A stretch of 34,747 nt of DNA, from the NCBI GenBank assembly GCA_029907465.1, contig JARYLV010000005.1:86231-120977 (forward strand), written 5' to 3'. A program made the position numbers and the translations under genes. This stretch comes from Methanomassiliicoccales archaeon. GTDB lineage: Archaea > Thermoplasmatota > Thermoplasmata > Methanomassiliicoccales > JACIVX01. Of this stretch, positions 1 through 34,747 are shown in pieces. The notes below the pieces were generated by a model. The model was not told the origin of the DNA and did no database searches. It saw only the letters and a list, made by a program, of their open reading frames with translations. Position 1 is the stretch's first letter. Each line of letters begins with the position of its first letter.

Positions 1-1236
1 ATACCAGTTGCATATGGGCCCGCCTTCGAGGGCGAAACGGTCAGAAGACCAGACACTTACATCGAGGCGGGTGGTGCTGCAAAGACGCTTGCTTTCGAAC
101 TCCTGAAGATGCGCCAGGAACACGAAGTTGAGGACGGTAAGATCACGCTGATCGGAAAAGATGTTGATGAGATGGAGGAGGGCGGCAAAACGCCACTTGC
201 CATCATCATAGAGGTCTATGGCAAGAAGATGCAAGAGGATTTCGAGGCCGTACTTGAAAGGAGGATTCATCAATTCATCAACTTCGCCGAAGGTGCATGG
301 CATACAGGTCAGAGAAACATTCTGTGGATAAGGCTGAGCAAGAGCTCTGTGAAAGCAGGCTTGAGATTCAAGCATTTCGGTGATATCCTCATCACAAAGA
401 TGAAGGAGGAGTTCGGGAGCATCATAAGTCGTGTCCAGGTAACCATCATCACGGACGAGGCGGAGATCAGGAAGAGGTTACCTGAAGCACTGGAGACTTA
501 CGCGAAGAGAGATGCGAGAATGGCGGGATTGACTGACGAATCGGTCGACACATTCTACAGCTGTACACTGTGCCAGTCCTTTGCACCCGATCATGTCTGC
601 GTCATTACACCAGAGAGGTTAGGTCTCTGCGGTGCGATCAACTGGCTCGATGCCAAAGCAAGCAACGAAATCGCACCAACGGGTCCAAACCAACCGATCG
701 TCAAGGGAGGAGCCATCGATCCCGTCAAAGGATCGTGGGTTGGTGTCAATCAGGCTGTTTACGAATTCAGCCATCACAAGATCGAGAGATTCAACGCGTA
801 CACGATGATGGAAGATCCGATGACGAGTTGTGGTTGCTTCGAGTGCATCGTCGCGATGACGGCTGATATGCAGGCAGTCATCGTCGTCAATAGAGAATAC
901 CCTGGTATGACACCAATCGGGATGAAATTCTCAACGCTCGCTGGATCTGTCGGAGGCGGAAAGCAGACACCAGGATTCATCGGTGTTGGACGGAAGTATT
1001 TAGTCAGCAAGAAGTTCATATCGGCTGACGGTGGATTCCACCGCATCGCCTGGATGCCGAAGGACCTCAAAGAAGCAATGAAAGAGGACCTGAAGAAAAG
1101 AAGTGAAGAACTGGGCACACCAGACTTCGTCGACAAGATCGCTGACGAAACAATATGCACCGATGCAGAGGGACTCATGGAATGGATGGTCAAAGTCGAT
1201 CATCCTGCGCTGAAAATGCCTCCGATGCTGCAATAG
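1..1236 (+). CDS. cdhC: Acetyl-CoA synthase / ACDS complex beta subunit (CdhC), 5' end outside window
   Basis: This subunit makes or cleaves acetyl-CoA at the Ni-Ni-[4Fe-4S] A cluster, joining a corrinoid-borne methyl group, CO and CoA. The frame is open from base 1, so the start lies upstream; 411 codons are visible. Counting from the first visible codon, the A-cluster ligand pattern is complete: Cys188-X2-Cys191-X8-Cys200-X9-Cys210 (within SCTLCQSFAPDHVC), followed by the C-G-C pair at 277/279 and Cys282. The FEGE motif near residue 9 normally sits close to the start of archaeal CdhC. Whether this is a short archaeal CdhC or the longer bacterial AcsB type cannot be decided here. The end, HPALKMPPML, reads to me more like AcsB. 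It is the first gene of a cdhC-cdhD-cdhE run and is followed after 21 bases by cdhD. Identification is very secure. Confidence 0.97.
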   Translation: MPVAYGPAFEGETVRRPDTYIEAGGAAKTLAFELLKMRQEHEVEDGKITLIGKDVDEMEEGGKTPLAIIIEVYGKKMQEDFEAVLERRIHQFINFAEGAWHTGQRNILWIRLSKSSVKAGLRFKHFGDILITKMKEEFGSIISRVQVTIITDEAEIRKRLPEALETYAKRDARMAGLTDESVDTFYSCTLCQSFAPDHVCVITPERLGLCGAINWLDAKASNEIAPTGPNQPIVKGGAIDPVKGSWVGVNQAVYEFSHHKIERFNAYTMMEDPMTSCGCFECIVAMTADMQAVIVVNREYPGMTPIGMKFSTLAGSVGGGKQTPGFIGVGRKYLVSKKFISADGGFHRIAWMPKDLKEAMKEDLKKRSEELGTPDFVDKIADETICTDAEGLMEWMVKVDHPALKMPPMLQ

Positions 1237-1257
1237 GTTACTGTAGGAGGAGACGAT

Positions 1258-2214
1258 ATGGTTGAGGTGCCGATTCCAAAAGAGAAGTGGACGGGCAAAA
1301 TCTGTACAATTGTAATTGGAGCAACTGCGGAAGATGGTGGGTCAAGGGGTAGGAAGGTAGTCATAGGCGGAGAGACAGGGATGCCGTTTCTCTCCTTTGA
1401 AGGGCCGATCGCGAACAGGCCGGCAATAGCTGGCGAGGTCATTGATACATTAAGGGACTACCCGCCACTCGCGAAGAAGGCCTTCGGCGATGCTGCCGAA
1501 GACCCGGTCCAGTGGTCGAAGGTCTGGGTCGAAAAATATGGAGTCGATCTCATATGCCTCAAGCTACATTCAACAAACCCGGAGGAGGAGAACAGGTCTC
1601 CCGCAGAGGCGGCCGAAACGGTGCGCAAAGTCCTCGCTGCCGTGCCGGTCCCGCTCATCGTCTATGGTTGCGGACATGAGGAGAAAGATGCGAAGACGAT
1701 GGAAGCTGTCAGCAATATCGGCGCGAAGGAGAGGCTCTTGCTTGGACATGCGGAAGAAAGCGCTTACAAATCGATCGCAGCTGCTTCGATGGCGAACAAC
1801 CACGCACTAATCGCGTTCTCAAATCTCGATATCAACCTGGCGAAGCAAATCAATATCCTCCTCACAGATTTTGGTGTCAAGAAAGAGAACATCGTCGCAG
1901 ATCCGCTGATGGCGAGCCTCGGCATGGGTCTTGAATATTCATATTCTGTCAACGAGCGCATTCGACTCGCAGCGCTTATGGGCGACACCATGCTCCAGGT
2001 TCCAATGGTTTGCGACACGACGATTGCATGGAAAGCAAGAGAGGCGACAGAGGAGAACGATAAACTCGGGGATGTTGATTTGAGAGCTGCCTGGTGGGAA
2101 GCGACAACCGCTCTTGCAGCACTCGTTTCAGGTGCGGACATGCTCATCATGAGAAGCCCGAAGGCCGTCGAAATTGTCAGGATGGCGCTCAATGAGCTTC
2201 TTGGAGGTGATTGA
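1258..2214 (+). CDS. cdhD: Corrinoid iron-sulfur protein small subunit (ACDS delta, CdhD)
   Basis: This is the TIM-barrel small subunit of the corrinoid Fe-S protein. With CdhE it holds the cobamide that ferries the methyl group between the methyl-pterin pathway and acetyl-CoA synthase. Family-typical stretches include a GGETGMPFLSFEG segment near residue 40, VDLICLKLHST near 95, and the DPLMASLGMGLEYSYS loop near 215. A strong ribosome site (GGAGGAG at 1246-1252) supports the ATG. The next gene starts 2 bases after its stop, so translation is probably coupled. At 318 residues it is close to bacterial AcsD and, from memory, shorter than the roughly 390-440 residues of methanogen CdhD. That length comparison should be verified by alignment. 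Confidence 0.95.
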   Translation: MVEVPIPKEKWTGKICTIVIGATAEDGGSRGRKVVIGGETGMPFLSFEGPIANRPAIAGEVIDTLRDYPPLAKKAFGDAAEDPVQWSKVWVEKYGVDLICLKLHSTNPEEENRSPAEAAETVRKVLAAVPVPLIVYGCGHEEKDAKTMEAVSNIGAKERLLLGHAEESAYKSIAAASMANNHALIAFSNLDINLAKQINILLTDFGVKKENIVADPLMASLGMGLEYSYSVNERIRLAALMGDTMLQVPMVCDTTIAWKAREATEENDKLGDVDLRAAWWEATTALAALVSGADMLIMRSPKAVEIVRMALNELLGGD

Positions 2215-2215
2215 A

Positions 2216-3544
2216 GTGCCGACCGCAATGGAGATCTTCAAGCTACTACCGAAAAAGAACTGCGGTGAATGCAAATTTCCCACGTGCCTGGCTTTTGCGA
2301 TGCAACTGGCTAACCAGAAGGCAAAGCTCGAAGACTGCCCCTATGTTTCAGATCAGGCAAAGGCCACGCTCGCTGCGTCCGCCGCGCCACCGATCCGGCT
2401 GGTCAAGATCGGTACGGGCCAGAATACAATCGAGATAGGGGACGAGACAGAATTGTACCGGCATGAGAAGAAGTTCTTCCATCCCACGGCATATGCACTC
2501 ATTATTTCGGATTCCTCATCCGATGCCGAGATCAAGGCGAAGGTTGAGAAAGCTCATTCCCTTAGGTTCGAGAGAGTTGGACAGCTGTTGAAAATGGACA
2601 TGGTTGGTGTCAGGAACGATTCGGGAAGCGCAGAGAAGTTCGCTAACGTCGTCGAACAGGTTTCAAAGATGACTGATCTCCCGATGATTTTGATTTCAGA
2701 CAAACCTGATGCCATGAAACTTGCAGCGTCTAAGATTGCAACGAAAGTGCCTCTCTTACACGGCGCTAAATCAACCAATGCCGAGGCGATGGCTGCTGTG
2801 GCAAAGGAAACAAAATGCCCGCTGGTCGTTTACGAAGACACGGGCCTCAACCAGCTGGCCGATCTCGTTGCCAAGGTGAAGGCGGCTGGTGTCGAAGACA
2901 TCGTCCTCGACTTCGGTGCGAGAACACTCAAGGATCTGATCGAGAAAAGCACAATTATCCGGAAGATCTCGGTGAAGAAGATTTTCAGAGGACTCGGATA
3001 TCCAATATACGTTCACGCGGGTGAGGGCGAGAAAGCTATTCTGAAAGGTCTCATTTCGACGATGAAATACGGTAGCATTGTTGCCTTTGATGATATCGAT
3101 CCCGCCACAGCACTACCACTGTACGTCCTGAGACAGAACATCTACACCGATCCGCAAGTCCCAATCCAGGTCAAACCAGACCTGTACGCGATTAATAATC
3201 CTGATGAGAAGTCGCCACTCCTCTTCACGACGAACTTCTCCCTCACATACTTCACCGTTGTCGGGGACATTGAGAAAAGCAAAATCCCGGTTTGGCTACA
3301 GGTCATTGACACAGAAGGTTTGTCGGTCATGACCGCATTCGCCGCTGGAAAGCTCACACCTGAGATGGTCGCGAAAGCCCTCGAGGCATCGGGTGCTAAG
3401 AACAAATCAAAGCGCGGCGAAATCATCATCCCTGGTATGGTGGCCAGGATGAGTAGCAAGCTTCAGGAACTGACGGGATTGAAGGTCATCGTCGGGCCAA
3501 AGGAATCAAATGGATTGCCGAAGCTTCTCAAATCGCTTGACTAA
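2216..3544 (+). CDS. cdhE: Corrinoid iron-sulfur protein large subunit (ACDS gamma, CdhE)
   Basis: This is the large subunit of the corrinoid Fe-S protein: an N-terminal [4Fe-4S] domain, a TIM barrel and a C-terminal cobamide-binding domain. The cluster motif is clear at the N terminus: Cys16-X2-Cys19-X4-Cys24-X16-Cys41 (NCGECKFPTC...CPY). I chose the GTG at 2216 (442 residues) because GGAGGTGA at 2203-2210 precedes it at ideal spacing and the product begins MPTAMEIFKLLPKKNCGEC, as in the family. The longer frame from 2174 would overlap cdhD by 41 bases. It is the last gene of the rightward cdh operon; T-rich terminator sequence follows immediately. The C-terminal domain (about 320-442), with TNFSLTYFTVVGDIE and a MVARMSSKLQELTG segment, fits the cobamide-binding region. 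Confidence 0.95.
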   Translation: MPTAMEIFKLLPKKNCGECKFPTCLAFAMQLANQKAKLEDCPYVSDQAKATLAASAAPPIRLVKIGTGQNTIEIGDETELYRHEKKFFHPTAYALIISDSSSDAEIKAKVEKAHSLRFERVGQLLKMDMVGVRNDSGSAEKFANVVEQVSKMTDLPMILISDKPDAMKLAASKIATKVPLLHGAKSTNAEAMAAVAKETKCPLVVYEDTGLNQLADLVAKVKAAGVEDIVLDFGARTLKDLIEKSTIIRKISVKKIFRGLGYPIYVHAGEGEKAILKGLISTMKYGSIVAFDDIDPATALPLYVLRQNIYTDPQVPIQVKPDLYAINNPDEKSPLLFTTNFSLTYFTVVGDIEKSKIPVWLQVIDTEGLSVMTAFAAGKLTPEMVAKALEASGAKNKSKRGEIIIPGMVARMSSKLQELTGLKVIVGPKESNGLPKLLKSLD

Positions 3545-3571
3545 TTTCTTTCAATCTTTTTTTATCTTTTT
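3545..3571 (+). terminator. Poly-T terminator of the cdh operon
   Basis: Directly after the cdhE stop there are two T tracts (T7 at about 3557-3563 and T5-6 at about 3566-3571) inside a pyrimidine-rich stretch, the usual intrinsic terminator form in archaea. The opposite strand also has a short T run (complement of 3578-3584) that could stop the convergent CooC transcript. The gap between the two convergent operons is only 65 bases. Confidence 0.6.
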
Positions 3572-3609
3572 AGATAGAAAAATAATAATATCAACACTGG
3601 TCGTATCAT

Positions 3610-4362
3610 TCAAGTCAAATCCCTAACGATCTCCCTCACAGCCCTCAATGCTGGACTTGTCGAGTCGAGCCTGGTCAAAGGTTCGCCGACCATGGCTAGT
3701 TCTTCTATTTTTTTGTCATTAGGAACCTTTCTCACGTCTTGGAACCCACCTGCCTTGATCACCGCCTCAACAACACTGTGCAGCTCCGGCGGCGAGCGGT
3801 TGACAACCAGCATATTCGATTTTATTTGGAGCCCCATTTCCTCGGCGAGTTCTTTAATCCTCACCGCTGTCTCCACGCCCAGTTTGGTCGCATCTGAAAC
3901 GACGATCAACTTGTCCATTTTCCTAGTCGTCCGACGAGAGAGGTGTTCCATGCCAGCTTCGTTATCAATGACGATGTACGCATAATCATCGACCAGCTCG
4001 TCCATGAAGGTCCTCAGAATGTTGTTGATATAGCAATAGCACCCAGGCCCCTCAGGTCGCCCCATTGTCAACAGATCGAATTGATCTCCTTCAACAAGAG
4101 CCAGTTGAATTTGATATCTGATGAATTCCTGTTTGCTCGTGCCCGCTGGAATTTCATCTGCTTTTTTGAGGAGGTCCTCTCTGAGGTCGCCGATTGTCTT
4201 ATCGACTTTTACACCGAGTTTTTCTCCAAGGTTAGAATTGGGATCTGCGTCGACAGCTAGAACAACTTCTCGAGATTTCTCAGCTAGTGCTCGAATAAGG
4301 AGCGCGGCTATCGTTGATTTACCCACGCCTCCTTTCCCCGCTACGGCGATTGCGTAACTCAT
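3610..4362 (-). CDS. cooC: CooC/AcsF-type nickel-insertion ATPase for CODH/ACS
   Basis: This is a MinD/Mrp-class P-loop ATPase that matures carbon monoxide dehydrogenase / acetyl-CoA synthase by delivering nickel. The deviant Walker A is at residues 9-17 (GKGGVGKST), followed by a DADPNSNLG switch at 38-46. A Cys108-X-Cys110 pair lies in GPGCYCYIN; a CXC at this place binds metal at the dimer interface in characterised CooC proteins. Length (250 aa) is standard. The ATG overlaps the stop of the upstream methyltransferase gene by 4 bases (ATGA), so the two form one leftward operon. It converges on cdhE. Family assignment is firm; whether it serves the C cluster or A cluster cannot be read from sequence. 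Confidence 0.92.
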   Translation of the reverse strand: MSYAIAVAGKGGVGKSTIAALLIRALAEKSREVVLAVDADPNSNLGEKLGVKVDKTIGDLREDLLKKADEIPAGTSKQEFIRYQIQLALVEGDQFDLLTMGRPEGPGCYCYINNILRTFMDELVDDYAYIVIDNEAGMEHLSRRTTRKMDKLIVVSDATKLGVETAVRIKELAEEMGLQIKSNMLVVNRSPPELHSVVEAVIKAGGFQDVRKVPNDKKIEELAMVGEPLTRLDSTSPALRAVREIVRDLT

Positions 4363-5390
4363 GATACTTCCTCTAACCCGAGTTTCTTCCTGAGCTCTCT
4401 AGAGACCGAGACGAGTGTCCTGATGGCCGATTCACTACCTTCTTCCGACATTCCACCGAGCCCGCACTGGGGCGTGACCAACGAATTGCGGATTAGCAAC
4501 TCTTCATCGACCCCCTTCGCCTTCATTGTCTCGATCTCCGAAATCACCTTCTCAACAAGCGAATCGATGTTCTCTTCACGGGCAACCTCCTCGTTGTTCG
4601 GCACGATCCCCCATGCCAGCGCACCTCCCCGCTCAAGAAAGCGAGAGATCTCTTCAGGATAGAGAGAGATCGTGTATCCGTAATCGTACGCATCAAATGA
4701 AAGAATGTCTATATCCGCCTCTATGACCTTTGACCAGTCCGTGTTCCCGCAGCAATGGATACCTTTCCAGCCCTCAACACCTTCGAGAACATCGTTAATC
4801 CACGCGATCGCATCTTCCCATTTGATGCTCGCGTAAGGCGTCCCCAGCAGGGAAAGTGACGGTTCATCGATAAAAATGATCGTTTTCTGACATTTTTTTA
4901 GAAGTGTCTTCACCTGCCAGCGCGTCATCATATTGAGATTTTTCCTCACGATCTCGCAATAACTCTCATCGTAAACGATCGGCTTGTTCTCTTCATTGAA
5001 AATCTGAAGACCTGTGCTGATCGGGCCTGTCGTCTGGCCTTTGACGATCGTTTTGGAACTTGGAAATTCGCGCTTGATCATTTCAAAAAAACCAGCGAAA
5101 CTATCTAGCGGAAATGAGAAAAAATCAAGATTTTCATTGATCAATTGTTCGTAGAAGTTAAATGGTTCGTACCGATGAAGATCAACCGTGATTCTTTTTT
5201 TGTCTACATCGATCTCAATACCAGGCAAGTGGACAGAATACTGCGCGTACATGTTCTCCTTGAACCCTCTCTTTGGCAATTGCGGCCAAAAAGGAATAAG
5301 ATCTCCAATGTCAAGGATGAAATCGACAGCTTTCGCTGGATCTTGATGAGGAAGGGAACCTATGCACGTCGCAGCGAAATGCCAAGGCAC
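4359..5390 (-). CDS. MetE/UROD-superfamily methyltransferase, candidate corrinoid-dependent (MesB-like) methionine synthase
   Basis: This 343-residue protein resembles only the catalytic C-terminal barrel of cobalamin-independent methionine synthase; MetE itself is about 750 residues. Visible landmarks are an N-terminal IGSLPHQD loop (residues 10-17), GQTTGP at 118-123, the IDEPSL strand at 174-179, zinc ligands His212-X-Cys214 (in GIHCCGN), and Cys309 in TPQCGLGG. These match the H-X-C...C zinc site that activates homocysteine thiol. The folate-binding N-terminal half is absent. Short MetE-like proteins of this kind (the Mes families) take methyl groups from corrinoid proteins. Here the gene shares an operon with cooC and lies beside cdhD/cdhE and the corrinoid activator, so the donor may be the corrinoid Fe-S protein. 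The start is a GTG placed about where a TATA element at 5410-5423 would begin the message. Another thiol acceptor remains possible. Confidence 0.72.
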   Translation of the reverse strand: MPWHFAATCIGSLPHQDPAKAVDFILDIGDLIPFWPQLPKRGFKENMYAQYSVHLPGIEIDVDKKRITVDLHRYEPFNFYEQLINENLDFFSFPLDSFAGFFEMIKREFPSSKTIVKGQTTGPISTGLQIFNEENKPIVYDESYCEIVRKNLNMMTRWQVKTLLKKCQKTIIFIDEPSLSLLGTPYASIKWEDAIAWINDVLEGVEGWKGIHCCGNTDWSKVIEADIDILSFDAYDYGYTISLYPEEISRFLERGGALAWGIVPNNEEVAREENIDSLVEKVISEIETMKAKGVDEELLIRNSLVTPQCGLGGMSEEGSESAIRTLVSVSRELRKKLGLEEVS

Positions 5391-5409
5391 GGCTAGCGAG
5401 ATTTTGAAG

Positions 5410-5423
5410 TAAATATAATAAAC
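5410..5423 (-). promoter_or_regulatory. TATA element for the methyltransferase-cooC operon
   Basis: Read leftward, the sequence is TTTATTATATTTAC, centred about 25-30 bases before the GTG at 5390, which predicts a leaderless or near-leaderless message. It is one half of a divergent promoter region with the small zinc protein at 5536. Confidence 0.55.
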
Positions 5424-5494
5424 CTTTCCCGAGTGAAATAAATAAAAGCCAAAATCGTTGTCTGTCGAGTAAAATCGTCATTGGTCGTAGGATA

Positions 5495-5505
5495 ATATTA
5501 TATAT
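5495..5505 (+). promoter_or_regulatory. TATA element for the 50-residue zinc-knuckle gene
   Basis: ATATTATATAT lies about 35 bases before the ATG at 5536, a normal archaeal TATA-to-start distance with a leader of roughly 10 bases. Its presence is the main evidence that the tiny gene downstream is real. Confidence 0.5.
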
Positions 5506-5535
5506 CGCCGAATCCAAGATACACTAGGGATCATT

Positions 5536-5688
5536 ATGGTCAGGTGTCCGTTTTGCGGAGCGAACGTAGAAATATTAGATGATGAAGTCGCGTGTCAATG
5601 TGGGGAACAACTACCAGAAAGCTTTTACAAGTTCGAAAGAGAGAGATGCTTATGTGGAAAGACTCTAGAATTTCCTAGAGCTTCCTGA
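5536..5688 (+). CDS. Small zinc-knuckle protein, 50 aa
   Basis: This is a short frame starting MVRCPFCG. It carries three regularly spaced knuckles: Cys4-X2-Cys7-Gly, Cys20-X-Cys22-Gly and Cys38-X-Cys40-Gly. Six cysteines in 50 residues, each pair followed by glycine, is strong evidence of a metal-binding zinc-ribbon fold rather than a chance frame. A TATA element stands at 5495-5505. The 3' end overlaps the end of the convergent activator gene by 14 bases. I do not recognise a characterised family. Its place between the corrinoid activator and the MetE-like/CooC operon makes a role in metal handling or regulation of this locus conceivable, but that is inference only. Confidence 0.6.
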   Translation: MVRCPFCGANVEILDDEVACQCGEQLPESFYKFERERCLCGKTLEFPRAS

Positions 5689-7624
5689 GCAGTTCCGCCA
5701 CAGTCGGAAATCTGCTGATATCTGTATGCGGCAAGAAAAGGGCCGAGGAGAATTCATCGAAGAACATCTGAGTCGTACTGAGTTCGAGATAAGTCATCAT
5801 CTCATACACCTTCTGCGCCTCGATCCTCTTATCCTTTGAGAGTAGCGTCAAATAGGCACCGGCCAGCGCTGCATTACCCAGAAATACAAAACGGTTGAAT
5901 GGCAGATCTGGTAGCAAGCCTATCGCAACGGCGCGTTCCATGTCGATGTAGTTGCCAAAACCACCAGCAATATACAATCTTGAGACATCATCAAAAGTCA
6001 AGTTGACTTTCTTAAGTAAGACACAGCAAGCAGCGTAGACTGCGGCCTTTGTCCTGATTATATTACCTATATCATTTTCCGTGATCACGATGTCGCGTCC
6101 CTTCTCTTCTTTCACAACGATCCTTTGCTTTCCGTCAAGTTTTGTTATCCTGTCTTTCCCTATAGCAGTCTCATTAGCCCAAGCAATAACAAATTCCATG
6201 CCGTCCTCGCCACGCCTAACGCGCGACGTATTGGCCTGCTGGATATGGCCTTTTTTATCGATCAAACCACGGAGGAACATTTCCGCTATGAGATCGATCA
6301 GACCGGATCCGCAAATCCCACGTGGCTTTGCGCCGCCAATCGTTGAATACTTAACATCGTAATTCTCAAGGATGCGAACACGTTCGATCGCACCTGACAT
6401 TGCTCTCATCCCGTACCTAACCTCTCCGCCTTCGAAAGCTGGGCCTGCGGAGCACGAGCACGAAATAAGCCACTCGTTGTTGCCAAGAACAACCTCGCCG
6501 TTCGTACCGACGTCGATCAACATTGCGATTTCCGGTCTGAGATGCATCCCAGATGCGATGATATCAGCCGTAATGTCTCCTCCAACATAGCTCGCTCTGC
6601 TAGGGACGCAGTAAATTGGTGCATCTGGATTGATGTTCACACCAACCTCATCAGCCCGATAAATTGGCGGGATGCTCACAGTCGGGACATATGGTTCGTA
6701 ACGAATGTATTTCGGATCGAGGCCTAAAAAGAGATGAATCATCGTGGTATTACCAGCGACCGCCATGCTCGATATTTCGTGGGCGCAGACTTTACCGCCG
6801 ATTCCCTCGCAGTTTTCTGAGACGCTGCACAATTCTGCTATCAAGTAATTTATTGTCTCAATGATCAACTGATTAAGGCGCGGCAGACCCCCCTCCTCAG
6901 CGTAGGCGATTCGCGAGAGTACATCTTCACCGCACATAATCTGTTTGTTATAATTCGAAGCTTGAGCGATCACGTTGCCTGTCGCAAGATCCACGAGACT
7001 GAGAACAACCGTTGTCGTTCCGATGTCGACGGCAATTCCAAAATTCCTTTTTGTGGCGTCACCTGGTCTTAGGTCAATTAATCTCTTTGTCTCGCCGCTT
7101 TCATCAAGGACTGCGGTGACCTTCCATTGACTTTCCCTCAACACCTTCGGCATTATCCTCAATGCCCGAAGGGTCGTGGAAAGGTCAACCCCTGATGACA
7201 GAAGAGAGCGTCTCAACCGTTCAAGATCCGCGAGATTATCATCAAGAGTTGGCAAAGGAAGCTCAAGATATCTTGCCGAGGATAATGGTGAAAGTTCACC
7301 AAGCCTTTCGACTTTGTAGGATGTCAAGATTTGATGAGAGGCGATCTGAATTTCTTCTGGGACTAGTACCTCTACATTGTCATTGATACGTGTTTTACAG
7401 GCAAGGCGATATCCCGCTTTCCACTCATCCTCCGAAAAAAACTCCCTGCCGCCAAATGGCTCAACATCACCTTGCACGATAACACGACATTTTCCGCAAG
7501 TACCTTTTCCACCGCAGATGCTGTTGACCATAACCCCAGCTTGATAAGCCGCTTCTAGTACCGTTGCTCCTGGGGTCACTTCAACCGTCACGTTCTGAGG
7601 CAGAAATCGTACCAATGGATGCAT
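5675..7624 (-). CDS. RACo-type reductive activator of corrinoid protein (ASKHA ATPase with N-terminal [2Fe-2S] ferredoxin)
   Basis: This enzyme uses ATP to drive one-electron reduction of inactive Co(II) in the corrinoid Fe-S protein back to Co(I). A plant-type [2Fe-2S] domain occupies residues 1-90, with ligands Cys37-X5-Cys43-X2-Cys46-X29-Cys76 (CGGKGTCGKC). A linker follows, then an ASKHA ATPase fold beginning near residue 193 with the phosphate loop DIGTTTVVLSLVD. Further conserved pieces are MAVAGNTTM, LLIDVGTNGE-like, SCSCSAGPAFEG and YIAGGFGNYIDM. The length (649 aa) fits RACo/AcsV. The N-terminal [2Fe-2S] arrangement matches the acetogen RACo rather than the RamA activators of methylotrophic methanogens, which carry C-terminal 4Fe clusters. 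A ferredoxin gene begins the same leftward unit 28 bases upstream and may supply the electron. Confidence 0.9.
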   Translation of the reverse strand: MHPLVRFLPQNVTVEVTPGATVLEAAYQAGVMVNSICGGKGTCGKCRVIVQGDVEPFGGREFFSEDEWKAGYRLACKTRINDNVEVLVPEEIQIASHQILTSYKVERLGELSPLSSARYLELPLPTLDDNLADLERLRRSLLSSGVDLSTTLRALRIMPKVLRESQWKVTAVLDESGETKRLIDLRPGDATKRNFGIAVDIGTTTVVLSLVDLATGNVIAQASNYNKQIMCGEDVLSRIAYAEEGGLPRLNQLIIETINYLIAELCSVSENCEGIGGKVCAHEISSMAVAGNTTMIHLFLGLDPKYIRYEPYVPTVSIPPIYRADEVGVNINPDAPIYCVPSRASYVGGDITADIIASGMHLRPEIAMLIDVGTNGEVVLGNNEWLISCSCSAGPAFEGGEVRYGMRAMSGAIERVRILENYDVKYSTIGGAKPRGICGSGLIDLIAEMFLRGLIDKKGHIQQANTSRVRRGEDGMEFVIAWANETAIGKDRITKLDGKQRIVVKEEKGRDIVITENDIGNIIRTKAAVYAACCVLLKKVNLTFDDVSRLYIAGGFGNYIDMERAVAIGLLPDLPFNRFVFLGNAALAGAYLTLLSKDKRIEAQKVYEMMTYLELSTTQMFFDEFSSALFLPHTDISRFPTVAELLRKL

Positions 7625-7652
7625 AACATTATCCGAATCAGGTATAACTTAT

Positions 7653-7934
7653 TTAACAGTCATGCATTTGTAGTGCGCCCGCTGGGCAATTGTCCAGACA
7701 TACACCACATGATCGGCAAAAGATTTTTGTGACTGCTGCTTTTTTTCCTTTCATCACAATCGCATTTGAAGGGCAAGAGGAGACACACGCACCGCACCCC
7801 TGGCAAATCTCTTGAACAACCCCTACAACCAAAGTATCACCTACCAGAGGGTATGATTTCATTGCTATTAATGAACATTTAGCCGAAAACTTTCGTTCCC
7901 AAAGAAGACCTGGATCGAATAGATAATAGTTCAC
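7653..7934 (-). CDS. 2[4Fe-4S] ferredoxin
   Basis: This is a small dicluster ferredoxin with two consecutive CX2CX2CX3CP motifs (CQGCGACVSSCP and CRSCGVCLDNCP) separated by a short strand-turn-strand, so it should carry low-potential electrons. The longest frame begins with GTG at 7934 (93 aa). The conserved core starts only around MKSYPLVGD, so the ATG at 7862 (69 aa) may be the true start; neither has a clear ribosome site. It precedes the corrinoid activator by 28 bases on the same strand and is the natural candidate to reduce its [2Fe-2S] domain. Confidence 0.85.
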   Translation of the reverse strand: MNYYLFDPGLLWERKFSAKCSLIAMKSYPLVGDTLVVGVVQEICQGCGACVSSCPSNAIVMKGKKAAVTKIFCRSCGVCLDNCPAGALQMHDC

Positions 7935-8043
7935 TCAAGTTCACGAATATTTCAAAAGGAATGATAATTACCTTTCTTATTGATGCCTGGTCGTACGGAC
8001 GCAGTTTTAGTTGTGTAGAAAGGATAGATCGATGGCACAACCG

Positions 8044-8053
8044 CATTATATTT
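8044..8053 (+). promoter_or_regulatory. TATA element for glutamate dehydrogenase
   Basis: CATTATATTT lies about 75 bases before the ATG. With initiation near 8072 this gives a leader of about 50 bases. The leader contains a short direct repeat (AATTCATA at about 8093-8100 and 8103-8110) just before the ribosome site GGAGGAG at 8113-8119. Confidence 0.4.
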
Positions 8054-8123
8054 AGGGATGTCGCACAAATACCAATGATATTTACTCAAGCTAATTCATA
8101 ATAATTCATAAAGGAGGAGAAAA

Positions 8124-9374
8124 ATGAATCAGAACAATCCATACGAAATGGCTGTCAAACAGACTGAAAATGTGGGAAGGCTCCTCGGACTCGACCAAGA
8201 TCTGATCAATTTCCTGACAAGACCGCAGCGTGAGCTGACGGTCAACTTCCCCGTCAGGTTGGACGATGGTAGGGTAAGAATGTTCACGGGATTCCGCGTT
8301 CAGCATAATTTCGCGCGAGGACCATGCAAGGGTGGAATCAGATATCATCCGAACGTCTCGCTCGATGAAGTGAGAGCTCTCGCCATGTGGATGACTTGGA
8401 AATGCGCAGTCATGGGCATTCCATTTGGTGGGGCCAAGGGAGGAATTATCTGCAATCCGAAAGAAATGAGCCGAGGGGAAATCGAAAGGATGACGAGACG
8501 ATATGTGACGGAGATTTCAATGATCATTGGCCCTCACAAAGACATCCCTGCACCCGATGTTTACACCGATGCCCAGACCATGGCGTGGATCATGGATACT
8601 TACAGCATGAACAAAGGATACATGGTACCTAGTGTAGTAACGGGAAAGCCGCTGGAAATTGGCGGGTCTAAGGGACGGGATGAAGCGACGTCTCGCGGCT
8701 TAATGTATGTGATACGGGAAGCGGCCAAAGTGAAGAATATTGAGTTGAAGGGAGCAACGGTTGCCATTCAAGGTTACGGCAACGTGGGTTGGCATGCGGC
8801 GAGACTCCTTCACCAAGAAGCTGGATGCAAGATCGTTGCTATAAGCGATTCGAAGGGCGGCATCCTGAACCAGAATGGACTCGATCCGATCAAGGTCTAC
8901 GAACACAAACAAAAGACTGGCTCTGTTCAGGACATGGAGGGGGCCAAGAACATCACGCAAGAGGATCTGCTTGAGACCGAATGTACGATCCTCATTCCTG
9001 CAGCGCTCGAAAATGTTATCAGAAAAGACAATGCGAAGAAGATTAGGGCTGAAATTGTTGCAGAGGGGGCAAATGGTCCGACGACGCCCGAAGCAGACAG
9101 AATCCTCTTTGATAAGGGAATCATGGTGATCCCGGACATCCTTGCAAATGCGGGTGGTGTAACGGTCAGTTATTTTGAATGGGTGCAAAACCTGCAGTTC
9201 TATTTCTGGTCGTTAGATGAGGTCAAGAGCCGCCTACTGCAGATGATGACGGAGGCATTTGAAACAGTGTACGGGATTGCAAGGAGCCAGAATGTGGATT
9301 TGAGGACTGCTGCGTACATGTTGGCGATGAAACGCGTCGCGAGGGCGATGGAAATGAGGGGGTTTTACCCTTAG
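8124..9374 (+). CDS. gdhA: Glutamate dehydrogenase
   Basis: This enzyme catalyses reversible oxidative deamination of glutamate to 2-oxoglutarate and ammonia, linking nitrogen assimilation to central carbon. The substrate-binding and catalytic lysines are in place: Lys69 (GPCKGGIRYHP), Lys93 (TWKCAVMGIPFGGAKGG) and Lys105. The Rossmann motif GYGNVG is at 217-222, with SDS at 241-243 after the second strand. The C-terminal substrate domain ends with FYP. Length (416 aa) is normal for archaeal hexameric GDH. GGAGGAG at 8113-8119 fixes the ATG. An HTH regulator follows 13 bases downstream in the same direction and may be co-transcribed. Cofactor preference cannot be settled by eye. Confidence 0.96.
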   Translation: MNQNNPYEMAVKQTENVGRLLGLDQDLINFLTRPQRELTVNFPVRLDDGRVRMFTGFRVQHNFARGPCKGGIRYHPNVSLDEVRALAMWMTWKCAVMGIPFGGAKGGIICNPKEMSRGEIERMTRRYVTEISMIIGPHKDIPAPDVYTDAQTMAWIMDTYSMNKGYMVPSVVTGKPLEIGGSKGRDEATSRGLMYVIREAAKVKNIELKGATVAIQGYGNVGWHAARLLHQEAGCKIVAISDSKGGILNQNGLDPIKVYEHKQKTGSVQDMEGAKNITQEDLLETECTILIPAALENVIRKDNAKKIRAEIVAEGANGPTTPEADRILFDKGIMVIPDILANAGGVTVSYFEWVQNLQFYFWSLDEVKSRLLQMMTEAFETVYGIARSQNVDLRTAAYMLAMKRVARAMEMRGFYP

Positions 9375-9387
9375 GAGTGATGGACGC

Positions 9388-10029
9388 ATGATGGAAGCAG
9401 TCATATCGCTAAAAATGCCCGAGAATTGGATCAAGGATGCGCTCATGCAATACCCGTCAGTCATCAAGATCATCGGCTCTAAGCCTGTCAATGGGAAAGC
9501 GGTAAGAGATCTCGTCGAGATCGAAGTTGAGAGGGAGGAGGACCTGCCTTCGGTCATCGAATCAATCAGATCGAGTCCCAATATTTTTAACGTCGATATT
9601 ACACCCATTGAAAGGGGAAAGGTTCTCGCGGTTTTTTCGACAACTGAGTGTGCTGTCTGCCGATTGCTCGCGCACACAGACTGTTTCCTCACATCTTCAA
9701 CTTCAACAAAAGACGGCCGGCTCGAATGGTCTCTGCTAGTAACAGAAAAGGAGCCACTTCAGAGGTTAATGAAGAACCTCGAGAAGGTAGGCGCCGAGCC
9801 GAAGTTAATTAAGATCACTGAGATCAGTGACAAAGACGCACTGACTGCAAGGCAAGAACAGATTACACGGATGGCCTTTGAGAAAGGATATTTCGATTTC
9901 CCGCGGAAAATCAGCCTCAAGCAGCTGGCTAAGAGTCTCGGTGTTTCGACATCAACGCTGTCCGAAATCCTGAGGAAGGGGCAGAAGCGCATCCTCACGA
10001 AGTACTTCAGGGAACATCGCGAGATTTAG
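9388..10029 (+). CDS. HTH_10 (bacterio-opsin activator type) transcription regulator with Cys/His cluster
   Basis: This is an archaeal DNA-binding regulator. The C terminus (about residues 151-205) is an HTH_10 domain: LTARQEQITRMAFEKGYFD followed by a helix-turn-helix around LAKSLGVSTSTLSEILRKG. The N-terminal 145 residues form a sensor-like alpha/beta domain with Cys88-X2-Cys91, His96 and Cys99 close together (ECAVCRLLAHTDC), suggesting a metal or redox switch. It follows glutamate dehydrogenase by 13 bases with AGGAGTGAT at 9373-9381 as ribosome site. A perfect 14-base palindrome lies 11 bases after its stop. The ligand is not deducible. Co-transcription with gdhA suggests it may regulate nitrogen or amino-acid metabolism or the ferredoxin gene downstream. 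Confidence 0.85.
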   Translation: MMEAVISLKMPENWIKDALMQYPSVIKIIGSKPVNGKAVRDLVEIEVEREEDLPSVIESIRSSPNIFNVDITPIERGKVLAVFSTTECAVCRLLAHTDCFLTSSTSTKDGRLEWSLLVTEKEPLQRLMKNLEKVGAEPKLIKITEISDKDALTARQEQITRMAFEKGYFDFPRKISLKQLAKSLGVSTSTLSEILRKGQKRILTKYFREHREI

Positions 10030-10040
10030 GTTCAACATTA

Positions 10041-10054
10041 CCGAATTAATTCGG
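10041..10054. promoter_or_regulatory. Perfect 14-base palindrome, possible operator
   Basis: CCGAATTAATTCGG is exactly self-complementary. It lies 11 bases after the stop of the HTH_10 regulator and about 70 bases before the TATA element of the ferredoxin gene. There is no following T run, so it is more likely a protein-binding site than an intrinsic terminator. Confidence 0.4.
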
Positions 10055-10125
10055 GGAAAGGTCTATCACAAACATTCTGTCATCATACGCAACTGAGGTC
10101 TAAAGGATAACTGGACATTGAACAG

Positions 10126-10133
10126 GTTTAAAT
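10126..10133 (+). promoter_or_regulatory. TATA element for the 58-aa ferredoxin
   Basis: GGTTTAAATG lies about 45 bases before the ATG at 10173. Initiation near 10155 would place the ribosome site (GGAGGT, 10159-10164) at the front of a short leader. Confidence 0.45.
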
Positions 10134-10172
10134 GTCGGTATTGTATCCCCTCAAGAACGGAGGTCGTCGAAT

Positions 10173-10349
10173 ATGCCACCAAAAGTTGATGAAGATCTGT
10201 GTACTGGATGCGGAAGATGTGAAGAGGTCTGCCCTGCGGGCGTTTTTGAAATCGTCGACAACATTTCGAAAGTCAAAAATCCTGAAGAATGCACTGAATG
10301 TGGTTCCTGTGTCGATGAGTGCCCCGTTGAAGCAATCAAACTTGAATGA
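10173..10349 (+). CDS. 2[4Fe-4S] ferredoxin, 58 aa
   Basis: This short frame encodes a classic clostridial-type dicluster ferredoxin beginning MPPKVDEDLC. The two ligand sets are Cys10-X2-Cys13-X2-Cys16-X3-Cys20-Pro and Cys40-X2-Cys43-X2-Cys46-X3-Cys50-Pro, with a central strand between them. The ribosome site GGAGGT at 10159-10164 is well spaced and a TATA element lies at 10126-10133. It is highly acidic, as expected of a soluble electron carrier. The DUF166 gene starts 40 bases downstream on the same strand. It is a second ferredoxin beside the one at 7653 and likely serves a different partner. Confidence 0.93.
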   Translation: MPPKVDEDLCTGCGRCEEVCPAGVFEIVDNISKVKNPEECTECGSCVDECPVEAIKLE

Positions 10350-10389
10350 TTTGACTGAACAAGAATAAATCATTCGTCCCCTGGTCACC

Positions 10390-11538
10390 ATGACAAAAAG
10401 GAAGGTCATACTAACACAGGAGCTTTTAGGCAGCGATATCGTGAGAGCACTATGGGCTATAGCAAAAGAACACGGAATGTGTCTCGACTATCTTCCGATC
10501 ACGATCGCATACGCAAATATCGGTTCGTCAGAAAAAAAGATCTTTTACAATATCCGAATTTTATCGGAAAATGCGACACTTGCGATTTCATCACCTGAAA
10601 GGGACGGAGCAATAAATTCCGAATCTCGATACCGCGAGCTCTTTTTGGACATTCCCGATGAATCAATAGATATCTTTTCCTCCTTAGTCGAGGACCTCAG
10701 TGCAAAAATTGTTGACTATAGCGCTCAGCCATCAAGTATGTACAAGCCAGAGACTCAAGTCGAAAGAATCGATACTTACACAGCCCCACCACCGAGAGAT
10801 TATTCTATGGGATTCAGAGTCCTCGTCGTTTGGCAGGGAGAATACGGAGAAAGAATCTTCAGAAATCTAGAAAAAAGAGCTCCACCTCATTGGCAAGTCA
10901 ACGCACTGGAATTATCAAGGGATCTACCAATGATCATTGACGACCCTTCAGAATACATTCCAGAGGAGATTCCAGAAACGGATCTCCTTCTTTTTCTCTC
11001 TGAAAGCCAGAACTCTCCGCAACTAGTGCCTGAGCTCGTACGTCGATCGAGAGCCCGGGGGCTCATCGCACCAATCGACAATAGCGAATGGATGCCATTT
11101 GGGCAAGTAAGCCAGATCAGCAAAATCATGGATCAATGGCACGTTGAATACGCCTTTCCACGGCCGTTCTGTTCTCTTGACCTTGTTGGAAAGGAAACAA
11201 TTGACGAATTCGCCCGATGGTTTGGCAAACCTATTATTGAAATTGAGACCGAGGACAACAAGACCGCCAGTAATATTAAAGTGATCAGGGGCACACCATG
11301 CGGAAATACTCATTACCTCGCGGAGAACGTGAGGGGTGTGCGGCTTGATGAGATTGTTGAAAAGGCCGCGCTCACTCACCATCATTATCCTTGCCTCGCA
11401 TCAATGAAAATTGAACCTGATTTGAACGATACTCTGATGCACGCCTCAGGGTTCATTACGAAAAATGTTTTCGAGGAGCAGGTCAAAAAATACATAAAAA
11501 GGAATGTGGGATATCTGGATCCGTCTCAATTTAGATAA
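10390..11538 (+). CDS. DUF166 family protein with N-terminal extension
   Basis: Residues about 140-372 match the archaeal DUF166 family, a conserved group of unknown function. Visible features are GFRVLVVWQGEYGERIF, a segment around SRARGLIAPIDNSEW, and three family cysteines: Cys261 (RPFCSL), Cys304 (GTPCGNT) and Cys335 (HHHYPCLASM), the last preceded by three histidines. These could bind a metal or Fe-S cluster. The first 130 residues form an additional domain I do not recognise, joined through a proline-rich linker near 133-135. The ferredoxin gene lies 40 bases upstream on the same strand, so a redox partnership is plausible. The catalytic role is unknown. Confidence 0.75.
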   Translation: MTKRKVILTQELLGSDIVRALWAIAKEHGMCLDYLPITIAYANIGSSEKKIFYNIRILSENATLAISSPERDGAINSESRYRELFLDIPDESIDIFSSLVEDLSAKIVDYSAQPSSMYKPETQVERIDTYTAPPPRDYSMGFRVLVVWQGEYGERIFRNLEKRAPPHWQVNALELSRDLPMIIDDPSEYIPEEIPETDLLLFLSESQNSPQLVPELVRRSRARGLIAPIDNSEWMPFGQVSQISKIMDQWHVEYAFPRPFCSLDLVGKETIDEFARWFGKPIIEIETEDNKTASNIKVIRGTPCGNTHYLAENVRGVRLDEIVEKAALTHHHYPCLASMKIEPDLNDTLMHASGFITKNVFEEQVKKYIKRNVGYLDPSQFR

Positions 11539-11622
11539 TGAGATAAAGATTGGCTTTGCGGCTTTATACCTATTAGTTGCATGATTCCAATTCACCGTTT
11601 CTTCCAGACTTTTGCGAGAAAG

Positions 11623-11632
11623 AAATAAATAT
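11623..11632 (+). promoter_or_regulatory. TATA element for alba
   Basis: AAATAAATAT stands about 50 bases before the TTG start. Initiation near 11653 gives a leader that includes the ribosome site AAGGGAGGT at 11665-11673. Confidence 0.4.
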
Positions 11633-11679
11633 CGTTTTTGTTATTGTTCACAACATACCACCGCAAGGGAGGTTTAACA

Positions 11680-11952
11680 TTGGCAGACGAAAATACGGTA
11701 TACATTGGAAAAAAACCAACAATGAACTATGTTTTGGCTGTTGTGACGCAGTTTAACAGCGGCTCGACCGACGTCATCATCAAAGCAAGAGGAAGAGCAA
11801 TTAGCCGTGCGGTTGATGTCGCTGAGATCGTCAGGAACAGGTTTATACACGACGCTGTGGTGAAGGACATCAAGATACAAACTGAAACAATCCCAGCAGA
11901 GGGCGGCGGCAGCGCCAATGTGTCTTCCATCGAGATTTACATGAGCAAGTAG
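11680..11952 (+). CDS. albA: DNA/RNA-binding chromatin protein Alba
   Basis: Alba is a small dimeric nucleic-acid-binding protein that coats archaeal chromosomes and RNA. The family signature is very clear: [17 protein letters not shown] with the DNA-contacting Lys11-Lys12 pair, then [24 protein letters not shown] and a C-terminal [10 protein letters not shown] strand. I take the TTG at 11680 (90 aa) as the start because AAGGGAGGT at 11665-11673 precedes it by 6 bases. The longer frame from 11638 would place this ribosome site inside the gene. It is monocistronic, with a T-tract terminator after it. Confidence 0.96.
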
Positions 11953-12010
11953 CGTAAACTCGATGGGTCGTTCGGAAAATGGGCGCTGTGCCAGAGTAGA
12001 CTTTCCACAG

Positions 12011-12028
12011 CTTTTTTTTCTATTTTTA
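12011..12028 (+). terminator. Poly-T terminator after alba
   Basis: A run of eight T, then C-T-A and five T, about 60 bases after the alba stop. It is followed by a short direct repeat (TATCAACCC twice, about 12027-12045) of unknown meaning. Confidence 0.5.
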
Positions 12029-12083
12029 TCAACCCTTATCAACCCCTATACATTATAGCGGACACCATAGACGCGGTAAAGAG

Positions 12084-12887
12084 CTATCTTCCCATTTCGA
12101 GTTCCAGTAAACTGAGATCCTTTTGTTCGAAGGTGGAGGGGTCGATCGGGATCAGCAGGATCGATTTTGACAAGACAACTTGATCTTTTACGTTTTGTAA
12201 AAATCTCAAGACATTCCTGAAATCATTCTGTGTGATCAAGTACTCAACACCCTCAAGCAGAATGACCTTCGTCGATCCTTGGTCGTTTCCAGATTTGCCC
12301 GAAGTGAAGGTCTTTACTATTGTCGAGAGCCTTGGTAGATCCGTTGGTGAAACGTACAACTGCTCATCGGCAGCGCCTTGATCAGGAGGTGGCATCTCCT
12401 CCTTTGTGAGCCATACCATTGGGACGTTCAATGTGAATTTTCTTTTCACCGTTGCGGGATGCGATCTCGTCACGCAGAGACCTTTGAAGCCCTTTTCGAT
12501 GAGCGATTTGAAGGAGATGAACGCCCCATCAATTTCCTTCCCCTTGAGAATAATAACTGATCCAGGAACTAATTCTGTGGGAACGACTAATTCTTTCGGC
12601 GCTCTCGTCTCCTCTTCATCGAGCTCGCCGAGTTCCTCTTCGAACTTCTTCCTTTTTTGTCTTATTCTGGCAACGATCGAGTTACGCGACGACTTTGCGA
12701 GTACCTGTATTTCGCGTGCGCTGTAACCTTTCATCGTCAACGAGATCAGCTCTTCCCAAGCTTCTCTTAATCCATCTTCATAGCCCTTTAAATAGCCCTT
12801 GGCGTAGGACTTTTCGGCCGGCACCGCATCCCTCAACACGAAAATGAATATCTTCTCCGTTAAATCCTTTTGTATTGACCTGCACAA
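12084..12887 (-). CDS. DUF835 domain protein with N-terminal HTH-like region
   Basis: Residues about 110-262 are a DUF835 domain, a RecA/KaiC-like fold lacking the P-loop that is common in Thermoplasmata and some euryarchaea. Markers are GLCVTRSHPATVKRKF, VPMVWLTKEE, VILLEGVEYLITQNDF and SILLIPIDPSTFEQKDLSLLELE. The N-terminal part (about 25-75) is helical, with GYSAREIQVLAKSSRNSIVARIR resembling a helix-turn-helix, followed by an acidic linker. This suggests a signalling or DNA-binding adaptor. The annotated start is a TTG with no good ribosome site; a GTG at 12839 is an alternative. It is divergent from the Cys-rich gene at 12913 with only 25 bases between them, which favours a downstream start. 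The function of DUF835 is not established. Confidence 0.75.
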   Translation of the reverse strand: MCRSIQKDLTEKIFIFVLRDAVPAEKSYAKGYLKGYEDGLREAWEELISLTMKGYSAREIQVLAKSSRNSIVARIRQKRKKFEEELGELDEEETRAPKELVVPTELVPGSVIILKGKEIDGAFISFKSLIEKGFKGLCVTRSHPATVKRKFTLNVPMVWLTKEEMPPPDQGAADEQLYVSPTDLPRLSTIVKTFTSGKSGNDQGSTKVILLEGVEYLITQNDFRNVLRFLQNVKDQVVLSKSILLIPIDPSTFEQKDLSLLELEMGR

Positions 12888-12912
12888 AAGCTTATCGTGA
12901 GAGCATCACTTC

Positions 12913-14463
12913 ATGGTAGAGATCATGCAAAAAAGTTTCAAGACGCGTGGATTAAAAATCACACCGAAAAATTTGGAAAAGGAACTGATTGAAAAAGCGA
13001 GGAAACTCGCTGACAGTCCTTCAATCCTCTTTCCTCGATGCACCTCAAAATGCAGGAAATGTTCATTTGAAAAAATACTAAACAAAATAGAAAAGATTTC
13101 TGAGTTCAGGGACGACACGGAGCGCTTGATTTCTTTTGCAAGTTGGGGAGACCAACTTGTTCGAAGCTACGCGGCAACGATATCGCTCAAGAATGCGACA
13201 AAGATTCCTTATCTCGCTTTTGTCGATCTGCCGATTGGAAAGATCTCTTATGCCGTCCGAGGGAAGGTTGACAAAGAGAAACTGATCGGCGTGCAATATT
13301 TCGATGATCCCGAATTGAGATTATTGGCCTTCTGGGATATCGCGAGAAAAGACAATCTGTATCTCTATTCGTCTGCGAGCGGTTTCTTTTGCTCTTCGGA
13401 CTCGCCAAAGGTGCCGATGGAATATGTTAGAGATTCGCTGCAATCGGCACCATATAAACTCGATGATCACGGCAAATGTCCTCATGGGTCAGCGAGAATG
13501 AAACTTGAGATTCTGTGGAAATCAGCAGGGCTTACCATATCAATATGCATGGAATGTCTCGGTGAGGAGAACCTCTTACATCACCTTATGAAGGGCATTG
13601 CTGGAAGGGATCCGGCATCGGACTTTGATGTGGGTATTAGCTATGAATTCGAATGCCTGTCATCGTGTCAGGTCTGCAGGATTAAGAGCAGCATCGAGAA
13701 AGGAGATGTCTTGTACAACGACTATCTCAACGGTAAAATCGGAGATCGCGAATTCTTTGAGAGATATTTGAAAGAGATCGTCATGCGTATCCAGAACCGA
13801 GGCGATCCAACTCTGGTGATCGGCGAGAAATGCTTTGGATCGGATATTGACACATTTGTTTCGCATTTGAGGGGGACTGATGCGGAAAAAGAAGCGCTCA
13901 AGGGCCTGCTCCTCAAAGAAAAGATTTCTGTTATCTCGACCAGCGATCAAGCGGGAAAGATCATTGGTGAACTGTGGGATCAGTACGGAAAATTGCTTCT
14001 CGAACAGGTTGCTTCACCAGCTGTAATAGACTCGATACTCAATCGTGGATCCGAACTGAGTCCCGCCCAGATGATTAACGAAGCGAAGAGGCTGGAACTT
14101 GCCAATCAAGTTCACGCTCTTTTGCCCTCATACTCATCCCTCGGCAACATCGGCCGATTGGCCGATAGACTTGCGAGGATCGTGAAGACACAGGATAGAG
14201 AGTACCTGGTGAAGATCATCGAAAAAGAGAGACAACTTGACCATCGGGCGCGCGCTGTGACTTATGCCTTTTTGTGCGTCACGAATATGGCTGACCAGAA
14301 ATCATGGCAATATACCAATGAGGAAAAAAACTTTGGAACTTACCTAGCAGATTTCGCAAAAGAGCTTGTCACAAGTGAAGGGGAAGGGTATCATGAAGCT
14401 CTCGCGCGATTAATAGCGGCGACCGGTTCAATTGAAGAACTTGTACGGGAAGAAAGGAAATAA
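12913..14463 (+). CDS. Unrecognised Cys-rich protein, 516 aa
   Basis: I do not recognise this family. The N-terminal half has several cysteine groups that look like metal ligands: Cys43-X3-Cys47-X2-Cys50 (PRCTSKCRKC), Cys160, Cys189, Cys212-X2-Cys215 (CMEC) and Cys248-X3-Cys252-X2-Cys255 (CLSSCQVC). The repeated CX3CX2C form at both ends suggests one or two Fe-S or zinc sites. The C-terminal half (about 270-516) is mostly helical, cysteine-poor and charged. There is no signal peptide or membrane segment, so it should be cytoplasmic. It is divergent from the DUF835 gene and ends 18 bases before the convergent taw2. It is full length and intact, with codon use like its neighbours. Confidence 0.8.
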   Translation: MVEIMQKSFKTRGLKITPKNLEKELIEKARKLADSPSILFPRCTSKCRKCSFEKILNKIEKISEFRDDTERLISFASWGDQLVRSYAATISLKNATKIPYLAFVDLPIGKISYAVRGKVDKEKLIGVQYFDDPELRLLAFWDIARKDNLYLYSSASGFFCSSDSPKVPMEYVRDSLQSAPYKLDDHGKCPHGSARMKLEILWKSAGLTISICMECLGEENLLHHLMKGIAGRDPASDFDVGISYEFECLSSCQVCRIKSSIEKGDVLYNDYLNGKIGDREFFERYLKEIVMRIQNRGDPTLVIGEKCFGSDIDTFVSHLRGTDAEKEALKGLLLKEKISVISTSDQAGKIIGELWDQYGKLLLEQVASPAVIDSILNRGSELSPAQMINEAKRLELANQVHALLPSYSSLGNIGRLADRLARIVKTQDREYLVKIIEKERQLDHRARAVTYAFLCVTNMADQKSWQYTNEEKNFGTYLADFAKELVTSEGEGYHEALARLIAATGSIEELVREERK

Positions 14464-14481
14464 AAGAGAGGAAACCATGAT

Positions 14482-15504
14482 TTATTCGAGGACGCGTATG
14501 TCCACAACGACGTGAATTGTCGATGGTCCATACGATTTCACCTCTCGGATACTGAGGATCTCATACCTCCGCCCATGCATCGCATCGTCGATGCGACGCA
14601 TTGGTTGCTCGGGGAAAAGATTGATCGGACAAGTTTCATGATAATGGATTATTCCGCTGGGTTTTATTAGTTCCAGTGCCTTGGGAAGGTAATGGTGTGT
14701 CGTACCGACATACCCCATGATAATTCTATCTGCGATGCCTTTACCCGGCAAATTACGATTATCACCGAGGAACGCCGTAACCTTCGAGTCGACGTGATTG
14801 AGACGAATATTTTCTTCCAGGTAACGATAAGAGAGGGGATTAATTTCACAGGCGACGATCTTCTTTGCCTTTGTATAAACTGCAATGGGTAAAGTAAAAT
14901 AACCGATGCCGGCAAACATGTCGATGACGGTTTCTCCATCACATTCAAGTTCACTCATCCGCTTCCGCTCATTGATGTTGCCGGAGGAAAACATGATCCT
15001 GGCGACATCGAATTTATATTTGATTCCATTCTCGATGTGCACAGTCTCCGTCTCATCACCAAGAATCACCTTAAGATTCGGTTCCCTGTATGGCCCCGTG
15101 ATAATACCGATCTCCCGGCAAACAGCTTTTGCACGCAAAACTCTTGCATAAACCTCTGCGATCTGCGCCTCGTATTTGTCAAGCTCAGGAGGTAACCTCA
15201 GGATGAGGACATCCCCGAGTTTCTCCCATTTGTCTGGCAATCGTGACTTGAGACTATCTGGGATATCAACGCGGTCTCTTATTTCTTCGTAAGGGGATCT
15301 GTAAAAAGTGCGCGGATGGCTTTTCCCCTCAACGAGTACCAAATCAAGTTCCCTGATCGTCGCCGCGTCTAAATTCTCCTTCAGAGGAATGAGTATACTG
15401 TCCCGCTCTTCCAGGATCGCGAGGTCCTTTCTCACGATGTCTCGTGCGAAAAGGGCTCGTCTCACCGCTTCAGCTCTGTGTTTTTCGACTTTCGCCAGCA
15501 ACAT
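14482..15504 (-). CDS. taw2: tRNA(Phe) 4-demethylwyosine aminocarboxypropyltransferase Taw2 (Trm5/TYW2 superfamily)
   Basis: Taw2 transfers the 3-amino-3-carboxypropyl group of S-adenosylmethionine to 4-demethylwyosine at position 37 of tRNA(Phe), a step in archaeal wyosine synthesis. The SAM motif DMFAGIGYFTLPI is at 195-207. The acidic strand end is in VACEINP (217-223), and IHYHETCP is at 286-293. The Trm5 methyltransferase would show an NLP motif where this protein has GYVGTTHHYLP, which matches Taw2 better. The N-terminal region (1-130) is the family's RNA-binding part. The start ATG is the only one after an in-frame stop. It lies 50 bases downstream of the GGR-family gene on the same strand. 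Confusion with Trm5 is the main alternative. Confidence 0.85.
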   Translation of the reverse strand: MLLAKVEKHRAEAVRRALFARDIVRKDLAILEERDSILIPLKENLDAATIRELDLVLVEGKSHPRTFYRSPYEEIRDRVDIPDSLKSRLPDKWEKLGDVLILRLPPELDKYEAQIAEVYARVLRAKAVCREIGIITGPYREPNLKVILGDETETVHIENGIKYKFDVARIMFSSGNINERKRMSELECDGETVIDMFAGIGYFTLPIAVYTKAKKIVACEINPLSYRYLEENIRLNHVDSKVTAFLGDNRNLPGKGIADRIIMGYVGTTHHYLPKALELIKPSGIIHYHETCPINLFPEQPMRRIDDAMHGRRYEILSIREVKSYGPSTIHVVVDIRVLE

Positions 15505-15554
15505 TTCGGAGTTTTCAAAATCGACCTCATATTTCTTTTTTCCGGATCATAGGA

Positions 15555-16724
15555 TCATTTTCGTATGAATGTGCGCAAGAGCTGCGGCGAAAATTTGAGG
15601 AGAGAAGGCGCGGCCTTTAGAACAGATGGGGCGAGCAGGCTCGGAAAATCGATGTCCCCTTCAGAAAGAACTTCGGTGACTTCTTCCCTATTAAAAATCG
15701 ACCCTATCTCATCGAGTTTCTTGTCGTCAAGCTGAGTAAAGACCTTGCGGATACGATAGCTCCGATCTAGTTCACGGCCGATCTTTCGCTTCCAAGCCCT
15801 CTGGTATGTTGAGGTCAAACGCTGAGAGAAGTCCCCTTCACCAAAACAGCGTGAGACCGTCTCTGCCGCGCACCAGGCGGCAACGCACCCCGTGTACAAT
15901 CCACCGCCACTCAGCGGCTTGGCTTGGCCAGCTGCATCGCCCACGATCATCAATCGATCGGCATACGTTTTAGACAAAGTGCCGATAGGGATAACTCCAG
16001 AACTCGTTCTGATCCTCCTGCGTTGGTCGAGACCCAGCTGCTTTAGAAGTCGCCTAAGATAATCCGCTGGTGCACCAAATTGCTCTGAAATACAAAGGCC
16101 CAACCTCGTGAATGAACCGCAGGGGATCATCCATGCAAAGAACCCGGGCGCTACCTTTTCGCCAAGGTACACTTCCACAGCATCCTGATCATTCATCTCG
16201 TACTCGATGTCAACTTGAATCCCTTTCACCCTCTCTAAAGGTCTTCCGAGGCCCCCGATCTCAGAAACGTGGGACCTATACCCGTCAGCACCGACTAGGA
16301 GCTTGGTCGAAATGACTTGTCGCTCCCCGTTAACCTCAATAGCCAGTTTGAGCTTATCTCCCACATTCCGGAAATCGATGAATTTTGAGCAGAAAGAAAA
16401 TGATGCACCAACAGAAACGGCTCTTTCATAACAAATCTGGTCGAACCGCCTCCTATCGACCACGAAAGCCTTTGTACCCTTTCCTCTCACCTCCAGAACT
16501 AAACCGCTTGGAAAATGAAAGTGTGCCGCAGAGAATTTATTGAGAATTGAATCTCTCGTGCCAGTCATTTCAACTACTCGGGGAGTGATCAGTCCAGCAC
16601 ATTGAACGGGAAGACCGATCTGCTCATGCTCTTCGATCACCAGAGATTTTAGACTAGACCCAACACGTGAGGCAATCTCACAGCCAACCGGCCCTCCGCC
16701 AACGATGACGAGATCGTAATCCAC
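15555..16724 (-). CDS. Geranylgeranyl reductase family FAD oxidoreductase
   Basis: This is an FAD-dependent oxidoreductase of the family that saturates isoprenoid chains of archaeal membrane lipids or prenyl carriers. The N-terminal Rossmann motif is GGGPVGCEIA (9-18). There is a substrate-cavity segment around LPVQCAGLITP, an LLVGADGYRS strand, and the second FAD signature VGDAAGQAKPLSGGGLYTG near 270-288. Length (389 aa) is typical. The start is a GTG. A TATA element (complement of 16743-16751) about 20-25 bases before it predicts a leaderless message. Whether it acts on glycerophospholipid, quinone or another prenyl substrate cannot be determined; the assignment is to the superfamily. Confidence 0.85.
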   Translation of the reverse strand: MDYDLVIVGGGPVGCEIASRVGSSLKSLVIEEHEQIGLPVQCAGLITPRVVEMTGTRDSILNKFSAAHFHFPSGLVLEVRGKGTKAFVVDRRRFDQICYERAVSVGASFSFCSKFIDFRNVGDKLKLAIEVNGERQVISTKLLVGADGYRSHVSEIGGLGRPLERVKGIQVDIEYEMNDQDAVEVYLGEKVAPGFFAWMIPCGSFTRLGLCISEQFGAPADYLRRLLKQLGLDQRRRIRTSSGVIPIGTLSKTYADRLMIVGDAAGQAKPLSGGGLYTGCVAAWCAAETVSRCFGEGDFSQRLTSTYQRAWKRKIGRELDRSYRIRKVFTQLDDKKLDEIGSIFNREEVTEVLSEGDIDFPSLLAPSVLKAAPSLLKFSPQLLRTFIRK

Positions 16725-16742
16725 GAACGGTCATGAAGTCCA

Positions 16743-16751
16743 CAGATATAT
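16743..16751 (-). promoter_or_regulatory. TATA element for the GGR-family gene
   Basis: Read leftward the sequence is AGATATATC, about 20-25 bases before the GTG at 16724. Confidence 0.4.
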
Positions 16752-16875
16752 CTTCTTTTTGTGCCAGCGATGGACCATGAAGTGTTAGACTTGTGACACC
16801 AGTCATGATATGTCTTTGTCATTACTCAATTTCGGCGGGATTGCAACCGCAGGGAAGATAATGGCAATTCTTCTC

Positions 16876-18591
16876 CTACGAATCGACTTTTTGTCTTTTT
16901 TGCACTCTATAAAGGTGTTTAACTGTCTCCAAAGTATCCGCTTCTTCTGGGGACTTGTCACTGCGGATTGACTTGATCCTCGCGAATCTCAATGCAACGC
17001 CTGATCGATACCTCGGACTCTTTTGAATCTCGTCAAATGCAACTTCGACCACAATCTCTGGTCTAACGAAAACTGTGGTCGAAGTCTCTTTAACTTTGAT
17101 CGATAAGAGTTTATTCGTCATCCATTCAAATTCATCATCTGTCAAACCCTTGAACGTTTTTCCAACGATTTCGAATTCGCTCCCGGAAACAGCAGCGAGA
17201 TAATAGTCGCTGAGCCATCCCTCCCTTCTCCCATACCCCCAATCTGCAGCGACCACAACGAGGTCCAGCGTCATGCTCTTCTTGATCTTCAGCCAGTGAC
17301 GCCCCCTCTTGCCAATGACATATGGACTGGATAGACTTTTCGCGATCAGACCTTCATGCCCCTCAGAAAGGGAACGTTCGAAAAAGTTATTCGCTTCATC
17401 ACGATCGTCAGTCACGATTCTTGGTGCAATGAACTCTGATGGCACTACCTCCTGCAGAATGCGCCAGCGTTCGATGTATGGCTTATCAAGGAGGGGTTGC
17501 CCGTCAAGATAGAGAATATCAAAGAGGAAGAGTCTGACCGGCACCTCTCTCATAATCTCATCAATTTGATGACTGCGCATCAAACGGCGCATCAACTCCT
17601 GAAAGGGAAGAGGCCGATCACGAAACCCGATGACCTCGCCTTCGAGTATGAGAGACTGTGTGGGGATTGAGCGGACAATCATTTCGATGACGTCGGGAAA
17701 GCTATTTGTCAGATCTGTGAGCCGGCGGCTAAAAATCCTCACTGCTGTCCCGGATTTATGGATCTGTACCCTCACGCCATCGAATTTGAACTCGAAGGCG
17801 GCCTTCCCAAGCAATCTCAGAGCCTCATCTGTTGATCGGGCCATCTCCGCAAGCATAGGCTTGAGTGGCACAAACAGGTTTATGCCGAAAGATTTAACCG
17901 CATTCCTCCCCCCAGTCAATGCAGTTTCTGCAACGAGTCCGATGTCCCCTGACACCATATTAGCCAACCTGATCTCCTCAACTGGAATAGAAGATGCGAG
18001 TGCGATCGCCTCGATCATTATGCCCTCGTTGGCGCCGATCCTCATTTCACCCGAAAGACCTCTCACAACGTATTCCCTTTCTTCCTCAGTGAGCCTCGCT
18101 AACAGACCGCTGAGAAAGTCTTTCTTAAATTTCCTCGAACCACTACCCTTTGCGTCGGCGATCTTACTGATCATTGATGCGAACTCATGAATAGTCAAAT
18201 TCATCTCAACTGGAAGTCGCTGTTGCTGGACCATCAGTGCGTCAGTGATCGTGGAATATCCTACGCGGAGAGCTCTTGACTCAGATTCTGGTAAGGGCCT
18301 GCCCAACAAGAAAAGGACTGCTGGCTTAATCTCCCCCGCCTCTAGACCCCTAAGGAAAGCTGAGAGAAGTTCAATCTTCTTCTTCCTGCTTCTTGTCGAT
18401 TCGATATGCTTGCACAGCAATACCAACGATGCAATAGACGTTGGCACGGATGATAGATAACGCGTCACCTTATTCAATATTCGTGTCTCGCTGATGCTTG
18501 CCAATCCATTATTATCAACAGAGAACCAACACTGAGGATCAACGACCGCTGACTTTTTCCCAATCCTTGAGGAAACGTTCGATGCCAACAT
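16876..18591 (-). CDS. lig: ATP-dependent DNA ligase
   Basis: This is a replicative/repair ligase that seals nicks through an enzyme-AMP intermediate. In the longest frame, motif I is [12 protein letters not shown] with Lys269 as the adenylated residue. Other nucleotidyltransferase motifs are [19 protein letters not shown] (III), EGLIAKS (IV) and GRHWLKIKK (V); an OB domain follows. An N-terminal DNA-binding domain covers about 50-245. The frame from ATG 18591 overlaps the upstream aldolase gene by 53 bases, and family similarity begins only around residue 50 ([14 protein letters not shown]). The true start is therefore probably one of the downstream codons, for example TTG 18504, GTG 18468 or GTG 18447; none has a clear ribosome site. 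It is the last gene of the transketolase operon, an unusual pairing of repair and sugar metabolism. Confidence 0.93.
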
Positions 18592-19186
18592 CTGTCAAAG
18601 GGTGCCTGAACATTTTCTTGAGGACATCATACGGTACCGTTGCGATATGAGCACCCATCATCGCCGCTTCGATCACATGACCAGGATGTCTAACGCTCGC
18701 GACAATTACTTCTGACTCAAAATCATAATTATCAAGGATATCCAGGATCTGCCCAACAAGTTCCATTCCATTGTGGCCGACGTCATCAAGGCGACCAACA
18801 AACGGCGATATATATTTCGCTCCCGCCTTGGCAGCGAACAACGCCTGGGCCGGAGAAAACACGAGTGTCATATTGACCCTGATGCCCTCCTCCGACAATC
18901 TTTTCGTCGCCTTCAATCCTTCCTCAGTCATCGGAATTTTCACCACGATGTTCTTATGAATGGAAGCGAGAGATCGTGCCTCGTTGATCATCTCGTCTGT
19001 GGTGAGACTAATCGCTTCGACACTGATCGGCCCATCGACAATATCACATATCTGCTTGATCAGCGACTTAAAATCAGTCTTTTCTTTTGCAACCAATGTA
19101 GGGTTCGTTGTCACACCATCGAGAATACCCCAGCTAGCGACCTCTTTAATCTGTTCGATATTCGCACTGTCGATGAAGATCTTCAT
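18539..19186 (-). CDS. Fructose-6-phosphate aldolase / transaldolase (TalC/MipB type)
   Basis: This is a compact TIM-barrel class I aldolase of the transaldolase family. The Schiff-base lysine is Lys83 in IVVKIPMT. Other markers are [10 protein letters not shown] at the N terminus, GVTTNPTLV (24-32) and [15 protein letters not shown]. At 215 residues it belongs to the short archaeal/bacterial group. With the split transketolase encoded by the two overlapping genes upstream, it completes sugar-phosphate rearrangement for pentose synthesis. Its ATG overlaps the transketolase C stop by 4 bases (ATGA). Whether it works as transaldolase or fructose-6-phosphate aldolase is not distinguishable by eye; the context favours transaldolase. 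Confidence 0.93.
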
Positions 19187-20130
19187 TTTCTCTTCCTCCT
19201 CATGACATCAACTGCCGCTCTGACAATCTCGTCACTCGTGAGGCCGTATTTAACCATTAACTCTTCGCTCTCCCCCGATTCCCCGAACGTATCAGGAATC
19301 CCAACCCTTTTCATCGGCACCGGGTAATTCTCGCAGAGGCATGCCGCAACAGCACTTCCCAAACCTGAAAGAATGTTGTGTTCTTCCGCCGTAACAATCG
19401 CTCCTGTCTTCCGAGCGCACCTGATTATCGTTTCCTCGTCGAGCGGCTTGATTGTGCTCATATTGATGACCGATGCAGATATCCCTAGCTTCTTGAGCTC
19501 CTCCGCGGCATCGAGAGCGACTGCAACCATCTGGCCAGTAGCGATCACCGCGACATCATCGCCTGGAAGCATCTCCGTCGACTTTCCGATCGAGAAGGGG
19601 GTTTCTGGCGTTGTCACAACAGGAAAATCAACTCGACCTAGCCTCACATAACAAGGACCTGGCCAATCGACAACAGCCTTGATCGCTTTGTAAGTCTCTG
19701 GCGCGTCAGCTGGAACTACGACAGTCATGTTCGGCAAAGTGCGCATTAGCGCAATATCTTCCGCTGTTTGATGAGAAGCACCGTCCCCACCGACAGTGAT
19801 CCCAGCATGTGTCGCAACAATCTTGACGTTGAATTTCGTATAGGCGATCGATTGCCTGATCTGGTCCCAGCACCGACCAGTCGCAAAAACTGCAAACGAT
19901 GACGCGAAGACAATCTTGCCGCTAGCCGCCAGCCCTGCCGCGGTCCCCATCATATTCTGTTCCGCAATGCCACAATTGAAAAACCGGTTGGGGAATTTCT
20001 TAGCAAAATCTGCGGTCCTCGTTGATGTGGAAAGATCCGCGTCAAGAACGACGACGTCGGGTCGCATCTCTCCTATTTCGACGAGTGCCCGGCCATACTC
20101 TTTCCGCTGGCTGGCGAGCGGTCTCTTCAT
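19183..20130 (-). CDS. tktB: Transketolase, C-terminal subunit
   Basis: This is the half of a split transketolase carrying the pyrimidine-binding and C-terminal domains. The conserved glutamate that activates thiamine diphosphate lies in [15 protein letters not shown] (near residues 54-68). Next come [12 protein letters not shown], a histidine-containing [15 protein letters not shown] loop, and a C-terminal [14 protein letters not shown] segment. It overlaps the N-terminal subunit gene and the aldolase gene by 4 bases each, so translation is coupled and subunit stoichiometry is likely 1:1. The enzyme exchanges two-carbon units between ketose and aldose phosphates in the non-oxidative pentose phosphate pathway. 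Confidence 0.95.
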
Positions 20131-20963
20131 ATCTCCTCCCCCAGCTCTCTTAATCCACGCCTTAGTTCTTCCTCATTTGGCGCCTTGCCATGGAAGCTTA
20201 TCGAATTTTCCATGAACGAGACTCCTTTCCCCTTGATCGTGTGTGCGATGATCACTGTGGGTCTACCCTTAATCGTTTTGGCTTCCTCGCAGGCATTCCA
20301 GATCTCTCTCATGTCATGACCATTGATCTCGATAACGTGCCAACCAAAACTCGCCCATTTCTCTGCTAACGGTTCAATTGACATGACGGATTCAGTTGGG
20401 CCGTCGATCTGTAGACCATTCCTATCAACAAAAACGGTGATGTTATCGATCTTGTAGTGTGCCCCAAACATGGCGGCCTCCCATATCTGGCCGCTCTCTA
20501 TCTCCCCGTCGCCGCAAAGGCAGTAAATACGGTAATGACCTCCATTCAGCTTTGCAGCAAGTGCCATTCCATTGGCGACACTGAGTCCCTGCCCTAATGA
20601 GCCGGTGGACATCTCAACCCCCGGCGTTTTCCCCCTGGACGGATGGCCTTGCAGTCGACTCCCCAGCTTTCTCAGGGTAAGTAGCTCGCTGACCGGGAAA
20701 TAGCCGCTTTCGGCCAATGCAGCATAGTATGCGGGAGCGGCGTGGCCCTTTGACAGCACAAAACGATCGCGGCCTTCCCAATCAGGCTGGTGCGGTCTAT
20801 GATTGAGGATTTTAAAATAAAGTGCAGAGAGTATGTCGGCACTTGAGAGCGATCCGCCCGGATGTCCTGATCCAGCTGCAAATGTCATGCGGAGCACGTG
20901 TCTTCGAATAAGGTTTGCTTTTTGCTCAAGATAACGCACGTCTTCATCGCTCAAAGTGGCCAA
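20127..20963 (-). CDS. tktA: Transketolase, N-terminal subunit
   Basis: This is the half of a split transketolase that binds the diphosphate of thiamine diphosphate. The GDG...N motif is seen as CLCGDGEIESGQIWEAAMFG and VDRNGLQIDG. Histidines contacting cofactor and substrate occur in GSGHPGGSLSSADIL, LSKGHAAPAYY and GHPSRGKTPG. I accept the TTG start because GAGGTG (complement of about 20973-20978) precedes it by 9 bases, and a TTTTTAAT element (complement of about 21009-21018) fits as promoter. It is the first gene of the leftward operon tktA-tktB-transaldolase-ligase. Confidence 0.95.
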   Translation of the reverse strand: MATLSDEDVRYLEQKANLIRRHVLRMTFAAGSGHPGGSLSSADILSALYFKILNHRPHQPDWEGRDRFVLSKGHAAPAYYAALAESGYFPVSELLTLRKLGSRLQGHPSRGKTPGVEMSTGSLGQGLSVANGMALAAKLNGGHYRIYCLCGDGEIESGQIWEAAMFGAHYKIDNITVFVDRNGLQIDGPTESVMSIEPLAEKWASFGWHVIEINGHDMREIWNACEEAKTIKGRPTVIIAHTIKGKGVSFMENSISFHGKAPNEEELRRGLRELGEEI

Positions 20964-21058
20964 ATTCGAGCACCTCGGGAAGGGGATTGGAGAATAGCAT
21001 GACTCCGATTAAAAAGCTTTTGCGCTTTTCTAATCGCTATTTTGACGCATTTTCTGCA

Positions 21059-21066
21059 GATATAAT
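21059..21066 (+). promoter_or_regulatory. TATA element for the HD phosphohydrolase gene
   Basis: GATATAAT centred at 21063 predicts initiation near 21088, just before the run of ATG codons at 21093, 21096 and 21099. This argues against the further-upstream ATG at 21072. Confidence 0.5.
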
Positions 21067-21092
21067 TTTTAATGGATCAGTGGAATACCAAG

Positions 21093-21875
21093 ATGATGAT
21101 GAAGGGAGTATTTAGAATACCCTGCGGCTCAAACTCAGTTCTTGCAAGAATTGTTGACAAGATTAACGATGATCAGGAGGTTTTGGCACTATGGAAGGCC
21201 TCTAACATAATGGCAATTGATAGAATGGGCTATAATGATCATGGGCCGACGCATGTTAAGATTGTCGCATCCATTGCACTCAAGATGCTACGTCTCCTGA
21301 TTGAAAGCGGAGAAAAGCCTAGCGTGGTGGAAGACCATGGGATGAGAAATGAGGATGCGGAAGTCGTCGTCGTTCTCGCATCAGCACTTCATGATATTGG
21401 ACATGCGATCCATCGAATGGCACATGAAGACTTTTCACTCATACTAGCGCCACCGATAATCCGAAGAATTCTCTCTGACTTCTATTCAGAACCACTGTTG
21501 ACGCTTCTTGTGGCAGAAATCATGCATGCGATGATCTCACATCACGATGAATTCACACCTTTAACTTTGGAGGCAGGTGTCGTCAGGGTCGCTGATGCAC
21601 TGGACATGGAGAAAGGAAGGGCAAGGATTCCTTTTAAAGCGGGAAGCGTCAATATCCATTCCGTCTCGGCTCTCGCAATCGATAAAGTCTCCGTATTGAA
21701 GGGCAAAGAGAGACCGATTAGAATCGAGATCAGAATGAACAATTCCGCCGGAATCTTTCAGATCGATGAGTTACTTCGTGACAAAATCGAAAAATCAGGC
21801 ATCAGAGATAAACTATCCATCGTCGTCGAACTCCCTGATCAGGAAATGAAGATTCTTGAAAGTCTCAAGCTCTAA
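21093..21875 (+). CDS. HD-domain metal-dependent phosphohydrolase
   Basis: This is a soluble HD-superfamily protein. Counted from ATG 21093, the metal ligands are His54 (DHGPTHVK), His100-Asp101 (SALHDIGH) with His104, and further histidines in the following helices (MISHHDE) with Asp in VADALDM. Similar archaeal proteins are annotated only as HD phosphohydrolases; the substrate could be a nucleotide or a cyclic nucleotide. I prefer one of the clustered ATGs at 21093-21099, because the TATA element at 21059-21066 would start the message after the ATG at 21072. Its stop overlaps the convergent PCNA stop (shared CTAA). The exact substrate is unknown. Confidence 0.85.
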   Translation: MMMKGVFRIPCGSNSVLARIVDKINDDQEVLALWKASNIMAIDRMGYNDHGPTHVKIVASIALKMLRLLIESGEKPSVVEDHGMRNEDAEVVVVLASALHDIGHAIHRMAHEDFSLILAPPIIRRILSDFYSEPLLTLLVAEIMHAMISHHDEFTPLTLEAGVVRVADALDMEKGRARIPFKAGSVNIHSVSALAIDKVSVLKGKERPIRIEIRMNNSAGIFQIDELLRDKIEKSGIRDKLSIVVELPDQEMKILESLKL

Positions 21876-22609
21876 TCGCTTTCAATCCTTGGCGCAAGCA
21901 GATAACTGACTTCGCCCTTCCCATCAGCAATTTTGAACTCGAGTTTTACAGGAAAATCATTGCCCAGGCTGATCTTTATTGTCGTACCTGAGGGGATTGC
22001 TCTTACCATATTCGAGAAGTAGTCAAGCGGGAAAAGACTTCGGACTTTCTCCTTGCATTCAAGCGAAACCAGAAGATCCTTGGAGAGCCTGAGGCTTACA
22101 GAATCCGTATCACCCTCTGAAAACATCTCAAATCCGTCAGGCGAAGCAGTCAAAGCGATGTAATCAGAAATATTCTCCGCCGCTTTGATCCCTTTTTGGA
22201 GCTCATCGGAAGTCACAACAACTACTGCGGGCAGGTTGAGATTTGGAACCTTGGGGTCAGACATACCCGTTGTATCTACCAAGTTCATTCTCCTTGTGAT
22301 GTTTCCCACATTGATGACAAGTCTATTATGATTCTCGTCCTGTTCGATCTCAAGGATTTCTCCTGCCTTCGCGAGTCTTAGAACTTCTTTGATCTTATCA
22401 AGATCAATCCCGAGCTCAGTATCGTCCGCCTTATATTCTTCAAACGCACCCTTCTGAAGCAATAGGTTAACCATAGCAACGTGCGCGGGATCGACCGCTT
22501 TCAGACTGAGCCTATCCGGCGCAATGTTGAACTTCGCTTCATCCACAAGCGTCGAAACGACATCGACAATGCTCTTGAGAATCTCTGACTTCACTTTCGC
22601 ATGAAGCAT
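21872..22609 (-). CDS. pcn: DNA polymerase sliding clamp (PCNA)
   Basis: This is the homotrimeric ring that tethers DNA polymerase, flap endonuclease and ligase to DNA. The 245-residue length and two-domain repeat are typical. Recognisable stretches are DEAKFNIAPDRLSLKAVDPAHVAMV at the N terminus, the LGIDLDKIKEVLRLA strand-helix, the interdomain connector around GMSDPKVPNLNLP, and the C-terminal VSYLLAPRIE that contacts PIP-box partners. It ends convergently with the HD gene, sharing CTAA. Upstream lie A/T-rich TATA candidates (22636-22653) and the TFS gene's end. Confidence 0.97.
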   Translation of the reverse strand: MLHAKVKSEILKSIVDVVSTLVDEAKFNIAPDRLSLKAVDPAHVAMVNLLLQKGAFEEYKADDTELGIDLDKIKEVLRLAKAGEILEIEQDENHNRLVINVGNITRRMNLVDTTGMSDPKVPNLNLPAVVVVTSDELQKGIKAAENISDYIALTASPDGFEMFSEGDTDSVSLRLSKDLLVSLECKEKVRSLFPLDYFSNMVRAIPSGTTIKISLGNDFPVKLEFKIADGKGEVSYLLAPRIESD

Positions 22610-22635
22610 GAGTTCCCCCCATTGTTCGGTAAGCG

Positions 22636-22653
22636 TTTATAGAGTAATAAACC
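22636..22653 (-). promoter_or_regulatory. TATA region for PCNA
   Basis: On the leftward strand the stretch reads GGTTTATTACTCTATAAA. Either TTTATTA or CTATAAA would place initiation within about 5-15 bases of the ATG at 22609. Confidence 0.4.
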
Positions 22654-22677
22654 TTACTTAGAGGTTATTGACTGGAA

Positions 22678-22977
22678 TTAGTATTCTCTCCAAGAATAAC
22701 CACATTCCGTGCAGCGATAAATACGGGTCTCGGGCTCATCGGCCGCTCTCGTCTGTCTCAAAACCCAAAAAGCTTCGTCGTGTCCGCACTTAGGACACTC
22801 CACCTTTGTTTTCGGAAGCGTTGGGGCGTTTGAATCAATCACTACCAGTTCCTTTTCTCGAATCCTCGTGGTGAAAGTTTGTCTTTCACCGTTCATTTTC
22901 TGTTCTTTGCCACATTTACTGCACTTGAATACGCCGTTCTTAGGAAACATCAATGATCTACATTCCGGACAGAACAT
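22678..22977 (-). CDS. tfs: Transcription factor S (TFS), RNA cleavage factor of RNA polymerase
   Basis: This is the archaeal homologue of TFIIS/RPC11, which rescues backtracked RNA polymerase by stimulating transcript cleavage. It has two zinc ribbons: Cys3/Cys6/Cys19/Cys22 at the N terminus and Cys61/Cys64/Cys89/Cys92 at the C terminus. The catalytic acidic pair is Asp80-Glu81 in the ADEPET hairpin tip, followed by YRCTECGYSWREY. The length (99 aa) fits. The ATG has a TATA element at 23013-23020 about 36 bases upstream. It lies just upstream of PCNA on the same strand, with 68 bases between them, so they may be partly co-expressed. Confidence 0.96.
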   Translation of the reverse strand: MFCPECRSLMFPKNGVFKCSKCGKEQKMNGERQTFTTRIREKELVVIDSNAPTLPKTKVECPKCGHDEAFWVLRQTRAADEPETRIYRCTECGYSWREY

Positions 22978-23012
22978 CGTTCAATCGCCAAGTGCGGTGG
23001 AAAAAGATTTTC

Positions 23013-23020
23013 ATATAAAT
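23013..23020 (-). promoter_or_regulatory. TATA element for TFS
   Basis: Leftward it reads ATTTATAT, about 36-43 bases before the ATG at 22977, predicting a leader of about 10-15 bases. Confidence 0.5.
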
Positions 23021-23172
23021 ATTCTTCTACGAAATTTCACTGCATCTATTGATCATTGTAAGTCACAGATTTTTGGTGCTTCCAACGCTCCAAATGAAAT
23101 TGGTACCACAAAACCAATTCACGTTCAATTCTCCCTGATTTCCATGAAGCCATAGGACTGCTCTGTTGCAGA

Positions 23173-23202
23173 CGATATTCATGAAATCGATATTCACGAA
23201 AT
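23173..23202. repeat. Tandem 15-base repeat
   Basis: CGATATTCATGAAAT is followed directly by CGATATTCACGAAAT, two adjacent copies differing at one base. It lies in the 260-base gap between the membrane-protein gene end and the TFS promoter, about 150 bases upstream of the TFS TATA element. It could be a regulatory site or neutral sequence. I see no gene or RNA structure in the rest of this gap. Confidence 0.6.
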
Positions 23203-23237
23203 AGACCGACCTGGATATTTTTGACTTAAGAGCTCAA

Positions 23238-24269
23238 TTACATGAATTCCCAATCGCTTGATTTTGAATCAATTCCCTCTGGTGCAACAGATTTGCTCAC
23301 GCGTTTCTTCATCAGTGCTCTATTGATCAAACCCTCTGGCAAACCGGCTGACTTCTTTACCTTTTTCTCAACCACCCGCTGTTTCTTAGCCATTAGATGC
23401 GCCCTTTTATCAATAAGCTTCGCTTCCCTCGGCGACATCGACTGAGGCAATTCCCTTGATTCGATGATCCTATGAGCAGACCTAAGTGGCGGAAGTTCCT
23501 CGTCACCGTATTCGACGCTTGCTCCAACCGCCTGGAGCTCATCAAAGCTCATCCCGTCATATCCTTGCCGTCTCGGGTTAAGAGAAAAATTCGACCAGGA
23601 GGATCGAGGGGAGACGGTTTCGTGCGGGAATTCACTTCCCTCCACGACGACCGTTGTTCGGTGGCCACCGTGTTGGGAAATGTATTCCATTTCCCTCCTG
23701 GTCTGATCAGCGATAACTCCTCCAATATAAGCAAAGGCGATCGTCATCAGATAACCGTCAAGCCTGAACGAGATTGTGGATTGTAGCAACGACACAAAGT
23801 TGTGAAGGTATAGCGAAGCGAAATTCATATACGAATCAAGAATCGGAATGTTTGAGGCCATTGCATTTAGAATTGCCCCTGGGGTGATATTGATCCCGCC
23901 GATCGTGGTCGGGATCCAGCCGACATCAACGGCAGCAGTGATCGCAAATATGACGACAAGTGGAATAATAGCTGCAACAACACCTTTCCACGGGCTTCCA
24001 GCTCGCCTGCCTCCGACATAGCCAGCAATCATCTGGCCGATGATCGGAAGCCACCAGAGAAGAAACGATAAAATGAAGATATACTTAACAGCACTCCAGA
24101 AACTGTAGACGACACGTGAACTCCTGAATCGCTTTGTCTCTTCGCCGCTATCCACCTCAGCAACTTTATATACGCTACGGTGGACAGTATGATTTGCTTT
24201 CTGATCAACCATAGGATCTTTCTTTCTAAAGAGCACCCCAATCCCTTCGGTCGGACATGCGTCAGACAA
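23238..24269 (-). CDS. Membrane protein of unknown function, about 343 aa
   Basis: I do not recognise a characterised family. The product has a charged N-terminal tail and three likely membrane helices: about 62-87 (ending in a GYVGGRRAGSPWKG loop), 96-118 and 172-189. A long polar, basic C-terminal tail (about 190-343) follows, rich in Lys/Arg and likely cytoplasmic. The GYVGGR loop recalls small archaeal multi-helix membrane proteins of unknown role. The longest frame begins with TTG. A TATA element (ATATATAC, complement of about 24291-24298) would start transcription near 24270, so the GTG at 24236 or ATG at 24212 (MVDQKANHTV) is more likely used. It stands alone between TFS and the HTH gene. 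Confidence 0.75.
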   Translation of the reverse strand: MSDACPTEGIGVLFRKKDPMVDQKANHTVHRSVYKVAEVDSGEETKRFRSSRVVYSFWSAVKYIFILSFLLWWLPIIGQMIAGYVGGRRAGSPWKGVVAAIIPLVVIFAITAAVDVGWIPTTIGGINITPGAILNAMASNIPILDSYMNFASLYLHNFVSLLQSTISFRLDGYLMTIAFAYIGGVIADQTRREMEYISQHGGHRTTVVVEGSEFPHETVSPRSSWSNFSLNPRRQGYDGMSFDELQAVGASVEYGDEELPPLRSAHRIIESRELPQSMSPREAKLIDKRAHLMAKKQRVVEKKVKKSAGLPEGLINRALMKKRVSKSVAPEGIDSKSSDWEFM

Positions 24270-24409
24270 GAATTCTAATGTTGTTTAACGTATATATTTT
24301 TTTTGGGGTTTCCTGTAAGATTTTATCCACATCTAAAGGGCGCACCTCATGAAAACTAAAATTCGTAATTGCAACTCGATGAGAGAGTGGGTCGACAATT
24401 CGTCAGACA

Positions 24410-24826
24410 TCACCGCGGAATATAGTACCACATGCCGTGTTCCTGTAGGGCGCGTCTCGTGCTTTCAAAGGTCACTTTGTCACGCTTCGCCTGGTATTTT
24501 AGTATCTCATCCATTGACCATCCGAGATAGTCCGCTAACCGCGCGAGTCTGTTGTACGGAAAAGCTTGTTTTCCTAAAAGTATCTGTCTGATGCTCCATC
24601 CCGGATGTACCCTTGAGCGGTATCCGAGTTCTCTTCCTAGTTTATTGATGCTACCCGCTTTATCAATCCCATATTTTATCAGTTTAACCCTGAAATCGGA
24701 TTCCAGCCAGATCCGTTCAGTTCTCAAATCCTTTTTTCCTAGATATGTACCTGCACCTAGGACGGGATTGGACACAGTCTTAATAGCCGAATTCGAATTA
24801 TTAATTTTTTCTCCGTCTATTGACAC
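24410..24826 (-). CDS. HTH-domain protein, 138 aa
   Basis: This is a small basic protein whose residues about 46-112 look like a helix-turn-helix of the lambda-repressor class: GIDKAGSINKLGRELGYRS, then WSIRQILLGKQAFPYNRLARLADYLGWSMDEIL. It probably binds DNA. The first 40 residues are polar and poorly structured. The GTG start is supported by AAGGAA (complement of about 24831-24836) 4-9 bases upstream. It follows a 315-base non-coding stretch with a hairpin and precedes the membrane-protein gene by 140 bases on the same strand. The regulated target is unknown. Confidence 0.7.
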   Translation of the reverse strand: MSIDGEKINNSNSAIKTVSNPVLGAGTYLGKKDLRTERIWLESDFRVKLIKYGIDKAGSINKLGRELGYRSRVHPGWSIRQILLGKQAFPYNRLARLADYLGWSMDEILKYQAKRDKVTFESTRRALQEHGMWYYIPR

Positions 24827-25108
24827 CGGGTTTCCTTCGTATCATTCAGAGTATGACCTTCCTATCTAAGTCAGCTGGAATGGGGCGTCATTTTTTTGGA
24901 AGACGCCGCTAAAGAGTAATAGGCAACGACGATAGTAACTCAGATGAATTCCCTCTAGAATGTTCCAGTAGTGACGATATTCGAAAACAATACATATGGA
25001 AAATTTCGAACTTATTTTATTACAGCATAGTTGTTCGCAAATTGTGCCCTCCATCGATTTGTTCCTAAAGTATGTAAACCCTGCAATCCAATTTGTACCA
25101 AAAAATGC
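24827..25108. other. Gene-free stretch with an inverted repeat (24884-24907)
   Basis: About 315 bases between divergent genes (HTH protein leftward, YjbQ rightward) hold no convincing coding frame. The notable element is an inverted repeat, GGCGTC at 24884-24889 and GACGCC at 24902-24907, separated by 12 bases that include seven T. It could fold as a hairpin or bind a protein. The right end is A/T-rich and carries the YjbQ TATA element. I see no tRNA or CRISPR-like structure. Confidence 0.45.
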
Positions 25109-25114
25109 TTATAT
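25109..25114 (+). promoter_or_regulatory. TATA element for the YjbQ-family gene
   Basis: TTATAT lies about 30 bases before the paired ATGs at 25142/25145, giving a nearly leaderless message and showing that the longer frame from 25031 is not the real start. Confidence 0.5.
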
Positions 25115-25141
25115 GTATGCTTTAGTTGGCGGTTTAGTGGA

Positions 25142-25558
25142 ATGATGTTCAGAAAAACGGTGACTATTGAAACGAGAGGCGAAGAAGATCTGATCGACAT
25201 CACCGATCACATAAAGAGTGCGATCAGGGAATCCGGAGTCTCTGACGGACTCGCCTGTGTTTTCGTCCCTCACTCGACAGCGGCATTGCTGACGATTGAA
25301 AATGAGCCAGGATTGAGAAATGACATCAGGAAAGCGCTCGAGCGCATTGCGCCGAAGAATTCTAATTATGATCACAATAGGGCCTGGGGGGACGATAATG
25401 GACATTCTCACATCCGATCGTCGTTTCTTGGAACCTCTCTAACCATCCCTTTTTCGGGAGGATCTCCCGATCTGGGGACATGGCAACAGGTCGTTCTCAT
25501 GGAACTGGACATTCGAAAGAGAAGCAGAAAAGTAATCATTCAGATTATGGGAGAGTAA
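25142..25558 (+). CDS. YjbQ / UPF0047 family protein
   Basis: This 138-residue protein belongs to the widespread YjbQ family. Conserved residues include His44 in FVPHSTAALLTIENE (42-56), the GHSHIRSS segment (87-94) with two histidines, and LGTWQQVVLMELD near 111-123. The family forms a small trimeric beta fold; some members can substitute for thiamine-phosphate synthase, though the physiological role is unsettled. I chose the ATG at 25142 because the TATA element at 25109-25114 leaves no room for an upstream start, and the family begins at this point. The beta-CASP nuclease gene follows 25 bases downstream on the same strand. Confidence 0.9.
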   Translation: MMFRKTVTIETRGEEDLIDITDHIKSAIRESGVSDGLACVFVPHSTAALLTIENEPGLRNDIRKALERIAPKNSNYDHNRAWGDDNGHSHIRSSFLGTSLTIPFSGGSPDLGTWQQVVLMELDIRKRSRKVIIQIMGE

Positions 25559-25583
25559 TAAAAGTATATCGGAGCTGTCGGAC

Positions 25584-26813
25584 ATGATGATTAAATTTCT
25601 GGGCGGGGCGGACATCGTCGGAAGAATGGGTATATTCCTCCGACACAAAGATGCAAACTTACTTCTTGAATACGGCATGAGACCTTCAAAACCACCTCAA
25701 TATCCAATGCCGAGTCCTCCAGTTGACTATGTTTTCCTTTCCCACTGCCATCTAGATCACAGCGGTATGGTTCCTTGGTTATGCAAAAGGTACGACACGG
25801 AAGTTGTTGCGACCTCTTCGACAATGACGATAACGAGGGTTCTGCTTGAAGATGCGCTCAAGGTTGCAGATGCAGAAGGATATCCCAGACCATTTGAGAG
25901 TACAGACATCAAGACAGCCCTGAGAAATTTTACGACGATGGAATTCGGAGAAACTGTAGACGTAGCTGGATTTGAAGTGGAGATGCACAGTGCTGGCCAC
26001 GTGCCTGGTGCGGCGATGTACGAGTTGAGAGGTGACGATGTGACGCTATTTACCGGTGATATCAATACCAGAAACACTCAACTCGTTTGGGGGGCGCACC
26101 CCGTGAAATGCGACAACCTCATCATCGAGGCCACATACGCGGGCAGAACTCATCCAAACAGGGCAAAGACTGAAAAAAGGCTTCTCGAAAAGATCGGAGA
26201 GGTTGTGGACCGAGGTGGCAAGGTCATCATTCCATGCTTTGCCGTCGGAAGAACTCAAGAGGTTATGCTCATTTTGAGAAATGAGAAATACGATATGTGG
26301 GTAGACGGCATGGGGAGAACCGTCACCCGTCTTTATCTGGACCAACCTGAATATCTGCGCTCAGAAAAGAATCTGAGGGTCGCAAAAGGTAGATTTAAAG
26401 AGGTGAGGACGCCAGCTGGACGCGAGCGTGCAAAGAAGGGCGAAGTCATCGTGACAACTGGTGGGATGCTTGATGGCGGGCCTGTGATGGAATACCTCAA
26501 AGACATCAAAGACGATAGGAAAAGTGCGATTCTTTTAACTGGCTATCAGGTCGAGGGGTCGAACGGGAGACAGCTCCTCGACACAGGTATGATCGATATT
26601 TACGGGGTAAAGGAAAAGATCAAATGTGAGGTGGAAGCATTTGACCTGTCAGCACACTCAGATCATAACGAATTGATCGCGTTCATTCGGGCCTGCTCAC
26701 CAAAGAATGTCGTGCTCTGTCACAGCGAGAACAGAGAAGTCCTCGCAAAGGAATTGGAAGGAGAATTCAACGTTTATCTGCCGAAACCAGGGGAAGAATT
26801 CGAACTAGGATAA
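25584..26813 (+). CDS. Metallo-beta-lactamase / beta-CASP ribonuclease (aCPSF-like)
   Basis: This is an RNA-processing nuclease of the archaeal CPSF73-like group, probably acting as endo- and/or 5'-exonuclease in RNA maturation and transcription termination. Zinc ligands are visible: HCHLDH (His54, His56, Asp58, His59), His139 in GHVPG, and Asp159 in FTGDI. beta-CASP motif A is Glu182 in IIEATYAGRTH. Motif B lies in LSAHSDHNEL, and motif C is the His in VVLCHSENRE. At 409 residues it lacks the N-terminal KH domains of aCPSF1, so it resembles the shorter aCPSF2 type. GGAG at 25571-25574 serves the ATG, and it likely shares a transcript with the YjbQ gene. Confidence 0.92.
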   Translation: MMIKFLGGADIVGRMGIFLRHKDANLLLEYGMRPSKPPQYPMPSPPVDYVFLSHCHLDHSGMVPWLCKRYDTEVVATSSTMTITRVLLEDALKVADAEGYPRPFESTDIKTALRNFTTMEFGETVDVAGFEVEMHSAGHVPGAAMYELRGDDVTLFTGDINTRNTQLVWGAHPVKCDNLIIEATYAGRTHPNRAKTEKRLLEKIGEVVDRGGKVIIPCFAVGRTQEVMLILRNEKYDMWVDGMGRTVTRLYLDQPEYLRSEKNLRVAKGRFKEVRTPAGRERAKKGEVIVTTGGMLDGGPVMEYLKDIKDDRKSAILLTGYQVEGSNGRQLLDTGMIDIYGVKEKIKCEVEAFDLSAHSDHNELIAFIRACSPKNVVLCHSENREVLAKELEGEFNVYLPKPGEEFELG

Positions 26814-26856
26814 TTTCCGTTTAGGCCAGAGCACGTGCAAATCCATCGTCGATGAC

Positions 26857-27003
26857 TTAAACAATCGTGATTTTGATTTGTACACTTTTTTTGAACCGCG
26901 ACATTTTTTGTTTCAATTTTTGCAATAGCCCAAAGCCGTGACTCTTATCGAGCTGTTTAAAATATAAAGAAGCTCGAAACTCCATTTTCATCAACCTCCT
27001 CAT
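26857..27003 (-). CDS. Possible small peptide gene with strong ribosome sites
   Basis: A short leftward frame (48 residues from ATG 27003, or 42 from ATG 26985) is preceded by two good ribosome sites. AGGAGGTG lies 11 bases before ATG 27003. A second AGGAGGT inside the first codons lies 8 bases before ATG 26985 (MEFRASLYFKQLDK). The product is basic, Lys-rich and amphipathic near HGFGLLQKLKQKMSRFKK, with no known family. Against it: the opposite strand is T-rich here and may simply be the terminator region of the nuclease gene. It could be a genuine peptide or the start of a decayed gene. Confidence 0.35.
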   Translation of the reverse strand: MRRLMKMEFRASLYFKQLDKSHGFGLLQKLKQKMSRFKKSVQIKITIV

Positions 27004-27084
27004 GATATATAGCCACCTCCTTCTCAAACTAAAAAAACAAACTTGAATGGACTTACTTTTGCGGCCAGAAAAAAAGTATTGATA

Positions 27085-27140
27085 AAGAGTCTCTTGAACA
27101 AAAAACACTCCGCTAGGATGGATTTCTGAGGACGTCCTAG
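27085..27140. promoter_or_regulatory. Cluster of palindromes in A/T-rich island
   Basis: AAGAGTCTCTT (27085-27095) and AGGACGTCCT (27129-27138) are perfect palindromes. CTAGGA (27113-27118) pairs with TCCTAG (27135-27140) across 16 bases. They lie between the possible leftward peptide gene and the TATA-like AATATTAAAAT (27168-27177) of the rightward membrane gene, so they may be operator sites for a divergent pair. Confidence 0.3.
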
Positions 27141-27211
27141 ATTGTTTTGCTGATTTAGATTCAAAAAAATATTAAAATCAAAACGCGTATTTATCAACAT
27201 AAATAGAATAT

Positions 27212-27529
27212 ATGTCCAAGTTTGAATATGGTTTCAAGAGAGCTTGTTTCGAAGTAGTTGCTGGGTGGGTCGCGTTCATTGTTTTATCTTCCTTAGTTAA
27301 TGTAGGACTGTTTTCTGCTTCTTTTGTTTCGTTATTTCATGTGATGAGTGCGTTTTATACTGTGTTATTGGTTTTTGCCATGCCTTATTGGGCGACAAAA
27401 TACATTATTGGGTGGCTTTTTGGTGTGGTGATAATGTACAGTCAGGGACTGGTGAGTGTGTTCGAATTGATAATTTATCTGGTGCCTTCATTTTTTATTG
27501 GCATAAGATTTGTTAAAGAGATTATATAG
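27212..27529 (+). CDS. Small membrane protein, 105 aa
   Basis: This is a hydrophobic protein with no family I recognise. After a basic N terminus (MSKFEYGFKRACFE) there are probably three to four membrane helices, around residues 15-37, 43-64, 66-82 and 84-100, ending with RFVKEII. There is no ribosome site. The TATA-like AATATTAAAAT at 27168-27177 would start transcription about 10-15 bases before the ATG, consistent with the short-leader style of this genome. Base and codon use are clearly more A/T-rich than in flanking genes, and it sits in an island with a transposase remnant, so recent acquisition is likely. Confidence 0.6.
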   Translation: MSKFEYGFKRACFEVVAGWVAFIVLSSLVNVGLFSASFVSLFHVMSAFYTVLLVFAMPYWATKYIIGWLFGVVIMYSQGLVSVFELIIYLVPSFFIGIRFVKEII

Positions 27530-27674
27530 AATCATTCTCGTTATTTTGCTTTTACATTGTATGGCTTGGTTTGTTATGGTGGTCGTTTTCTTTGTGGTGT
27601 GTATGGAGTATAGAAAAACAAGACAATAAGCCTTTGAAAGTAACGACTTGTTATTACACGTTGTTTGGATAGCT

Positions 27675-27838
27675 GTGAAATGTCCGGCTTGTGGCAGTGA
27701 GGTTTAAACAAGCCCCTTAAATCATAGAAGTTTAGGTTATATGATTTGAAGCGTCATCAGTGTGGGCATTGCAAGACAAAATTCAACAATTGCGGTAGCC
27801 CAAAATCAAAATTCACAATACTTAAAAAAGACAAATGA
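27675..27838 (+). pseudogene. Degenerate zinc ribbon of a transposase-like gene
   Basis: The frame from GTG 27675 reads VKCPACGSEV and then hits a stop. After a further frame change, the frame from 27740 reads YDLKRHQCGHCKTKF, ending at 27838. Together these give the CPACG...R-X-Q-C-X2-C-X3-F pattern typical of the zinc-binding N terminus of insertion-sequence transposases. A stop, a frameshift and no catalytic domain downstream mark it as a decayed fragment. The specific IS family cannot be named. Confidence 0.45.
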
Positions 27839-28305
27839 GCAGCGCGATTTATAGTCTTATCCTTTGTTCAGCCTACTCATTTTTCCATTCCATGAACTCG
27901 TCAACTTCCAGTGCTTGTTTGCTGTTTTTTGTTTTTATTTCTCCATAATAATGCAAATCCGATTTCCATCTTTCCCAAAGCCAAAGAGGCATTCACAACC
28001 AATCCGCCGATCAGGATTGTCCTATAATAATCGATGGTGGATCCTAATAGCAACTCCGAAATGATTTTTGTTCTGATGGAAAGAAATCCAGATTTACTAG
28101 TCCGATCCGGATTCTCAGCGAAATCTTCCAATCTTGAAGAGCCAGTTCCGTTGTGCGGTAAGTATTTTTGATAAGCAATCTAAATGGCAGAAAGAATTGG
28201 CCTCGGCTTTTGTTTAATCCTGTAATTTTAGCCATACTGGGAGCGGCCATATAGAAATGATGTTAATTGATACAGTATGTCGAATCTAGCCAGATAATGA
28301 ATAGA
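27839..28305. other. A/T-rich gene-poor stretch
   Basis: No intact gene is visible. On the leftward strand two adjacent short frames (28250-28044 and 28131-27901) in different phases have protein-like composition (for example KSRGQFFLPFRLLIKN and TILIGGLVVNASLALGKMEI). They could be remnants of one frameshifted membrane-protein gene. I see no RNA gene, repeat array or terminator here. Confidence 0.3.
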
Positions 28306-28313
28306 TTTATATT
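28306..28313 (+). promoter_or_regulatory. TATA element for nadC
   Basis: TTTATATT lies about 27 bases before the ATG at 28337, predicting a leaderless or nearly leaderless message. Confidence 0.5.
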
Positions 28314-28336
28314 AGAAAATATCTATCATAACTTGG

Positions 28337-29173
28337 ATGAATGAGATCACTGACTATCTCAAGGAGGATGTGGGTTTTGGGGATATCACGAGTGACATCC
28401 TCCTCAATGATGAAGTAGGAAATGCAAAGATCGTCGCGAACGAGGAAGGTGTTCTTGCGGGTCTTGAAGAGGCGATCGAGATCTTCGAAAGGCTCGGCGT
28501 CAACACATTTCCGATGGCGAGAGACGGGGAGAGAATCACGAAAGGAGAAGACGTCCTCGTTCTGGAAGGGCCTTTGAAAAAAATTCTGCTTGGTGAAAGA
28601 CTCGCGCTCAATTTCCTTATGAAAATGAGTGGCATTGCAACTGCCACAAATAATATTCTGAAGGAGTGTAGAAAGTTTAACCCAAATGTCAAGATCGCTG
28701 CGACCAGGAAGACTACCCCTGGGTTCAGAAAATACGAGAAGAAGGCGGTCATCATCGGCGGTGGAGATCCTCATCGTTATCGGCTCGACGATGCGATTCT
28801 CATCAAAGATAACCATCTGAGGGTCGTTGGGAGTATCACCGAGGCTGTTTCGAAGGCGAAAAGTGTTTCTTTCACAAAGAAAATTGAAGTCGAAGTCGAA
28901 ACGATCGAACAGGCGGTAGAGGCGGCAAAGGCTGGCGCAGATATCATCATGTTCGATAATATGTCAGTGGAACAAGTCGAAGTCGCGTCTCTTGCGGTGA
29001 AGAAACTCAATGATCGAATTCTTGTTGAGGTCTCAGGGGGATTGACCCCTGAGACAGCGCCAAAATATGCCAGACATGCGGATATCCTTTCCCTGGGATG
29101 GATCACACATTCGTCGAAGGCGATCCACTTCAGCCTCGAGATCACGAGTGTCAAGGCGCCCGAAACTGCCTAG
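28337..29173 (+). CDS. nadC: Nicotinate-nucleotide pyrophosphorylase (quinolinate phosphoribosyltransferase)
   Basis: NadC converts quinolinate and PRPP to nicotinate mononucleotide in de novo NAD synthesis. The N-terminal domain begins ITDYLKEDVGFGDITSD. The PRPP-site lysines and arginines appear in ATRKTTPGFRKYEKKAV, GGGDPHRYRLDDAILIKDNH and IEVEVETIEQA. MFDNMS and VEVSGGL follow as in the family. Length (278 aa) is standard. A TATA element at 28306-28313 supports the ATG at 28337; a second ATG at 28341 is in another frame. Its stop overlaps that of the convergent hdrB (shared CTAG). No nadA or nadB is in the window. Confidence 0.96.
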   Translation: MNEITDYLKEDVGFGDITSDILLNDEVGNAKIVANEEGVLAGLEEAIEIFERLGVNTFPMARDGERITKGEDVLVLEGPLKKILLGERLALNFLMKMSGIATATNNILKECRKFNPNVKIAATRKTTPGFRKYEKKAVIIGGGDPHRYRLDDAILIKDNHLRVVGSITEAVSKAKSVSFTKKIEVEVETIEQAVEAAKAGADIIMFDNMSVEQVEVASLAVKKLNDRILVEVSGGLTPETAPKYARHADILSLGWITHSSKAIHFSLEITSVKAPETA

Positions 29174-29997
29174 ACAACGACCTTCGTCTTGTGATATCTC
29201 AATCCGATTTCTTCGGAGGAGGCACCGAGTGCGAGTGCCAGAAATTCAGAAAAATAGAGGACTGGCATACCTCGTTTTTGCCTGAGATCAAACTGGACAA
29301 AACAAAAGGGGCATGGCGTCAGGATACAATTTGCACCCGCTGTTGCGAATTCATCGATCAACTCATCAAGCACCTTTGAAGACAGTACTTCATTGACATT
29401 GGACACACCTCCGCCGCAGCAATTTGGCCAATCCTCTTCTGCGACGACCTCAGCACCCAAGGAACTGGCAATTTCGCTGAGTGCCCGCGTATAATAACTC
29501 TGATCATATGAGGTCAATTTAGTGGGGCGAACAAGATGACACCCAGGATGAATTGCGACTCGCATTCCCGTGCCTCGTTTAACCACGAGTTCATCAAGCG
29601 CCGTTCTTCTTTTTGCGATCAGATCTACGAGATGAATGATTTCTGTCTTACCCGTATACCTCCTACCGATCCCGGCGAGCACCTCGTTGACGCGGTCTCT
29701 TATTTTTTGCGACTTGAGTGCGTGCTTTGCTTCCTTGAGGGACATTAGGCACCCGTTGCACAAAGTAAGGATGTCCCGATCATTTTCTTCAGCAATAGAA
29801 AGTAACCTCGCGGCCGCGACTAACCAAGTATCAACGGCGAGCGACCTTAGTCCGATCGGCTCGACACAACAAGTCGCACCGGGCAGCGGCTCATAATGAA
29901 CCTTCATTTTGTCCAGTACAAAAATGGAAGACCGTTCCAGAAATGGGAGTCTCGTCGGGATAAGACATCCACGGAAGAGATAAAAGGTGCGGCTCAA
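29170..29997 (-). CDS. hdrB: Heterodisulfide reductase subunit B-like protein (two CCG domains)
   Basis: HdrB-type subunits carry noncubane 4Fe-4S clusters that reduce disulfides or related substrates. Two cysteine-rich CCG domains are complete. The first has Cys11, Cys43-Cys44 and Cys80-X2-Cys83 (CNGC). The second has Cys153 (HPGC), Cys193-Cys194 (NCCGGG) and Cys229-X2-Cys232 (CPFC). The TTG start overlaps the hdrC stop (TTGA), so the pair is translationally coupled. The first CC is followed by VEP rather than a CCG-type glycine. No HdrA flavoprotein is adjacent, so the electron partner and true substrate are open. Confidence 0.88.
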   Translation of the reverse strand: MSRTFYLFRGCLIPTRLPFLERSSIFVLDKMKVHYEPLPGATCCVEPIGLRSLAVDTWLVAAARLLSIAEENDRDILTLCNGCLMSLKEAKHALKSQKIRDRVNEVLAGIGRRYTGKTEIIHLVDLIAKRRTALDELVVKRGTGMRVAIHPGCHLVRPTKLTSYDQSYYTRALSEIASSLGAEVVAEEDWPNCCGGGVSNVNEVLSSKVLDELIDEFATAGANCILTPCPFCFVQFDLRQKRGMPVLYFSEFLALALGASSEEIGLRYHKTKVVV

Positions 29998-30560
29998 AGA
30001 CCTAGCCTCCCCAATCGAGTCCTATTGACAATAAACTTGACCTCATCCATCGTTTTCTGATCGATATCAATATCGTCGAGCTTCATTTCACTTCTCATTT
30101 TCTTTGTTAAACCTGTTTTTGGAAATGAGAGACCTGTCCTTATGAATAGTCTCGCCTCCTCCAAATAATGCTTTGGAATATGCCCTCTCTCAGAAGCAAG
30201 ATTCCGTACCAAAGTGACGATGAACGAGGGATTAACATCTAGCTGACATCTTTCCGTACAACTCTGACACATCATACAGGACCATATGGCATCCTCTTTT
30301 TCAACGTTGATCGCCCCAAGCATCACACGCTCGATTATTTCTCTTATCCGAATGCCACCGTGCGACAGGCTCGGGCAGACGGCGGAACATTGCCCACACT
30401 GGTGACATTCCCATAGAGTGAGATCGGACCAAACCTCTCTGATCGCCGTTAGAAGCATGGGGTCAAAAACAGACTTTTTCACGGATGGTGCTGATATTTC
30501 CACTCGCTTATTACTCTTTTCTTCAGAAGGGATCAAAAAAGCAGAGATTAGGACCCGCAA
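29994..30560 (-). CDS. hdrC: Heterodisulfide reductase subunit C-like ferredoxin protein
   Basis: HdrC-type subunits relay electrons to HdrB through two [4Fe-4S] clusters. Ligand sets are Cys52-X2-Cys55-X2-Cys58-X3-Cys62-Pro (CHQCGQCSAVCP) and Cys95-X2-Cys98-X2-Cys101-X3-Cys105 (CMMCQSCTERC), the second followed by Gln instead of the usual Pro. A helical C-terminal tail follows. The longest frame begins with TTG at 30560. A TATA-like GTATAATA (complement of about 30577-30584) predicts initiation around 30555, so a downstream start such as GTG 30503 is likely. Paired with the downstream hdrB. Confidence 0.87.
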   Translation of the reverse strand: MRVLISAFLIPSEEKSNKRVEISAPSVKKSVFDPMLLTAIREVWSDLTLWECHQCGQCSAVCPSLSHGGIRIREIIERVMLGAINVEKEDAIWSCMMCQSCTERCQLDVNPSFIVTLVRNLASERGHIPKHYLEEARLFIRTGLSFPKTGLTKKMRSEMKLDDIDIDQKTMDEVKFIVNRTRLGRLGL

Positions 30561-30575
30561 CTATCAAAAACAAAT

Positions 30576-30585
30576 GAGTATTATA
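30576..30585. promoter_or_regulatory. Divergent TATA-like element between hdrC and the small zinc protein
   Basis: AGTATTATAC reads as TATA-like on both strands. It sits 16-25 bases upstream of the leftward hdrC frame and 11-20 bases upstream of the rightward ATG at 30596. Leftward use fits better. For the rightward gene an A-rich element nearer 30560-30570 may serve instead. Confidence 0.3.
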
Positions 30586-30595
30586 CCAAGATATC

Positions 30596-30781
30596 ATGGA
30601 TATCGAAAAAGAGCGATGTCAATTCTGCGGTAGGCAGGCGAAGCATTTTCTTTTCGCAGCATTTGTTTGTGATAGTGAAGATTGTATTGAAAAAGCGAGA
30701 ATTGAGAGGGGCGGGCCCGGGGGCCATATGAAAAGGAAAAAGGATAGTAGAATTGAATTAGAGGGGGTTGACAAAGAATAG
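30596..30781 (+). CDS. Small zinc-finger protein, 61 aa
   Basis: This is a short basic protein with a four-cysteine site: Cys8-X2-Cys11-Gly (CQFCG) and Cys25-X4-Cys30 (VCDSEDC). It is followed by a helix and a glycine/lysine-rich tail (RGGPGGHMKRKK) that could touch nucleic acid. The spacing and the hydrophobic LFAAFVC core between cysteine pairs indicate a real zinc-binding fold. I do not know a named family. It is transcribed divergently from hdrC with 35 bases between, and may regulate that operon, but this is inference. Confidence 0.6.
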   Translation: MDIEKERCQFCGRQAKHFLFAAFVCDSEDCIEKARIERGGPGGHMKRKKDSRIELEGVDKE

Positions 30782-30880
30782 AGAGGCGTTTCTGAGGGTG
30801 TTGCTATCATCTGCGATAATTTTTACAATTAGGCGCTAAAGTATTAAGGTAAGAATCGTCTCTTGGGAACAGGTGTCAAA

Positions 30881-31399
30881 TTGACAGACGATATAAAATT
30901 CTGCCCATATTGCGGAGAAAGAATGCATTCCGCAGCTAACTACTGCCCGAAATGTGGGGCACAACTGCCGGTTCAGGAAAGTCAACCGGCTGGACAAGCG
31001 CAATATCAACCGCAATACCAGCAACAGTACCAAGTGCCGTACCAACAAGGTTATCCAACACAATATCCTCGAAAAACGAGGCCAGAAGGAGCGATCGTAC
31101 TTTCGATGATCGCAGGCGTCTTCATCATGATCAATGGACTGATTGTTGCGATCCTTGGCGCTTTCATGACATTCATGTTCGTTCCAGCAGGAATTATCGT
31201 GTTGATCGCTGGGTTGATCCTCGGATTGATCGTCCTGATAGCTGCAATAAAATTGAGCCAGCGTCCACAGGAACACATTACTTGGGGAGTCATCATCCTC
31301 GTTTTCTCGCTGGTGAGCATCGTCATCGGTGGAGGCTTCATCATCGGAATGATCCTTGGCTTCATCGGCGGACTGCTCGCGATCGTCTGGAATGCATAA
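30881..31399 (+). CDS. Zinc-ribbon membrane protein
   Basis: From the TTG at 30881 (172 aa) the protein starts MTDDIKFCPYCGER. A rubredoxin-like zinc ribbon with two CX2CG knuckles (CPYCG and CPKCG) comes first, then a Gln/Pro/Tyr-rich flexible linker of repeated QYQ/QQY units. Four membrane helices rich in Gly, Ile and Val fill the C-terminal 100 residues (start about EGAIVLSMIAGVF, end IGGLLAIVWNA). Such zinc-ribbon membrane proteins are common in archaea but uncharacterised. AGGTG at 30871-30875 is a ribosome site for this TTG; the earlier TTG at 30863 would place it inside the gene. It ends 12 bases from the convergent hdrB. Confidence 0.75.
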   Translation: MTDDIKFCPYCGERMHSAANYCPKCGAQLPVQESQPAGQAQYQPQYQQQYQVPYQQGYPTQYPRKTRPEGAIVLSMIAGVFIMINGLIVAILGAFMTFMFVPAGIIVLIAGLILGLIVLIAAIKLSQRPQEHITWGVIILVFSLVSIVIGGGFIIGMILGFIGGLLAIVWNA

Positions 31400-31411
31400 A
31401 CTCTTTTCCTT

Positions 31412-32311
31412 TCATATTTCCTTTTCTTCGTTCTCTTCGAAAAGATCCTTCCTCGCCTTCTTCGCCTTTTTCGCAATGTTCCTCGTCGAAACCATGTGGG
31501 TGTGAAGGCCGAGGATCTTGTCCTTGACTCCGAATGAGAGGCCAATCAGCTGGTTGAGGTGGAGTACAGGGATTTCGAATCTTGTTTTCAACCGCTTTTG
31601 CCCCTGGTCAAGCTGCAAATGACAAAAGGGGCAGATGTCGATGATACATTCTGCGCCTGCTTCCTTGATGAAATTGAGTTTCCGATGGAGAATGGCCAGT
31701 GATAAATCTTCATTCCCACTCCAGACACCACCACCAGCACCGCAACAACTCAGTTTTTCTGGAAAATCCACGCTCTCGCAACCCAGACATTCAACGATCC
31801 TCTCGAGGATCTCCGGTCTTTCAGGATTCTCACCACCGTGAGCCGAGGGCTTCAGATAATGGCATCCATAGTGAATTGCAACCTTCAAATCGAGCTCGAC
31901 CCTTACCGCATCTTTGAGCTGCGGCAGACTTTCTTTGATGAGATCAACGAAATGGACCACCCTTGTGGCCCCTAAGTATCTCATATCGACGGTAGCGAGG
32001 AACCTGTTGACTCTCTCTATGTACTCAGGATGTGCTTTAAGGAATCTGTCCGCGGCACCGAGCGTTCCATAGCAACCGTTGCATATTGTTAGGAGTGGGG
32101 TCCCCTTCGCTTCAGCAGTGGCAATGTTTCTCGCAGCAATGACAAGCCACGAATCAAAATCATAGCTCCTGATAACACCAGGGGCTGGGCAACAAGTGTA
32201 TGGGTCTTCAACAAGCTCAATTCCCAATTCCTTGAAAACTATAGAGGTCGCTTTCTCAATCGAAGGATACAGATTCTTCGCGATGCACCCGGGAAAGAGT
32301 GAATATCTCAC
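31412..32311 (-). CDS. hdrB: Heterodisulfide reductase subunit B-like protein (second copy)
   Basis: This is a canonical HdrB with two CCG domains. The first has Cys9 (FPGC), Cys40-Cys41 (TCCPAPG) and Cys77-X2-Cys80 (CNGC). The second has Cys150 (YGC), Cys189-Cys190 (SCCGAGGG) and Cys227-X2-Cys230 (CPFC). These bind the noncubane 4Fe-4S clusters of the disulfide-reducing site. The GTG start overlaps the hdrC stop by 4 bases (GTGA). A lysine/glutamate-rich tail (about 275-299) extends beyond the core. It is the last gene of the leftward hdrD-hdrC-hdrB operon, and closer to methanogen HdrB in its motifs than the copy at 29170. Confidence 0.92.
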   Translation of the reverse strand: MRYSLFPGCIAKNLYPSIEKATSIVFKELGIELVEDPYTCCPAPGVIRSYDFDSWLVIAARNIATAEAKGTPLLTICNGCYGTLGAADRFLKAHPEYIERVNRFLATVDMRYLGATRVVHFVDLIKESLPQLKDAVRVELDLKVAIHYGCHYLKPSAHGGENPERPEILERIVECLGCESVDFPEKLSCCGAGGGVWSGNEDLSLAILHRKLNFIKEAGAECIIDICPFCHLQLDQGQKRLKTRFEIPVLHLNQLIGLSFGVKDKILGLHTHMVSTRNIAKKAKKARKDLFEENEEKEI

Positions 32312-32790
32312 TTCTGGGCCTCCCTGGTTATATTGATGATCTCGATCGATTCCATTAATCGCCGAAATTTGGATAGCGCTTCTTCGTTGTGGGCAACATC
32401 CGCTGGCTCTTTCTGGAGCCCGAGTAGGGACCTTATTTTTGAGATCTCGGGCGTCAATGGGAATCCATTAGATGTGTCATATATGGCTTTGATAGCAGTG
32501 AGATGAATCCTTGGAAAATTCCCCCGCCTTGCGGCAAGGTTTCTCAGGAAAATTATCGCGTCCGTCACCTTGACGCCCTTGGGACATCTTTCCTGACATG
32601 TATAACATGTAGTGCAGCTCCAAAGCTCGTTCAAATCGAGGACATCCATTCCGGACTTGGCCATATAGATGATCATTCGCGTCCTCAGGTTTGATTCAAA
32701 GCCTGCTGGGCACGAGGCCGAGCACTTCCCACATTGCATGCATTTCCTCAGATCAAAATTTCTTATGATGGTTGGAAGGTCAAGCGCCAT
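32308..32790 (-). CDS. hdrC: Heterodisulfide reductase subunit C-like ferredoxin protein (second copy)
   Basis: This is a dicluster electron-relay subunit with Cys17-X2-Cys20-X2-Cys23-X3-Cys27-Pro (CMQCGKCSASCP) and Cys59-X2-Cys62-X2-Cys65-X3-Cys69-Pro (CTTCYTCQERCP). The helical region RNLAARRGNFPRIH and a C-terminal tail follow. The size (160 aa) is normal for HdrC. Its ATG overlaps the end of the hdrD-like gene by 11 bases and its stop overlaps hdrB by 4, so the three are one translationally coupled unit. Both cluster motifs are perfect, unlike the copy at 29994. Confidence 0.92.
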   Translation of the reverse strand: MALDLPTIIRNFDLRKCMQCGKCSASCPAGFESNLRTRMIIYMAKSGMDVLDLNELWSCTTCYTCQERCPKGVKVTDAIIFLRNLAARRGNFPRIHLTAIKAIYDTSNGFPLTPEISKIRSLLGLQKEPADVAHNEEALSKFRRLMESIEIINITREAQK

Positions 32791-34687
32791 TTACATTCCC
32801 CTCCAGGGCCTTTGCAATTATTTCGACGAGATCAAAGACTTGCAGTCCCCCTTGTTCCTCAAGGTTGAGCTCGCAGAATGGGCAAGCAGATACGACAAAG
32901 TCAACTCTGAGTTCTTCCGCTTGCTTCAATCTTTTCTTACTCAGCTCTGCAGCCAGATCCCTCCTTGAAGACCTCACCCCGCCGCCACCACCACAACACA
33001 TCGCACGATCTCTCGATTCAGAAAACTCGACGAGTTCAATCCCTGGGATTTCCCTGAGAACAATTCTCGGATCCTCGTACACTTGCATTTTCCGGCCGAG
33101 GTGACACGGGTCGTGGTATGCGACTTTCGCCGCGAAACGTTTAAGGTGGAGCTTATCAACATTGCCCCTTAAGAATTGGGAGATATGAGTGACGCTGATG
33201 CCCGTATAATCCCTTGCAAGTGTTGAGTAGCAACCAGCACATGAAACAATGACTTTCCTCCCCCCTATGATCTCCTTGTTCTTCTCAGCGAGAGAGGAGA
33301 GATCGTATCCTGTCCTCTTTAGGACACTACCGCAACAGAGAAGTCCGTCAGGGATCTCGTAGTCAACGCCGATAGCATCGAGGATCGACATGGTGCTTCG
33401 CATGAGCTGTGGCCGCCTATACGCCGCGACGCAACCAGGGAAGTACACGTATTCCGCATTTTCTCTTCCTAATGCAAAGGGGGTTCTCTCGCCGAAAACG
33501 TTCCCCGTCAGCCTCACATTTTCAAATACCTTCTTATGTGGGCTAGGATTGAGGTCACACCTGACAAAGGAGATCCTCAGCTGTTCAATGATCGAAACGA
33601 GATCATGATGAAAGTCACATTCGACTTTACACCGCTCGCAAGTGGTGCACAGATACGCATTTTCGCACGAAGTAGGAAGAAGATGTTTTGTAAAGTCCTT
33701 GCTTCGCGTAACAGGATTTAACCGCTGACCTTTTTCCCCGAAGTCCATGGGAGTGAGAGTAAAATCGATTCCAAGCGCATCGGCAACTAGTTCCTGAAAA
33801 TCAAGAATTGTGATCGCTGGGGGCACATTGTTGTAGGACTCCTCATTGAAAATACATTCGAGGTGAATCCTGCATTTCGAGCAAGATGTTACTAGGATCT
33901 GTGCGCCAGTCGCAATTGCTTCATTCAGTCTCCGAACTCTAATCTCTTTCGACACACTGTTGCAATTGAACCAAGCTGATATGCCACAACAGAATGAGTT
34001 TTCTTTTGAATGATCCATTTCTTTAAAGGTCGAGATCTTTTTGAGAATTTCACGGGGTTGGTCATACTTCGAATAAAAACGCCCGAGCCTACAGGGATCG
34101 TGGAATGTCGTTATTATCGGCTTTTCAGGGATATCTTTGATCTCATTAGAAATGAACTCAGAGATATGGATCGCGTCGAGACCGTGGAGTTCTTTAAGCG
34201 AGTGATAACATTCAGCACAACCTGCAATGACAGGGCCATTGATTTCCTCACCCAGGCGGTTCCTAATCAGTTCGAAATGATCGAGTTTGCCCGCGTAATA
34301 AAGATCGTGTCCGCAGCAACCGTAAACGATCTTCGGGGACACACCAAAATGATTCAGGATTGCAACCCCCGCGTTTGCCGCTCGAACATAGGATGTCCCC
34401 CATCCGAGGAGCTCATCAAAAATCGGAAGACAGCCTGGGAAATAGTAAATCTCGTCCCTACCAGTATCGAGCCCTGGGGTCAACCATGGTTTCACCCTTC
34501 CCCTCGCCATCAGTTCCTGCGCAAGAAGGAAGACATCCCTGTGCGAGCCCCGTGACGGTGCCACATACCTGTGAAGGCGGACGATATCACCGATGTCGAT
34601 GTTAACAGGACAAACGGATGAGCATTTTTTGCAGACGGTGCAATCAGTCTTCCCTGTATCAGTAGGGTTACATGGTTGAACTCGCAT
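32780..34687 (-). CDS. HdrD-like protein with tandem duplication: two [4Fe-4S] plus CCG-CCG modules
   Basis: This 635-residue protein consists of two similar halves. Half one has a [4Fe-4S] motif Cys16-X2-Cys19-X2-Cys22-X3-Cys26-Pro. It then has CCG domains with Cys86, Cys124-125, Cys157-X2-Cys160 and Cys199, Cys233-234, Cys269-X2-Cys272. Half two has Cys347-X2-Cys350-X2-Cys353-X3-Cys357, then Cys419, Cys451-452, Cys483-X2-Cys486 and Cys528, Cys564-565 (CCGGGGG), Cys602-X2-Cys605. HdrD/GlpC-type proteins normally have one such half with two ferredoxin motifs; here each half keeps one. Four CCG domains could hold two or more noncubane clusters. The N-terminal ferredoxin motif begins within 20 residues of the ATG. 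The ATG overlaps the upstream gene's stop (TAATG), and hdrC-hdrB follow in the same operon. Confidence 0.85.
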   Translation of the reverse strand: MRVQPCNPTDTGKTDCTVCKKCSSVCPVNIDIGDIVRLHRYVAPSRGSHRDVFLLAQELMARGRVKPWLTPGLDTGRDEIYYFPGCLPIFDELLGWGTSYVRAANAGVAILNHFGVSPKIVYGCCGHDLYYAGKLDHFELIRNRLGEEINGPVIAGCAECYHSLKELHGLDAIHISEFISNEIKDIPEKPIITTFHDPCRLGRFYSKYDQPREILKKISTFKEMDHSKENSFCCGISAWFNCNSVSKEIRVRRLNEAIATGAQILVTSCSKCRIHLECIFNEESYNNVPPAITILDFQELVADALGIDFTLTPMDFGEKGQRLNPVTRSKDFTKHLLPTSCENAYLCTTCERCKVECDFHHDLVSIIEQLRISFVRCDLNPSPHKKVFENVRLTGNVFGERTPFALGRENAEYVYFPGCVAAYRRPQLMRSTMSILDAIGVDYEIPDGLLCCGSVLKRTGYDLSSLAEKNKEIIGGRKVIVSCAGCYSTLARDYTGISVTHISQFLRGNVDKLHLKRFAAKVAYHDPCHLGRKMQVYEDPRIVLREIPGIELVEFSESRDRAMCCGGGGGVRSSRRDLAAELSKKRLKQAEELRVDFVVSACPFCELNLEEQGGLQVFDLVEIIAKALEGNVNGA

Positions 34688-34747
34688 TAGGCTTCCTCCG
34701 TGTCTTTCAGGATTTTCTCTGCGGCTTCGACAAATTTCCCGCCTTCA
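34687..34747 (-). CDS. C-terminal end of an upstream gene of the hdr operon (partial)
   Basis: The leftward frame entering from the window edge reads EGGKFVEAAEKILKDTEEA and stops with TAA, overlapping the next ATG (TAATG). Only 19 codons are visible. The overlap shows it belongs to the same operon as the HdrD-like gene. A flavoprotein (HdrA-like or FAD-linked oxidase) would be a typical neighbour, but nothing in the fragment proves it. Confidence 0.55.
   Translation of the reverse strand, partial: EGGKFVEAAEKILKDTEEA

Follow-up and report, generated by a model that had tools for sequence, protein, structure and literature searches.

Gene organization around mesB

The window (the whole stretch of DNA analysed, 34,747 nt) contained a gene designated mesB, which was surrounded by genes predicted for the corrinoid Fe-S protein (CoFeSP) and for CODH/ACS (Table 1). 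The mesB frame was located on the minus strand, started with GTG, and encoded a protein of 343 aa; the same region read on the plus strand contained many stops. Identities of 36% to 84% were shared by this protein with 37 other aligned sequences, indicating that the gene is real and not a chance frame, and the closest named record (84% identity) was from a Methanomassiliicoccales MAG (JANHAK010000064.1). The stop of mesB overlapped the start of the next gene, presumably cooC, by 4 bases, and acsV was located upstream on the same strand. An earlier note on this DNA had placed mesB in one operon with cooC, flanked by cdhDE and a RACo gene. The overlap and both flanks were recovered, but cdhD and cdhE, being on the plus strand and convergent with mesB, are not carried on the mesB transcript. 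The true start of cdhE is probably a little downstream of nt 2174.

Table 1 Predicted genes at the mesB locus and in the distal part of the window
Gene	Predicted product	Position (nt)	Strand	Basis or remark
CODH-ACS	fused CODH-ACS gene, C-terminal part	1-1236	+	full 1358 aa at G000:C5, L071 6891-10967
cdhD	delta, small CoFeSP subunit	1258-2214	+	NF003376, 361 bits (cut-off 280)
cdhE	gamma, large CoFeSP subunit, corrinoid and Fe-S	2174-3544	+	NF003195, 547 bits (cut-off 306)
cooC-like	P-loop ATPase, presumed nickel-insertion factor	3610-4362	-	MinD/ParA-type ATPase in profile libraries
mesB	putative MesB-type core methionine synthase	4359-5390	-	alignment, fold
zinc-ribbon ORF	conserved protein of about 50 aa, in the acsV-mesB gap	5536-5688	+	opposite strand to mesB
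acsV	RACo, corrinoid reductive activator	5675-7624	-	NF040756, 637 bits (cut-off 800); RACo Pfam domains over cut-off
hdrB-like	HdrB-like protein	29170-29997	-	under NCBIfam cut-off
hdrC-like	HdrC-like protein	29994-30560	-	under NCBIfam cut-off
hdrB-like	HdrB-like protein	31412-32311	-	under NCBIfam cut-off
hdrC-like	HdrC-like protein	32308-32790	-	under NCBIfam cut-off
tfrB/hdrD-like	TfrB/HdrD-like protein, 635 aa	32780-34687	-	under NCBIfam cut-off

Among the 45 genomes of the order in which MesB was found (see below), 39 carried mesB and cdhE on the same contig and no more than 5 kb apart, the two genes were on different contigs in five, and in one no CdhE was seen. Nineteen Methanomassiliicoccales loci, including the one described here, were inspected in detail; acsV was present in all of them, and a cooC homolog was beside mesB in all except that of G005. 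In the bacterial loci L043 to L053 and L055, mesB did not adjoin a recognisable cdhD, cdhE, or acsV within the stretches examined.

Three other features were observed. The zinc-ribbon ORF, which possessed the motifs CPFCG, CxCGE, and CxCGKT, was conserved in G001, G002, and G003 (86% to 61%) and duplicated in G008 (52% and 43%); it is regarded as a candidate microprotein of the mesB locus. The CODH (TIGR01702, residues 21–637) and ACS (NF040764, residues 659–1356) parts were encoded by one ORF of 1358 aa in L071 (nt 6891–10967), and the same single ORF was observed in L072 (G002), L075 (G008), and L083 (G054); frames of 1364 to 1379 aa over CODH in G027, G033, G045, and G051 suggest the same arrangement. 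CODH and ACS would thus be naturally fused in families f1, f3, and f4; a search of the open-licence literature found no published report of this. At the distal end of the window (nt 29,170-34,687, minus strand) was a run of heterodisulfide-reductase-like genes, all scoring under the NCBIfam cut-offs.

Conserved residues, predicted fold, and family assignment of the mesB product

No Pfam family matched the mesB protein at E ≤ 0.001 or even at E 10, and the best NCBIfam match, NF002119 (PRK00957, which we take to be MesA), scored 32.3 bits against a cut-off of 258. In an alignment of 47 rows, the protein itself counted, Ser12, Asp175, His212, Cys214, Asp233, and Cys309 were identical in every row. 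His212, Cys214, Asp233, and Cys309 were the zinc ligands according to this alignment, and Ser12 and Asp175 were the equivalents of the homocysteine residues Ser433 and Asp599; the third homocysteine residue lies in the Glu484 region, for which Price et al. 2021 (PMC7857596) describe alignment in MesB as difficult. The ligand set proposed in the earlier note (His212, Cys214, and Cys309) was thus correct in its members but incomplete, with Asp233 missed; the IDEP strand named there contains the conserved Asp175, and the loss of zinc ligands that it had listed as an adverse outcome was seen in no row. Relative to His212, the spacing was +2 for Cys, +21 for Asp, +97 for the last Cys, and -37 for Asp175.

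The AlphaFold model of the protein had a mean pLDDT of 94.1. It was aligned by VIA-align with the C-terminal halves of MetE (1xdj, residues 396–733; 1u1h, residues 424–760) over 286 to 289 residues at Z 24.0, with residues 1–338 corresponding to MetE residues 396–733, and with the one-domain synthase 3rpd, which is MesD according to Price et al. 2021 (PMC7857596), at Z 24.6. These values were above those for URO-D (Z 18 to 20) and for the M. mazei methyltransferase 4ay7/4ay8 (Z about 18). For the MetE structures 4l64 and 3ppf, the best alignment was via their N-terminal halves (Z about 21), which is expected because the two halves of MetE are homologous. Weak sequence matches to PDB entries (adenosine deaminase, glyoxalase) were chance-like and discarded. 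The description of the protein as a catalytic MetE barrel of 343 residues without the folate-binding half was therefore upheld. A place among the URO-D-type methyltransferases (MtaA/MtbA), raised in the same note as an adverse outcome, was not borne out, since PF01208 was silent at E ≤ 0.001 as well as E ≤ 10 and the MetE and 3rpd structures scored above URO-D.

On every family feature tested, namely ligands, spacing, and fold, the predicted protein is a MesB, and it is another member of a family already described by Price et al. 2021. It consists of a single catalytic MetE domain and carries the zinc set His, Cys, Asp, Cys, and its host possesses the CoFeSP genes (AcsC/AcsD, equivalent to CdhE/CdhD; nt 1258–3544). 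Its identities with the Dehalococcoidia relatives L043, L049, and L055 were 39% to 41%; the published threshold for MesB is at least 130 bits, or about 29% identity, to the MesB of D. mccartyi (Price et al. 2021, PMC7857596). The spacing given above equals that published for DET0516, the D. mccartyi MesB, in which the corresponding positions are 214, 216, 235, 311, and 177 (Price et al. 2021, PMC7857596). The mesB protein and the catalytic half of MetE have in common the barrel fold and the zinc and homocysteine residues, but MetE has an N-terminal folate-binding half, of which there was no counterpart here, and uses Glu665 as the ligand where the mesB protein has Asp. MesA, MesC, and MesD are, like MesB, one-domain relatives of MetE lacking the folate domain. 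However, the spacing in MesA is +2/+24/+85 versus +2/+21/+97 here, MesC has +21/+110 and, in most members, a His at the position of Cys214, and MesD needs MesX and oxygen. The Mes names are also used in a 2026 paper in mBio (PMC13059711).

The characterised relative is the core-MetE of D. mccartyi (DET0516, cbdbA481), which uses methylcobalamin and not methyl-THF (Deobald et al., PMC7005905). Like the protein described here, it is a one-domain protein (343 aa for cbdbA481) with His-Cys-Asp-Cys at the same spacing and no folate domain, in a host with CoFeSP genes. The two differ in that cbdbA481 is in an operon with SAM synthetase, whereas mesB adjoins cdhDE, acsV, and cooC. In addition, D. mccartyi is described as lacking MetF, with the methionine methyl group derived from acetyl-CoA (PMC7857596; PMC7005905), and as lacking AcsE (Price et al. 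2021, PMC7857596), whereas both are present in the genome studied here. His122 was proposed as a corrinoid ligand in the D. mccartyi protein (Deobald et al., PMC7005905). By residue counting, this position is Gln119 in the mesB protein, and His was found in only 3 of the 47 rows (L045, L047, and L050, on one tree branch), so that His122 was rejected as a general feature. D. mccartyi is also not known to possess CODH.

The mesB gene is ordinary for Methanomassiliicoccales, which were stated to have MesB only, and the idea that CoFeSP is the methyl donor is not new, being the published prediction for most MesB proteins by the authors who defined the family and tied it to CoFeSP (Price et al. 2021, PMC7857596). 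The same paper notes mesB beside acsC/acsD in some methanogens. Compared with these published cases, which include the same order and the same predicted donor, mesB here is convergent with cdhDE and not co-operonic; otherwise, nothing essential differs. A literature search combining MesB, methionine synthase, and corrinoid returned only Price et al. 2021 (PMC7857596).

Occurrence of MesB, CdhE, CODH, and other methionine synthases in the order

The host genome (G000, 96% complete) contained mcrA and is that of a methanogen, which its relatives place in the order Methanomassiliicoccales. Sixty-one genomes of the order were searched for MesB and then with nine more families. MesB was found in 45 of them. 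CdhE, scored as present where PF03599 matched at E ≤ 3.7e-56, was found in 44 of these 45 and in none of the 16 genomes without MesB (G011, G014, G017, G020, G023, G026, G029, G032, G035, G038, G041, G047, G050, G053, G055, and G057). No CdhE was seen in the remaining MesB-bearing genome, G003, which has a completeness of 73% and in which the contig carrying MesB, 3845 bases long, breaks off shortly after cooC. Nine of the 16 had no PF03599 match and seven had partial matches over the Pfam cut-off (41 to 52 bits at best), which were not counted because true CdhE scored at least 190 bits. MetF was found in 38 and AcsE in 40 of the 45 (two of the latter as fragments below cut-off), both being absent from the 16. 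All 16 contained mcrA. Because they all belonged to family f2, a single event may account for their joint loss, and the Fisher p-values for these co-occurrences do not allow for kinship.

CODH (TIGR01702) was over cut-off in 32 of the 45 genomes with MesB and in 2 of the 16 without it. No CODH over cut-off was found in 13 genomes possessing both MesB and CdhE, eight of which are at least 90% complete (G006, G010, G013, G018, G028, G031, G036, and G059; G018 is a single contig), where the lack of an archaeal-type CODH rests on cross-detection between two CODH models (62 bits). In all eight, ACS was seen at the locus, L034, L035, and L037 having been assigned to G010, G031, and G013 by matching coordinates. 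Conversely, G014 and G035 had CODH without CdhDE or MesB. Thus, MesB follows CdhE and not CODH. With the MesB tree as a proxy for the species tree, at least seven changes of CODH state, whether gain or loss, were counted over 26 genomes, every one of which retains MesB; genomes less than 90% complete, and MesB-bearing genomes for which no protein was fetched, were left out of this count. Families f1, f2, f3, and f6 were each on one side of a branch of this tree (weakly for f3, 78/48) and the single f4 protein was inside f1, a grouping that fits descent within the order; MesB relatives extend to Dehalococcoidia and other bacteria. No earlier report of the dissociation of CODH from MesB, or of the state of G006 described below, was found among open-licence papers.

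Some related genes were observed in these searches. The ACS gene of G028 (L081, nt 12,408-16,010) was interrupted by an insert of about 520 aa that has an intein splicing domain (PF14890) and a LAGLIDADG domain (PF14528), and its reading frame changes after this insert. Genomes of genus g17 without CdhDE (G029, G041, G047, G053, and G055) encoded proteins that aligned with the barrel region of PF03599 (profile about 26–245, 41 to 52 bits or less, e.g. G047:C8:2366-2869). In many genomes there were also separate proteins whose match to CdhE was confined to its C-terminal corrinoid part (profile about 266–386, e.g. G019:C16:83835-84173), in open frames of about 205 to 400 aa, some of about 210 to 240 aa; as a guess, the longer ones might be HgcA, the mercury methylation protein.

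Searches for other methionine synthases gave one PF01717 match in G000 (contig C12, 28 bits), which was rejected as a second synthase because it is a URO-D (PF01208, 1.1e-54). Across the genomes there were 15 further PF01717 matches of 17.7 to 27.7 bits, six of them over cut-off and all six in genomes with MesB. MetH (PF02574) was matched in none of the 61 genomes. The MesB profile (A1) retrieved only mesB itself from G000 at E ≤ 10 and, when run on 20 genomes (G000, the 16 without MesB, and three of f2 with MesB) for distant paralogs, only four known genes plus one 14-bit match (E 0.012) in G026. PF01717 gave no match in Methanosarcina acetivorans, and MesC is therefore not covered by this model. 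Within the reach of PF01717, PF02574, and the MesB profile, mesB appears to be the only methionine synthase candidate in G000, and the complete MetE or MetH elsewhere in the genome that the earlier note had suggested looking for was not found.

The 16 mcrA-bearing f2 genomes thus had no methionine synthase of the searched types (MesB, PF01717 over cut-off, or PF02574), and may be either auxotrophs or users of some other synthase. PF01837, for homocysteine synthesis, was present in 44 of the 45 genomes with MesB and in 9 of the 16 without. Co-loss of homocysteine synthesis was considered as additional evidence of function but rejected as not clean: the loss of MesB is unmatched by loss of the homocysteine pathway. 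These nine genomes may make homocysteine without any detected synthase, or may use the enzyme otherwise; a role in coenzyme M is known for relatives.

Predicted methyl donor and methyl source

On contig C17 (L098) of G000, AcsE (NF005719, 311 bits; cut-off 259), MetF, and MetV (PF12225) were encoded side by side. Mer (TIGR03555) was over cut-off in none of the 61 genomes, with seven partial matches of 34 to 43 bits, all in f6. With AcsE, MetF, and MetV present and no Mer found, G000 has a folate-type methyl branch. Adjoining these genes, an HdrA-like FAD/Fe-S protein was encoded at L098 nt 5468–7201 (minus strand), and the gene order resembles the MetVF-Hdr arrangement of acetogens. In agreement with a folate-type branch, a C1-THF pathway has been reported in Methanomassiliicoccales, with metF in only some members (PMC6147122, PeerJ 2018). 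With AcsE, MetF, and MetV present, the route from methyl-THF via AcsE, CdhDE, and MesB to methionine is complete on paper. Neither MetF nor AcsE was found in the MesB-bearing genomes G022 (95% complete) and G043 (97%).

In the proposed mechanism, homocysteine would be activated by the zinc held by the four ligands and then methylated to methionine by methyl-CoFeSP (CdhD/CdhE). CoFeSP would be charged in the forward direction from methylene-THF through MetF/MetV, methyl-THF, and AcsE, or alternatively backwards from acetyl-CoA via ACS. AcsV would act as a repair enzyme that re-reduces inactive cob(II) CoFeSP, and CooC would serve the nickel sites of CODH/ACS. AcsE, CdhDE, MesB, and AcsV would then constitute a separate-protein counterpart of the one-chain MetH. 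We infer the activity, the identity of the donor, the direction of methyl flow, and the roles of AcsV and CooC, the functional steps being based on homology. From the observed sequence, ligand conservation, gene neighbourhood, and co-occurrence together with the predicted fold, we consider it highly probable that the mesB product is a MesB core methionine synthase taking its methyl group from methylated CoFeSP. The transfer of methyl from CdhD/CdhE to homocysteine, as proposed in the earlier note, is thereby supported by the zinc set and spacing of MesB, the co-occurrence with CdhDE rather than CODH, and the finding of no other synthase with the models used. The inheritance pattern of MesB adds support to the published CoFeSP-donor idea.

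A methionine synthase whose main donor is another corrinoid protein of the MtaC/MtbC type, or a free methyl-cobamide, is unlikely. The characterised relative does use free methylcobalamin in vitro (PMC7005905), and other corrinoid partners are allowed for some paralogs (Price et al. 2021, PMC7857596). The host has mcrA, and MtaC/MtbC-type proteins are expected in methyl-reducing methanogens. Methylotrophic corrinoid proteins are presumably present in the mcrA-bearing genomes without MesB as well, but MesB follows CdhE (44 of 45 versus 0 of 16) even though all of these 16 have mcrA, and both the proximity of mesB to cdhE in most genomes and the constant presence of acsV at the inspected loci argue for CoFeSP.

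A MetE/URO-D-superfamily methyltransferase with a thiol other than homocysteine as substrate, or a protein assisting CODH/ACS assembly, would agree with the overlap with cooC and the neighbouring acsV, which are assembly or activation genes, as well as with the retention of PF01837 in nine genomes without MesB; some MesB-like proteins are described as lacking catalytic residues or perhaps having another function (PMC7857596). However, we regard this as very improbable, since the zinc residues and two of the three homocysteine residues (the third being unalignable in MesB) are kept in all rows, no methionine synthase candidate other than mesB was found, and mesB is kept where CODH is missing. 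Assignment to MesC, for which an archaeal host with CODH/ACS is the published setting (PMC7857596), is scarcely credible for a protein that has Cys214 and Asp233, whose last Cys follows His212 by 97 residues, and whose relatives extend into Dehalococcoidia and other bacteria.

The simplest reason for keeping the module where CODH is missing would be the methyl-THF route or reverse ACS. In G006 (99% complete), no CODH, AcsE, or MetF was found, and ACS, CdhDE, AcsV, CooC, and MesB are kept, which points to acetyl-CoA as the methyl source. We tentatively propose, with somewhat less than even confidence, that in Methanomassiliicoccales the ACS/CoFeSP/AcsV/MesB module persists after CODH has been lost and serves chiefly to make methionine, fed from methyl-THF via AcsE, or by splitting of acetyl-CoA in lineages like G006, a state reached independently in Dehalococcoides. 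The CODH-free genomes keeping ACS, CdhDE, and MesB provide a natural test case for the prediction that CoFeSP feeds MesB, and a labelling prediction follows for methanogens, namely that, according to lineage, either methyl-THF or C2 of acetate would supply the methyl group of methionine.
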